Of a DNA stretch of 64,000 bases, positions 1 through 64,000 are shown in pieces. Where the stretch lies: positions 20,112,465-20,176,464 of the forward strand of contig OY754468.1 in NCBI GenBank assembly GCA_963575645.1. Reading direction: 5' to 3'. The notes under the pieces are model-generated. The model saw nothing but the letters and a program-made list of their open reading frames with translations. It was not told where the DNA came from and did not search any database. Position 1 is the first letter of the stretch. Every line of letters begins with the position of its first letter. Made by a program: the position numbers and the translations under genes. This DNA comes from Xanthostigma xanthostigma. Its lineage: Eukaryota > Arthropoda > Insecta > Raphidioptera > Raphidiidae.

Positions 1-1289
1 AAATTTCATAAATAACATAACATTAATTTTTAAACGTATTCAACTGTTAATTCTTGGTTGCCTTCACGACATGCTATATTATTAGTTCAACTTCGCGACT
101 TGCTATATTATTAATTACTATCAAATATGACACTTGTGCTGCATGATGTCATCCGCACTGAGAACGGCATAGCGCGGAGAATCGTCAAATTTAAACTTTG
201 AATAGCTTTGTTATTTTTAAAAATGTCACAAAAATTATTTCGCCATTAATTTTTAGGACTGTGATTAACGAATTCGAACTTGCCGTACTTCACATTGTCG
301 TCTGCGCATGTATAAATGCGACGCGAACTTCTATATCGTTGTTTCCCATCACGGCTACTAAAGTACGCGCGGCGAAAGATGAAGCCACCGCGTCTAGTAA
401 AAGCATAGGTGCCTGGCTTCATCTCTCACCGCGGGCACTATACCTTTTTCAATCAAGTTTTCTGCTGCTTTTTCAAGTTTTCTGTATTTGTGAAACAGTC
501 TATATGTACAATATTACTAAAAATGAAATTACCTAGTCATTAATAATGTTGTCTGAGTACTGGAATTTTTTTCTTGTTTTTGTTTTGTCACTGCCACGGA
601 GCAATATACAGAACGCGAACGTATGTCTATTGTTTTCTTAAGTATATTTAGTTATATAGCTAGTCAAGTTATTAACGAGTAGGTACTATATATTCAATAT
701 TATTCCAGTTTAAAAAATGCTTATTTTACGTCTACAAACTTTCTTTCTAATATCGTTATATTATACAAATGAAATCTGTCGACGATTTAGAGACAAAATT
801 TATTGACTTTGCTAATAATGACTGATTACTTAAGGTGTTACATCTACACGAACGCATTCAAAATAAAATAAAAAAATATTTCACTCTCCCTTATTTCGGA
901 GCCATAGTATTTACAATTAAATAAAATTGTACATCCAGAGCTTTGTGCACACTATGGTGTTAATAACCTCTCTTTTTAATCATATTGTATCATTATAGTA
1001 TATGCTTTAAATTTTTCAACAATTCAAAGCAAAACAATGAAATTAATAATGAAAAACACCGATAATCTCAGGTATTATATGACACGTGCAATGTGTAAAT
1101 AAATTTCAATGTAAATAGTTTAATGTTCGTTATTATAAACGATATATCTATCTGTCTGAGCCTTTTTTGATAGGTTTCCCCTAAGCTTATTTACCTTCCT
1201 CACATTACCGGTTCATATTTATGTACAGTCAATGGGGATGTACATTGTACAGCTTAACTGGAGAGTGGACCGTATAGTCATTTCTTATT
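1..1289. other. Intergenic A+T-rich sequence, no gene recognised
   Basis: No protein family, RNA gene or known repeat could be recognised here. A 112-codon frame at 198-536 on the plus strand shows no domain or convincing composition and is probably chance. The only notable part is a locally G+C- and CpG-richer patch near 280-440, listed separately. Confidence 0.6.
280..440 (+). promoter_or_regulatory. CpG-rich patch with a TATA-like box (weak promoter candidate)
   Basis: A TATAAAT motif lies at about 311-317 inside a patch that is clearly richer in CpG and G+C than its surroundings (for example ATGCGACGCG and GTACGCGCGGCG). A TCA initiator-like triplet follows about 35-40 bases later. No coding exon that it would drive can be seen, and TATA-like strings are common in A+T-rich DNA, so this is only a candidate. 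Confidence 0.18.
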
Positions 1290-1365
1290 ATTAAAAAAAC
1301 ACTAAAAAAAACTTAAAAAAATATAATATATATCATTCTAAAGGAGCTACCAAAAAACATAAACT

Positions 1366-1451
1366 AACAAAGTTTTGAGGTTGGCACAGATTTAAAATTA
1401 TACCTACTTAGGTAGTGGTAACTAAATAGGCGCCGACCTCAAAAGTTTGTT
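1366..1451. repeat. Short imperfect inverted repeat
   Basis: The arm at 1366-1384 (AACAAAGTTTTGAGGTTGG) is matched in reverse complement at 1432-1451 with one or two differences. The spacer contains a second small palindrome, ACCTACTTAGGT. It could be a fold-back relic of a MITE; no TSD was identified. Confidence 0.5.
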
Positions 1452-1751
1452 ATTTTACGCTTTTTAGAGATCCCTTTTAAAAGAGTTAAATCTTTTTAAA
1501 GTTTTTAATTTTTTACTTTTCGAAATATGTACTTTGCACGTTAATAATCGCTCCCCTAATAGTTTAATACTAAACTAAGAATAGGGTTATTGACAAAATT
1601 TCAAAAAGTATTTAAAATTAAAGAATAAAGGTATATGTACCCGTAAAAAATATTTTTTCTCATAAATATAACAGATTTGACTCATTATTAGTTGTTTTTT
1701 TATTTTGACTTTAAATTCTGCGCCAAAACGTCAATTGACCTTGACAGCCAT

Positions 1752-1791
1752 GTTTACTGATTGCCTACATCACAGTAGGCAATCAGTAAAC
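1752..1791. repeat. Perfect 17-bp hairpin
   Basis: GTTTACTGATTGCCTAC (1752-1768) is followed by the 6-base loop ATCACA and then by its exact reverse complement (1775-1791). A related string, GCCATGTTGACTGATTAATG, occurs about 190 bases downstream near 1943. There is no T-tract or other sign of an RNA gene. Confidence 0.75.
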
Positions 1792-1954
1792 ACTAAGCAA
1801 GCGGGTACAACGTGACATATAGCATTATAACCAACAAAGTGTTGCATTTAATATGATTGACAGAGTACAATGAATACACCAGAGAACATACACTGAACAG
1901 AGATAACGAATACACATGGCAGTCAGTGGCACACAGCTACCGGCCATGTTGACT

Positions 1955-2000
1955 GATTAATGACGTCACGCGCTGTGATTGGTGTTTGAAATCACGTGAC
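1955..2000. promoter_or_regulatory. Cluster of CRE, inverted CCAAT and E-box motifs
   Basis: Within 40 bases lie a full palindromic CRE (TGACGTCA, 1961-1968), an inverted CCAAT (ATTGG, 1978-1982) and an E-box (CACGTG, 1993-1998). Two further CCAAT motifs occur near 2212 and 2232. The grouping resembles a TATA-less promoter, but no gene is recognisable on either side, so the call rests on motifs alone. Confidence 0.2.
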
Positions 2001-2029
2001 ACGTAGGTTAAAAATCTTGATTTTATTTA

Positions 2030-4592
2030 TTTATTTTAATATATTTAACGCACTTATTTAATAAAAATAATAATTCTAAACGATATTTTAGACCATAAAC
2101 TTTCATTATAACACAGTTTTATATTTAATTTTAATCACTATTATTTTAAACCCTATTATGGCAGAAGCCATGAAGTCTGTAACCAGGAGACCCAGCTCGA
2201 GCGTAGCGGTAGACCAATATCTGTCGCATGAACCAATATGGCGTCAGCTACCGGATATGATTAATGAAAAAAATATTATGTCTAGTGTTGTAACCTCTGA
2301 CATTATCTGCACTTTTAAAAAGGTATGATTTGAAGAGAGAAATTATTACTTATAAATGAGACAATATTTCTTTGTACAGGACAACATTTTCCCGAAATAA
2401 CTTAATATATTTTTGGAATGACAATAACGTAACCGTACAATGTATACATTATTCAGTATGCAGCAACACAGGATGTCAAATGGTTGAGAGTCTGAGGAGG
2501 TGTGTTTGTCATCTATGTGACACTTAATATCCTTGATGGATCTGACTGACAAAAGTACATTAAATATAAAGTTACAAATAAATATTCATATAGGTATAAT
2601 ACACTAACTCCCTGTTGTGAGTGAGTTTTCATATTTTAGCATCGAAAACTCTGGAAATTCCTATTCAACCTTCCTAAGTTTATAAAGAAACCAAATAAAA
2701 AGGATTATATTCTCAAGATTTAGTCAGGTTTTGTACGTATGCGTGACAAAACACTTTTATAAATTCAATTTACAAAATGTAAAAATATTTCTCATTGAGT
2801 TTACAAAGTAAAAAACCTTTAGGTCAGAGCAGGGACAGATTCAGGGGGAGCTGACAAGGCTGCAACCCTCCTAGATCATATTTGATTTAAAATAATATTT
2901 AAAGGGGCTTTTGTGGCACTTCAAATGGCCTATAAAGAAATTTCTCGGAGATTTCTTGGTTTCTCCGCTGCACAGGATATACTCCATAACCTCCCGACCA
3001 CGCCGGCGTGAAAGACAGTCCGCCTCCCCTTGTAAATCAAGTGATCCACCCATAAATCAGGGTTAAGGAATATTTTTACCATGAAACGTCACTTTTTATT
3101 TCTGAGATTAGTAAATTGGCTGCATTTTGCCATCTTACCCGAAGTAATCGTCCCTGTGGAATATTTATCCTTAATTTAAAGATGTAAAAAAACTAATAAA
3201 AGTACCTACTAATAGTCAAACATTTGATACAAAAGAGCTTGAGGAGTATCTTGTAGATACTAAAGTATTTGCCACCGAATGTATTTCTTTATCTAAATCA
3301 ATATTTTTAAAGATGTAACTTTGTATTTTTTTTCATATAAAGTATCTTAAATCTTATGAGGAATAGACTGTTTGGTATTTTATATTTTTTAAAATATCGC
3401 TTATGAAAAATATACATATACATAGGAAATAAAATATATGCAAGATTACCCAAAATGGTAAAAAATATAAATAATGAATTTCAATTTAAAAGAAATCTAA
3501 AGCATTACTTTTTACAATCTGTGCCTTATGAACTAAATGATTGTGATAATTATTGTGTATTTTGTATATATGACGTTTTGTATAAATATAATAGCTTCGT
3601 AAATAAATGTATATCTATCTATAGCTCTAAGTACGAGTTAATGTAAGATTTTCATCAAAGTCGACATTAAGGCTGTCGAAGCCGCGAGTAAAGGCTAGAT
3701 CCATAGGTATTATTAATGGTGCGTTGTTCTATATTATGTTCTGGATGAATTCGGCTTTGTGCGACAATTCTCTAGAATATATATCACTCTTGCGAAACGA
3801 GAAGTAACTGTAATTTTGTATAATATTCGGTAACATCTGACAGACAGCTAAATATTATGCAATTTACGGCACGCAAACATAGATACACGCATATCGTTAA
3901 TTGCTTTTTAAAATACAACGAGGAAACTTCAACTGGCTTCTTTTTTGTGTTTAAATTTTTGTTTTTCCTTTTATTATTTGACCAAAATATAAGAATACTC
4001 TTTTCAGTTCAGTTTTTATTGGTCGTTTAAAAAAAAGAGGGAATACATAATATGACAAAAAATAAAATTATGTCACCTTTACTCCCACCATTATATGTAC
4101 AGTAATTGTATTTATATACGGTGGTGGAAGCTAAGGTGTTTTCATTAAAAATATAAAAATATAAGATGAAAATAGCTTGTATTTAATTTTACTAGGTACG
4201 ACTACTATATTAATACAAATTTTCAAATATATCCGTTCAGCAGTTATACATATAATTTTTCATATATTAGTAGAGATATTTTTTTATAATTGAATACAAT
4301 TTTAGGGTTCAAATACACCAAAAAAAATGTTGCGAATTTATCAGAAAATCGAAATTTATTTTCAGCGGTGATTAAACTATGCCCCTAAAATATTATAAAA
4401 AGAACATGATCGGACTTGCAAATTTTCAGAAACCACTAGTATGCGAATAATGAATATTAGATACATACTGCATATTAAGATGAACACTACTTTAACTGAA
4501 TACTGCATATTATTTAGTACAGATAGACGTGTACATAAAAAAAAATAGAAATAAAACAAAGCAAATTTCTTAGATATTATGTTCACTATATT
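2030..4592. other. A+T-rich sequence, no gene recognised
   Basis: No domain, RNA gene or clear repeat. A G+C-richer block at about 2828-3062 begins with CAGGGACAGATTCAGGGGG, which vaguely resembles a hAT terminal repeat, but no matching right end or TSD was found. Small open frames in this stretch are short and low in complexity. Confidence 0.55.
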
Positions 4593-4745
4593 ATGTTCGA
4601 ACATTATTGTCGCACTTTTGTACCTTATCGAGATTTGCTTAATGTCAAGAAATTTCAATGTAGGAGGGAATTTGCCAGTCTGGTTTTTTTGTACAAATTA
4701 TTTCATGGATCCATTGACAATAGTAATTTGTTAGTTCAATATTGT
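4593..4745 (+). pseudogene. Relic of a non-LTR retrotransposon (LINE) reverse transcriptase C-terminus
   Basis: The plus-strand frame reads through YRDLLNVKKFQCRREFASL, VFLYKLFHGSIDNSNLL. The pattern of a leucine-rich start, a paired RR, then FLYKL-G-ID-LL resembles the segment just after the reverse transcriptase domain of many animal LINE proteins (typical form: L-x-L-x2-RR ... LFLYKLLNGxIDCPxLL). No catalytic RT motifs are visible upstream, so only the tail survives, if the assignment is right. It ends near a run of A-rich sequence. The match is a short motif recognised by eye; a chance frame remains possible. Confidence 0.35.
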
Positions 4746-4967
4746 CGTACCAGTCATAAATACAAGAATAAAGAACACGATATTCACAACAAAAATAAAA
4801 TCATCAACATTTGCCTATAATAACACACATGTAGCATAAATGTGCAATTTGTTAAACAGATTTGGAAAGATATCCAAATATTGTTATTACGTTCAATCAT
4901 TACATATGCAGTCTTTAACGTTCATTAAGGAAGTAATGTATCTTTTCTTTCTTTACTGTTTTAATTT

Positions 4968-5390
4968 TACCATTCCAACCCACAAGTGGGGAATGGTACA
5001 TACTAGTTTAGGTCAAAAATCACTTTTGAAAAATTTAATAATATCTTTCCGTTTTGAGGTCCCCCAAATCCAAAAAACATATATTTTTGGAAAAACTCTG
5101 TGCGTCTGTTAGTCTGTTTGTCTGTGAACACGATACAGGTCAAACGGATAAGCGGATTGAAACCAAATTTTGGGAGGATGTTTGGTATGCAAATATGAAG
5201 AGCACTGTTGTTTTTGGGGAGAATCGGCGCATGCGCAGAAGAGACACATGCTATAACGGTGTTTTTTATATAATAATGGTATAGGGCTTATTATTCTATT
5301 TATTTTTTCAAGAAAGTTTCGTAAAAAATTTTTCTTCTAAACTTTATAGTTTCGGAAATATTTTTAAAATAAAAAAAAATCAGCCGGTTT
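4968..5390 (+). repeat. Dispersed repeat family A, copy 1 (5' part)
   Basis: This copy begins with a hairpin, TACCATTCC ... GGAATGGTA, and contains the family hallmarks: GATTGAAACCAAATTTTGGG, a GGATGTTTGG motif, then a segment with AATCGGCGCATGCGCAGAAG and a tail of ATAATGGTATA. Further copies in this window lie at 11513-12814, 18232-18622 (minus), 32344-32985 (minus), 34222-34795 and within 6033-6200 and 42290-42790. No coding capacity was seen. The family is probably a non-autonomous DNA element, because complete copies start ACCATTCCAA and end TTGGAATGGT. Confidence 0.75.
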
Positions 5391-6200
5391 TTAGGCGCGA
5401 ATAGCGTAAGCTAAAGCGCCTATATGTACTCGCTTTGTCTGTGAATCTGTGAATCTGTGTGTCACGTTTTTTTGTGTCACGCGTACAGCCCAAACGCCTT
5501 AACCGATTTTAAAAAACTTTTTTTTGTTCGATTCGTCTCCGCGTAACTTAGCTCGTAACGTCGGCCGATTTTTGAATTTTGACCCCAGAGGGGAGCAATA
5601 AGGAAAAAACGAAGTTTTTCGCTTATAACTCGCTCAATTTAAATCAGATCGGTTCGAAACATGTCTTAAACGAAAGAGGAGAAAATTTTACATAAGATTC
5701 GTACAACAGAAAATGCCCAAACAGTTTTTTTATACACATTTATATAGAAATAAATTCAATTTGATATAACCGATAGCAAACATCTTTCGGGTATCTCTCT
5801 CTGTTGCACGGTTTAACATAGCAATTAAAAAATTGCGTATGTTCTGTCTTAAAATAAAATTGGTCGATAATATTATTTATTACAATAATGAAATAAAAAG
5901 GTAGCATTTGTTCAAAAACGGATGCCGTTTCAATATTTGTGAAATGCAACGCCTTCTGAGTTAACAATTTGAATAACTAATTATTACAACATAATACTTT
6001 GACAGATGCAAACGTTATTTTTGACATTTCTTACCATTCCGACACCACGGATGAGCGGATTGAAACCAAATTTTGGGAGGATGTTTGATATGCAAATACG
6101 AAATGGCCTATTGTTTTTGGGGAACATCGGCGCATGCGTAAAAGAATATATCTCTAATAATGTTGTTTTATATAATAATAATAGGGGAATTATAAAACGG
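5391..6200 (+). repeat. Dispersed repeat family B, copy 1
   Basis: It starts in TTTTTAGGCGCGAATAGCG and continues for about 800 bases. The same sequence, with scattered differences and small indels, recurs at about 41695-42440. Both copies begin with a GGCGC...GCGCC palindrome around AGCGTAAGCT and both run into the same family-A segment (GGATGAGCGGATTGAAACC). No transposase coding was recognised. The shared breakpoints indicate one composite element that moved as a unit. Confidence 0.75.
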
Positions 6201-6270
6201 TTGAATAAAAAAAAACTTGGTGACTGATGATGAGATAATAACTTGAGATATTAAAATAATAGTTGGGTAT

Positions 6271-6975
6271 ACGTATCAAATGAAAGGGCTTGCTGAAAAT
6301 AACTCGAAAAATAAAGTGACGTCACTCTAAATCCAATATAGCGGACTTCTAAAAATGGCGGACTAATTTTATTATGCTTTCCTACAATATGGGTATCAAA
6401 TGAAAGTGCTTGCTGAGAATAACTCGAAAAATAAAGTGACGTCACTCTAAAACCAATATGGCGGACTTAAAAGATGACGGACTAAGTTTATTATGCTTTC
6501 CTACAATATGGGGGTATCAAATGAAAGGGCTTGCTGAAAATAACTCGAAAAAAAAGTGACGTCACTCTAAATCCAATATGGCGGACTTCTAAAGATGGCT
6601 GACTAATTTTATTATGCTTTCCTATAATATGGGTATCAAATGAAAGGGCTTGCTGAGAATAACTCGAAAAATAAAGTGACGTCACTCTAAAACCAATATG
6701 GCGGACTTCTAAAGATGGCGGACTAAGTTTTTTATGATTTCCTACAATATGGGTATGAAATGAAAGGGCTTGCTGTAAATAGCTCGAAAAATAAAGTGAC
6801 GTTACTCTAAATCCAATATGGCAGACTTCTAAAGATGGCGGACTAATTTTATTATGCTTTCCTACAATATGGGTATCAAATGAAAGGGCTTGCTGAGAAT
6901 AACTCGAAAAAAAAAGTGACGTCGCTCTAAATTCAATATGGCGGACTTCTAAAGAGGGCGGACTAACCTTTTTTT
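6271..6975. repeat. 120-bp tandem satellite, six units, alternating A/B types
   Basis: Six head-to-tail units start near 6271, 6391, 6511, 6631, 6751 and 6871. Each has ATCAAATGAAAG-GGCTTGCTG, AACTCGAAAAA, AAAGTGACGTCACTCTAAA, CCAATATGGCGGACTT and a G-ACTAA-TTTATTATG segment. Odd units carry GA/TAAAT, ATCCAAT and ACTAATTTT; even units carry GAGAAT, AACCAAT (ATTCAAT in the last) and ACTAAGTTT (ACTAACC in the last). Two-unit (240-bp) blocks were therefore amplified. Four units keep a perfect CRE palindrome TGACGTCA. Diverged single pieces occur near 9900-9955 and 12180-12235. Confidence 0.9.
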
Positions 6976-7190
6976 GATAAAGGGGTATGCGAATTGTCTC
7001 GCAGTGAAACGCGATGGGGCAGAGGTGGAGTTTTTAAAAAAGTAATTCCGGGTGAACGTTAATAGGGTATGCGAATTGTAATTCCGGGGTGAACGATAAA
7101 GGGATATGCGAATTGTCTCGCAGTGAAACGGGAAGGGGCAAATGTGGAGTTTTTAAAAAAAACAATTCCGGGCTGAACGATAAATATACA
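6976..7190 (-). repeat. 83-bp satellite, inverted fragment (about 2-3 units)
   Basis: In reverse orientation this repeats the unit found at 35346-36418 and 38255-38680: ATGCGAATTGTCTCGCAGTG, AAACGGGAAGGGGCAAATGT, GGAGTTTTTAAAAA and AATTCCGGGGTGAACGATAA. It abuts the 120-bp array directly through TTTTTTTGATAAAGGGGTAT, a junction also seen, inverted, at about 38668-38690. Confidence 0.8.
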
Positions 7191-7285
7191 CCGATTTTCA
7201 AACAAAACACCGGGGTATATGATGTAAAATTTCGGGCCTTGTAATTCTTGAATTACTTGGGCATATACTCCCACTGGTTGTTTTA

Positions 7286-7480
7286 TGGATTTGTCAGAAA
7301 TAAACTAGTTCGGCATGCTTTGATTAATTTTTACATGACGTGGAACATATTATGTAGGTAACCAGGGCAACGAATACCAAATATAATATTGAATACTAGC
7401 CATTACCCACGTCACCTCACACGATATCAGAAATTTTATTTTCTTTATTATAATCAAATGCCAACATTTTTGAAGTTGGA
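7286..7480 (+). repeat. Family A tail fragment
   Basis: It carries TGTCAGAAATAAACTAGTT, GGCATGCTTTGATTAATTTT, ACATGACGTGGAACATATTA and GAATACTAGCCATTACCC. The same tail occurs at 12605-12790, 34650-34790, 32400-32580 (minus) and 14455-14550. It is non-coding. Confidence 0.7.
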
Positions 7481-8242
7481 ATGTGTAACGTTCTGTTCTT
7501 TTGGGGCACTCGACCGTGTGTTTGGAGTGACCCGAACGACGTACACTTCCTTGACAAATTTGCCGGCACTTTAAAGATTTTCTGTTTAATGGTTATTTCA
7601 ATGGTGGCCAACAAAATTGTAAGGGTCAAAATCTTTTATATTTATTTTCTTTCATCAAAACAACATATTTCAAAACAACAAATAAATAATTAGTTTTATT
7701 CAAATTAAATAAGTGATGATTTATACATACAAAATATTTACATTAAACTTTTAAGTTAATTTCATTTAATTATTTTTTATTTCAATTACGAAATTAATAT
7801 TTTTAATTTCACATATAAAAAAAAGTTTAAGTTGCTTTTATTTACAAAAAAAAGTATTTTTACGTTTCTTTATTTAAATACATCAAATCAAATGTTCCTT
7901 TTATTTTCTTATAACCAGCATAATATAATAATAACTTCTTTATTTTCTATATAATCATAATTATTCAAGCCTAGTCTCAATTTAAATTTACAGTTAATTT
8001 TTCATTGGAATAATTTCAATCATTTCTCTTAAATTTCATAATTCATATATTTTAATACTTTAAATTCTTTTGTAAGGTAAATTTTAATATTCTTGTCATG
8101 TGTTTTTTCAATTTTCAAATACTTAATTTCGCGTTTTTTCAATATTAATTAATTCTTTAATTATTCAAATAAATACACTTTTTATAATTTCATCATTTTA
8201 TAATTTCATAATTTTTCATCAATTTCATACCTTTAATTTTTA

Positions 8243-8312
8243 CCATAGTGCCGTCAATATCGGTCACTTTATTTTATCATAATGCCATCAATATCGGTCA
8301 CTTTATTTTTAT
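8243..8312. repeat. Two-copy tandem repeat, about 34 bp
   Basis: CATAGTGCCGTCAATATCGG followed by TCACTTTATTTTAT is repeated once with few changes (second copy CATAATGCCATCAATATCGG). It sits in otherwise featureless A+T-rich DNA. Confidence 0.7.
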
Positions 8313-8977
8313 CACAATAATTTTTTAATCAATTATATCTTAACAACGCTCTACTCAATATCATCAACATCTAATTTTCATGCTTTCAAGAATATTAAAA
8401 TATTAGCTTATTTCTCAAATTCTTTACATATTAATATTTTGTGAATCATAGTTAATTTCTTTTTGTACATTTCAACTTATATTTTTACAATGATTGTTAG
8501 AAAAATTAGACTATTTATGGATCTGTTTCTAGGCTGTATAATTTCATTAGAACTCAAAAAAAAAAAATGACTTTCTTTATTTCCATTATTAAACTTTAAA
8601 AAGATTTAACTGTAGGGAAAATAACCACGCTACAGAAATCTGGCGAGGATAGTTATCTTAGCATTCTTTTATAAAGTATCCTCTTTTAAACATCAAGTTT
8701 GCACAATGCAAAACCCAGTCGTACATACTTGATGGACAATATGATTTTAAAATAAGAAAAAATTAACTATCATACTTAAATAACTCATTTCATTTCCATT
8801 TTCCGTTAAGTAGAATTTTTCTATTAGTAATCAATATAATTTTAAGTTAAAATAAATATATTACCTCATGATGCGACTTCGAACTATTGGTGATTTATTA
8901 CAAAAATACAAATTTTATTAACTTATCATTTTATAGCAAAATGCTTAGAAATCTTTTTACTAGAATTGAATTTAATG

Positions 8978-9095
8978 TCTATTTGTACTAAAAGTTAAAA
9001 ACAGAATTAATTTAAGGCCTCTTTGTAATGAAAGTTAAAAACAGAATGAATTTAAGTCCTGTTTGTAATGAAAGTTAAAAACAGAATGAATTTAT
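8978..9095. repeat. Three-copy 40-bp tandem repeat
   Basis: Units start at about 8978, 9018 and 9058. Each contains TTTGTAATGAAAGTTAAAAA followed by CAGAATGAATTTAAG. The first copy is the most diverged. No function is apparent. Confidence 0.8.
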
Positions 9096-9337
9096 TAATA
9101 TTTTACAAAATGAATATTTAGTCAAAATGAGATATCCTTCAAATGATATTAACCAATCAAATTACCTATAATTGACCTGTTCATAACTTGCTTTCGCTCG
9201 GTCATTTATTAAAATATTTTGGATATACAGAATAATACTTAATATCATAATTTTGATTTTATGTTGGAATTTTTACAAGGTGGTACAAATGATAATAAAT
9301 AATATTGTTTTAAATCGATACCTGTAACGTTGTAACG

Positions 9338-9376
9338 TTACAAATGGTCCCGTCGCCCAATTGGCTGGCATTTTTT
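9338..9376 (+). repeat. Family A terminal fragment
   Basis: AATGGTCCCGTCGCCCAATT followed by GGCTGG and a T-run matches the right terminus of family A seen at 12790-12820, and in reverse at 32340-32375 and 18236-18265. Only the tip is present. It is preceded by GTAACGTTGTAACGTTAC, a small palindrome. Confidence 0.6.
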
Positions 9377-10378
9377 TGTAATAGTGTATGTATGCGCACT
9401 TCCATTGGTATGTTACTTACTCTGTAACTGGGCTATTAGCCCGTAGGGTAAAATCAATAAATTGTTTTTTGGTTTTCTCGAAATCAAACAAGTTTGTTTT
9501 CAAATAAACTGCAGTTCGTATATAAATAAATACTTTTTTGTCGGCGGTGTTTGGGATTTTCTTTAATGAATAACTAATCTTTTCGCAAGTATAGGTATTA
9601 TATATATTTTTACGATTTAATTTAATCATTTTATTTACTTACTCACTTAATGAAACGTTAATTAATATAATGTGTCAGAACTAAAGTCAGATATTTATTT
9701 TAAGACTTACTTAATTTAAATCAAATCGTTTAGAATGTAATTTCCTTTAATTTAAATGGCTTTACTATATACCTACGTATACAAGCTGTTTCATGTACCT
9801 ATAAACTTTGAGAATTTGTCTTATAATTTATTTATTTGGTTTTGTAACTACATAAAGCTATGTCACGATCAAGTATAGCTAATCCTACCAAAAACATAGA
9901 TGTGACGTTATTGCAAACTCAATATGGCGGGAGTCCTAAGATGGCGGATCACCTTTTAAGAGTTTGATGATTGGAATACGATATGCTCTTTGTAAACATT
10001 GTAAACCTAATACAGTGGACGCCACATCTCCGATTGCTTTAAAATTTTTACACATATCTATTCTCGATGACGATACATGATCAAATCGTTTTTAGAATTA
10101 AGTAATCAATAAATTTTAATTAATTAATGTTTTAATAGTAACACTGAAAGATTAATAGGAACAAAATAAAGTATTAGTAAAAAAAACTTTTATTGAATTG
10201 TACTGAAAAGTCAAAAATAATATTTATAAAAGCGTGGGTTGTGACTAATAAACGATCATAGAGGCTACATCCTGCACTTTCATAATTATGAGCCTAAATC
10301 TTTACCATTTTTTTAGTACATTCCAATAAAGTCTCGTTTCTATAAAGTTTTTTTTTTAATTAATATTTGTTATATGTG

Positions 10379-10548
10379 TTGCACACGAGGTTGGATTTGT
10401 CGCTAGACTGCTTGCTAGATTTGGCTGCTAGGTTTCAAGCGTGCCGTGGTGCTGGGTTTCCTGATGACTTTTATGTGTTCGCTTCTCACGCACCGTGTAT
10501 TGAAGTTGGCTTTGTAGATGGGTTTGGTGCGCGCGCAGGACAGTTCAA
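10379..10548 (+). repeat. TIR element family F, partial copy
   Basis: It begins at GCACACGAGGTTGGATTTGT and runs to GGTTTGGTGCGCGCGCAGGA, matching the left half of the complete copy at 10634. It lacks the right TIR. The sequence after it (TTTTGAGTTTATCGCGTTCA to GGGATTTTGTTTTATAT) matches another dispersed 3' end at 16236-16303. Confidence 0.6.
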
Positions 10549-10633
10549 ACGTTTTTGAGTTTATCGCGTTCAGACAGACGCGTTGGAGGGATTTTGTTTT
10601 ATATATGTAGATTTTATCTTATATTTAGTAAAG

Positions 10634-11101
10634 TAAAGGCCTCTACACACGAGGCTAGTTTTGCCACTAGATTCCTTGCTAATTTTCAAGCGCTACTTTT
10701 TGTGATGGCTTTTATGTGTTGGCTCCACACGATGCATGTACTGAAGTTTGTTTGTAGATAGGTTTGGTGCGCTCGCAGTGATAAAATGTTAACAAAAGTG
10801 GACGTTTCACTTGAACAGAACATAACTATGGCACAGTGTTTGTTGGTGGGCGTTTGTTCATGTCGCCCACGTGACAAGGTACTGTCTCCTGATGGGTTCT
10901 TGCTCAGAGCAAGCAGAGGACCAAGCAAGAAAATTGCCCCTGTTGTCATTTTAAAATCCATTTTGTGAGGTAGCAGGCGAGCCCGCAGTGAAGTCATTTC
11001 CAGCCTCGTCGCCAGCCTGCCGGCCAGCAGAGGTCCCAGCAGTGTTTCTAGCAGCGGCCTTAATGCCAGCGGCAAAACTAGCCTCGTGTGCAGCGACCTT
11101 A
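10634..11101. mobile_element. MITE, family F, complete copy with about 31-bp TIRs
   Basis: The left end TAAAGGCCTCTACACACGAG continues GCTAGTTTTGCC. The right end, read in reverse complement, is TAAGGTCGCTGCACACGAGG then CTAGTTTTGCC. The length is 468 bp. Other copies lie at 20610-21089 and 59338-59793, with fragments at 10379 and 56009-56966. The interior has no transposase; a 152-codon minus-strand frame across it is an accident of its higher G+C. The TSD could not be fixed. The superfamily is uncertain. Confidence 0.8.
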
Positions 11102-11512
11102 AAACATTCGGTAGACCGAATATAGACAATAAAATGACATTCACAATACAACAGTCAACAAGAACAGTTTTTGTTGTACGTTATTCTACATTTGCAGCTA
11201 CGTTGAGTTACGGGTGGTACATAAACTCATCATTTAAACGAACTTCTTGTTATCTAAGTATAAATACGTATTCTCATCTAGAACATAACGTACAGTTCAC
11301 ACAGTGATATTCGAAATGTATAACAAACCGTGTCATTTTTAAAATGATGCATTTCGAGTTGATCTTTTTGTTCTACTTACGCGGCTATCGAATCAGACGA
11401 CTCAGGTTATCGAGTCATATGATTTATCGCAACTAGAAGTTTAAAGTTAAATACCTGGTCCATTTTTATTTTCGGTTGTGGAGTTCACAAAACTAATACA
11501 CTAACAACTTTT

Positions 11513-12814
11513 TACCATTCCAACACCACAAGTGAGGAATGGTACTAATTTTGGGCAAAATTCACTTTTCATAATTTTATATATTTTTTTTTATTTTGAG
11601 GTTCCTTGAATCCTAAAATAGAATTTTTAGAAAAAGTGCGTGCGTCTGTTAGTTTGTTTGTCTGTGAACATGATACAGATCCAACGGATCAGCGGATTGA
11701 AACTAATTTTTGGGAGGATGTTTGATAGGCAAATATGAAGAGCCCTATGGTTTTGGGGAAAAATTGGCGCATGCGCAGAAGAGATACGTGCTATAATGTT
11801 GTTTTTTATATAATAATGGTGTAATTTTCATAACGGTTTATTATTCTATCCATCTTTAAAGAAAGTTTTGTAGAAAAATGTTTTGTATAAACTTTATAGT
11901 TTCGGAAATATTTTGAAAATAAAAAAATCGGTAGCTCTTTTGTTCTGTTTGACATAGGCGTGACAACGATTTTATCTTGGTGGGGGGGAGGCAATTTTTA
12001 ACTCTACCTACCATAACCAGCTGATACTTGGACATAATTTGAAAACTGTTCAATGTTCATAGAAGCGAAATCGATCAACACGACTTTCTGGAGAAATTTC
12101 ACGACAAAAAAACGTAGATTATTGTAAATGTTATTTGTACGTGAACAATTAATATTGTACGGTAAAAACGAAAAAAAGACGTTAGTTTAAATCCAATATG
12201 GCGGACTTCTAAAGATAGCGGACTAAGTTTTTGACGTGATAACGTCTTATAAATTGATGAAACACTAGCTGCACGCACGAAAAAGTGTAACGTTCCGTAA
12301 CGTTTCGTAACGTTCCGCCTGACCCTGTGCGTGCAAGCGAGAGCGCAGTAATGTATTATTATATGATATTCGGGCGGAATACGTTATAACGTAAAACTAT
12401 ATTTTTTGGGGAAAATCGGCGCATGCACAGAAGAGATATAATATGCCATAACGGCGTTTTTTATATAATCATGATATACTTTTCATAACTGATTATTATT
12501 CTATTTATTTTTTCAAGAAAGTTTCGTAAAAACATTTTTTCTAAACTTTATAGTTTCGGAAATACTTTGAAAATAATAAAAAAATCAGCCGCTCTTTTGT
12601 TTTATTGATGTCAGAAATAAACTAGTTAGGCATGCTTTGATTAATTTCTACATGACGTGGAACATATTATGTAGGTAACCATGACAACGAATAGTTAATA
12701 TCATATTGAATACTAGCCATTGCCCGCGTTCCCTCACGCGATATCAGAAATTTTATTTTCTTTATTATAATCAAATGTCAACATTTTGGAATGGTCCCGT
12801 CGCCCAATTGGCTG
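11513..12814 (+). repeat. Family A, composite copy (two 5' parts and one tail)
   Basis: It opens with TACCATTCCAACACCACAAG and ends TTGGAATGGTCCCGTCGCCC before GGCTGG. The segment around GGCGCATGCGCAGAAGAGAT is present twice (about 11767 and 12418), so the copy is rearranged or contains an insertion between about 11930 and 12400. That inserted part holds a piece of the 120-bp satellite (AATCCAATATGGCGGACTTC near 12190) and the short repeat at 12288. Confidence 0.65.
12288..12317. repeat. Three-copy 10-bp repeat of TAACGTTCCG
   Basis: TAACGTTCCG, TAACGTTTCG and TAACGTTCCG are directly adjacent. They are bracketed by a short inverted repeat, TGCACGCAC (about 12269-12277) and GTGCGTGCA (about 12327-12335). 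The role is unknown. Confidence 0.7.
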
Positions 12815-12829
12815 GATTTTTTTTTATTT

Positions 12830-14109
12830 TATGCGTTTGTTGTATTATAGAAGACAGTGAATTTTTTTAAGTAACATAGGTATACCTACTTATTTATAAA
12901 TTATGTTCGAGTCACAACTTTACATGTGGATATTTAATGGAACAGTTTGAGGTTAACTGCTCTGACAGCAAGCTTCTGTGAAAGCACAGAGTTAATATAA
13001 TTTATCTTATATTCTGTGGTAGAACTCAAACTAATGAGACTCGGTACATTATATTATTTGCTGCAGAAGGGAAAATTATTTTGTTTTGTTTTCGTGCAAA
13101 AAATTATTTGCCTACAGATTTTGTAATGAACTGTTTTTATTAAGTCTTGGCAGTATTTTAATAATAACATTATAAACCGCTAACCTTATACGCTACATAA
13201 AACTTGATGTTTAATTTCCTATGTTATTTTGCAGGAAACAAAACAAAGCGTTGTCACATTTATATTGTTCACCATGTCATACGTTATGTTAAAAATAAAT
13301 TATATTTTATCTAGATACAAGAAGCGCCACATAAATGACTATTCTACTAATAAATATAGGTTAGATGTCTCCATCAACAAAAGCCATATTATAACCCAAC
13401 GCATAAACACAGCAAACGCTAACACACATTTTCGCGCTGTCTATCGAAATTCTAGTAACTAAATATAACACGTATCATGAACAGCGTCGGGCGTCACGGC
13501 ATTTGCACGTTTTTACTCCCATCGAAACGCGCCAGTAGATGTTTCTCATAAAAAACCGCATTTTATGGAATCAAAGGAGTGAAAATGTTTTTCAAACAAA
13601 CACAAAGAACAATGATAAAACGGCTTAAAACGGCTTCAAACAATTATAGCTAGGATATCAAAACGTGAAGATTTATTAAAACCCAGGGGAAAAAATCCGG
13701 ACGGCATACTAACAGAATACAATTTGTCGGTTGTTAAATAAATAGATTTCAGATATTTATTTCTTTCCGTTTTAATGAAAAAGCAGTATAACTACTAAAA
13801 AATTGGCTGTGTTTCCGAAAACACTTAAAAGTTTTTTTTTAGATGAACAGAAAAATAAAATTGCAAATATCATAAATATCAATGATACTGAAACGTGCAA
13901 ACGTTGCTCTTTTCAGAATAGGTAGGCGTTGGCTACAGAGCTACGTTCGTAGTATGTAAAATCTGTGAATTGTAAGTTTTTATATTTACACATACTATAT
14001 GCACATCCGTATGCAGTTATTATGATGTAGCTCTGTTGTATGTGCATTTGTGTTGTAGCCATTCTAACTTGTGAGTTATGCAACAATGCAACAAGATTAT
14101 ATGTGCTAC
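12830..14109. other. Intergenic, no gene recognised
   Basis: A+T-rich sequence. A 77-codon frame at 13229-13462 has no recognisable domain. The stretch at about 13490-13560 (CACGGCATTTGCACG ... AAACGCGCCAGTAGATGTTT) resembles 25410-25470 and is probably a shared dispersed repeat. Confidence 0.5.
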
Positions 14110-14117
14110 GGTCACGA

Positions 14118-14866
14118 CCGCAAAAGCGGATCTAAATTTTTAGAGGCCTAGAGCTTATTGAAGTCCGACGGGGCCTCATTTTTGGTTAGATTAATGAGTT
14201 CTAAATTGGGGTTTAAGATTTATTATTAATGACATGAAAATCAAATAGCCCAAGAAGCTCACGCACCACTTTTTACGAAGTTTTTGATGCACGTAGAAAT
14301 TTTGAGCAATGGTACAGATAGGATAGATGAACAAGAAAAAATATGTTTGCCTGACTTACCGTGATATTATAGGTACTGCGCATACAAGTAATGCGTCCAA
14401 AAATTTATGTCAAAAAAAGTGTCTGATTGAAAGAAATCATCAAAACATGCTTTGAATAATTGGCACAAATTATGTAGGTAACCATGTAGTCAATGAATAG
14501 CAAATATCGTGTTTAATACTAGCCATTACCCGCACACCGCACGCGATTTAATACTTGGTAACCTAATAAAAGAAATAATACTATAAATTCGTTAAAAAAA
14601 ATTTCAAAATTCGCCCAAAAAATTGTCAAAATTCAACCAAAATATTGTAAAAATTCATAAAAAATTTGTAAAAATTCACCCAAAAAATTGACAACACTCA
14701 CCCATGATAATAATCATTAATTTTAACTAATTTTTCTTATACCATAAGAGCTCAACGTTAACGCAAAAGTATTAAAAATATATGATGATAATATAATTTT
14801 TGAGGGCTCTTGACACTTGGGGGCGCTGGGCTTAAGCCTCACTAGTCCTTATGAAGATCCGCCCCT
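14118..14866. mobile_element. Non-autonomous hAT element with 8-bp TSD
   Basis: Direct repeats GGTCACGA flank the element at 14110-14117 and 14867-14874. The left end contains GCAAAAGCGGATCTAAATTT; the right end in reverse complement is AGGGGCGGATCTTCATAAGG, so both share GCGGATCT. An 8-bp TSD with a G-rich GGCGGATC terminus is characteristic of hAT elements. The interior has no transposase frame and carries a family-A tail fragment at about 14455-14550, so it was itself a target. The left terminus is slightly decayed compared with the right. Confidence 0.75.
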
Positions 14867-14879
14867 GGTCACGAATCGA

Positions 14880-16170
14880 CTTGAGTTTTCCGGACATGAG
14901 TAAAGCATCAAGAATCATGTACTTTGTCGGATATGTATCCGATCGTTTCTTAAAACGCATCTTAATATATTTCTACTCCTACATATATTCTGATTTCATC
15001 ACGAGATCCACTGCTATTAGCCAAATCAAACGACGGACACAATAAAAATATTCGTGCGTTCCCAAATGAGAGTGCATAATCGTGTAGAGATGGAATATTT
15101 CGAATGAAAATTGTCGAACTCTTCGATTATTAAAATTTTTTAAGATGTCTCGAGAGATTATTCAAAATAATTCGAATGACTTTTATACCTATGAATTACG
15201 ACTTATAATACAATTACCAGTAGTGACTCGCAACCGACCTTGCGATTACATTCGCTCGCGATTTGCTACCAACAGCAGGTGTTTTATTGAATGAATTTAT
15301 TGCTGTAATGTTTTTTCTGTTACTAAAAAGATTATATAATAAAATAGGTAAAAAGCAATTAACGTGGAAGGATAGGAAAATTCAGATGAAATTAATATCT
15401 GACCCAGTTCATAATATTCAATTTTTGATTGTGTTGAGCGGTGTTGTTTCACGACTATTTTTACGACCATCATTTTTACAGCGTAGGTACAAATGATTTA
15501 TGGAGTTATAATATAGGAATTAAAAAATGATAAAATCGTTTTTAATTGTGATAATAAACTTCATATCAAAATTTTTATTCAAATTTGATGGTTTTAATTT
15601 ACTTTTAAAGGTGAAAATACTATATTTTCAATTATAGTTGATAAATTATACGGACACCGTTCCAAATTTGAAATCAACACTTCTAGGTATATTTTTTCTG
15701 AATAAATCAGTGAAGTTTTAACCACTTACAGGATTAAGACAGCGCTGTAGCTAAAGGATGTTCATTTCACCGGTAAATAAATTTACAACATTTTACCTTT
15801 GGTGTTTTTATTAGTTTTTGTTTTAACAGATCTAAAATATATTTTTATACTTCAAATCTGTACACCTATATGGTATCGGTATTTACAAAAAGACGAGCGC
15901 TAATTCACTTTCATGTTGGATGTTGTCATCACTACATTGTATTAACTATTATAGGGAATGGTAGGTCTATTTATATACTACTAGCGGTTTCTCTCGAGTG
16001 CAAAAGTGTTCTGGAAATATTATATTGACCTTCCCATCTACACAGCAGAAGTATCAAAGTACATTGTTTTGTATCTCTAAAGATTTGGCCAACGTTAACA
16101 ATGTAAGCGTACGAAAAAAGTTTTTTTTTTGGCAAACACTGCCATAGTTCAGAAATTTTGTACAAAGTAT
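14880..16170. other. Intergenic with a fragment of the 17-kb TIR element
   Basis: No gene recognised. About 15085-15185 (GAGATGGAATATTTCGAATG, TTGTCGAACTCTTCGATTA) matches the end of the element at 17055-17701. CTCGCAACCGACCTTGCGAT near 15225 begins a short G+C-richer patch without coding signal. A 77-codon frame at 15263-15496 shows no domain. Confidence 0.5.
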
Positions 16171-16173
16171 ATA

Positions 16174-16303
16174 CAGAAACCTTCCTCGTTTATCGCTCTT
16201 TCTATTATAGTGAAAACCGCATAAAATTACGTTCGTTAGTTTTTGAGTTTATCGCGTTCAAACACACAGACGCGGCGGGGGGACTTTGTTTTATATACAA
16301 ATC
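16174..16303 (+). repeat. Dispersed repeat 3' end (insect-type)
   Basis: It contains GAAACCTTCCTCGTTTATCG, GTGAAAACCGCATAAAATTA, CGTTCGTTAGTTTTTGAGTT and GACGCGGCGGGGGGACTTTG before TTTTATATA. This resembles the widely scattered 3' ends of non-LTR or SINE elements in insect genomes (recalled pattern, not checked). A shorter piece occurs at 10553-10605. Confidence 0.5.
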
Positions 16304-16305
16304 TT

Positions 16306-16590
16306 TGTTTAACGTCTGAATACTCTTCAATAAATAAAACTATCGACCAATTTTTCAGATAATATATTGACAAACTATAAAATTATAATTCAATAAATTA
16401 ACGTTTCGGTCCGGATTTGGGTTTTCTTCAGATTTGAGCTAAAAATATAAATAAATATATAAAAAATTATTAGTTTCTAACAGAATTCAATTTCAGATTT
16501 ATTTTATAAGTTTTACAATTCTGAAGAATGCCTAAATCCGGACTGAAACGTTAATTTATTGAATTATAATTTTATATTTTGTCGATATAT
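16306..16590. repeat. Inverted-repeat element with CGGTCCGGATTT arms
   Basis: The arm at about 16378-16420 (AATTATAATTCAATAAATTA, ACGTTTCGGTCCGGATTTGG) is repeated in reverse complement at about 16531-16577. The left flank AATCTTTGTTTAACGTCTG and CAATAAATAAAACTATCGAC recur at 62734-62800, where a longer and cleaner palindrome of the same family lies. Confidence 0.75.
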
Positions 16591-16749
16591 TTATATATAC
16601 ATATATAGATTAAGTCTTTGGTTAAAACTCTGTAGTGTATATTGTTATTATTAATTTTTGATTTTGAATATATGTAACTAAAATCGCGTTTATTGTTAAT
16701 AAATCGAAGACATTCACTTTGATGTATAAATCGTAGTACCTATAACACC

Positions 16750-16970
16750 TACTTGAAGGAAAAGAGCTATGCATCGCGCGCGTCGCGTCAGTGTTTCTGC
16801 TTCGCTCGCAAACAAGTCATCCGCCCGACACGATACGGCGGCGGGCGACAAAACAGCTCCAGTTCCAAACAAAACGAGCGCTTTTCTTGTCAACGGCGCA
16901 CATAACAGTTGAGAATAATGGCGCAGTTACCAAGTCGAGAGAACGCCTAGCCGGGCTATAAATATTAGTG
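16750..16970 (+). promoter_or_regulatory. CpG-rich block followed by TATAAATA (promoter candidate)
   Basis: About 16765-16880 is markedly CpG-rich (GCATCGCGCGCGTCGCGTCA, ATACGGCGGCGGGCGAC) against an A+T-rich background. It is followed at 16957-16964 by TATAAATA in the context CCGGGCTATAAATATTAG. This is the most promoter-like place in the window. The only downstream frames are very short, so a first non-coding exon with the coding part outside the window, or a relic, are equally possible. Confidence 0.28.
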
Positions 16971-17054
16971 GTTTGTTATGGTGTAAAATGGTTATGATTT
17001 GGTGTTTACCGTTTCCACTTAACACATTTCTACTACCTTATAATGGTTGCTACT

Positions 17055-17701
17055 AGAGCTGGGAATAATCGTTGATTTTAATAATCGAAACGTTGCTATT
17101 CAAATTTTAACATAATCGAATTATTCATTCGAAATGATTGCTTCCCATGATGTATGATAATAATACGAGATGCGAATGAATGAATGTTTTAACCCTCGAA
17201 TGAATTTGCTCTCGATTTCGATTATAAGTCTTGAGAGAGTTAATTACATGCTATGCTTTATAGTATAGACGCAGATAATCGTATTCAATACTGTGTAACG
17301 CGTTAGTATCTGGAGTGGTTAAGTACTATTCAATGTCAACACAATTCATTCCATCTGTCTATGCATTCCAATGTACTACATTGATGCATTAGGTATGGTG
17401 ATTATAACCATTTAATTTAGTGCTATATTTCGATTATGAGCTTTGAAAGAGTCACCTGCATGCATTGTTTCATAGAACAGAGGCAGATAAAAGACTAAGT
17501 CATCATATTCAATATTGTGAAATGCAATCTCAGAGAGACAATTAAATGCAGTGATTTGAAGAGAAAAAAAGAACGTTATATATATTTTTTACTGGAGAAT
17601 AAGTCGTAACTTGTAGGTATCAAAATCGTTCGAATCATTTTGAATACGTCGATACATAATCGAATAGTTCGACAATTTCTCTCGAAATATCCCATCTTTA
17701 A
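17055..17701. mobile_element. TIR element ending in TGGGATATTTCGA type termini
   Basis: The left end AGAGCTGGGAATAATCGTTG resembles the right end in reverse complement (AAAGATGGGATATTTCGAGA). Candidate flanking repeats TTGCTACT and TTACTACT differ by one base and are out of register by about two bases. The interior is rich in TCGAAT and AATCGA words, and no transposase was seen. A single-end fragment lies at 15085-15185. An 8-bp TSD would fit hAT, but the evidence is weak. Confidence 0.45.
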
Positions 17702-18231
17702 TTACTACTGTGTTAGACATACATAACACAGTTGATTTGTCTATATATGCACTATTACTCCATGTAATATGAATCCGTTGTACACAATTACGATGTATGT
17801 TTTGATTAATTAGTTGTAATTTCTCATGGCTTCAATAATTTTCTTGTTTCCATGATATTTATGCAGTAGGTACATGACGTGTCTATTTATGTAGGAACTG
17901 GTGAACAGAACGATCATTAAGTACAACCTGAAAGTTATGTTGATATAATTGATTGTTTACACTAATAGAACAAACAATTTACAAATAAAATTTCTGTAAC
18001 ATCTGTAGGTTTGTTCCTACACAATATTGGTCCCTAAAAGATTTCTGACTTAATAAATATTGGGAACTAGTTGCTTGTTTGTTAGAACACCTGACGCGGT
18101 GAAACTAGTGCCGAACCCTATGTGCATAATCTGTTTGACATTATTTCGGAAATACAGATGGAGTTATGGACACATGAAATATGTATAGTATAAATGACAG
18201 CAGATATATTATATGGCCATCTCTGTTTAAA

Positions 18232-18622
18232 AAAATCAGCCAATTGGGCGACGAGACAATTCCAACTTAAAAAATATTTCAGAAAATATAAAGATTTGGA
18301 AAAAAATTCTACAAAAGTTTCTGAACAATAACGTTATAGCATATATCACTTCTGCGCCTGCGCCGATTTTCCCCAAAAACAACTTCATATTAGCATATCA
18401 AGCATCCTTCAAAAATTTGGTTTCAATCCGCTCATTCGTTTGACCTGTATGGTATTCACAAACAGAATGACAGTCTAATAGACAAGCCGATGCCCAAACT
18501 TTAAAAAAAAATATGTTTTTTGGATTCAAGGGATCCCAAAATGAAAAATATTGTATAAAAATTTGAAAATTGAATTTTGCCTTAATTAGTACTATTATGA
18601 CACTTGTGATGTTGAAATGCTA
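18232..18622 (-). repeat. Family A, minus-strand copy
   Basis: Reading in reverse, it carries the family hallmarks GATTGAAACCAAATTTTTGA, GCGCAGGCGCAGAAGTGATA and the terminal GTCGCCCAATTGGCTGATTT. It lacks the about 190-bp CATGACGTGGAAC tail, so it is an internally deleted form. Confidence 0.7.
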
Positions 18623-18629
18623 AAATATA

Positions 18630-20609
18630 TTAATTAATCAAACTTATTTCCCGTAGCATGACCATGCACCAAGTAGTGGTCATTAAATTTGTCAATAATT
18701 AGTTGCTTGAATAATGCTTTGCATCCTATCGATCAGAAGAGATGAGTCTAATGACCTTCCTTTGTTGCAAAGCCGTCGTTATACAGTTTTATAATTTACA
18801 AGGGAATTTTACGCAAAATACTTCCATTAACAATATGTCCGATAAAATGATCTATGATGAATTCGAACTGTCACTTTTGTTTTTAAACAATAATTGATAA
18901 ATTATTTTCACAAAGAAAGACAAACGAAATGACACGTGATTTTTTTAAGAGATTAATTTTTCAAGTGACAAAATAATATACTAAATATTTGTATACATTT
19001 TGTATACAAAAATAAAAACAAACAACGGACGTGGCAATGATATTGGAAAAAGCGAGACTGAAATCGGCACATTTAATGGTTTAGACATTTTTTATATGCG
19101 CGACTTACTTTTTTAGACGATTATATGCAAACAGGAACATACACAGAGAATCTGTCTCTTTTTACCCGACTGCGCCAGAAGGAGGGTAATGTTTTTCACT
19201 GAAGTGAAGCAATATGAACGACGATATTTATCATTCGTTAGAAGTACGACACATTCAACATATAGGTAGGCTGTGATTGATTTCCCTACATTTACAGAGG
19301 GACATAGAGTGCTACTGGACACATTGTAACACATACGCAAATAGGCACGTAATTTCTCAGCAACGCAATTGAGATCTCGGATAATAAGATACAATAAAAA
19401 AATAAATTGTAAATTATAGATGCAGCTGAGATCATTTGCGTCGATCCTCAAACCGACTGGTATGAGCTCGGATTCCTGGGAACGCTATAAATCCCAGAAA
19501 ACGTTGGAATGCAAACTAAGTACATTCGAATGTTTTGCTTGAGAGACACAAAGTTATGATACCTTCAACACTTCTTTCACAATTTAAAACACTTAATTAT
19601 TCACAATAAAATCGCAGACAAATGTCACTTTTAAAAAAATTCATGTGCTGTCCATGGTAATTTGGCTGCTACAGCATTATCAAATGTCGGCTCTAAGTAA
19701 AAAGAAAGGGCTAAAGTACGATAACTCGATGTGCATTGAAAATACACAATTATTATTTTAAATAACATATAACAGTATTATTAGCCGCTTCAAGTGCGGA
19801 AAATTGTATTTTAAAAATTATTTTTTTTGCGCAGTGAAAAGGGGAAGGCGTTTGGGGGAAGTTCTTTATAAACAATTACAGGGTCGTGCATAAAAAACAA
19901 TTACAAGGTCGTGTCGATGCGATGGCGTTTTTTTGCGCAGTGAAAGACGAAAAGATTTTACGTATTTTTGGAACGTCAAACTTTAGCGTTTTCTACGGCT
20001 TAAAAAAGTCAAAATTTGGGCACATCGGTTATTGTACTGGACCCAAAAAAAGTCGGATGCAAACTGGCTCTGCTCATTTCAAGTTTCATTCTATTTTATC
20101 TCGTATTGATAGCATCAATTACATCTGACCTAATTGTGTCATTTCTATTAATCTATGTTTGATCAATTACATCATTCAATGATCAGTTGTACAACAATGA
20201 TATAGATTTGCTTTCACCAAGTTCGTTTAGAATGTGATTATTTGCGGACAGCAAGAAATATGCATAAATGTATATACCTATCTATTAATTATTTATCCAA
20301 GGATTCAATTTACTGAATTTTTAAATTTGTTTTTTTTTACATTTGAATATTTAATGGTGTTTCGACTTTTGTCATTAAGCTGGTTTAGCATTTCTTATGG
20401 TTTTCGAGATCCCAATGGTGATGACTTGGAAACTGTACGGTTCCGCACACACATACAGTCTTCGTGTAACATACGAAACGTAAATATAATGGATTATATG
20501 TCAGAAACGACAACTCTGAAATGACCGAAATTATCAATGGACATCACTCCATATAATAACGCTTACGGGAATATTTTTTACGTATTACTTATAGGTGTTC
20601 CGAAAGACT
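18630..20609. other. Intergenic, no gene recognised
   Basis: Nothing recognisable apart from a degenerate 83-bp-satellite-like patch at about 19830-19945 (GCGCAGTGAAAAGGGGAAGG, AACAATTACAGGGTCGTGCA, repeated in part). A 112-codon minus-strand frame at 19113-19451 and a 96-codon plus-strand frame at 20234-20524 have no recognisable domain. Confidence 0.5.
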
Positions 20610-21089
20610 TAAAGGTCGTTGAACACAAGGCTGGTTTTTCCGCTGGAATCTCTGCTGGGACTTGTTTTGGCTGACGTGCTGGTTGCGAAGATGGAAATTA
20701 TGTCACTGCGGGCTCGCGTGCGTGGTCGCAAGATTTAGAGCCGTGAGTCGGAACTATTTTTCGTGCTTGTTTGTCTACCTGTTTGAACAAGAAGTTAAGA
20801 ACCAATAAAAAACATGACGTATCTTAAGTCATGTGGGCGTCGTGGGCAAACGCCCACACGCAAACATGGAGCCATAGTGTACGTGTTCTGCTGAGAGATA
20901 AAAAAACGTTCACTTTTGTTAACATTCGAACTGTCACTGCGAGCGCACCCCATCTACAAAGTTACCTTCAATACATGCATCGTGTGATGCGAACACATAA
21001 AAGCTATCACAAAACTCAGCGCCACAGCATGTTTGAAACCTAACAGCTAAATCTAGCGGCTAAATCAGCCTCGTGTGCAGCGGCCTTTA
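20610..21089. mobile_element. MITE, family F, second complete copy
   Basis: The left end TAAAGGTCGTTGAACACAAG then GCTGG pairs with the right end CAGCCTCGTGTGCAGCGGCC then TTTA. It is 480 bp long and shares interior words with 10634-11101, such as ATGTCACTGCGGGCTCGCGT and GATGCGAACACATAAAAGCT, partly in opposite orientation. Non-coding. Confidence 0.75.
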
Positions 21090-22730
21090 GCCATACTTTA
21101 ATAGTAGATTATGTTTCTAATACTTGATGCTATATGCTATCACCGCATATGAGAGACATTTATTTTTTTTTGCACCCCTCTCATATAAAATAGTTGATTT
21201 ATCAATAAGTAATTTAAAAAAAAGCCAGTTCAATTTTGAACAAGTTCACTTCAAATTGTTGGTTGCGCAGGGGTTTCATATTTTTAGTATAGAAATGGTA
21301 GTGCAACTACGTTACGTGTATCTTTTATTTTACGCACAAGTGCAAAATATGTCAGTTTACAACCCCTTAATAAGGGCATGAAAAGTCTTAACAAATTTTG
21401 TACTAATTAATTTTTTTTAGGTGATTCAATTGAATTAGCTTACCGGTGTCGCTGCTCTTATCGGCTGTGAACAGGATTGGCAGATTTCTGGAAAAAAAGT
21501 TTTTATTTTCGTAAGGTAAGCCGCCAAAAATTGATTATTATAAATTCAGTTCTGTAAGGAGGATGATGTAATAAACTTTTTGTCTATTTGAAGTCCATTT
21601 GGATTGTTTCTGAAAGTTACTCCTTCCCTGCTGTCTATGTTTAATTGATTAGATCGCATTTATTTGTTTTACTTTACGTACTAGTGCGAAATAAATCATT
21701 TTACTACCGCTATGCAGGCATGGAAAGCAGTTATTTTAAAAAGAGTGTACAAAAATATATAATATGACACTAGATAGTTATAAATACATTTTAAGTGATT
21801 TTTAGGAAGCTTTTTTTTGGAGGTCAAAATAGCAAGGTATCATAAATATATGCCGTGAAAAAGATTCGGGGTCCCCCTCATTAGCTCGCCGATATATAAT
21901 ACAGCCCCATTTATATTGTGATCGTTTTGAAAAAAATATTTTTAGGTAAGGGTTTTTTTTTACTCATTCTGAGAATAATATATTCTAATACAAAATAGGC
22001 TTTTCATTTAGATATTATTAAAATAAGTACCTACACATAGTAGGTACATTTACATATTAAAAAAATGTACATATTGTATTGTAATATTTTGTATAGTGAG
22101 TGTACAATGTAGGTACAGTTCACATTAACAATGTTTTCATCCATGACAGCAAACAATGTTGTCAATTTTTTATTCGTCGCTTCAAACGTCAGATAAATAT
22201 TTTTAGGCACCTATACAAACAAACACTCAATCCATGCTCGGATGGGTAATAGGTAAATAATATATTGAATTCCATTTATTTTCCGCCGTCGAATGTTTTA
22301 AGTCGAATTAGGGATGATCAATTAAAAAAATGTCAGTTGAAATGAAAAATAAGCTTATTATCAAATTCAGCTGAAAGAAAAATAACAGAGTACTCGCATC
22401 CGGTATTTGTAAAATAAAACTGTACATATAATGAGGGTATTTCAGACAATGTGGTTGTTATTTTCATTTTAATAGGACATTTTAAACGCTTAAAATAATA
22501 ATGAATGAAAAATGTATTTCTCTTTTTTGAACATTAATATATGGTGCCTTGGTCTAAGCTTCTACCGAACCTATTTCCGGATCTTTTTAAAAATTAAAAT
22601 AGAAATATATTCAGAAAGGTATTAAATTTTTTATAAGAGCTTTTTCATATAGGATCGGTCTAATGACTAAAAATTTAAAAATAAAATAAGCAATTAATAT
22701 GCAAACATGCGCTCATCTAATATATAAAAT
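21090..22730. other. Intergenic, no gene recognised
   Basis: A+T-rich sequence with runs of T and TAGGTAC words. A 85-codon frame at 21124-21381 shows no domain. About 21860-21930 (GATTCGGGGTCCCCCTCATT, AGCTCGCCGATATATAATAC) is G+C-richer and may be the end of an unrecognised repeat. Confidence 0.5.
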
Positions 22731-23328
22731 TCTCGTGTCACAGTTTTCGTTGCCATACTCCTCCGAAACGGCTTGACCGATTTTGATGAAATTTTTTGTG
22801 CTTATCCGGTATCTATGAGAATCGGCCAACATCTATTTTTCATCCCCCTAAATGTTAGGGGTAGTCCACCCCTAATTTTTTTTTTTTATTTTTTAGACAA
22901 AATTTTTAATTTCTATTTTTTTATGATACAACATACAAAAATACATACAATCCTCAATTTTCACCCTTCTACGATCAACCCTTATTTTTAAATAGCCATT
23001 TTAGTAATTTAATCATTTTTCCTCTCCGGTCGAAAACTGATCAATCGTCATTTAATTAGTTATCCCCGCCAGATGTCTACAGGTGTCACTTCGCCAACAT
23101 CTATTATTCATCCCCCTAAATGTTAGGGGTAGTCCACCCCTAAATTTTTTTTCTTCCTTCCCCATTCGTTCTTTTGCACCGGGCACGACGGCGCAGCCGG
23201 AGTGCTCGACATACACACATATACGTCCATGTATATTTTAAAATAAATAAAATAGATAGATAGATGTTCCAATTAAATTGTTTTATTATTTCACTTTATA
23301 CGTAGCGAAGCACGTACAGGGCCGCTAG
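22731..23328 (+). mobile_element. Helitron-like non-autonomous element (candidate)
   Basis: The 5' end TCTCGTGTCACAGTTTTCGT follows an AT-rich TATATAAAAT. The 3' end is GCACGTACAGGGCCGCTAG followed by T. Non-autonomous Helitrons characteristically begin with TC, end with CTRR (CTAG here), lack TIRs and insert at A-T, and this fits. The interior includes two copies of TTAGGGGTAGTCCACCCCTA at about 22853 and 23122, each after CATCCCCCTAAATG. A Rep/helicase gene is absent. A second GGACCGCTAGTA end lies at 27355-27367. Confidence 0.5.
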
Positions 23329-23335
23329 TATAATT

Positions 23336-23370
23336 ATAATATTGTGGTGGTTATTGCCACAATATTATAA
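23336..23370. repeat. Hairpin ATAATATTGTGG / CCACAATATTAT
   Basis: TATAATATTGTGGTGG is followed after a short loop by CCACAATATTATAA. It lies directly after the Helitron-like 3' end. Confidence 0.65.
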
Positions 23371-23407
23371 AAGTATTAGTTATAAACTCTATGACAGTTT
23401 ACAATAA

Positions 23408-23468
23408 ATTTATTTATTGTATAATATAATAATCAGAGTCTGATTATTATATTATACAATAAATAAAT
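23408..23468. repeat. 61-bp perfect palindrome
   Basis: Two 30-base arms meet around a single central G at 23438. The left arm ends AATAATCAGA and the right arm begins TCTGATTATT; the match continues out to ATTTATTTATTG / CAATAAATAAAT. It is followed by AATCTTTGTTTAACGTCTG, the flank word seen at 16306 and 62734, so it probably belongs to that inverted-repeat family. Confidence 0.85.
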
Positions 23469-23594
23469 AAATCTTTGTTTAACGTCTGCTATTATAATTA
23501 CTAACTGAGCGGTCCGATTTTTGTCTAGATGCAAAACGCACATTGAATAAACCACACTAAAAACTTAAATATCAAATAGATAAAATATTGTAAA

Positions 23595-23841
23595 ATCGAT
23601 GATGTACTAAAAACTAGAAAACAATTATTATGAGTCACTATAGGGGCTTTGATTAAACTAAAATAAAATCGTGAGATGCATTTAGTAGAAAACTTTCATT
23701 TGTTTGAAAACATATTTAGCTTTCGACTATCTTCTTCGACCATAATGTAACTGTAAATGCCCCCCACGATTTTATTTTAGTTTAATGAAAACCTTCTATG
23801 GTGACTAATAACTATTTTCTAGTTTTTAGTGCATCATCGAT
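23595..23841. mobile_element. MITE with about 78-bp inverted arms
   Basis: The left arm (23595-23673) starts ATCGATGATGTACTAAAAAC and ends AAACTAAAATAAAATCGTG. The right arm (23765-23841) is its imperfect reverse complement, from CACGATTTTATTTTAGTTTA to GTGCATCATCGAT. The spacer is about 91 bp. No coding; no TSD assigned. Confidence 0.75.
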
Positions 23842-23849
23842 TGTACAAT

Positions 23850-24604
23850 AAAACCGTTTCACTTAAGAAAATAAATAAAGTAAACAATGTCCAAACATCA
23901 GATATTCTGTTTTCAGTATAGCCAGTAATATTCTAATTATTGCATATCTTACTGATGGTTTAATGGCAAGTGTTGAATCAGCGTTAAAGATTTAATAAAT
24001 AAATAGAATTACCACCCATCTAGCTGACATATCCGTATCGTTTTATTATTTTTATTTTACTTAACAAATCTTGACAAACGAGGTCGCGACATATTAATTA
24101 GCATCTGCGTTCTTATTTCTTAACCCAACAACCGTATGTATTTTATCACTTCACTTCAACACTTGAAAATATTTTTTCGATCGTTTAGTGTTATGGAAGC
24201 AATTTAAGACTGGCAGAAAAAAATTAAAGTGACGACAAAAGGCTGTTTTTGGGGGAGGTCTTTTAACTACACAGTCGTTTCGTTTCAAGCCGAAAGCACC
24301 TCATGTGTTTAGCAGAGTATTACATTTTCTCACTTAAGGGCATACTTAACTACAATCGGAAAAAAATAAAGATTAAAAATATAGAGAGTTACGTGTTGAA
24401 ACTTAGAAAATTAATAATAATAATAATAATAACAATAACGCGTTTAACGTCCGTTCTCGACTTATTGTCATAACAGATGCCATTCGCACCATTACTATTT
24501 TCCATCTACCACACTTCCCGTTATTTTCCACATTTTTTAAACTTCAACTTAATTAATAATCAAGATTTTTAGGAACTTAGGATAAGGTAGGCAAATTTTG
24601 AGAA
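23850..24604. other. Intergenic, with a (TAA)n microsatellite
   Basis: No gene recognised. Imperfect TAA repeats occupy about 24412-24436. The rest is A+T-rich unique-looking sequence. Confidence 0.5.
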
Positions 24605-24833
24605 TAGGAGTTTGACAGGTAATCAGCCATGGCCTTGAATCTCTCGATATTTATCAGGATATATTGAGCTAGTGGAAAACCTCAACAAGGTGGCCGATAC
24701 AGGAATGTCCGTTTCTCGGCGGGAGGCAGCAGGAAAAAGTCCCAGAAACATCTGCCGCCGCCGGAATTCGAACCCGGTACCTCCTGAATGCGAGTCTAGT
24801 GCTCTCACCACTACGTCACACCGCTCGGTGAAG
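24605..24833 (-). mobile_element. tRNA-derived SINE
   Basis: On the minus strand the head reads GAGCGGTGTGACGTAGTGG then TGAGAGCACTAGACTCGCAT. It has an A-box-like GACGTAGTGGTGAG (about 24803-24820) and a canonical B box GGGTTCGAATTCC (about 24762-24775). The anticodon-loop position ACTCGCAT suggests descent from tRNA-Ala (CGC), as in several insect SINEs. A body of about 150 bases follows (CAGATGTTTCTGGGAC, CGCCGAGAAACGGACATTCC, ATCCTGATAAATATCGAGAG). The 3' end and TSD were not fixed. The open frame through it is not a protein gene. Confidence 0.75.
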
Positions 24834-24839
24834 CTTAAC

Positions 24840-25695
24840 AAATTACGAAGAATACATATTATATTCTTTAACAATATTAATATAGGACTATCCACGCTTA
24901 TCGGATAATCGAACTTTTCCAGAAGACCGTTACAGCGCTTTGTCTGCAAATATGTATGCGGACAACTAAACAGCCGAAACAGACATTCGGAAAAAACACG
25001 TTTTATGCACACCGAGTATCTCAAATAAGAAAAATATAAAATTGTGAAATGTGAATTTTGTCCAGAATTGTTGCCCCGTTTGTAGAGTAGAAATTGAAAA
25101 AAAAAACCGTCCGATATGTATTATAACATGCATGAATAATATTAACTATACTGAATTACTAAAAAAAATTCTAAAACTAATTAATATCAACCTCTATAAC
25201 TAAACTTTGCCATGTCATCTACTAAATTTTGCCCTGTCAACTAACGAAATTCAAGTAACTAAATATCGCCCTGTAACTGAAATAGTATCTAAATTTCGCT
25301 CTGTTATCTAGATATTGTCTTCAACTAAACTTTAGTTCAAGGCTTTAGTTACTAAAGCCATGTTTGATCCAACGTACACAAACGTAACGTCCTCCCATAA
25401 AACGTCGTCTCATAAAAGTGTCGCGCCAATTGCACAGTTTTATTCCCAACAAACGCGCCATTAGATGTTTCAGATCACTAATCATAATTTACCTAACGCA
25501 TTGTTTTCGTGGATAGGACTTCATTGTTTAAATTTGAACGTCGAGAGTCCCCTTAATAAGGCACTAAACATTACAACAGTTCCAAGCCTTAACTAGGCAC
25601 TAAAAGCAAACGCATATAATTAGGGAGGCCGTTCCGTACTGAATTTCAACACACGGCAGCGAGAAAAAAAACGGCTCCCGGTTATTGCTGCGGAC
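24840..25695. other. Intergenic, no gene recognised
   Basis: Several near-repeats of CTAAATTTCGC(C)CTGT occur at 25205-25330, a degenerate tandem set with spacing of roughly 35-45 bases. About 25400-25470 resembles 13480-13560. Nothing else recognised. Confidence 0.5.
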
Positions 25696-25851
25696 ATGGA
25701 TGGCTGCAAGTGGCGATATAGTTGCCCTGAGAGAAAAGGTAACACATTTCACTCACGCGGTAGTTATGTTCATTGCCGGTGGCTGGATGACGTAGACCTA
25801 GGGGAGTTTGTGTGCAGGCAGCCAGGGTTGGAGTCGGATCAAAACAGATGA
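25696..25851 (+). CDS. Short open frame in a G+C-richer block (hypothetical, weak)
   Basis: A 51-codon frame begins MDGCKWRYSC and ends ESDQNR. It sits in a locally G+C-rich, CpG-containing block (about 25620-25870) in an otherwise A+T-rich region. A possible splice donor, AAAAG/GTAACA, occurs 14 codons in (about 25738), so the start could also be a short first exon. No family was recognised and no downstream acceptor exon can be shown. It may equally be unrecognised transposon sequence or chance. Confidence 0.12.
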   Translation: MDGCKWRYSCPERKGNTFHSRGSYVHCRWLDDVDLGEFVCRQPGLESDQNR

Positions 25852-25882
25852 ACACAGTATCGCAGCGTCGGTTCCTCTATGT

Positions 25883-26556
25883 CAGTGTTTCCCAAAGTGG
25901 TCCCTACAGACACCAAGGGGTCCCTGGGATCATTCAGGGGGTTCTTGGAAAATTAAAATCGATTTTGGGGTCTCTGAACAACGTCAAGGGTTTCGCGCAA
26001 GGTTTAATATAAAATAAAAAAATGTGATACATTTTTATTAATATGCAGGAAGTTAAAATAAATAACAATGAATAGGTAAATTATTAGCGATTTTTACGTC
26101 TCAATTAAAATGAAAATATAGACAGGTGTATAAAATTTCTGGTTATATAAGCAGATCCCAATTTTATATCCAGCATTATGGGTTATTGTACAGAAGCTTT
26201 TGATTGCTTTTCCGTCGTCCTATATAGTAAAACGTAGATTCAGTGCCGTTATGAGCCTCGTCACAAAAAAAGAAACCGACTAGAAATTACTACTCGTGGC
26301 GATTTACGGTTGCTATACTCACGAACATTAAGCCGGACATAAATACACTCATATAATTCCATCAGATTCATCCAAGTCATTAATTTGTTTTGTATTTTAA
26401 AACAAAAGTTATAATTTCAATAAATACTTCTTCAACAAAATATTTTATTTTTATTTTATTTTTAATTTTTTTATTACTGTACATTTACCCAGGGTCCGTG
26501 GGCAAGTTTTAGCTATGAAAAAAGGTCCGCGGGCCAAAAGAGTTTGGGAACCACTG
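25883..26556 (+). mobile_element. Decayed hAT transposon with perfect 8-bp TSD
   Basis: CTCTATGT is found immediately outside both ends (25875-25882 and 26557-26564). The left TIR is CAGTGTTTCCCAAAGTGG; the right TIR in reverse complement is CAGTGGTTCCCAAACTCTT. The CAGTG-TTCCCAAA terminus and 8-bp TSD are diagnostic of hAT elements. At 674 bp it is internally deleted, keeping only the 3' end of the transposase gene (next entry). It carries a G+C-richer edge and an A+T-rich middle. Confidence 0.92.
26190..26340 (+). pseudogene. hAT transposase C-terminal remnant, frameshifted
   Basis: One plus-strand frame gives FPSSYIVKRRFSAVMSLVTK. It then breaks, and the adjacent frame continues KKRNRLEITTRGDLRLLYS. 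Together the two pieces follow the well-known end of the hAT dimerisation region in animal ZBED-type transposases (PFSSSYLxExGFSA ... KKRNRL ... DLRL), with glycine of the xGFSA motif replaced by arginine. The reading frame changes in the A-run near 26264-26275 and a stop follows in the first frame, so it cannot be expressed as such. Only the last part of the gene is present. Confidence 0.75.
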
Positions 26557-26717
26557 CTCTATGTACACCGCAGAGCTGCAGAACAACCGAAATCTTAAGA
26601 CACTTCATAATTTTAGAATAAATTATATTTTTCATATTTAACCAATATTTATTGTTAGGAAATAGTGTAACATTAAAAGTTTAACAGTCACTATCAGACC
26701 ACAAAACATGTGTGTTC

Positions 26718-27093
26718 GGGGCCATTCAAGTATTACGTAAGCAGAATTTTAGTAATTTTTTTACCCCTCTTCCTCCTTGTCAGCAAAAGCAAGCAGAGCT
26801 CTTATCCCCTCCTATGCTTGCGTAAACATTGGTCCCTTTTTAGTGACCCTTTTTTGAAGGAGGTGATATTTTTTTAAGATTTCTTTTAGGGAATCCCTGA
26901 ACATATTTTCCGTTTTCGAACATAGACAAGTAGGGTTGCCATAATATCTTAATCCATTTTTAGCAGAAAGATTAAATAAATAAATATTGCTGACGTAATC
27001 ACCATCTACCCCCTTCGTCCCCCATGCCATTAAAAATAAGCTAAGGAAAGGCCCCCTCCCTCTTTGGTGCTTACGTAATACTTGAATGGCCCC
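26718..27093. mobile_element. MITE with perfect 24-bp TIRs and TTC TSD
   Basis: The left TIR (26718-26741) begins GGGGCCATTCAAGTATTACG. The right TIR (27070-27093) is its exact reverse complement. TTC lies directly outside both ends (26715-26717 and 27094-27096), a 3-bp TSD. A related, more diverged element with GATCATTCATTGATTACGTA ends is at 62144-62708. The interior is pyrimidine- and purine-tract rich (CCCCCTTCGTCCCCCATGCC) with no transposase; the 98-codon minus-strand frame is not credible as a gene. A 3-bp TSD would fit PIF/Harbinger, but this is inference. Confidence 0.85.
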
Positions 27094-27194
27094 TTCTGTG
27101 TGGCACACTTTCTTACGTCAAGGTGCTGAAAATGGAATTTGTTGGGACAAATTCTGGAAAAACAGTTAGTATCTACTTAAGTACATTTTAGCAG

Positions 27195-27366
27195 TTCATC
27201 TATATTTTGTCCGTCTGACAAAAACTTTGGAACGTTAAGTCCGATCATCATGAAATTAGGACACAACATTCATCTCGGTAAACTAAGATGAACGTGCGTA
27301 CTCATGTAACCCACCCCCACCACATTTGCTATTTTTCACTTGGGTAAAACCGGGACGGACCGCTAG
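27195..27366 (+). mobile_element. Helitron-like 3' end fragment
   Basis: It contains TTTTGTCCGTCTGACAAAAA (an inverted repeat) and TCATCATGAAATTAGGACAC, and ends ACCGGGACGGACCGCTAGT, closely resembling the CTAG-T terminus at 23328. No 5' end was identified. Confidence 0.4.
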
Positions 27367-27637
27367 TATTTCAATATTCCTCAAACTGGGAAGTTGGCCT
27401 TGCGAACCTTAGGGTCGTTTCTTTCTCAATTATTTTTATCTTTAACAACGTTGTCCTATTGCAGCCCTGTAAAAAGTATAGAGCTCATGTAGGTATACAC
27501 GCATAGCTTCTACACGTGTCTAGAGAATGACATGTGAAATATGTTGACAATGGTGACATGAGGCAGTTATCCTGCCTGCACACACGCACACGCGTACTGG
27601 GGCATCCCCGCCACACATCCACACTGTATTTACGATA

Positions 27638-28672
27638 TATACAGGGTATCACCACCGATCATAGTACTTTAACATTAAAAAATCATTCTTTCGTAATTTC
27701 CTGCTTCCGTAATTATCTTAGGCAAAAAACCCGTGATTAAAAATTTTAGGGCATTAAATTCTGCTTCTAAATCAATAAACAGAAATAAGCGTGCCTGTTT
27801 TTCAACGGCAGAAATTACATATGAAAATGTCGAAAATTACCTCAGAAATAGATAGATATAGCTGTGTTTACTTTATGCTTTCGTTCAGTACATATAAAAC
27901 GGGATCATTTTGTTTTTGTTTTAATGGTTATCAATATCTATTTCCGAGATAAGGACCTCGCACAAATCTTATAGGAGTTGGTTCTCGGTTAAATTAATCG
28001 AAAATGATCTTATTTCATAGTTTAAAGGTCACTAAGAAAAAGTGTCCATGGGCGCATAACCTAAAAATTAATAGATTTTTAACTGCAGAGAAGTTTAGCG
28101 AGATTTTGTATATAGGAATATCCATTGAATTCACAATCTTAAAAAATCCTAAGTTCTAGAAATATGTTTTCGAGTGCGCTGAATCCGAATATGACATCAT
28201 TATTTTATACAGGATGACACCTTCCAACATTATCTATTTTTCGACTATTTTTCTATTTCTAAAAAAAAGCAGAAAAGTTCAACATGGAACATGTTTGTGA
28301 ATTCAATGGATATCATTATCCGTATATCTAAAATCTTGCTTAACATACCTATAGCTAAAAATCTATTAGTTTTTAGGCTATGAGTCCATGGGCACGTTTT
28401 CTTAGTGACCTTTAAACTATAAGTTAAAACCATTTTCGATCAATTTAACCGAGAACCAAATCCCATAAGATTTGTGCGGGATTCTTTCGGCAGGTTCATA
28501 TCTAATTTCTGTCGTTACAAAGAGAGATGGGAAGGAAGGAAAGAAAGAGAGAGAGAGAGAGAGAGATGTGAGAAAGACGATGGCGTAGGGGGAAGAGTGA
28601 GGGAGGAAGGGGTGGAGGATTCTTGCTGAAATCCTACATTCGGCACTCGCGGTTGCCACCCTGTATATGCGA
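27638..28672. mobile_element. Large TIR element / inverted repeat ending in ATACAGGGT
   Basis: The left end TATATACAGGGTATCACC mirrors the right end GGTTGCCACCCTGTATATG. Inside, 27950-28128 and 28295-28480 are about 85-90% identical in reverse complement (for example ATCGAAAATG, GTCACTAAGAAAAAGTGTCC, ATTGAATTCACA and their complements). A third TATACAGGATGACACC lies in the centre at about 28207. The arrangement looks like two tail-to-tail copies of one element. No transposase recognised. Confidence 0.6.
28541..28567. repeat. (GA)n microsatellite
   Basis: A run of about 12 GA dinucleotides within a longer purine-rich tract at 28520-28620. It lies near the right end of the TIR element above. 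Confidence 0.85.
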
Positions 28673-28689
28673 TGGCGTACCTCAAGGTT

Positions 28690-30509
28690 CAGGGCTGAGC
28701 CCCCTACGTGCACACATACATTTGCAAAGCACAGGATACAATATTGTTGCAGCTGTATTCCTTAGAGCTAAGCTTTGAGGCTCATATTATTGATTACTTG
28801 AATCTATAGATCTAGCAAACCCACGTCGCTGTGGAGACGCTAGTTTTCTAAAGATACGGAATAATTAACACAGTAATTATATGTTTTCGCATGGTCCTTG
28901 CTCTTTTTGCGAGTTTGTTTTCAGTTTGGTGCGCTAATTTTTTTTGCGAAATGTAAAAAATCTAACAAAAGCCGGACACCGTTTATTTTGGCCGGACACG
29001 CAATCAAAAAGCCTAACTATGTCCGACTTTATCCGGACCTCTGGCAACACTAGCTGTGCCACCACTTGAATTTTTAGTAAACGTGCTTAAAATCAAAACA
29101 CTAAATGTCCTAGACGTATGGTTTATCGAACAACTTCATCCTGTTAATTTTCATGTTACAATCGGCAACTTCATTCTGTGCGCGCTCATTGCAAAAATTA
29201 ACTCCCGTCACGTTTTCATAACGCGCCAAAAGAAGTATAACTTCAAAAAATCAATTTAGCAATTGTAATGTTCTTGACTTAAAAGAATAACGTTTTTTAA
29301 CTAAAATATTTAATTCTTTATTCCATGAATCGGAAGTTACAATTTACACAAATTATAATAAATTTGTATACCAAAATCATTAGTTACATAATGCAATATT
29401 ATATTACTTAATATTTAATAGTTATCAAAACTAAATACATTACAGCAATAAAAAAGAACTTCCAAAAATTCATCATAAGTGATTTTGTTTTTAGAATACA
29501 AATGTAGTACACACACACACACACTCACCAAGGTTTGTTGAAAGTTTCAACACTACGCTGGACCCCCCTACAACAAACTCTCTACATGGACAGGCACACT
29601 TACATGACATATTATGTGGGGTGTCGTTGGGGTGCAATCACTAACTCACGGGGATGTTACAGTTGCATACATACACCTACGGCGTGTGAATGTGTTATTG
29701 TTGCACGCGTATGCAACTTTGCGCCTCTAGTTGAGATTTTATAGTTTGCCCGGAGGCGAACGCAGATGCGATGCGCTCTCATCTCTCCCCTCCCCAGGAA
29801 AGTGAAATTCAAAGTAAACATTGTATTGTTCTAGTCTGATAGTAAGTCGCAAAGTAAAAATCAAAATACGATTAGTATATAAAATTTAAATTTCAAGGAT
29901 ACGTCTGTAATGTTTAAATCCGTATGTCTTGAGGCTATATTTGCATTAAGAGCTGCTTTTGTTTGAGTTGTGGTAATAGTTTTTTTGTTTTTGTATTTCA
30001 GAAAAGATTTCTCCCTTACTAGTGGCTTGGTCCATCCTCGCCCGAATTTGTAGATTACCACCATTTTTTCGTCGACTTACGTTGGAAAATTGGTCTCCAC
30101 GAAAAGCGCTTTTATTTTAACGCGATTATATATAGCTTATGTCTCACTAAATATTGGTGAAAAAAATTTAAAAAAGGGATGGGTAGTTTCGGAGATTCCC
30201 TCCGCATATACACAAACTCACACAATTTACACTCCTCTCTTTATAATATTAGTATAGATGAGCCTATTTTGAATCATTCAATAAACCACCAGATATTTCA
30301 TTGCTCTAAAATTAAAAATCTGCGAGCTTACAGATTTCAGGATGTATCAGACACGATTTCCCAAATTGGATGGAATTTTCTGCAAAATGACGGTAAATCA
30401 CCCACCTTATAAATAGATCAGAGAGGCAACAGTCAACGTTTGTTTGTAAAGCAGTCAAATGTCATTATGAAACCCCCTATTATCTAGAACACAAAAACAA
30501 ATTATTGTT
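28690..30509. other. Intergenic, no gene recognised
   Basis: A short (CA)n run lies at about 29508-29524. Near 28975-29045 the word GCCGGACA and its relatives recur (GCCGGACACC, GCCGGACACG, GTCCGAC, ATCCGGACC), probably the decayed ends of a small element. About 29700-29790 is G+C-richer. No domain in the short frames. Confidence 0.5.
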
Positions 30510-30765
30510 CTACATAGAAGAAGATCGCTAAATTTTGCTCAAAATGCGTAGAAAAACTTTGTTTTGAAATAGAAATTATACAAAAACGATTCTAAATGCG
30601 TGTATACAGAGTTTAAGAAAAATATCGTTTCAATAATTTTTCGCGCAGGATTGATTTAAAGTTCTACAATGCTTTTCTTTGAAGAAATATGTATATATGG
30701 TCACAATCTAAGGTCATTGGCAAATGAGATTTTCTGACAATGCTTTCTGCAACTGAGCATTAAAG
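30510..30765 (+). repeat. Diverged dispersed repeat, copy 1
   Basis: It matches 31950-32185 in the same orientation at roughly 65-75% by eye: GCTAAATTTTG, AAATGCG, AAAAATATCGTTT, TCTACAATGCTTTT, ATATGGTC-CAATCTAA and TTTTCTGACAATGCT occur in the same order. The two copies lie about 1.44 kb apart. Confidence 0.55.
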
Positions 30766-31159
30766 TTATCACAGTGATTTATTAAAGGAAATTATTTAAC
30801 ACCTTGAATTGAAATTAATAACGTTCAACATGCAAAATATTAATTCATTCAAATTTCAAAGTAAATTGGCAGCGTCACGGGATTGTCAGAATATATCCGT
30901 TACTCATTATAATGTTGTATATTGTTAGTATAGAGGGTATGTTTAGCGGTGAGTAAAATGTAACCCATCAATGTCTGTATACATAGTGTCAATGATATGG
31001 GTTGGGAAACAACGCGATTGATGCAGTTTGCATTATGTATGCAAATTGCTCGGGCCAACAGTTTTTGTATAATTTATTAATTCATTTCACTTCAACAAAG
31101 TGTCAGTTTGATTTTTTAACTGGAATAATTTTGTATACCAAACACCAATTTTATAAATA

Positions 31160-31671
31160 TACAGGCTGATTTTTAAGTTGGTTCTTCTTTTTTAACAGCG
31201 TGTAGAAATTCAATAGACGAGCAAATATTTTAAGCAACTTTTTTTATCAAAACTCAAAGTAAGAGAGAGACAGCCGTTTAAAGTTAAATTATTGTTTTTT
31301 TAATTTTGTTTGATTAATTTAAACGCCCAGTTAACAAACGCAAAGAAATGATAGCACGAATTGGAAATGCATCCCAAATAATTCGCGGAAGGCCCTTATC
31401 GCTACTACAAGCACGTACAGTACGGCTACGACGCATCTTTGTGTCCAACAAAACGGGGATAACTTCGAACAATTTCTGTGAACATATTACCATAGTGACA
31501 TAACATAACGCCAGGGCCGACTTCAAAATTTGATCAAATTTAATAAAACTTTAAAAGCCCGTTTCTCTTTCATTTTTGAGTTTTGATAAAAAAGTAACTT
31601 GGAATATTTGTTCGTCTATTTGATTTCTACACGCTGTTTAAAAAAACATTCACTTTATAAATCACCATGTA
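31160..31671. mobile_element. TA-flanked MITE, family J, copy 1
   Basis: The left end TACAGGCTGATTTTTAAGTT and right end ATAAATCACCATGTA are inverted repeats; inside them TAGAAATTCAATAGACGAGC pairs with GTTCGTCTATTTGATTTCTA near the other end, so the arms extend about 80 bp. A second copy lies at 57889-58407. Both start and end at TA, as in Tc1/mariner-type MITEs. Minus-strand frames in both copies share LPRIIWDAFPI, but this reflects the DNA repeat and not a recognised protein. Confidence 0.75.
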
Positions 31672-31949
31672 TACACGGATTGTATATTGAATAATCTGCT
31701 TTTAATACATAAAACAAAATAAATTAAGCCGACGCCAGGAGTCAGCTGAAACAAGAAAAGTAGATCAACTTTACTACTCTAATGCTGGGTTGCAGAAAAT
31801 AATGTCAAAAAAATTAACTTGACAATTAATGACAATGATCTTAGATTGGGATCATAATTTATAGTTTTCATACATTCACGAGCAGTCTAATATGTTGCGA
31901 AACTTCCTGTCATGTAGAATATTAGATTGAACTCATACAAAAACAAACG

Positions 31950-32185
31950 ACGCATCTATATAAAAAAGTTCGCTTTTCAAGCTAAATTTTGATTAAAATG
32001 TGTGGAATAAAGTTGTTTCAATGTGAAAATTGTGCAAAAAACTATGCGATATACATGTTAACACTGCTAAAAAATATCGTTTCTGTCGATCGATTTAAAT
32101 TTCTACAATGCTTTTTTTATGTTGACATATTATGTATGGTCGCAATCTAACTACATTGTCAAATAAGACTTTCTGACAATGCTCC
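31950..32185 (+). repeat. Diverged dispersed repeat, copy 2
   Basis: Direct-orientation partner of 30510-30765. It begins in CGCATCTATATAAAAAAGTT and ends GACTTTCTGACAATGCTCC. The family is unknown and no coding was seen. Confidence 0.55.
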
Positions 32186-32189
32186 AACC

Positions 32190-32345
32190 CAACATAAATC
32201 TTTTTGGTTTCCAGGTTGTAAACCGCAAAGGAAGACACTTCCTCCACTGCCACACCTATACAGCTAGATCGATTTTTTACTCCCTGGAACCTATTTTCAG
32301 TAAATTTTATCCAAATCGTTAGAGCTGTTTTCGAGAACAAAATTC
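32190..32345 (-). mobile_element. Fragment of the Helitron-like family seen at 40.2 kb
   Basis: On the minus strand ATTTTGTTCTCGAAAACAGC, TCTAACGATTTGGATAAAAT and TTACTGAAAATAGGTTCCAG parallel the plus-strand sequence at 40230-40300 (TATTTTCTCGAAAACGGCCC, TAACGATTTGGATGAAATTT). The similarity also shows in translation (SKTALTIWIKFTE versus SKTALTIWMKFTE), which gives one shared frame but no known domain. Confidence 0.45.
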
Positions 32346-32985
32346 CAGCCAATTGGACGACGGGACCATTCCAATTCCAAAAATATTGACGTTTGATATA
32401 GTATAATAAAGAGAATAAAACTTCTGATGCTGCGTGAGGTGATGCGGTTAAGGGCTAGTATTCAATATGATACTTGCCATTCGTTGCCATGGTTATCTAC
32501 ATAATGTGTTCCACGTCATGTAAAAATTAATCAAAGCATGCTTAATTAGTTTACTTCTGACAGATTTACAAATAATAGAACAGTTGATTTTTTTTTATTA
32601 AAAAATATTTCCAAAACTATAAAGTTTAGAAAAAAAATGTTTAACAAAACTTTCTTGAAAAAATAAATAGAATAATAGGGCGTTATGAAATGTATACCAT
32701 TATTACATAAAAAACACCATTATAGCATATATCTCTTCTGCGCATGCGCCGATTTTCCCCAAAAACAATAGGGCTCTTCATATTTGCATACCAAACATCC
32801 TCCTAAAATTTGGTTTCAATCTGTTTGACTTGTATCGTGTTCACAGACAAACGCACAGAGTTTTTCCAAAAGTAGGTTTTTTGAATTAGGGGACATCTAA
32901 ACGAAAAAATATTGTAAAATTTTGAAAAGTGATTTTTGACCTAAACTAGTACCATTCTCCACTTGTGGGTTGAAATGGCAAAAGC
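32344..32985 (-). repeat. Family A, near-complete minus-strand copy
   Basis: It runs from CCAGCCAATTGGACGACGGG and ACCATTCCAATTCC at one end to CCATTCTCCACTTGTGGGTT and GAAATGGCA at the other. In reverse it contains, in order, the family start, the GGCGCATGCGCAGAAGAGAT core and the CATGACGTGGAACACATTAT tail. It is the best full-length guide to family A (about 640 bp). Confidence 0.75.
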
Positions 32986-32989
32986 TCGT

Positions 32990-34220
32990 TAAATAATATA
33001 GTAGGATTATAATATATTAACGCCACCTTTCGATAAAAAATGAAAAACCGAACTACCTTTGAATTACATACTTTAAATAAGGCTTTTAGTAGATCGTTTG
33101 TCTCTTGGCGATCTATCGAATGTCTTGATTAGTCTCACAAACTCGGCTTGATTTTTCAAGCTTCTCCAATTTTTCCGTTAAAAACTTCACCGGTTTCATT
33201 ATAATTATTTCAATGCAAAATCTACATCAATTATTTAATATACATAAATATGAAAATACAAGAAGCAAGACGGTAAATTTACAGTTTCAAACAGTATAAA
33301 ACCTAAATCACTAAAAAAAGTAAAGTTCCCGTATGAAATAAAAGAAATGTAAATTATTGATCTTGTTTAATGTAGGTGAAAATATTAAGTTTCTCGAACT
33401 AAATTCAAACCATTTAAAGTTTTCGTGGCATTATGACATCGTATCGAGAGAAAACCACTAGCTATGTAAGTCACGTGTAAAAATGTTCACATACGAAGTT
33501 TTCTTCATACATAATATCTTTATGTGACGTAACACTCGAAAGAAGAAAATCGTAATAAATATATCAAGTATCACCGGCAATTCAGAATTATTACCATTAG
33601 GTGTGCGCTGTAATACGGGAAACTGAAAAGTTTAAAGTTTTAGGGCAGCAAACCGACGTTATATTACGTAGTGAAACTGAGAGGAATTTTCCGTAAGTTG
33701 TAGGGTAAACGCAGACGAACGGAAAGAACGCTGTTTGGACATAAATGTGTGACTTACAGCTCTCACAGGAAATTCCTGTACTGCCAAAACTTATATAAGT
33801 ACGTATAGAAAATTTCTCCTGCTCCAACTTCTCTACAAACTGAATTTAATTCTCTTTGACCATAATTCATACAACTTCATGTTCATTTGAAATTTTGTTA
33901 TATGAAATAAGAGATATCATTTCATTTCATTTCAACCCATTTATTACCAGAATTGCAATTTAACTGTCAAACTTATGTAACAATAACTTTGTGAAATTAT
34001 AGGAAAATTTTACACTATAGCTATATAGTTTAAAAGCTATATTAAACTAGCGAACACTCATTCATAAGAGATTTAACTCGTATCACAAACAGCGGTTAAG
34101 TATAAAAAAGCTGGAATATAAATAAAAAAAAAACTATATTTTAGACTCTAATCTGTAGTGGCGGATTAAGCATTCTGTAAGCACCGCCTCATTTTAAGTC
34201 CTTCGTTAATATTTTCGATT
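32990..34220. other. Intergenic, no gene recognised
   Basis: A+T-rich sequence without recognisable coding or repeats, apart from short runs. A 76-codon minus-strand frame at 33597-33827 has several Cys residues but no family pattern I recognise. Confidence 0.5.
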
Positions 34221-34221
34221 T

Positions 34222-34795
34222 TACCATTCCAACCAAGTGGGGAATGGTACTAGTTTAGGTCAAAAATCACTTTTCAAAATTTTACAATATCTTTTCTTTT
34301 TGAGGTCCCCCGAATCAAAAATCATATTTTTGGAAAAACCCTGTGCGTCTGTTTGTCTGTGAGCACGATACAGGTCAAACAGATGAACGGATTGAAACCA
34401 AATTTTGGGAGGATGTTTTGTATGTAAATATGAAGAGCCCTATTGTTTTTGGGAAAAATCGGCGCATGCGAAGAAGATATATATGCTACAATGGTGTTTT
34501 TTATATAATAAGGGTATACTTTTCATAAAGGATAATTATTACATTCATTTTTTCAAGAAAGTTTCGTTAAACAATTTTTTTTCTAAACTTTGTAGTTTCG
34601 GAAATATTTTTAAAATAAAAAAAAACCAGCTGTTCTTTTGTTTGTAGATCTGTCAGAAATAAACTAGTTAAGCATGCTTTGATTAATTTTTACATGACGT
34701 AGAACATATTATGTAGGTAACCATGGCAACGAATAGCAAACATCGTATTGAATACTAGCCATTACCCGCGGCACCTCACGCGAAGTAGCGTACAT
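34222..34795 (+). repeat. Family A, near-complete plus-strand copy
   Basis: It starts TTACCATTCCAACCAAGTGG and GGAATGGTAC and runs through GATTGAAACCAAATTTTGGG to the tail AATACTAGCCATTACCCGCG and ACCTCACGCG. It is 574 bp long. It lies about 200 bp upstream of the first foldback-like element. Confidence 0.75.
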
Positions 34796-34993
34796 TAGAC
34801 AAGCACCTGCAACCAGCAGTCAGCAACGACCGTCAGTCGGTCGCCTGCAATTTCTGTCTAGTCTTGTTGGACCTATCTAGTGTGCTAGTGATGTGTCGTT
34901 TTCATTAATTAGTTTGCATTGATAAAATTACTTGAAAACTACAAAATTTCTAGCTATATTTGCTGTTTTGTGTGCTGGTCTAGTGTACGACAT

Positions 34994-36559
34994 GGTTCCA
35001 TGATAATTGATCCTCCGACAATAAATCCCCGACAAAATATACCCGACAAAATATTCCCGGACAAAATACCCCCGGACAAAATATCCCCGGACATATTGCC
35101 CCCGTGACAAAACATCCCCGACAATTGATACCAAATAAACATTAATTTACAAATAAAATCAAATATTATGAAGCTTCCCATTTTGTATTTTAAGTAACTC
35201 AAATGGATGTTTGTAAGTTGCTGTTCTGTTGATTTCTCGTCACGCGCAGTCAGTCGCTCACTTAGTAATACAGTAACCCAAATTGATTATTTTTGTCACC
35301 CAAAATTGTAATTTACAGTCACTCGTTTAAATACTATCCACCCCGTCATCGTTGACCCCGGAATTGTTTTTTTAAAAACTCCAAATTTGCCCCTTCCCGT
35401 TTCACTTCGAGACAATTTGTATACCCGTTTATCGTTCTCCCCGGAATTGTTTTTTTAAAAACTGCACATTTGACCCTTCCCGTTTCACTTCCAGACAATT
35501 CGCATACCCGTTTATCGTTCTCCCCGGAATTGTTTTTTTAAAAACTCCACATTTGCCCCTTCCCGTTTCACTGCGAGACAATTCGCATACCCGTTTATCG
35601 TTCTCCCCGGAATTGTTTTTTTAAAAACTCCACATTTGCCCCTTCCCGTTTCACTGCGAGACAATTCGCATACCTGTTTATCGTTCTCCCCGGAATTGTT
35701 TTTTTAAAAACTCCACATTTGCCCCTTCCCGTTTCACTGCGAGACAATTCGCATACCCGTTTATCGTTCCCCCGGAATTGTTTTTTTTAAAACTGCACAT
35801 TTGCCCCTTCCCGTTTCACTTCGAGACAATTCGCATACCCGTTTATCGTTCTCCTTGGAATTGTTTTTTTAAAAACTCCATATTTGCCCCTTCCCGTTTC
35901 ACTTCGAGACAATTCGCATACCCGTTTATCGTTCTCCCCGGATATGTTTTTTTAAAAACTCCACATTTGCCCCTTCCCGTTTCACTGTGAGACAATTCGC
36001 ATACCCGTTTATCGTTCTCCCCGGAATTGTTTTTTTAAAAACTCCACATTTGCCCCTTCCCGTTTCACTTCGAGACAATTCGCATACCCGTTTATCGTTC
36101 TCCCCGGAATTGTTTTTTTAAAAACTCCACATTTGCCCCTTCCCGTTTCACTGCGAGACAATTCGCATACCCGTTTATCGTTCTCCTCGGAATTGTTTTT
36201 TTAAAAACTCCACATTTGCCACTTCCCGTTGCACTGCGAGACAATTCGCATACACGTTTATCGTTCTCCTCGAAATTGTTTTTTTAAAAACTCCACATTT
36301 GCCCCTTCCCGTATCACTGCGAGACAATTCGCATACCCGTTTATCGTTCTCCCCGGAATTGTTTTTTTAAAAACTCCACATTTGCCTCTTCCCGTTTCAC
36401 TGCGAGACAATTCGCATACGAGGATAAATTGTCGGGGATCTTTTGTCACGTGGGTATTTTGTCCGGGGATATTTTTTTTGGGAATATTTTGTCCAGGTAT
36501 ATTTTGTCGGGGATATTTTGTCGGGGATTTTTTGTCGGAGGATCAAGAAGCCTGATACG
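34994..36559. mobile_element. Foldback-like element 1 with satellite core and 9-bp TSD
   Basis: GTACGACAT is repeated on both sides (34985-34993 and 36560-36568). The left end begins GGTTCCATGATAATTGATCC. The strong TIR begins TTGATCCTCCGACAA (35007) and mirrors TTGTCGGAGGATCAA (36532-36546). Both TIRs consist of tandem 14-18-bp repeats of the type GACAAAATATCCCC (left about 35017-35128, right about 36426-36540, inverted). Between them lie about 220 bp of A+T-rich sequence and 13 units of an 83-bp satellite. TIRs made of short tandem repeats plus a 9-bp TSD are the hallmark of Drosophila foldback elements, and a 9-bp TSD also fits Mutator-like elements. No transposase is present. Frames through it are repeat translations. 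Confidence 0.75.
35346..36418 (+). repeat. 83-bp satellite array, 13 units
   Basis: Each unit reads approximately CCCCGGAATTGTTTTTTTAA, AAACTCCACATTTGCCCCTT, CCCGTTTCACTGCGAGACAA, TTCGCATACCCGTTTATCGT, TCT. The GGAATTG landmark recurs about every 83 bases from 35361 to 36355. Units differ at a few sites (for example ACTGCACATT in two, TTCACTTCGAG against TTCACTGCGAG), which lets their order be traced. Two Gs and the T-run lengths vary little. Confidence 0.95.
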
Positions 36560-36569
36560 GTACGACATC

Positions 36570-37828
36570 GAGCAGGTCGTGCAGATTTATGCTTGTTTTT
36601 TGATTTTTCACCAATATTACACATTTATTGATCATTAATTTATTAATCATAAACAAAACGTTAAAAACAAACGATTTTATTTTTTTAAGGCCTCTGCAAT
36701 ACTGAGGCCGCATACGTCCCGGTAAACATTTTTTTCCTTGACTGGAGGTCGGTACCGTGGGGGGACACAAAGAGCGCGAGGGAGTGGGTTTTAGTGGGTA
36801 TGGAGCAATGCTTCGAGTCCCACACTACCCAGAGAACACCTGGGTGTCCGTAACTGGATTTCCCCCTCCGTACAAAAAAAAACATTTTTTTCCGCCACCA
36901 ATAGCTTCAGGGTTTGACCCATGTGTCAATTTCTTATTACCTTAAAAAAATCAACAATATGTAGTCGGTAATCATACACCTACATTACCTACATTAGGTA
37001 TACCTACATTTTTTCCCATTTTTAAAATCATAATTTGATGAACAAATAGTACAATATTTTTTTAATTAAGAATCAGCTTCAATTGTTAAACAAAAATTTT
37101 TAATTAAAAATATGATATTAATAAATTATAAAGTTCATTCGTAATGTAATTTGTTTCGTTTGCAAGAAATACTCTAGCTGTACATTTTTTTTTATTCACT
37201 AAAACTGGTTGCAAATGCTCTGCAGATTATACATTACTAGGTATATAAGATACACCACGAGTAGACATCTTTTTCATTTAAATTTTTGATCCCAGTGACG
37301 TATCCATAATTTCATTTTGGAGGGAATATTGAAAACTTGTGAAAAAAAATTATAAAAAAATCTGCATAATTATGGTTGATATTATTTTTTATTTTATTAC
37401 CATTCATTTTATACATTCCCTAAAGAATAAAATCTTAACATCGAAATTTAAGACAAGCCCCTTGAAACTACACCGAACCCCCCTCCCCCACTTTAATAAT
37501 AGTGTAAATAATATGACCTCTAAAACTCTCGACTGGGCGCCGGGTCCTCTGGTTCTCTAGTTACATCCCAGCTCACCACTCCTCTATGACCCCATGATTA
37601 AAATAAATTCTGAATCTGAAAACTGTATACATGTCTACTTATAATTGTTATACTACAACATTGAGAAAGATCATAATTTATAGCGTTCGGTTTACATAAA
37701 AAAATTTCATTCTCTGCTTTTTATGTACAAGAAAATGAAACGCGGGTGTGTGTTAAGGTCAATTCTCAATATTAAAAATAGAACTGTGTAACATTTTTCT
37801 TTTATAATTTACTAAATGGCGCCTTACC
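36570..37828. other. Intergenic, with an unassigned G+C-rich block at 36690-36870
   Basis: 36690-36870 is far richer in G+C than its surroundings (TACTGAGGCCGCATACGTCC, GGACACAAAGAGCGCGAGGG, CCCACACTACCCAGAGAACA, CCTGGGTGTCCGTAACTGG) and ends in an A-run plus T-run. I could not assign it: an old SINE/LINE 3' end or an exon relic are possible. Translations in all frames gave no family I recognise. The remainder is A+T-rich. Confidence 0.45.
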
Positions 37829-38064
37829 CAGTGGCGTAACTATACCACCTGAGGCCTGTGGCAAATTCATCGGATGGGGCCCTCCCTTAATATAAAAAAG
37901 TTTCACGTTGTAGGTAGTTTCGTCTTTATAAATCACGAAGTAAAGTAGATATTTGTATAATTCGTGTATTTTCTTGATTTAATACAAAATACAAAATTAA
38001 AATTGTTTATCAAATGTTGCAATAAATGTTAGGATCCTTCTGTCCTATGACCTCTATGTTCGGG

Positions 38065-39079
38065 GGTTCCGCGACTTTTCACCCCCCGACAAAATATCCC
38101 CGACAAAATATCCCCCGACAAAATATCTCCGTGACAAAATATCCCCCGACAAAATATCTCCCCGACAAAATATCTCCCCGACAAAATATCCCCCTACAAA
38201 ATATCTCTAGACAAAAAAACCACAACTATTGAAAGCCTCCCGTCTCTTATCTAATTCGCATACCCCGTTATCGTTCACCCCGGAATTGTTTTTTTTTTAA
38301 ACTCAACATTTGCCCCTTCCCGTTTCACTGCGAGACAATTCGCATACCCCTTTATCGTTCACCCCGGAATTACAATTCGCATACCCGTTTATCGTTCACC
38401 CCGGAATTGTGTTTTTAAAAACTCCACATTTGCCCCTTCCCGTTTCACTGCGAGACAATTCGCATACCCCTTTATCGTTCACCCCGGAATTGTTTTTTTT
38501 TTTTAACTCAACATTTGCCCCTTCCCGTTTCACTGCGAGAAATTCGCATACCCCTTTATCGTTCACCCCGGAATTACAATTCGCATACCCGTTTATCGTT
38601 CACCCCGGAATTGTTTTTTTTAAAAACTCCACATTTGCCCCTTCCCGTTTCACTGCGAGACAATTCGCATACCACTTTATCAAAAAAAGCGATGGTTTTC
38701 AATCTTCATGAAAATGTGAGTTTTAAGTTGGTCTCAAAGTGAAAAAAAAATAAAAAGTAAAAACAAAACTCATTCCGGTACCGGGAATAGTTTAGGAAAA
38801 GATTTCAATAATTAAAAAATAATTTGAATAATTAAGTAAACGATTTAATTTGATGAACGTGTTTTTCATGAAAATTTTATGTTTTTATTTCTCTTATTCA
38901 ATTCAGACGTTCTTTTGTCGGGGGATATTTTGTCGCGGAGATATTTTGTCAGGGGATATTTTGTCTATAGGATATTTTGTCGGGAGATATTTTGTCGGGG
39001 GATATTTTGTCGGGGAGATATTTTGTCGCGGGCTATTTTGTCGGGGATATTTTGTCGGGGGTTGAAAACGCGCAGTACC
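38065..39079. mobile_element. Foldback-like element 2 with satellite core and 9-bp TSD
   Basis: ATGTTCGGG flanks it at 38056-38064 and 39080-39088. The left end is GGTTCCGCGACTTTTCACCC; the right end in reverse complement is GGTACTGCGCGTTTTCAACC, a clear TIR. As in element 1, the TIRs continue into inverted arrays of GACAAAATATCCCC repeats (left about 38088-38215, right about 38909-39062) around an 83-bp satellite block (38255-38685). Both elements start GGTTCC, so they belong to one family. The core here has a different higher-order order, with short units (GGAATTACAATTCGCATACC) between long ones. Confidence 0.78.
38255..38685 (+). repeat. 83-bp satellite, about five units with a short-long pattern
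   Basis: Full units alternate with truncated ones in which GGAATT joins directly to ACAATTCGCATACCCGTT (about 38367 and 38573). The block from 38255 to about 38460 is repeated almost exactly from about 38460 to 38665, so the last amplification copied roughly 205 bp. It ends TACCACTTTATCAAAAAAAG, the same junction as the inverted piece at 6976. Confidence 0.85.
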
Positions 39080-39149
39080 ATGTTCGGGGACCCCCTCAGG
39101 CCAGGGGCCCGTGGCATTTTGCCCATTCTGTCACGTATACTGTCTCCAG

Positions 39150-40170
39150 TTTAGAAACTACAAGGCAAACATTTAGATCCGACTAAATAATCGCGCTTAT
39201 TTATTTTTAATTTTATTAAATACTACGTTTGAAGGTATTGAAATTTTAAAATACATCAAGGTTATTTTTTGCAAATAATATTTCACAAAAATTCAAGGTT
39301 TAGCTAGGACCCTACAACTCTTCAGCCAGGTCTTCGATTTTGTGTTCAGACATTGCAAAAGAAGTGTTACACAAATTTTCACTTACCCAAAAATGCTTGA
39401 TAGATCTTGGACTATTAGTGATACTGTACTGAACAAATAACGTGGATTATGAAGAGTGGAAAGAAAATGTAAAGGTGACTGACAGATTGCCTTCATGGTG
39501 ACAGATACCAACTATTCCAAATATTCTCAAGTCTTACAAAGTAAAAGTTAACAAATGTGTTACTTCATTAGTAAATATGGTCCAAAATATTTTGTATATG
39601 AAAACAAGGATGATTTGCCTATGAGTTTTACTAGAAACGACGTACTTCTTTAAGGATGTATGAGGTATACAAAAATATGTCCATAATTGCATATTATAAA
39701 ACGTTAGGAACAACGTCAAATTGTACGAAAAATATTATTTCGGTACAATTTGTTAGACACGAATACAAATGTACGTATGAGTGATCAACTAGTACGAAAG
39801 ATATCGTGACAGCGTCGCAGTCGAACAGTAATTAAACCTTTAAATTTCGTTGGTTTGCTGTCAAAAGTAAGTAATAGTTAATGTTATGGTATACCTAAAT
39901 GTTTATAAGCTCTATTACTCCATGAGTGCGCTGTTGTCAAGTTTGTCAAGTGTAAATACATATTTATAAAACACTTTGATACTTTTCAGCAATAATTATT
40001 TTTTGTGACGAACATATTATATTGTAAAATTTTTTTTGATCATATTATACTATGTGTTTTACCTGTATTAAACTATTAATGCACGAACTCATGTTAATTT
40101 CATAATTTTAATTTTTTTAAACGAGTTAGTAAACCATTCTGAAATAAGTTGACAAAATTTCATTCATTTC
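39150..40170. other. Intergenic, possible decayed coding at 39300-39720
   Basis: A plus-strand frame near 39570-39655 reads KYGPKYFVYENKDDLPMSF, which looks more protein-like than its neighbours but is interrupted upstream and not assignable. No other feature. Confidence 0.4.
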
Positions 40171-40182
40171 TCGTTATCCCCT

Positions 40183-40490
40183 ATATTATTAAACGAGCTA
40201 ATCTTGTATCTACCTATGCGCCTACCTATGTCCCTAAATATTTTCTCGAAAACGGCCCTAACGATTTGGATGAAATTTACTGAAAAGGGATTTTGGGGGG
40301 CAAAAAATCGTTTAGCTAGGTCTCATCTCTCGGAAAAATCGTTTTCTTACAAATTTTATCATTATAAAAATCAATTTTTTGACGTATGAAAATACTTAAA
40401 TATTGTAAGTAGGTTTTGGAATTTTATACAAACAATGAAATCAGTATTTTATTTAACTTTCCGAGCAAAGCTCGGTCACCCAGGTACTAC
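40183..40490 (+). mobile_element. Helitron-like element with CCGAG-CTCGG 3' hairpin
   Basis: It has an interior TATTTTCTCGAAAACGGCCC, GATTTGGATGAAATTTACTG and ends CCGAGCAAAGCTCGGTCACC then CAGGTACTA. A 5-bp hairpin (CCGAG/CTCGG) about 10-15 bases before a CT-A terminus is typical of non-autonomous Helitrons. A related fragment lies at 32190-32345 (minus). The 5' border is uncertain and Rep/helicase coding is absent. Confidence 0.5.
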
Positions 40491-40499
40491 ATCCTTAAT

Positions 40500-41694
40500 C
40501 CTGCTTATTTTTTTAAGTTACCATGTAAATGCAAAATTTGTTTGGATGACTATAACAGCTGATTATATTAAAATATTACGGATTCATGAGAAAGACGCGA
40601 ATCCGGATGTTTCTTGAGTAACCTTAAGAGCTTTGAGACTTGCGTTACATATCTTGGTTAGACGGATATATGTATGTAGAAGTTTTAATTTGTATTCTCT
40701 GTATAAAAGTACAATGATAAAGAGGAATGAAAACAAAACAGCCATCTCAATTTTACCAGAGAGCTTTTAATATGAACAGCCATACTACAAATAACAAGGC
40801 AAAAGCTTTATGTATGCTTCTCGATCTTTTTGTAATCGTTCTCTTTTCAAAGAAAAAACTATACAGTCCGGAGATCGAAGCTTTTTTTATTGTCTCATAT
40901 TTTTCAGAGAAAGACGTAAATAGACGTTTGTTAAAGAAATCATTTAATTAGCTCTTCTATGTCTCGATTTTGTTAAACAATGCAAAGATCGAACAACTAT
41001 ACACTAGAGCAGGGCATGCACAGACCGCAGCTTCCAGGCACCGCGAAAATGGCCTGTTGATAGTTGAATACCCAACAAATTTAATGAAGGTAGTTTACTT
41101 AACTTCTACCCCTGCATTCATAAAAACCCATTTAAAGTATTGCGAACATTTCTTATAGGTTCTGGCATTTTTGTTGACGATTTTATTGTTTCAGGATTAG
41201 GAAATGGTTATGTAGAATTTGTTACCGTGACTATAGAGAAAAAGCAACGCTCTGAGCATGCGTGTAGAGTGCGTATGACGCTTTAACAGAGAGAGCATAA
41301 AAGTTTCTCCCACTCTTTCGTCTCAACTGTCGGTTGAAGTCGAAGATGGGGAAGCGTTTCATTTTTCGTCCGATTCAGGTCAATTTGCCTTTTTTCGTGA
41401 GGGGGGAATTCTTTTTACGAACACTTATGGCGTAGTGTGGAACTCTACCCAATAAAACCCCCCTCTATCACCCCCGTATCGGCACTCCGGAATTGCATAC
41501 AATCAAGTTGACGACTAATCATTGATTCGCCCAAAGAGAAAAAACTCTATTTTGTGGCTACTGATCACCTCTTCAGGGTTTAGGCCGATTTGCCCTACCG
41601 CGCCTAAAGAATCACTTCAAAAAAAATTGGGACATTATAGTCATCGTTTTCCAAAAGTCAATATATACACATGCAGTGAGTCAACCGATACATT
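40500..41694. other. Intergenic, with a dispersed repeat at 41185-41335
   Basis: 41185-41335 (TGTAGAATTTGTTACCGTGA, AGCATGCGTGTAGAGTGCGT, TTCTCCCACTCTTTCGTCTC) is matched in reverse complement at about 59160-59300. Short frames elsewhere, such as 40727-40951 and 40970-41158, have no recognised domain. Confidence 0.5.
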
Positions 41695-42800
41695 TTTAGG
41701 CGCGATTAGCGTAAGCTAAAGCGCCTTATATGTACTCGCTTTGTCTGTGAATCTGTGAGTCACGCTTTTTGTATCCAGCGTACAGCCCAAACGCCTTAAC
41801 CGATTTTAAAAAACTTTTTTTTGTTCGATTCGTCTCCGGGTAACTTAAATCCTAACGTCGCCCGATTTTTGAATTTTGACCCCAGAGGGGAGCAATAAAG
41901 AAATATCGAAGTTTTTTGCTTATAACTCACTCAATTTAAATCAGATCGGTTCGAAACCTGTCTTAAACGAAAGAGGAGAAAATTTTACATAAATTTCGTA
42001 CAACAGAATTTGCCAAAACAGGTTTTTTATACAAATTTATTTAGAAATAAATTCAATTTGATATAATCGATGGCAAACATCTTTCGGTTATCTCTCTCTG
42101 TTGCACGGTTTAATATGGTAATATAAAGATTACGTTTGTTCTGTCTTAAAATAAAACGATTGCATTTGTTCAAAAACGGATGGCATTTCAAATATTTGTG
42201 AAATGCAACGCCTTCTGAGTTAACAATTTGAATAACTAATTATTAGAACATAATACTTTGACAGATGCAAACGTCATTTTTGACATTTCTTACCATTCCG
42301 ACACCACGGATGAGCGGATTGAAACCAAATTTTGGGAGGATGTTTGATATGCAAATATGAAATGGCCTATTGTTTTTTGGGAACATCGGCGCATGCGTAA
42401 AAGAGTATATCTTTTATAATGTTGTTTTATATAATAATAATATAGTTTTTAAAAAGACTTATTATTTTATCTATTTTTACATGAAAGTTTTGTAAATTTT
42501 TTGGGGAAAATCGGCGCATGCGCAAAAGAGATATGGGCTATGACGTTGTTTCTTATATAATAATGCTTTACATTTCATAACGGTTGATTATTCTATCTGT
42601 CTTACAAGAAAGTTTTGTAATTTATTTTTGGGGAAAATCGGCGCATGCGCAAGAGATATTATGTGCTATAACGTTTTTTTATATAACAATGGTATACTTT
42701 TCATAGCGGCTTATTATTCTATCTGTTTTACAAGACATTTTTGTACTTTATTTCGGGAAAAATCGGCGCATGCGCATCAGAGATATATGTTATTACAAGA
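41695..42800 (+). repeat. Family B, copy 2, with three extra family-A cores
   Basis: 41695-42440 parallels 5391-6200 closely. After it, the segment around AATCGGCGCATGCGC-A-AGAGATAT and TTTTATATAATAATG is repeated about every 115-125 bases (near 42383, 42503, 42629 and 42765), an internal tandem expansion not present in copy 1. Confidence 0.75.
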
Positions 42801-42804
42801 AAAA

Positions 42805-44325
42805 TAAAATAATAATAAAAAGAAAGTTTTTATTGAAATGTACCAAAATGGAAATATAATTATTTCAATAATTTTTGGTAATAATTATAAAAAAGTTGGT
42901 TGTGACTAATTATTAATAAATTATTAAAATGATTTTTTCCTTTCTGTGTTTCAATATTTTCAACTGTAATTTTTTTCGTAGATTAAGTTAATTAAATTAT
43001 ATTATTAAGCTCAAAGTGTCGTTAAAAATATACTATAATTTTCAAACATAACGCCGGGGTATATTTTATAGAATTTCGCGCCTTGTAATTCTTGAATTAC
43101 TTGTGTCTTCAGACAATATTTTTTTATATTCAATGAGAAGCTTTCTCCTTTCTTTCAATATAATTATTATTTTCAAATATAGCCAACCGCAAATGGAAGC
43201 CACAAGGCTAGTTATTAATTAAACGAAATGATGTCGTTAAGTTATAATAATGACGGGATTTGTTTTGAACACACGAGTAAGCGTTTCAATCACAACGGAC
43301 TGTGAACATGGCGCTCAGCGCTGTGACCGACGACGAATGTGTGCACGGTTTATTTTTATTATCAAAAGAAAACTTTATTGCTTGTTTCCATTAGTGATTT
43401 TTCTTCTTTTTCTACGAGTTACAGAAAAAAGATGTAAAAAACGTTAGTCGGACACAAAAAAACACATATATGTTGTATGTGTCTAAATTGTACAGGATGC
43501 TCGAAAAACGGTTAACCTTTAACTGGCTAATGGGATGTCGCGTAAGTTTGACGGTAATTATGCTTGTTGATGATAATCTGTGCAGACGATTGATCAATAT
43601 AAAAAAAAACGTTTAATGTTTCATTAATAAAAAATATTGATAGTATAAACTTGAAAAAAAGAATATTTATTTTTTAATTCAATAAGAATGTTTTAAGGAA
43701 TGATTTCATGTGTTTGATAACATTTAATATGAAAATAATTGATTTTCAAAAATTGTGCAAAATTATGATTAAAAAATTTCAATTGTTATTATTAATACAT
43801 TGCCTATATTGACCACAAGTTTTGTATTCATAAATTTTATATTCTTATGAACTATTGGCAATGTTCATTCTTTACATGCGACGTATTACGTGTTCGGATT
43901 CCTTTTGTCTAGTCTTCTTGTTATTAACTATCGAATTGTTGTGCGCTCTTCGTCCTGTTTGAATATTCAGTCAATATTTTTGTGTACATCCAGTATAATC
44001 GAGTGTATACTATACAAGCACAGTTGGTGAATCCTAACAAATAGAGGTCTAAATCCTACAGAAGACACGTCCCATATGGGTCGCGAGCATATACGCAGGC
44101 CGGGGCCACTCTGCGAACTGTCACACATGCACAGACAAATATGTGAAAAAGACATTCACTAATATACTGACAGAACAAAGACAGAGAATATTGTGTCTCG
44201 GCTTCTCGAGAAATGTTCTCGCCTTAAGTGAACACTTCTATTTATAGATTATATTGATCAACGTCGAAATATTGATGAAGTGTCGATTCATTGATTGACA
44301 GAGCCCCAATGATATGTTTCAAATT
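42805..44325. other. Intergenic, no gene recognised
   Basis: AAAGTTTTTATTGAA-TGTAC and ATAATTATAAAAAAGTTGGT near 42825-42905 resemble 10180-10240, a shared repeat flank. A G+C-richer patch at 43280-43350 holds a 28-codon frame starting MALSAVTDDECV, too short to call. Nothing else recognised. Confidence 0.5.
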
Positions 44326-44425
44326 TCGACTACGGACAGGCGGCTGAGCGACCGTCCGGGACGTCATGTCCGGAGAGGGGGCGGAAGGCTATAGATTTTT
44401 CAACTAAAACATCTTCAGATCTATT

Positions 44426-44577
44426 TTCGGACGGAAGTAACGTGTTTACGCGGTTTCCGCTAATTAAAGGCATCGACGGTGCAAAACGCATATGTAGAAA
44501 CCATCTTGAACGAAAAGTGAAACAAAGCTACGGGCGCAAACCAATTTTGTGATCAGCCGAAACACTGGCGGAGGTCA
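44426..44577 (+). repeat. Dispersed repeat H, copy 1
   Basis: TTTCGGACGGAAGTAACGTG, GTTTACGCGGTTTCCGCTA, TAGAAACCATCTTGAACGAA and GCGCAAACCAATTTTGTGAT are matched in reverse complement at 63431-63617. Identity by eye is about 70-75%. Non-coding; family unknown. Confidence 0.6.
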
Positions 44578-44579
44578 AC

Positions 44580-46576
44580 CAAATACATAGTTATATTTCT
44601 AACAACAATGATTTATTAAAATTAATATTTATTATACCTATGTAAATATATATTAATGTTTTAAATCGTCGTAAAAAAATCATTAGCAAAGCCAAAAATG
44701 TACAACCCACACATATTTTTTATTCTATCTGAACACAGAGAGTATAGTCATATCGAGGGTTAATGTGCAAAAGGTCTAAAGTGACAGTTTCTAAAAAAAC
44801 AGTTATCCATTAAATTTAAATATTTTACTTAAAAACGTACAATCGTACCCCACGGCGAAATTATTTATATATCAAGACAGATTTGTAAAATATATTATTT
44901 TATAGGCAAGTAAAAATAATATTGAAATTTGAAAAAGTGGCTATTTTATTTAATTCGTACAAATAACAAAGATTTTAAGTGTAGCGTAGTAAAATTGTGC
45001 GTTAAATGTTATATTTTCAGCCATTAACTACATCTGTTAATTTTCACCGAAATAATTAATTTCCACTTTCCGCTTAACTTCGTTACAGATTTGTGTTAAT
45101 AGCGGTCGTTTAAAATGTGATTGTACAACCAATTCACGTGTTTAGTGCTGAATTGCTCAACGGCATAACATTTATACTCGCGAGACTTAAATCCATATCA
45201 GCGGCACTCAAACTTTATGATTTAAACATAAAATAACACGTTTATTCATGTACAGTGAACGTTCATATATATGCAAACACTCATATTTGTGCGGTTATAA
45301 AACTACAACCTGGTAAATTTTATTTCCAAGTTGTTTAAGATTATTAATACCGTACTAGTCGTAATTGAGTTCATATTTTATCGTAACAAAAAAATGCTAT
45401 ATGACTCTCTAAATTAATTTTTTCTTACTCAAATTTTATATCCCATCAAACATATTTTTTTATATTTACGAAATTTATAATTAGACATTAGGCTTAATTG
45501 TACTTACCGCAGTATATTTCGTTTAATGTATATGACAGAGACAGATATAGTTCAAACATGGCTAACTGCATGTATGCTCGGCAATTTTTAAGTAATACAC
45601 ATGAAAGTTTTTAAAGTAAAACTTCTTTAGGTACGTTTGACTTGGGGAGTAAGCTGGTGAATGCGTGACGAGAGCGTTTACAAAAAGTGTGATCTGGCGA
45701 GGCGAACGGAAGTTGACGTGAACGGTGATTTGGATGACAAATATTTCACAGGCTAGTAGTGCCATCAGGTGGCCGAAACAAATACTTCACTCACTAGTGG
45801 TGCCATCAGATGGCCGAAAATATAAGCAGTACTAACAATAGAATGACACTACTTTACTTGCCAGTGGCGCTATCGGGTGACAGAAAAAAGTTTTGTAAAC
45901 GTACTTAAGAGCCCGTTTGCCGATCACAGAGGGGAAGCTGTATTTTGCGGCGTGTGGTGAGGAAACATTTTGAAACATTCCATTCATAATAGTACACCTA
46001 ATTATTGTGGTCTATGAGAATTGAATGCTCTCTCTCTATCTTTCACACATGTGAGAAGGATTGACAAAGAGAACCGAATTATTATATGCCTCGTTATAGT
46101 GATATACATACTATTACATGTGTTAGTATACTAACACAGACACGTATAGACTGCAGATATCAAATAGGGATGTGCTATATTCATTTTATATCCAGAATTA
46201 CAAAACTTTACAACATATAATTTATCTGCAAAGAAATAGTTTACAAAAAATAGAATTATGTTAAATGTCACAAAAATATGGAAAAAAATGTATTGTATAT
46301 TCATAATAATAACTATAATACAGTAGGTACTGTTTGTTACAATTAGGGTTGCCACCTTTTTTTCGAAAAAAAAAAGTATTTTTTTAAAGTTGCAAAAATA
46401 TAGGACTTTCATTATTTGTTTTATATATTATTTATTTAATTACTTAATTTATGACTGAGTTTCTTTACTCCACAGACCACAGTGACACAACTATTAGCCA
46501 ACTTATGAGCTATGGAATCTAATACAGTTGCATAAATAAAAATTTGAAAAGAAGTTTGACCCTGCAGGCCATCCCT
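44580..46576. other. Intergenic, no gene recognised
   Basis: Three imperfect copies of a GCCATCAGGTGGCCGAAA motif at 45751-45887 are listed separately. The rest is A+T-rich, with short frames lacking domains. Confidence 0.5.
45751..45887 (+). repeat. Three imperfect repeats of TAGTGGTGCCATCAGGTGGC
   Basis: Copies lie at 45751-45780, 45791-45820 and 45856-45887 (the last CCAGTGGCGCTATCGGGTGA). Spacing is 40 and about 65 bases. They might be binding sites or tandem decay products; no gene neighbours help to decide. Confidence 0.65.
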
Positions 46577-47338
46577 GTAACTTCCCGCTATTTTCGAGTT
46601 CAAAACGCTCAAAAATATATAAAATACAGCAAGAAGTTTATTTTTAGCTCTTCGAGCCCAAAAAAAAAAACACTTTGTTACGAAATTTTCGTTCACGATA
46701 TCTCATGAACAAATGAACCGATTTTGATGCAATTTGCGGTAGTCGACGCAATTTTTTAACCTAAAAAAATAATTTATTACAGAAAAATCGATCTCATAGG
46801 AATTTTACGAGCAATTTAAAAAAAAACACTTTTTTACGATTTTTTCGTTCACGGTATCTCGTGAACAAATGAACCGATTTTGTTCGGTTTGCGGAAATCG
46901 ACGCAGTTTGTTAAGGAGAAGAGCTGATTAGATTTTGGAATTAATCGGTTTAGTAGTTTAGAAAATATTTTACAAAAGCAAATTTTAAAAAATTTTTGAA
47001 ACTTGTTTTTTTAAGATTTCTCAAAATTTTTTGGGCCGAATCGTTTCAAATTTTCAGGAAGTCTAAGTTCACTAAGTTCACGTCAGATGCCGCAAAATGC
47101 GTTTCAGTCGGACACTCCATTCAAAAGATATAAAAGGTTTACATACATACAAACACACACACACACACACACACACATACAGCCCTACGGACATCACCGC
47201 CAAAATAGTTTCAATAGCTTCCTAGGACCTCAAAACGTCAATATCTGGCGAAAACTCGATTTTCGAAAATCGGGGTGAAACCAATAACTTCCCGATTTTT
47301 GAAAAAAAAAAAATTTTTTTTTTTTAAGCGGGAAGTTA
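46577..47338. mobile_element. TIR element with TAACTTCCCGCT ends
   Basis: The left GTAACTTCCCGCT (46577) mirrors AGCGGGAAGTTA (47327-47338). A further inner TAACTTCCCGATTTTTGA and a palindrome CGATTTTCGAAAATCG lie just inside the right end. The interior carries two copies of a TCACG-TATCTC-TGAACAAATG then AACCGATTTTG block at about 46695 and 46853, spaced 158 bases. A (CA)n tract lies at 47151-47178. No transposase recognised. Confidence 0.65.
47151..47178. repeat. (AC)n microsatellite
   Basis: About 12-13 uninterrupted AC dinucleotides inside the TIR element above. Confidence 0.9.
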
Positions 47339-47339
47339 A

Positions 47340-48251
47340 TAATAAATCAGTTAATTTACTAGAAATCAATTAAAAAAATTTTATTTTTTTGGTTTTTTAA
47401 TTCTGAATTTTTATTATGTACATAATTTTATTACAATTCATTCTTATTTTATTATGTCCCCTCATGCGCCTAGGCACAGGTTTTTTGACATTAGCGCGTT
47501 ATAACTTTAAAAATATTAATTTTAGGAAAAAAGTTTGAATTAAAAGCTGTAGAAAATTTGTAGATTTAAAACTTAAGTCATTAGCATTTTATTGTTTAAA
47601 CAATTATTAGAAGAGATATGGATCCAAAAGTCAATAAACAAATCGTAATAGTTGAATAAGTCGTAAACGGTAAGTGATACAAAAGAAAAGTATTAAATCT
47701 ATTAACAATTGTACTACTTACCCTTTATTACTATATTACCCACTATAACTTACTGTCTATACTTACCCTCTAGCATCGTAAATTTATACTTACCTAAATA
47801 TCTTATAATATTTTGTATTCCATAACATATACTTTGTAACCTATTTTTATAATATTATGTGCTAATGACCTGAGTAGTCGAAGCGCATTTTTTTTTTCTC
47901 TAAATAAAAAAAAAAAAGTATTAAACAAAAAAGATAGTAAATTTATTTATCTACAATAAAGGTTATTACCTTTTTTCGCCTCAAGTGCACGGTTAGGAAG
48001 ATATAGGCTGAAACGGTTTTTGTCAAAATGGCGGCACTTCCGCCCTCCTAATTTGTAAGGATTTTGTGCATTTAGGGTCAGTACGTGATACTGAACCTAT
48101 TTAAGAAAACAAACAAAAGTTGTAGGATAATGTAGAAAAAAATTCTCTATTACCTGTACTAGTGCCATAGTAATTAAAACAGTTTTATTATTTACATCAT
48201 TTTAATTCAAAATTCTTATTTTGTCATTAATTCTGAATTTTTATTATGTAG
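47340..48251. other. Intergenic; contains a paralogue of the retrotransposon target site
   Basis: TTAATTCTGAATTTTTATTA then TGTACATAATTTTATT at 47398-47433 equals the two flanks of the LTR element joined together (left flank 48227-48251, right flank from 55674), apart from four extra bases in the left flank. It therefore shows an unoccupied version of the site with a single GTAC. The rest is A+T-rich. Confidence 0.6.
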
Positions 48252-48255
48252 GTAC

Positions 48256-48862
48256 TATGACGAAAAGTCCAGGCTAGCTAAGCTCAGCGGCGCAAAGGTC
48301 GTGGGTTCAGTTTTTTTTTTTTTTTTTTTTTGGCAAACGTGCTTAAAAGGGCTTAAAAAATGTTAACTAATCAAAAAAAAAAAAACACTCAAAATTGACA
48401 CAGGCAAATGCCTGACAATAAAATCCTACCACCTACCACTCGACAAATAAAGACAAACACAATCGAAACCGTTTTTTAGTATTTTCAAAATATTTTATAT
48501 AAAAAACAAGGAATCTATTTTCAATCTCAAGAATATTTAATATCGTATGTGTCGTACCGACTGATGTCAGAAAAGGGCGCCAGGACAAAAAGACCATACG
48601 AGGCAACACAAACGGTCCAAGATTGTGTGCGAGAAAAAGATTCTAGAAATCCTTTCCAACCAATTAAACATAAAACCAAATTTCAGACAAAACACAAAAT
48701 TGAATCATCTAAGAAAATACCCCATAACTTAATCCAACTACAAGACTGACAATTCAATTTCTAGAACACACAGGTAACACATTAAAATCAGCGGTGTCAA
48801 CCACGCCAAAAGACAGGCCCGCCACTGGCAGCACCGTGAGGTCTTTTTAATAATTATTACGA

Positions 48863-48893
<31 letters not shown>

Positions 48894-49431
48894 GCCAATT
48901 AGTCAAAAAACAACAAACAGCAAATCCAAACTCCAGCAAAATCCGACAACCTAAAAAAATCCTATCTCAAATCCAAAACAGACAAATCGTCAATCCAAAA
49001 ACGACCTATCCAAAATTCGACACTCCAAAACAAGCGCCAAAATATTAAAAATCCAACCAAAAACGTTCCATTCCAACACAATCATCCACAAAACATCATT
49101 TTCTCATCTCAAAAAAATCGCGTATGTGGCCGCTGTCACGGCTCGCCGTCCTCTCCCAGCTATATCACCAACCGATTCTGTCCGCCCTCCAGACCAGATC
49201 GCGACAGAATCTAACAACGACGAGCTCACTTGCACGCATCACAGTCGACTGGCCTTCTCAGTCACACTCATTTCATTCCGCGTATTACCTTTTCAAACCT
49301 GATCCGCTCTGTCGTCTGGCGCTCGTCCATCATACACTGTAACGGTATTAAAAGCAAGATTTTGATTTTTTTTTATAATATAGGCTCGATCTATTATTTT
49401 TTTCGGGGGCCTCCAATTGTTAACCGTTACA
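48256..49431 (-). repeat. 3' LTR (left copy)
   Basis: A 1,176-bp copy ending on the plus strand at AACCGTTACA. It differs from the right copy by one substitution (T at 48419, C at 54649), T-run lengths near 48311 and 48863, and absence of an 11-bp segment (around 49114, GCGTAT then GTGGCC). Element termini on the coding strand are TGTAACGG at the start and CGTCATA at the end, so the usual terminal CA is absent. The short frames inside are the same in both LTRs and are not genes. Confidence 0.95.
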
Positions 49432-49446
49432 CTCCCCCTCTCCCTG
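49432..49446 (-). promoter_or_regulatory. Polypurine tract
   Basis: On the coding strand CAGGGAGAGGGGGAG directly abuts the 3' LTR start TGTAACGG. A purine run in this position primes plus-strand DNA synthesis in LTR retrotransposons. Upstream of it is an A/T-run that may reinforce RNase H processing. Confidence 0.9.
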
Positions 49447-49507
49447 GAAAAAAAATGTGAGCAAGCGAACATTTTTTCAACACGTGTCCAAACTAAAGAA
49501 CAACAGC

Positions 49508-52500
49508 TCAGTCTGACTCGTCATCATGTGATTCAATAGTACGAAAAGGTTTCAAATCCTTGGTGTGCCACCGTCCCAAACTAACACCAGAATCATCGGC
49601 GAGCTCCACAATCAAATCTGACACTACCTCCCGAACAACAGCTTCGGTATATCTTGGAGCAAGTTTGGCCGCCACGTGCTTAGCATTACTCGACATGATA
49701 TGATGTCGTTTCCACACACGATCACCAACATTATAAACCTCAGCGGGACGCTTTCCCTTATTATAGGAGCGGACGTTCTTATGGTACGCCTCCGTGAGAT
49801 GGCGTTGAACCGTTCGGTAGATTTCCGGAAGTTCTTCCAGCTCCTGAACATGCAAGTTCCGTACTGCATCCATGTCTACTTCATCGCACTCATCTAAGCG
49901 ACCGAAATAGCTCCCGCTGGCTGGAACAAACCGACCAAAATTGAGAAATGCTGGCGAGAATCCGGTTGATTCGCTGACTGCTGTTCGGAGAGCAAAACCT
50001 ATCTTTTGGATCTCCTGATCCCACGTCCGATGGTCAGCCTCCTGAAGATATGACCGGATGGCAGCGCCAATGGTTCGATTGTATCGCTCAACAAAGTTCA
50101 CCTGGGCGTGATATCGAGCATTCGGCCACAGCTTAACACTATACTGGCGGACAAGATCTTTTATTCGCTGATTAATGAACTCAGTCCCATTGTCACACAT
50201 TAAGATTTGTGGAACGCCGAAGAGTAAAAAGACTTCCTCCTCGAGAAATTTGGCAATCGCCGAACCGTTGGCATGCCGGAGGGGCTTTAGCAGGGTGAAC
50301 TTCGTAAACCAATCCGTTACCACCAATAAGTAGGACGCACCACTCTTAGATTTTGGAAGGGGGCCTATAATGTCGGTGGCAATGAGTTGCCACGGTCGAG
50401 AGACCTGTTTTGGTCTGCCCATAAAACCCGGCCGAGCCGTGGTAGTCATCTTCTGAGCGGCGCAAACTTTGCACTTCTGCACGTACCGTTTAATATCCCG
50501 ACGCATGCGAGGCCAATAGTACAATTCTCGAACCCGATTGACAGTCTTAAAAAATCCCAAGTGGGCCGCCGTGGGCTCATCATGACATGCTCGCAACACG
50601 TCCCTCCGTTGACGAGAAGGCACGATCAACTTCCAGTTCACATTATTTTTAACACCAAAATCCGACGATACAAACTTATACAACCGACCGTCAATCACAT
50701 TATATCCCGGGAAATCATCTGGGCTAGCTGTCACAATGCGTCTCAAATTCGAGTACCATCGGTCTCGATCACAAATTTCGGGATCCAAATTCACTAAACA
50801 TACTTCAAGCGGCGACCTCGACAAAGCGTCCGGTACCACATTCAACGCACCCTTTCGATGCACAATGTCGAATTCAAATTGTTGCAGCCTAACAGACCAA
50901 CGAGCAAGACGTCCGACAGGATCTTTAAGGCTATGGAGCCATAACAGCGAGTGGTGATCCGTTATAACACGAAATCGAACGCCTTCTATGTAAGGACGAA
51001 ACTGCTCCACTGCAAATAGTACTGCTAGGCACTCCTTTTCAGTAACCGTATAGTTTCTTTCGGCTGCCGACAAGGTTCGGCTGGCATACGAAATTGGTGT
51101 CTCTACACCATCCTCATTCTCTTGGGTCAAGACACAACCCAATCCAACATTAGAGGCATCACACTGGATGGTAAAACGCCGCTGAAAATTTGGGCTCGCA
51201 AGAATAGGTGCTGATACAAGAGCCTGTTTAATTTTTAGGAACATGTCTTCCGCTTCTGGGGTCCAAACAATACCTTGACCTTTCCGACGTCCCTTTATCA
51301 GAGCAGTGATGGGTGCTGTTAAGGTTGAAAAATCCAAAATAAAACGCCTGTACCAAGAGCACATACCAATAAAGCGTTTAACCTCTGTACAGTTCCGAGG
51401 ACGGGGATATTCAACCATCGCAGCAATCTTGTCTGGATTGGTGCGCAACCCACATCGATCAACCACGAAACCCAAGTATTTGAGAGACGGAAAGCAAAAA
51501 CGACACTTCTCCGGATTGATAGTCAACTTAGCTTCTGATAATCGACGGTATACTTCCAACAGAACCTCGATGTGTTTCTCAAATGTCGGGGCAACAACGA
51601 TAATATCGTCTAAATAGACGAATGCATAAGGATCCAACTCAGGTCCCAGAACCTGATCCATAAGTCTCTGCTGAGTCTGAGGAGCGTTGTTAAGGCCAAA
51701 CGGCATAACTAAAAATTCAAAGAGACCCTTACCCGGAACACTAAAATCGGTTTTCTCGCGTGACGTGGTTTCGAGAGGAATTTGCCAAAAGGCGCTTTTC
51801 AAATCGATGCTTGACAAATATTTAGCACCGGCTAGTTTGTTTAAAATGTGGTCCACGCGAGGAAGAGGGTAAGCATCTTTTTTCGTGACGGCATTCAGCT
51901 TGCGCCCATCAAAACAAAACCGATAGTCGCCCTGCGACTTTTTCACTAAGAGGACGGGGGATGACCACGGACTCGACGATCTCTGAATAACACCAAGTTT
52001 CAACATCTCATCCACCTCGCTATAAAGATGTTTCAGTAGGTAAGGGGACAAAGGGTATTGTCGTTGCTTGATTGGCAAGGCATCTCCCGTATCGATGTGA
52101 TGTACGATCTTGTCAGTACGTCCCAATTTAGTGCCATTTACCCACGAAAGTTTTCCAAACTGTTTGAGGACACCGTCCAAGTGCCTACGCTGAGCATCGT
52201 CTAGTTCTGTTCCACTTTTAATACCCTCAAAAGCCCCATCAGACCCCCTCAGCATTCCAGCTGTTTTGTCTATCACACAAATATTTTTATTACCGACCAA
52301 ATATCGATTTACCCGAAAATCAATCACCAAACCAAATTCCCGACAAAAATCACTACCCAAGATAAGACAATGACCCAAAGAAGGTACCACTAGCACCTTA
52401 ATTAACCGAAGCAATTTACCAATAACAATAGGCAACAAAACATAACCCGAAATGCGCTGCGGAGTTCCATCAGCCGTTTGGATAGATTGATCAGACGAAC

Positions 52501-52852
52501 TGTGCACCTTAAGATAGAGTGACTTGATAATGTTTAGGCCACCATGACCTAGCACCGAATCACTCGCGCCCGAATCCAAAAGAGCAACGTAGTCGCGGTC
52601 GAAGATACTGACCGAAATATAAGGGCGATTGTCAAAAGGCTTAGAAACCAACAAAGGGTTAAGATTAGCAGGAAATACGGGCTTAGCGCAAAAATTAGAA
52701 ACCGTCTTCAACCACGATTTCCACGATGGTGAGTCACGATCCAGCGTGTAGGCCTGTTTTAAAGAAGGAAAGCGATGGCCTATGCGCTTCCTCCTTCGTC
52801 GTTTCCCTGACATATTGGACAAGATTGCCGAACACAACCTGGCTTTCCACAA
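49508..52852 (-). CDS. pol: Pol polyprotein: protease, reverse transcriptase, RNase H, integrase
   Basis: The open frame has 1,114 codons from a non-ATG TTG; translation is expected only by -1 frameshift near 52801, so roughly the first 17 codons are not used. Domains by residue: aspartic protease with LLDSGAS at 91-97; reverse transcriptase about 265-460 with IDLKSAFWQIPL at 349-360 and the catalytic YLDD at 413-416; RNase H with D565, E606, D632 and D675 (PDALSR); integrase with the HHCC zinc finger H757, H764, C794, C797 and catalytic D827, D887, E923 (D-X35-E, in CDNGTEF and NFVERYNRT); and a chromodomain-free C-terminal region with a GDRVW motif. All catalytic residues are present and no stop or frameshift interrupts the frame. 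The PR-RT-RH-IN order defines Ty3/gypsy. The stop is about 60 bp before the polypurine tract, leaving no room for env. Confidence 0.95.
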   Translation of the reverse strand: MWKARLCSAILSNMSGKRRRRKRIGHRFPSLKQAYTLDRDSPSWKSWLKTVSNFCAKPVFPANLNPLLVSKPFDNRPYISVSIFDRDYVALLDSGASDSVLGHGGLNIIKSLYLKVHSSSDQSIQTADGTPQRISGYVLLPIVIGKLLRLIKVLVVPSLGHCLILGSDFCREFGLVIDFRVNRYLVGNKNICVIDKTAGMLRGSDGAFEGIKSGTELDDAQRRHLDGVLKQFGKLSWVNGTKLGRTDKIVHHIDTGDALPIKQRQYPLSPYLLKHLYSEVDEMLKLGVIQRSSSPWSSPVLLVKKSQGDYRFCFDGRKLNAVTKKDAYPLPRVDHILNKLAGAKYLSSIDLKSAFWQIPLETTSREKTDFSVPGKGLFEFLVMPFGLNNAPQTQQRLMDQVLGPELDPYAFVYLDDIIVVAPTFEKHIEVLLEVYRRLSEAKLTINPEKCRFCFPSLKYLGFVVDRCGLRTNPDKIAAMVEYPRPRNCTEVKRFIGMCSWYRRFILDFSTLTAPITALIKGRRKGQGIVWTPEAEDMFLKIKQALVSAPILASPNFQRRFTIQCDASNVGLGCVLTQENEDGVETPISYASRTLSAAERNYTVTEKECLAVLFAVEQFRPYIEGVRFRVITDHHSLLWLHSLKDPVGRLARWSVRLQQFEFDIVHRKGALNVVPDALSRSPLEVCLVNLDPEICDRDRWYSNLRRIVTASPDDFPGYNVIDGRLYKFVSSDFGVKNNVNWKLIVPSRQRRDVLRACHDEPTAAHLGFFKTVNRVRELYYWPRMRRDIKRYVQKCKVCAAQKMTTTARPGFMGRPKQVSRPWQLIATDIIGPLPKSKSGASYLLVVTDWFTKFTLLKPLRHANGSAIAKFLEEEVFLLFGVPQILMCDNGTEFINQRIKDLVRQYSVKLWPNARYHAQVNFVERYNRTIGAAIRSYLQEADHRTWDQEIQKIGFALRTAVSESTGFSPAFLNFGRFVPASGSYFGRLDECDEVDMDAVRNLHVQELEELPEIYRTVQRHLTEAYHKNVRSYNKGKRPAEVYNVGDRVWKRHHIMSSNAKHVAAKLAPRYTEAVVREVVSDLIVELADDSGVSLGRWHTKDLKPFRTIESHDDESD
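52765..52796 (-). promoter_or_regulatory. Predicted stem-loop downstream of the frameshift site
   Basis: Pairing of AAGGAGGAAGCG with CGCTTTCCTT gives about ten base pairs, with one bulged A and two G-U pairs. The loop is CATAGGCCAT. The spacer from the slippery site is short (4-5 bases), close to the usual 5-9. The fold was derived by eye; a pseudoknot with downstream sequence was not excluded. Confidence 0.4.
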
Positions 52853-54066
52853 CTAAAACAAAATCGAGATCGAGGTTTTTTACATTCAGAGCGTAAGTGT
52901 CCAACCTCTTGACAATTCCAACATCTCAGCGCAGACACGTCCGGTAGCTGCTTTGTAATAGCCGGATTTAATGACGCCACCTTTTTTGTGCAATGACCTG
53001 ACTTATCTTCAATAATTATATTTGGTTCCAAGTCTCTTAAGAAATCTCTTACTTCAGATACAGTTTTAAGCTGATTACGAACTAAATGCACACGGTAAGC
53101 AGGCAAGATGTTTCTAATAACTATCTTTACCTTCTCTTCTTCACAAGGAGGAACCCGAAGCCGCGATATTAAATTCGAAATACTAGAGATAAAATTTACA
53201 ACCTTCTCTTGAGGCTTCTGTTTCCGAGCATAGATTTCAAGTAGAAGATCATGCTCATAATCCGGTGGCAAAAAATCCAACTTCAAAGCGTCAACCAATG
53301 AGTCCCAATCGCAAAAATTATCCTTCACGGACCGATACCACAGAAGAGCATCACCAGTGAACAGTTCAACTGCAGCATGAAACAAGTCGTCCTTCGAAGC
53401 ATGACGACCAGCTCTCAATTCCTCTACTCGTTCTAAAAAATCGAATAAGGGCTGTTGACCGTCAAACGACACCCGCCATTTAAAAATCGGAATTATTTTT
53501 TGTTGTCGGTACGGCGTACTATAGTGCATTGCTGGAGTTCCAGCCTCGGTCATGTCAGCCACAGGATCCATCATGGAACGGTTGTTACCGGTTAAAGTAG
53601 CAACAGGTCGCTCAGGCTCGACCGCAAACCGACTGCCCTCAGCTGATGAAGCATCCGCCATTTTTGTCACCAGATCGTCTTCCAAGGAGATAGCTGAGAT
53701 CAGTCTATCGTTTTTAAAGGCCACAACATCCGGATCAGCATTATTTATTCGTAGTAGACGACCTTTAATATGGTTTAGCCGACTTCTTATTTCTAAGAAT
53801 GTGGCATCTGCAGCTTCCGACAAGGAATCTATTAGTGTACTAATCGATGTGATACAAACATCTATTTCCGCACTGTCAACATCTCGGTCAAATGTGTTAC
53901 AAGTATAAGATACTCCTGGACGATTTAGATCGGCAGCCAACAATCTCCGCAGGCACTTCCGTCTCTTTAGGTCATCACTGCCACCAGAAAATCCTCGAAT
54001 CAATAATTCATAATTGATTTCATTAATAGTAAGACAATCCACGTCTATATCGTACGACAAATCCAT
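52780..54066 (-). CDS. gag: Gag polyprotein (capsid and zinc-knuckle nucleocapsid)
   Basis: A 428-residue structural protein that would assemble the virus-like particle in the cytoplasm and bind the element RNA. Residues about 1-50 (LTINEINYELLIRG ...) match the N-terminal pattern common in arthropod Gag proteins. About 195-305 (FKWRVSFDGQQPLFDFLERV ... LFTGDALLWYRSV ... FLPPDYEHDLL) is a retrotransposon Gag capsid core of the kind from which Arc proteins derive. Two zinc knuckles follow at 382-395 (CX2CX4HX4C) and 403-416, the second with Cys in place of the usual His. A CPIC pair comes just before the frameshift. The start is the first ATG after a leader of about 390 bp. The frame is intact. 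The end overlaps pol by 73 bp in the -1 frame. Confidence 0.93.
   Translation of the reverse strand: MDLSYDIDVDCLTINEINYELLIRGFSGGSDDLKRRKCLRRLLAADLNRPGVSYTCNTFDRDVDSAEIDVCITSISTLIDSLSEAADATFLEIRSRLNHIKGRLLRINNADPDVVAFKNDRLISAISLEDDLVTKMADASSAEGSRFAVEPERPVATLTGNNRSMMDPVADMTEAGTPAMHYSTPYRQQKIIPIFKWRVSFDGQQPLFDFLERVEELRAGRHASKDDLFHAAVELFTGDALLWYRSVKDNFCDWDSLVDALKLDFLPPDYEHDLLLEIYARKQKPQEKVVNFISSISNLISRLRVPPCEEEKVKIVIRNILPAYRVHLVRNQLKTVSEVRDFLRDLEPNIIIEDKSGHCTKKVASLNPAITKQLPDVSALRCWNCQEVGHLRSECKKPRSRFCFSCGKPGCVRQSCPICQGNDEGGSA
52801..52807 (-). promoter_or_regulatory. -1 ribosomal frameshift heptamer GGGAAAC
   Basis: The coding strand reads G GGA AAC exactly in the gag frame (X XXY YYZ form), seven codons before the gag stop. 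It is the same heptamer known from some retroviral gag-pro junctions. The pol frame is -1 relative to gag and is closed by a TAG immediately upstream of 52852, so any shift must happen in this 73-bp overlap, and this is the only classical heptamer seen there. About four to five bases downstream begins a possible stem-loop (coding-strand GGAAGCG with CGCTTTCC, loop about 10 bases, 52765-52796). Confidence 0.85.
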
Positions 54067-54460
54067 AGTAATATTATACCACTCGCTTATTAGCTAATCA
54101 AATACAAAAGTAATCAAAGCACAAAACACACCAAAAACCAAGGATAAAATACAACCAAACCAAGGAGGGCCAATAATCAAGCTCCGTTTGGAAAGTGAAG
54201 AAAAAAAATTTTTTTTCAACTAAAACAACAACCAACTTAGAGTTTCCCAAAATCAACAAAACCCTAAAACTCAACACCATGAAAATATTCCAAAAAAACA
54301 ACAATAAATAAATAAATAAATAAATATTCAACAATAACAACAATACCCAACAAATAACAAGAATAATCAACAATAACAAAAATTCAACAAAAGGTTTCGC
54401 AATATTTTCAAAAAATTGCAAGAATGGTTTATTGCACTCTCCAAAAACTTCAAAATGAGG
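54067..54460 (-). other. Retrotransposon 5' leader
   Basis: About 394 bp between the primer-binding site and the gag start. The plus strand is rich in CAACAATAA words (coding strand TTATTGTTG). A 107-codon minus-strand frame here is strongly hydrophobic and Leu/Ile/Phe-rich because of this bias, not a recognised protein. The leader would hold the packaging signal, but none can be pointed to. Confidence 0.6.
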
Positions 54461-54478
54461 GCCCCACGTTGGGCGCCA
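54461..54478 (-). promoter_or_regulatory. Primer-binding site complementary to tRNA-Lys
   Basis: On the coding strand the 18 bases TGGCGCCCAACGTGGGGC begin five bases after the 5' LTR. This is the sequence complementary to the 3' end of animal tRNA-Lys (the Lys1,2 type also used by some retroviruses). It marks the start site of minus-strand DNA synthesis and fixes the element's orientation. Confidence 0.92.
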
Positions 54479-54483
54479 AATTG

Positions 54484-55090
54484 TATGACGAAAAGTCCAG
54501 GCTAGCTAAGCTCAGCGGCGCAAAGGTCGTGGGTTCAGTTTTTTTTTTTTTTTTTTTTTTTGGCAAACGTGCTTAAAAGGGCTTAAAAAATGTTAACTAA
54601 TCAAAAAAAAAAAAACACTCAAAATTGACACAGGCAAATGCCTGACAACAAAATCCTACCACCTACCACTCGACAAATAAAGACAAACACAATCGAAACC
54701 GTTTTTTAGTATTTTCAAAATATTTTATATAAAAAACAAGGAATCTATTTTCAATCTCAAGAATATTTAATATCGTATGTGTCGTACCGACTGATGTCAG
54801 AAAAGGGCGCCAGGACAAAAAGACCATACGAGGCAACACAAACGGTCCAAGATTGTGTGCGAGAAAAAGATTCTAGAAATCCTTTCCAACCAATTAAACA
54901 TAAAACCAAATTTCAGACAAAACACAAAATTGAATCATCTAAGAAAATACCCCATAACTTAATCCAACTACAAGACTGACAATTCAATTTCTAGAACACA
55001 CAGGTAACACATTAAAATCAGCGGTGTCAACCACGCCAAAAGACAGGCCCGCCACTGGCAGCACCGTGAGGTCTTTTTAATAATTATTAC

Positions 55091-55125
<35 letters not shown>

Positions 55126-55673
55126 CCAATTAGTCAAAAAACAACAAACAGCAAATCCAAACTCCAGCAAAATCCGACAACCTAAAAAAATCCTATCTCA
55201 AATCCAAAACAGACAAATCGTCAATCCAAAAACGACCTATCCAAAATTCGACACTCCAAAACAAGCGCCAAAATATTAAAAATCCAACCAAAAACGTTCC
55301 ATTCCAACACAATCATCCACAAAACATCATTTTCTCATCTCAAAAAAATCGCGTATATCCATTACATGTGGCCGCTGTCACGGCTCGCCGTCCTCTCCCA
55401 GCTATATCACCAACCGATTCTGTCCGCCCTCCAGACCAGATCGCGACAGAATCTAACAACGACGAGCTCACTTGCACGCATCACAGTCGACTGGCCTTCT
55501 CAGTCACACTCATTTCATTCCGCGTATTACCTTTTCAAACCTGATCCGCTCTGTCGTCTGGCGCTCGTCCATCATACACTGTAACGGTATTAAAAGCAAG
55601 ATTTTGATTTTTTTTTATAATATAGGCTCGATCTATTATTTTTTTCGGGGGCCTCCAATTGTTAACCGTTACA
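54484..55673 (-). repeat. 5' LTR (right copy), promoter of the element
   Basis: A 1,190-bp copy beginning, on the coding strand, at TGTAACGGTTAACAATTGGA. A TATAAAA-like string lies on the minus strand at about 55613-55619, roughly 55 bases into the LTR, and could serve as the core promoter. It contains two long homopolymer T tracts (plus strand) of 23 and 27 bases. It retains the 11-bp segment ATATCCATTAC (about 55356) that the 3' LTR lacks. Confidence 0.95.
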
Positions 55674-55677
55674 GTAC

Positions 55678-56008
55678 ATAATTTTATTTGAATTCATATT
55701 TATTTTATTATCTCTTCATAATTAAAATTCTCAATATATTCTATGTGTATAGATGTAAAATTAATCTCTTCCATTTTAATTATGCTGTGACAAAATTTTT
55801 TTTCTGTTTTGACTTTTCAGATAATTTTTCTTTTACTATTAAATACATTAACTTCCTATTGGAAGTTAAATATCAATATAAATCAATAAAATAAGTATTG
55901 TAGATAAAATATTTACCTATTATATTTGGCAATGTTACATTTTTTCTTACATACTGCTGACAAAGGTAATCTTGTTTATTTTCCAAGGCGATAATCCATG
56001 TTGAAACG
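55678..56008. other. A+T-rich flank of the retrotransposon
   Basis: The right flank begins ATAATTTTATTTGAATTCAT, resembling 47421-47450. The remainder is low-complexity A+T with no gene. Confidence 0.55.
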
Positions 56009-56966
56009 CTGGACTTCTGTTGGTACAAAGCTGGAAATGAAGTCACTGTGGGCTCGCCTGCTAGCTCACAAAATTACAATAAGAACAGGGGCTATTGTTC
56101 TTTCAAGGTCATCTGCTGGCTCTGAGCAAGAACCAATCTGGAAACGGTATCTTGTAACGTGGGTGACATGAACAAAGGCCCACAAACAAACATTATGACA
56201 TAGTGTGTGTTTGTAAAGATGTCTCGTGTGATGGCAAGGTGACCTCTTAAATGACAAGGAATGATTTTAATACCAACTGTGTAAAATGGTGTGTGTGTCG
56301 TAGCTGCCCTGGGAATGGTGTTGTCACAACAAGCACGTTTCGAACAAAATGGTTGATGTTTAAAATACATTTCCTCTTATAATTGTAATTTTGTAAGAAT
56401 TGAACAGTTTTTTATCCTTTTTTATTAAATAATATTGTTCATAACATAAGTAGACAATTTTGAAACTCCCGCTTTGATGCGCTTTGGTGAGCTGGCGCCA
56501 TTTCAGCGATGCCAATGACTGAAAAAAGTTCGTCAAAAGTACATTTTCATTAATTTTCATGCTATCATGTTGGCATTAAAATTATTCCTTCAGACAAATA
56601 AGAGAAGCTCGAATAGCATTGAGTTTCATACCCCTGGTCAGTCCTGCATTAAAGTTCCGTGTCCCGTATTATAGGAAATGTCCCGCATTATTACGTGAAT
56701 TTTACGAGACCCGTGTGGCTATATGAAAAAGACTTTTTTTTGGCTCTTCAAATTCTACCCAAAACAAAGTTTTTTAGTTTAGTCGTTTGGTTTTGGTGTT
56801 CCTATTAATAAAACTTAAAAATATTGATTTATTTAGCTTTATACCCCGCCCCCCAGAAAAAAAAATATCTACGCCCTTGTGTGAAGCGAGCACATAATAG
56901 CAATTAAGAAAACTAGTACTGAAATCTAGCGGCAAATCCAGCCTCGTATGCAGCGAACTTTAAATT
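56009..56966 (-). repeat. Family F fragments, broken copy
   Basis: 56009-56145 (GGTACAAAGCTGGAAATGAA, GTCACTGTGGGCTCGCCTGC, CTCTGAGCAAGAACCAATCT) and 56930-56966 (GCGGCAAATCCAGCCTCGTA, TGCAGCGAACTTTAAATT) match the interior and the right TIR of the family at 10634-11101. About 780 bp of unrelated sequence separates them, so the copy was interrupted or rearranged. Confidence 0.5.
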
Positions 56967-56969
56967 AAA

Positions 56970-57888
56970 ATCGTTGCAACGAATATATCAAACCACTATA
57001 TAGTATACAACCCAGCCCTAAATTTTAACGGCACATGCCAGCACAGATGATAATTTCAAAAACACCCGTTCTTTCCGTAGTTACAGCACCAGTCAATTCA
57101 ACATATTACGATATTTTTTCATTGCAGAGCTACGGCTTCCCGTATAAACTGGGTCGTAATTTTGGAAAACAGGCTACGGCATATTTTTTTCTAGTTATAT
57201 TAAGGATCAATCTATGTCCGTATTGTAACAAATTTTTCATTTTTTACTTTGTTAATTAATGGCGAATGCTTTTAAAAGACACTTTTTACGGTTTTTAAAA
57301 TTTTTATAAAAATTTTTCTGCTAAAAAAATTAAAAAAATGGTACAATAGGGACATAGATTGATCCTTAATCTCCATAAAAATCATTTTTCATAATTTTAT
57401 CTCACGTTTTACGATCAGATTTATACGGGACCGCAGACCACTGTATTGCATTGAGAAAACCAGGGGAAACGGGCTCTTAACTTGCAGAGCTCAATAATAT
57501 TTCATAAAGATTTAAGCTTAAAATCAAACGAGAGCTAAGTAATTGCAATGTATTACTTTTGCTTTCATTATCTTTATGTTTATATTTCTTTCTTCTTACA
57601 TTAGACTGTTTATTTCGTTCTTGAACAATTTTATAAATTAATATTTTGTTCAATACATTAAATATTCTTCGTTTAAAGTGAATAAAATTGTAAATTCATT
57701 TTAAAGTTCATATTTTGTGAATTTTCGGGTGAATAATAACAAATTATGGCAGGAAGAAGTTTTACTTCAGTCGTGTGGTCTAAATCACACTCGTTTTTTT
57801 TTTAATTTTTACAGTTTATAAAAAGTCAAACTTTCGAATAATCAGTGTATCAACATTTTGTCTGGTGTCAATTTATTCATTTAATCGA
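56970..57888. other. Intergenic with a 30-bp-arm hairpin at 57199-57371
   Basis: ATTAAGGATCAATCTATGTC followed by C(G)TATTGTA at 57199-57230 is repeated in reverse complement at 57341-57371, with a spacer of about 110 bases: a small fold-back element. Nothing else recognised. Confidence 0.6.
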
Positions 57889-58407
57889 TACAGACTAATT
57901 TTTAAGCTGATTTTTCTTTTTAAACAGCATGTAGAAATAAAATAGACGAGCAAATATTTTAAGACGTAACTTGATAACAGAGAAGCAGCTGTTCAAAGTT
58001 TAATTTTTTAAAATTTTGTTTAATTAATTTAAAAGCCGCGTTAACACACGCAAATAAATGGTAGCAGGAATCGGAAATGCATCCCAAATAATTCGCGGAA
58101 GGTCCTTATCGCTACTACAAGTATGTACAGAAACATGGCTACGACACACGCATCTTTGTGTCCAACAAAACGGGGACAACTTTGAACAATTTCTGTGATT
58201 ATTTGATAATGACATAACATATTTCCATAGTGACATAACATAACGCCAGGACCGACATCAAAATTTGAAAAAATTTAATAAAAAATTGAAAGTCAAGTTC
58301 TCTTTCATTTTTGAGCTTTGATAAAAAAGTTACTTGAAATATTTGTTCGTCTATTTGATTTAAACACGCTGTCAAAAAAAAAATGTCAACTTAAAAATCA
58401 CCATGTA
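57889..58407. mobile_element. TA-flanked MITE, family J, copy 2
   Basis: It starts TACAGACTAATTTTTAAGCT and ends CTTAAAAATCACCATGTA. Aligned with 31160-31671 it shares long blocks such as AATGCATCCCAAATAATTCG, CGGAAGGTCCTTATCGCTAC and CATAACATAACGCCAGGACC. A 20-bp region (GACATAACAT...ATAGTGACATAACATAAC) is duplicated here and not in copy 1. Confidence 0.75.
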
Positions 58408-58409
58408 TA

Positions 58410-59337
58410 AATAAAAATGTGAATGTTCGTTTGTTCAAGGTCCTAAATCTTAGAAAGTTTTTCATTTTTAAAATGTTCAGGACCTCATTTGTCGAACGTC
58501 TCTGAAATACGATCAATCAACACAAACGAGTATACTGATTGCAATTTATTGTTTGCACATTTCGGCCATAATTGATTTAATTTATTTGGAATCGCAGACG
58601 AAATAATGGATGTGTAATCATTGAAGTGGAACCTGCGTATTTGGCGATACGCATCTAGGAAACAGAGCGTTTAATGGAACGCACGTTTGTATTTTTCTTC
58701 GCCTTGTTAATCGAAATGTGAAACTGTTTATTCGATTGACCTAGCATTGCAAATCAATGTTAGCATTCCATAGTAACAAACGCACAGCTCAGATATGGGC
58801 AAAATTCCAATTTTTCGAATTAACACGGTAGTGTGCACCGCCAAGTTTTCTTAGGGAAGTGTCGAGTTTTATTACTATTTTTCATGGCCAATACATTTAA
58901 TTACTTGACCATATTTTAGATAAGAGCACTGATGCAGGCAGACATTTACAAGGATGAACATGGTTCATTTTTAAACCCCCTGCATACGACCTGATCTGGG
59001 CGTGGGCGGATGGACTCAACTATTTCGGCCCGGGTATCCACCGTGGACATAATTGTACCTATCCCCGTGGATCCAACTGTGTTGACCCTGGACATAACTA
59101 TGTCCACCATGCACAAAAATGTGCCGTATTAATGATCAAGGGCACATAAAGAAAGAAATTATTTTAGTCAGCAGTTGAAAGGAAAGAGTGGGAGAATCGT
59201 TTGTAGTCTCTCAGCGTAATGCACACTCTACACGCATGCGCAGTGCGTGCTGTGTGTATACGTAGTATTTTCTCTAGCCACGGTAGCAAATTCCACATAG
59301 TCTTGAAATAATAAAATCGTTAACAAATGCTAAAATC
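58410..59337. other. Intergenic, with a dispersed repeat at 59160-59300
   Basis: 59160-59300 is the reverse-complement partner of 41185-41335. Around 58985-59110 the words GTGGACATAA, GTGGATCC, CTGGACATAA and ATGTCCACC recur, a degenerate set of small repeats. No gene recognised. Confidence 0.5.
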
Positions 59338-59793
59338 TAAAGGCCGCTGCACAGGATGTTGGATTTGCCTTTAGATTCCTTGCTAGATTTGAGTACTAGT
59401 TTTCTAGCTCTGATATTCTTAATTGCTTTTATGTGCTCGCTTCACACGAGACGTCTTTTTTAGCTTATATTGATAATGGATCTGGTGCGCGCGCAGTGAC
59501 AGTTCAAATAAACACAGAGCAAAACGTGTATGTTGTCTGAGAAGAATGACACTATGTTGGTTTGTGGGCTTTTGTCAATGTCGTTCACGTGCGACAAGAT
59601 ACTGCTTCCTGATTTATTCTTGCTCAGAGCAAGCAGAGGACGTAATAAGAAAAATAACCCATGTTCCAATTTTAAAACCTATCTTGTGAGCTAGCAGACG
59701 AGCCCGCAGTGACGTCATTTCAAGTCTCGTACCCAGCCTGCCGGCCAGAAGAAGTCCAAGCAGTGTTTCCAGCCTCGTGTGTAGTGGTGTTAA
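59338..59793. mobile_element. MITE, family F, third copy
   Basis: The left end TAAAGGCCGCTGCACAGGAT and right end CCAGCCTCGTGTGTAGTGGT then GTTAA. The interior matches 10634-11101 (GATTTATTCTTGCTCAGAGC, AAGCAGAGGACGTAATAAGA, GACGAGCCCGCAGTGACGTC). The TIRs are more diverged than in the first copy. Confidence 0.75.
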
Positions 59794-59930
59794 GACGTTT
59801 TATTAAAACGCGCGCGACTGTCACGCGTACTTTTGAAGTGAATACTTCTTTAAAAATGGGGGTAAACTCGTTTCCTTATGTAACGAAATTGCACTATTAG
59901 TAAGCCTACATAAACATTGATTTTTTGTAA

Positions 59931-61154
59931 TAGTTAAAGCAATGGTGCGTATTTCAATCGGTGGAAAGCAACCGGATGACTCTTGGTATTTGAGTTCCTG
60001 AAGCAATTTGGAAACTTTTTTGTTCAGTACCTCATAACCCCAAAATGGAAGGAATCGGAGAAAAGGGGGGGGGGTCAAAACGTAAAAAAAAATTGTTTAG
60101 AAACCAAATGGAAAGGCGGTAGCATTAAAGTACATGTACTCACTATTGTTTAAAAAAATTGTCATCCGAAACGTGCGGACGGTTTGCGATAACCGATTTT
60201 TTGAAAATCGGAAAAAAAAAATTGTGTCGCAACCGGTTGCGATTTTGAGGAAAATTCTTGTTTTTGTTCAGAGATGCTGTAAAAAAATTGTCATCCGTTT
60301 CTGCTGGACGGATTTTGAGGAATTAAAGGTTTGAGTGGCTAAAATTCTCGATTTTTCACTAGCTTTTTTCAAACATCATAAAAAAATTGCTAAAATTGTT
60401 AAAAACGGATGACGTTTCTTATACATGTTCTCAGAGGGTCCAACTATAATATGTATCAATGTCATCCGTTTTTATAACATTTAACCCCATTTTTCAACCC
60501 CTTACTTTTGTGCGATATTAATCAGAATATTGAGGTTAGACTCGTTTCTGATGGCATACAGATAACGTACACAACCCCTTTAGGGGTTGAAAAATGAGGT
60601 TAAATGTTATAAAAACGGATGACATTGATACATATTATAGTTGGACCCTCTGAGAACATGTATAAGAAACGTCATCCGTTTTTAACAATTTTAGCAATTT
60701 TTTTATGATGTTTGAAAAAAGCTAGTGAAAAATCGAGAATTTTAGCCACTCAAACCTTTAATTCCTCAAAATCCGTCCAGCAGAAACGGATGACAATTTT
60801 TTTACAGCATCTCTGAACAAAAACAAGAATTTTCCTCAAAATCGCAACCGGTTGCGACACAATTTTTTTTTCCGATTTTCAAAAAATCGGTTCGCGCAAA
60901 CCGTCCGCACGTTTCGGATGACAATTTTTTTAAACAATAGTGATTACATGTACTTTAATGCTACCGCCTTTCCATTTGGTTTCTAAACAATTTTTTTTTA
61001 CGTTTTGACCCCCCCCCCCCTTTTCTCCGATTCCTTCCATTTTGGGGTTATGAGGTACTGAACAAAAAAGTTTCCAAATTGCTTCAGGAACTCAAATACC
61101 AAGAGTCATCCGGTTGCTTTCCACCGATTGAAATACGCACCATTGCTTTAACTA
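59931..61154. mobile_element. Snap-back element with two about 570-bp arms
   Basis: The left arm 59931-60503 and right arm 60582-61154 are almost perfect reverse complements, around a loop of about 78 bp. Landmarks are TAGTTAAAGCAATGGTGCG at the outer ends and AACGGATGAC repeated inside. Differences seen are few: a G-run of 10 against 12, GATAACCG against GCGAACCG, and one base near ACTCACTATTG. TAA lies directly outside both ends, a possible 3-bp TSD. The frames inside have no domain, so it is non-autonomous. A palindrome this long and clean implies a young insertion. Confidence 0.9.
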
Positions 61155-61156
61155 TA

Positions 61157-61365
61157 AGCATTACTAGCTCAGTGGTAGAATGCTGGCATACCTCGTGGCC
61201 GGCTCGGGTTCGATTACCGTCAGGTGCGCGCAACAATTTGTTTATTTTTGCAGTAAACCTGCGAAAATAAAAAAAAAAAAAAACAATATTTGCAGTAAAC
61301 TTGAGAAAATTTTGTTGTCTGTTTGTGTTTTCTTATTTATTATTTGCAGCAAACCTGCGAAAATA
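61157..61365 (+). mobile_element. tRNA-Gly-derived SINE head or tRNA pseudogene
   Basis: GCATTACTAGCTCAGTGGTA then GAATGCTGGCATACC parallels tRNA-Gly (GCATCGGTGGTTCAGTGGTA, GAATGCTCGCCTGCC). It has an A box around TAGCTCAGTGG (61165-61175) and a B box GGGTTCGATTACC (61206-61218). The 3' acceptor strand does not pair properly, so it is not a working tRNA. A tail with three copies of TTGCAGTAAACCTGCGAAAA type (near 61249, 61290 and 61345) and an A-run follows. It directly abuts the snap-back element. Confidence 0.6.
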
Positions 61366-61580
61366 TTAAAAATGTGTTCCGAGAACGCATTACAGAAGTG
61401 AAACTTCTAGTTGCAAATCATAGGATTGCATTTGGACAAGTGGAAAAAATATGTTACGAGATAGTTTCACGTTCAGATATTTCGTCTGTACAAGTTAATC
61501 TGAACTTGTCCAAATACAATCGTATGATTTGCAACTGGAAGTTTCACTTCTGTAATGCGTTCTCGTAACACATTTTTAAT
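61365..61580. repeat. Inverted repeat with 76-bp arms
   Basis: ATTAAAAATGTGTTCCGAGA to ATTGCATTTGGACAAG (61365-61440) is mirrored at 61505-61580 (CTTGTCCAAATACAATCGTA to ACACATTTTTAAT) with few mismatches. The spacer is 64 bases. Both outer ends start in the A+T-rich word ATTAAAAATGTGTT, as expected for a MITE. Confidence 0.8.
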
Positions 61581-62143
61581 TTTTTTTTCTGTAAAACGAC
61601 ACTTCCTTTATGAATCCACTCTAGGTTAGTTACTAGCCTTTGACCACAGGCTGTAATAAATTGGAAAGTTTCAGCAACACTGAATTTTCAACAGAATATA
61701 TTTGCTCATACATATTTAAAATTTATTCACATTTTTCCGCCATATAAATATTGTATGTATACATACTATTTGGTGCGTGTGTTTGTAAATACGGGCCCAG
61801 AGACATATTCAATCAGTACCTGCGTTGGCCAATGACGTGGGTCGGTGCCGGATATCGAAAACGATATCCTGTGAAATCCAGGCACTATGCCGGAAACGCA
61901 TTCCTATTTATCACACAGATGTAAACGAGCCCGCTTTTTCAACCGGTGTGGAATTTTATACGTTTTTTTGAAAACTGAACGGGTAGAAAAATTGTATCAA
62001 ATGAGCCGCAAATACCTAGTCGACGGCAGATCAGTTATCGCGATTAATTCAAACACCATTGATATTAGGATTATAATGTTACAATCATTTAAGACAGACT
62101 TCTGTCTTATAATAATTGTATTTGTTGTCTAGGTATAGTATCA
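61581..62143. other. Intergenic, no gene recognised
   Basis: An 81-codon frame at 61887-62132 begins MPETHSYLSHRCKRARFFNR; no domain recognised. Near 61845 GCCGGATATCGAAAACGATA and TCC form a small palindrome. Confidence 0.5.
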
Positions 62144-62708
62144 GGGATCATTCATTGATTACGTAAGTGCGATTTTGGCCATTTATATTAGAAATCGTGT
62201 CCATCGAGACAATTATTAATAAGAATCGCAGGATTGTGGACAAAAAGTTCTTTAATTGTACATTGTACATTAATTGTACTTGAAAAAGTCTAAATTTATA
62301 GACGAAACGTCGTACACTGAATAAAGAACTTTTTGTCCACAATCCTGCGATTCTTATTAATAATTTTGGCCATTTTTGACTCCTCTCCCTTTCCCGATGT
62401 ATAAGGTCATGTAACATTCCTCGGATTCCCAATCCTCCTTCTTACGTAAGTTTTATCCTAGTTTTCTTAAATTGAAAAGGATTAATCAAACAAAAACCCG
62501 TAATTTGAAGAAAAAAGATCTCATAATTGCTTTACTCAACGCTTTTGTTCTCATATATCCACCATTCTACATTGGAAAACGCATATCCCGACATGTAAAA
62601 TATTACATAAGAAAGGCTTTCATCCCCCTCCCCCGAGATAAAGTCATGTAGAGATTTTTTAACCTCTCCCCTTTCTCGGAACCCTTACGTAATTAATGGA
62701 TGGTTCCT
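62144..62708. mobile_element. MITE related to the 26.7-kb element, carrying an inserted hairpin
   Basis: The left end GGGATCATTCATTGATTACG and the right end (reverse complement GGAACCATCCATTAATTACG then TAAG) match at about 19 of 24 positions and resemble the TIRs at 26718. Pyrimidine-rich blocks (CTCCTCTCCCTTTCCCG, CATCCCCCTCCCCCGAG) also agree. An inner hairpin, 62212-62365, interrupts it. Confidence 0.65.
62184..62365. mobile_element. Hairpin element inserted in the MITE
   Basis: AAGAATCGCAGGATTGTGGA then CAAAAAGTTCTTTAATT (from 62221) is mirrored at 62320-62360 (arms about 45 bp). The word ATTTTGGCCATTT occurs just before 62184 and again directly after 62365, suggesting a 12-13-bp TSD. 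The loop holds ACATTGTACATTAATTGTAC. Confidence 0.6.
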
Positions 62709-62731
62709 AAATACATAACAATATTATAATC

Positions 62732-63430
62732 AAATCTTTGATTAACGTCTGATTAGAACTCTTCAATAAATAAAATTATCGACCAATTTTTCAGACAATA
62801 TATTAACAAAAAAATATATAATTAATACATTAACGTTTCAATCCGGATTTGGACCTTCTTCAGAACTGATCTAAAAAATATAAAAAAGAATTAATATTTA
62901 AAATCTAATTAGCTTTTTATAAAATCTTTCAAAATTATCAAAATAATGAAAAAATATAATATAATATTTTTTCATTATTTTGATAATTTTGAAAGATTTT
63001 ATAAAAAGCTAATTAGATTTTAAATATTAATTCTTTTTTATATTTTTTAGATCAGTTCTGAAGAAGGTCCAAATCCGGATTGAAACGTTAATGTATTAAT
63101 TATATATTTTTGAAGTGAAAACTTCTTTAGCGGCGTTGTGCACTTTTTTTGTAATGGGTAAAAAATATTAAACTCGCCGTCAGGTCACGTGTCCTAATCG
63201 AAAATGCGTAGACGGAAACTTTTATTTATACAACGTTAGACATCTAGCGTTGAAATATCGTACATAAAAAAATGCTATCTATGATACAAACCATTTTGAT
63301 CGAAAATTCGTAAGACGGTTAATATTCAAGTTTTCACTTCTGCTGGCACTCCCGGAGTGCAAACCTTTTTTTTTGTTAATAGATTGTCTGAAAAATTGGT
63401 CGATAATTTTATTTATTGAACAATATTATA
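62732..63430. mobile_element. Inverted-repeat element with about 150-bp inner palindrome
   Basis: The inner arms (about 62807-62952 and 62960-63111) read ATATATAATTAATACATTAA, CGTTTCAATCCGGATTTGGA, CCTTCTTCAGAACTGATCTA and onwards, with essentially perfect reverse complementarity. An outer pair, AATAAATAAAATTATCGACC at 62765 and GGTCGATAATTTTATTTATT at 63400, encloses the element. The related copy at 16306-16590 shares both arms' words in diverged form. Confidence 0.8.
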
Positions 63431-63617
63431 ATACTAACTGCGACCTCCGCGCTTCGGCCGATCAAAAAATTGGTTTGCGTACATATAGCCACGTTTCATT
63501 TTTCGTTCAAGTTGGTTTCTACAGATACCGCCATCTGTGAGATATCTTTATTACTACAGTAGCGGAAATCGCGTAAACAGACTAGAGACTTTACTGAACG
63601 CTTCTTCCGTCCGAAAA
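63431..63617 (-). repeat. Dispersed repeat H, copy 2
   Basis: Reverse-complement partner of 44426-44577: GACCTCCGCGCTTCGGCCGA, AAAAATTGGTTTGCG, CATTTTTCGTTCAAGTTGGT, GCGGAAATCGCGTAAACAGA and CTTCCGTCCGAAAA. It lies directly against the outer end of the inverted-repeat element. Confidence 0.6.
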
Positions 63618-63619
63618 AA

Positions 63620-64000
63620 GAAGTTACTCTCAAGTCGTGCCTAAACATGTTTTACTTCAAAAAGTCAATAAACTCATAATTACTATCGATATTATAACAA
63701 TGAATATAATATTTACTAATGTGTGCAGCAAAGAAAAATTCATTCTTTACATAAAAAAAACTGTGAAAAAATGACATTCATGTTCACTAATGGTCTATCG
63801 ATTCTATAGCGAAAGGTGAACAACTACCTAATAGCAAGGAGTTTGCTAATAGCATTAAAAGATGAGTACGTTTACCCTTTTAGATTAAATGTCACTTTAT
63901 TATATTAAAAAAATGCAAAAAAAAAGTTGGAGCCAATATTGATTAAACCATAATATTCTTCGTTGGAAACATGTATAGTATGTACATAGAAAAATTGTTT
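63620..64000. other. Intergenic, no gene recognised
   Basis: A+T-rich sequence to the window end with no gene, tRNA or recognised repeat. Confidence 0.55.

Follow-up and report, generated by a model that had tools for sequence, protein, structure and literature searches.

The foldback element FB of Drosophila carries terminal inverted repeats (TIRs) made of tandem repeats and generates a 9-bp target site duplication (TSD). Some FB elements have been grouped with Mutator-like elements (MULEs) in the description of Tm1, a Mutator/Foldback family of root-knot nematodes with TIRs of 13–15 bp tandem repeats, 8–10 bp TSDs and a FLYWCH/MULE transposase (PMC3169594). Phantom MULEs also combine MULE and FLYWCH domains with TSDs of 8–10 bp, and a 'Mini-satellite after the transposase ORF (aphids)' is tabulated for them (PMC6446971, Table 1). 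In the same source, Rehavkus has a 9-bp TSD and a minisatellite before the 3′ TIR, but a PHD finger in place of FLYWCH. Satellite-like arrays are borne by other transposons as well (PMC7492417, PMC4079207). The non-autonomous Tetris foldback of Drosophila virilis, with TSDs of 8–10 bp, has tandem repeats that can amplify into satellite-like arrays, while the dispersed Cg_HINE elements of the Pacific oyster contain central satellite-like repeats, with flanks and repeats combining as modules.

Here, we analysed a window of 64,000 nucleotides from Xanthostigma xanthostigma, which contains two transposons, E1 and E2, each enclosing an array of the same 83-bp satellite. The initial annotation considered the combination of foldback-like ends and satellite cargo possibly undescribed; as far as the published descriptions of Tm1 (PMC3169594) and of the Phantom minisatellite (PMC6446971) extend, it largely has been described. 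The new element here is one satellite common to several carriers with different ends, and the portions of PMC3169594, PMC6446971, PMC7492417 and PMC4079207 that concern these elements describe no such sharing across MULE-like carriers.

Layout of E1 and E2

The interval 34985–39088 extends exactly from the left TSD of E1 to the right TSD of E2. E1 is a non-autonomous MULE-type element of subfamily A (1566 bp; 34994–36559, plus strand), flanked by the TSD GTACGACAT at 34985–34993 and 36560–36568, with 9/9 matching positions. Its left end starts with GGTTCCATGATAATTGATCC and its right end, on the opposite strand, with CGTATCAGGCTTCTTGATCC. The left TIR repeats, of about 15 bp and the GACAAAATATCCCCG type (35017–35124, plus strand), are followed by a left interior reaching to the array (35125–35347, plus strand), the satellite array (35348–36419, plus strand) and the right TIR repeats (36429–36543, minus strand). 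TRF describes this array as 12.9 copies of period 83 with 95% matches.

E2, a non-autonomous MULE-type element of subfamily B (1015 bp; 38065–39079, plus strand), lies between the copies of its own TSD, ATGTTCGGG, at 38056–38064 and 39080–39088, again with 9/9 matches. It starts with GGTTCCGCGACTTTTCA on the left and, on the opposite strand, with GGTACTGCGCGTTTTCA on the right. Its left TIR repeats are of the CCCCGACAAAATATC type (38083–38216, plus strand), and the satellite array (38253–38681, plus strand), the right interior (38682–38912, plus strand) and the right TIR repeats (38913–39061, minus strand) follow. The satellite unit of 83 bp consists of 46 + 37 bp. In E2, the TRF periods of 37, 85, 120–121 and 205 reflect a mixture of 83- to 85-bp and 120-bp spacing (46 + 37 and 46 + 37 + 37).

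The TIR repeats of both elements were delimited by TRF, which gave a period of 15 in all four TIRs, and by short-repeat matches. Twenty-nine matches to GACAAAATATCCCC with at most two mismatches were counted against 0.63 expected, and none of 100 shuffles reached 29. These results confirm the two elements with tandem-repeat inverted ends and 83-bp satellite arrays that had been noticed before. The statement that both start with GGTTCC holds for the left ends only, while the right ends read CGTATC in E1 and GGTACT in E2 on the opposite strand. Asymmetric outer motifs are printed for Tm1 too (CGGTTAA and CCTACCC; PMC3169594), a likeness that concerns the printed motifs only. The build of E1 and E2, with TIRs of short tandem repeats, is foldback-like; the likeness to FB, which concerns build alone, covers the tandem-repeat TIRs and the 9-bp TSD, but the repeat portions are short here (about 108–149 bp). 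In Tetris, by contrast, the TIRs themselves contain the 220-bp repeats, and its description reports no transposase found for it (PMC4079207).

A third satellite place, S3, which the initial annotation overlooked, contains two 46-bp units and 37-bp units on the minus strand (6976–7184, approximate limits). It has no short-repeat TIRs and adjoins a 120-bp tandem array. The window also encodes a gypsy pol protein.

Dispersed copies and target duplications

With two copies only 1.5 kb apart in one window and with satellite and repeats in common, E1 and E2 might be regarded as a local rearrangement flanked by chance 9-mers. However, the E1-type (A) left end has 95 matches in the genome, on 11 of 28 contigs (62 exact, 33 with mismatches), compared with 0 for the reversed-sequence control. 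In a sample of 20 of the 62 exact places, picked by position and excluding the 33 mismatched places and those on contig C1 examined earlier, the matching far end and the satellite were both present in 20/20. Their TSDs were exact in 14, had one mismatch in three and were absent in three, so that 17/20 carry a TSD with at most one mismatch, against 0/380 among swapped partners.

For the target duplications, 34 elements with both ends recognised were compared. TSDs matched at 9/9 positions in 12 and at 8/8 in 14, three had one mismatch and five had none, whereas swapping of partners yielded no exact and one one-mismatch pair among 1122. Hence 29/34 bear a TSD of 8 or 9 bp (three of them with one mismatch), within the 8–11 bp expected of MULEs. 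This count omits duplicates (L008, equal to L009; L028 and L031, of L029; L001 and L048, of L030; L045, of L036) and loci at which the two ends were not both recognised (L002, L004, L005, L006, L017, L022, L026 and L055). L036x lacks a TSD and has an altered right end.

Empty sites with a single copy of the target were found for L014, L032 (transposase-bearing), L043 and L020b. The comparison with empty sites called for by the initial annotation succeeded for several copies; for E1 and E2, the loci compared yielded no empty site that spans the junction. In addition, a C element with the TSD GTTTACATG is nested inside one transposase-bearing copy, and L029 has that site once. Against the dispersed ends, the TSDs and the empty sites at other copies, the chance that a local rearrangement accounts for E1 and E2 is practically negligible. 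E1 and E2 are real transposons of the Mutator (MULE) kind with a satellite array as their core. The foldback-like character proposed earlier, with tandem-repeat TIRs and TSDs of 8–9 bp, is borne out; the 9-bp TSD as such is correct for E1 and E2, but the wider family has 8 or 9 bp. Further copies with TSDs exist, so that the refuting condition set by the initial annotation, a lack of such copies, did not hold, and by their dispersal satellite arrays are moved, as the suggestion of a mobile satellite carrier implied.

Central satellite-like arrays between modules, as in the oyster Cg_HINE, which belongs to the Helentron superfamily (PMC7492417), could also point to Helitron or Helentron (HINE) elements with central tandem repeats. 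Against this stand the inverted ends with target duplications of 8–9 bp and the MULE transposase in relatives of E1 and E2. Helitrons are not known to make such a target duplication, and we judge this assignment very improbable.

Transposase-bearing relatives

A MULE transposase, which the initial annotation had proposed to look for between such TIRs, was indeed found in D-type copies. Subfamily D elements, for example G000:C1:39078095-39081518, combine TIRs of tandem ~15-bp repeats with a gene and the satellite. They encode a MULE domain (Pfam PF10551; E 1.6e-12, 48.1 bits against a cut-off of 27.6) that is absent from E1 and E2 themselves, and a 57-aa upstream reading matches FLYWCH (Pfam; E 1.2e-13, 51.4 bits against a cut-off of 23.6). 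The D gene probably consists of two exons, with the FLYWCH zinc finger joined to the MULE frame by a predicted splice, which would give the N-terminal FLYWCH plus MULE arrangement of Phantom. The full-length frame of 422 aa is present in five copies, with a rounded identity of 100% and no stops. D-type ends and the satellite were present in each of the six near-identical transposase-bearing copies examined, five of which also have a TSD, with a mismatch in one of these five. In these six copies, the satellite array lies on the 3′ side of the transposase gene, beside the left TIR, and this corresponds to the Phantom minisatellite after the transposase ORF. The relatives found for the transposase are of the MULE or FLYWCH/MULE kind and come from aphids, a gall midge and other organisms; a protein of Microplitis mediator is 82% identical.

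Taken together, the sequence features point to a Phantom-like MULE lineage close to described kinds. The available account of Phantom lists the MULE and FLYWCH domains, the 8–10 bp TSD and the tandem array after the transposase gene, but gives neither the repeat sequence nor a satellite common to carriers with different ends (PMC6446971). Tm1 agrees in its tandem-repeat TIRs, 8–10 bp TSDs, FLYWCH and MULE domains and short non-autonomous derivatives; it differs in that the word 'satellite' occurs 0 times in the main text and that, as reported there, a single transposase copy was present in the isolates examined and the family was judged inactive (PMC3169594), in contrast to the five full-length frames of about 100% identity found here.

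Among the copies examined, none of the A or B type contained a transposase, and where the ends of A, B and D correspond they are only 44–70% identical over 27 bases, in a comparison made without a control. Therefore, A and B may be moved by an enzyme other than that of D. A different transposase accepting similar ends, either another MULE of this genome or one from another superfamily with 8-bp duplications, would agree with these unlike ends and with the presence of MULE relatives at 28–48% identity, some of which (L039, L044/L046 and L057) have short-repeat arrays of the same type next to them. However, the left side of E1 (element positions 24–253, repeats included) is 88.8% identical to that of L029 over 233 bp, and the GG-T/A ends, ~15-bp repeats and 8–9 bp TSDs recur across subfamilies A–D. 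We therefore regard a different transposase as rather unlikely. The 83-bp satellite was found in none of the 3–4 kb loci of the more distant MULE relatives.

We favour the reading, with a probability of about 0.88, that E1 and E2 belong to the Phantom-like MULE lineage as non-autonomous copies. The autonomous-looking member would be D, with its TIRs, FLYWCH and MULE gene and 3′ satellite array; short TIR–satellite–TIR elements may then have arisen once the gene was lost and ends were exchanged. Insertion of such elements at new sites with 8–9 bp target duplications is documented above, and a D-kind transposase would carry it out, presumably for subfamilies A and B as well, with the satellite array riding along.

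A satellite common to several carriers

The satellite moves along with the elements, but its description as the cargo of two odd elements was overstated: it belongs to the six transposase-bearing copies and to further carriers. Its unit is 92–99% identical among subfamilies A, B, C and D, and with 8,483 matches genome-wide it is commoner than the E1/E2 family. The first 100 exact satellite places listed are distributed among 61 loci in 16 Mb of C1, with at most nine places each; 58 of these 61 have no exact short repeat within 3 kb, and none is a long free satellite array. Among 12 sampled loci lacking the short repeat, ten represent two additional carriers of MULE-like type, II and III, which have different ends and were found through exact 34-base satellite matches, and eight of these ten have exact duplications of 8–10 bp. 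The occurrence in a transposase-encoding relative and in transposons with different ends indicates that the satellite travels with mobile DNA. Viral contigs gave 0 matches.

Carriers with different ends, together with S3 and its lack of recognised ends, would also be expected if an ordinary satellite DNA had been captured by transposons many times independently. However, array flanks are common between carriers. The C element L007 and carrier III share 136 bp on the left at 100% and 57 bp on the right at 96.5% identity, and the 48 bp that adjoin the E2 (B) array on its right are 95.8% identical to carrier II, whose left side has no match. Moreover, no locus among the first 61 exceeds nine exact places, and the related short-repeat elements L002, L004, L005 and L006 contain an array of similar kind (~70% identity, period 75–83; z 7.7–9.6 against 40 shuffles each). 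Repeated independent capture thus seems improbable. Under the lineage reading, nesting of carrier in carrier and recombination inside the shared array would place one satellite between different ends; nesting was observed once, and recombination is suggested by flanks that are common on one side only.

More tentatively, the satellite, rather than the ends, may be the lasting unit, relayed between transposon families with arrays as the platform of exchange. A core left without a transposase partner would then gain new ends by recombination within the array and keep moving. The identity of the satellite across carriers with different ends makes an exchange of ends testable.

A derivation of the satellite from the ~15-bp TIR repeat found no support, as 93 of 500 shuffles gave a local alignment score at least as high. 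A tree of 122 satellite units, with 25 label changes by subfamily and 65 by element but no shuffled control, was set aside, and matches of the repeat sequences in the texts of two published papers were judged to be chance.

The near-identical transposon copies provide a case for watching satellite spread and array growth, and bear on the open problem of how such arrays become dispersed along chromosomes and vary in length. The six transposase-bearing copies differ by 0–4 substitutions in 1948–2000 bp, yet their arrays contain 6, 6, 14, 8, 16 and 13 units. In this one assembly, gain and loss of array units thus far outpace point mutation, with slippage or out-of-register repair as the most likely cause.

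E1 and E2 and their dispersed family

The initial annotation described two transposons with their target duplications in the interval 34985–39088, and both are present there as claimed. E1, a non-autonomous MULE-type element of subfamily A (subfamilies A to D are distinguished by their ends), spans 34994–36559 and is flanked by the target site duplication (TSD) GTACGACAT; E2, of subfamily B, spans 38065–39079 between copies of ATGTTCGGG. Each end consists of a short outer sequence followed by 7–10 tandem repeats of about 15 bp of the GACAAAATATCCCC type, which face opposite ways at the two ends of either element, with 29 short-repeat matches found versus 0.63 expected. Both elements enclose an array of one 83-bp satellite, composed of a 46-bp and a 37-bp part. 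The array of E1 comprises 12.9 units of 83 bp, and that of E2 mixes spacings of about 83 and 120 bp (83 + 37). A third satellite place in the window (S3, about 6976–7184, minus strand) is directly adjoined by a 120-bp tandem array of 5.8 copies (6273–6966), which matches the 83 + 37 spacing in length but is unlike it in sequence as judged by eye.

The window occupies 20112465–20176464 of contig C5 in a genome of 623 Mb, in which the 14-mer of the short repeat occurs at 432 + 366 places versus 30 + 36 for the reversed control. A first sample comprised 34 elements with both ends recognised, gathered from the window, from the first listed 14-mer places on contig C1 and from loci found later through the transposase. 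The TSD measured 9 bp in 12 of these and 8 bp in 14, contained one mismatch in three and was absent from five, while swapping partners yielded 0/1122 exact and 1/1122 one-mismatch duplications. The E1-type left end was found at 95 places (62 exact) on 11 contigs, with none for the control. From the 62 exact ends, 20 were picked by position, with each of the 11 contigs represented. All 20 possessed a matching far end (≤5 differences allowed), at an element length of 399–2211 bp, and the satellite in the same orientation throughout; their TSDs were exact in 14, had one mismatch in three and were missing in three (swapped control, 0/380).

For 28 elements the two flanks were joined and compared with the genomic DNA collected by that stage, and junction-spanning relatives were found for eight (L014, L032, L043, L020b, L040, L049, L003 and L018), of which the first six were aligned. 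The insert is absent and the target single in the relatives of L014, L032, L043 and L020b; the alignment for L040 has no gap, but several differences at the target. The empty site of L014 is represented by two paralogues in the window, near 7350 and 12670. No empty site for E1 or E2 was present among the junction-spanning relatives in the DNA collected. Furthermore, a subfamily C element with the TSD GTTTACATG is nested at 697–2618 of the transposase-bearing copy L035x, and its insertion site occurs once in L029. L014 itself interrupts a member of a repeat family whose internal tandem arrays vary; copies of this family lie in the window at 4946–5392, 11510–12791, 32336–33013, 34191–34783 and 41693–43103.

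E1 and E2 are real and mobile, and the observation is explained at the family level. In build, the E1/E2 family matches Tm1 (PMC3169594) and the Phantom MULEs (PMC6446971).

Transposase-bearing copies and their arrays

L029 and L030 are larger relatives. L029 (196–3619) is bounded by subfamily D ends and contains a satellite array together with a 422-aa frame on the minus strand that has a Pfam MULE domain (E 1.6e-12); a reading upstream of this frame contains a FLYWCH finger (E 1.2e-13). A genome search with the frame returned 34 matches: five full-length copies free of stops and at 100% identity (rounded), another that is nearly complete but split into two pieces, fragments and distant relatives. 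The closest protein outside this genome, from the wasp Microplitis mediator, shares 82% identity, which could reflect kinship or horizontal transfer; none of the remaining 56 exceeds 46% identity, and those with a name come from aphids, midges, sciarids and other invertebrates.

In the six near-identical copies that bear the transposase, the ends are of D type and the satellite lies 3′ of the gene. A TSD flanks five of them, once with a mismatch; in the sixth, L036x, the right end is altered and a TSD is absent. Two complete left ends stand in series in L029 (196–500), the D end outermost and a C-type end (GGTTCTATGACTC) inside, as if new ends had been added outside the old; the second, C-type end is missing in L032. 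The 83-bp satellite was not found in the 3–4 kb loci examined around distant MULE relatives (28–48% identity). Among MULE relatives, L039, L044/L046 and L057 (32–37% identity) lie next to 14-bp repeat arrays of the same kind and lack this satellite, and L044 possesses a different, 71-bp tandem repeat.

Over the 1948–2000 bp adjoining the array, the six copies differ by 0–4 substitutions, and their arrays comprise 6, 6, 14, 8, 16 and 13 units. The corresponding strings of unit types are abcdec, fdcdbc, acfghffifjcdbc, acfdcdbc, klcdlcfffdcdcdbc and acfgcdcfmcdbc. Five of the six arrays end on the right in the units cdbc and three start on the left with ac; the stretch in the middle varies by expansion or contraction. 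A likely cause of such changes would be slippage or out-of-register repair, and the differences in array length may alternatively be assembly error.

One satellite in several carriers

The satellite is commoner than the E1/E2 family. A 34-base piece of it (≤3 mismatches) matched 8,483 genomic places and its control none. On C1, the first 100 exact places fall into 61 loci spread over 16 Mb, three of which have the exact 14-mer within 3 kb. From the first 18 satellite loci, 12 without a nearby exact 14-mer were sampled; none of the 12 contained forward short repeats (≤3 mismatches), and four had a single reverse one. Seven belong to carrier II, a MULE-like element with the ends GGTCCAGTACGATAACACTATG / GGTAAGAGTACGATAAC, and three to carrier III, with the ends GGTAATTATACACTTTCACGG / GGTTATTATACAC. 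Exact duplications of 8–10 bp flank eight of these ten loci when an end shift of 1–2 bases is allowed (swapped with equal slack, 0/90). The other two, L087 and L097, have an E2-like interior. A stretch that resembles tRNA by eye (GGGAATCGAACCCGGGCCTCTTGGG and near variants) lies beside the satellite in some B-type elements, at L087 and in the right interior of L010 and L013.

The left side of carrier III is identical to the interior of the C element L007 (100% over 136 bp), and 57 bp on its right side match at 96.5%. The outer left 114–116 bp of C are 97–98% identical to a part of L029, namely the second block within its left end. On their left sides, E1 and L029 have 233 bp in common at 89%; the match on the right is limited to 79 bp at 76%, inside the short repeats. 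Right of the array, B, II and IV have 45–111 bp in common at 90–96%, while B and II show no match on their left sides. The terminal 27 bases are 44–74% common between subfamilies (ungapped; a figure without a control). With at most six recognised units counted in each element, the 46-bp unit is 97.8–98.7% identical between A, C and D and 97.4% within A, with B at 92–94% and S3 at 88–93%. A related array, about 70% identical and with a period of 75–83, is present in L002, L004, L005 and L006. Because of this flank sharing, the unit identities and the related array, the satellite appears to be old in this lineage, with the ends having changed around it.

Published work describes transposons that carry and spread satellite-like arrays (Tetris, PMC4079207; oyster Cg_HINE, PMC7492417), tabulates a minisatellite after the transposase ORF in aphid Phantom MULEs (PMC6446971) and reports, for molluscs, that satellites and transposons form a network (PMC5139131). 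In the titles and abstract openings of mostly non-subscription literature, no single satellite common to MULE carriers with different ends was found. What merits further study is the possible relay of a single satellite from carrier to carrier.

Other repeats in the window

A gypsy-type LTR-retrotransposon-like element occupies 48256–55673, with 1.2-kb direct repeats that are 98.7% identical and with gag and pol frames on the minus strand without inner stops. Near-perfect inverted repeats at 59930–61155 (95% over 1.2 kb) and 62810–63111 (99% over 302 bp) are possibly other foldback or palindromic elements.
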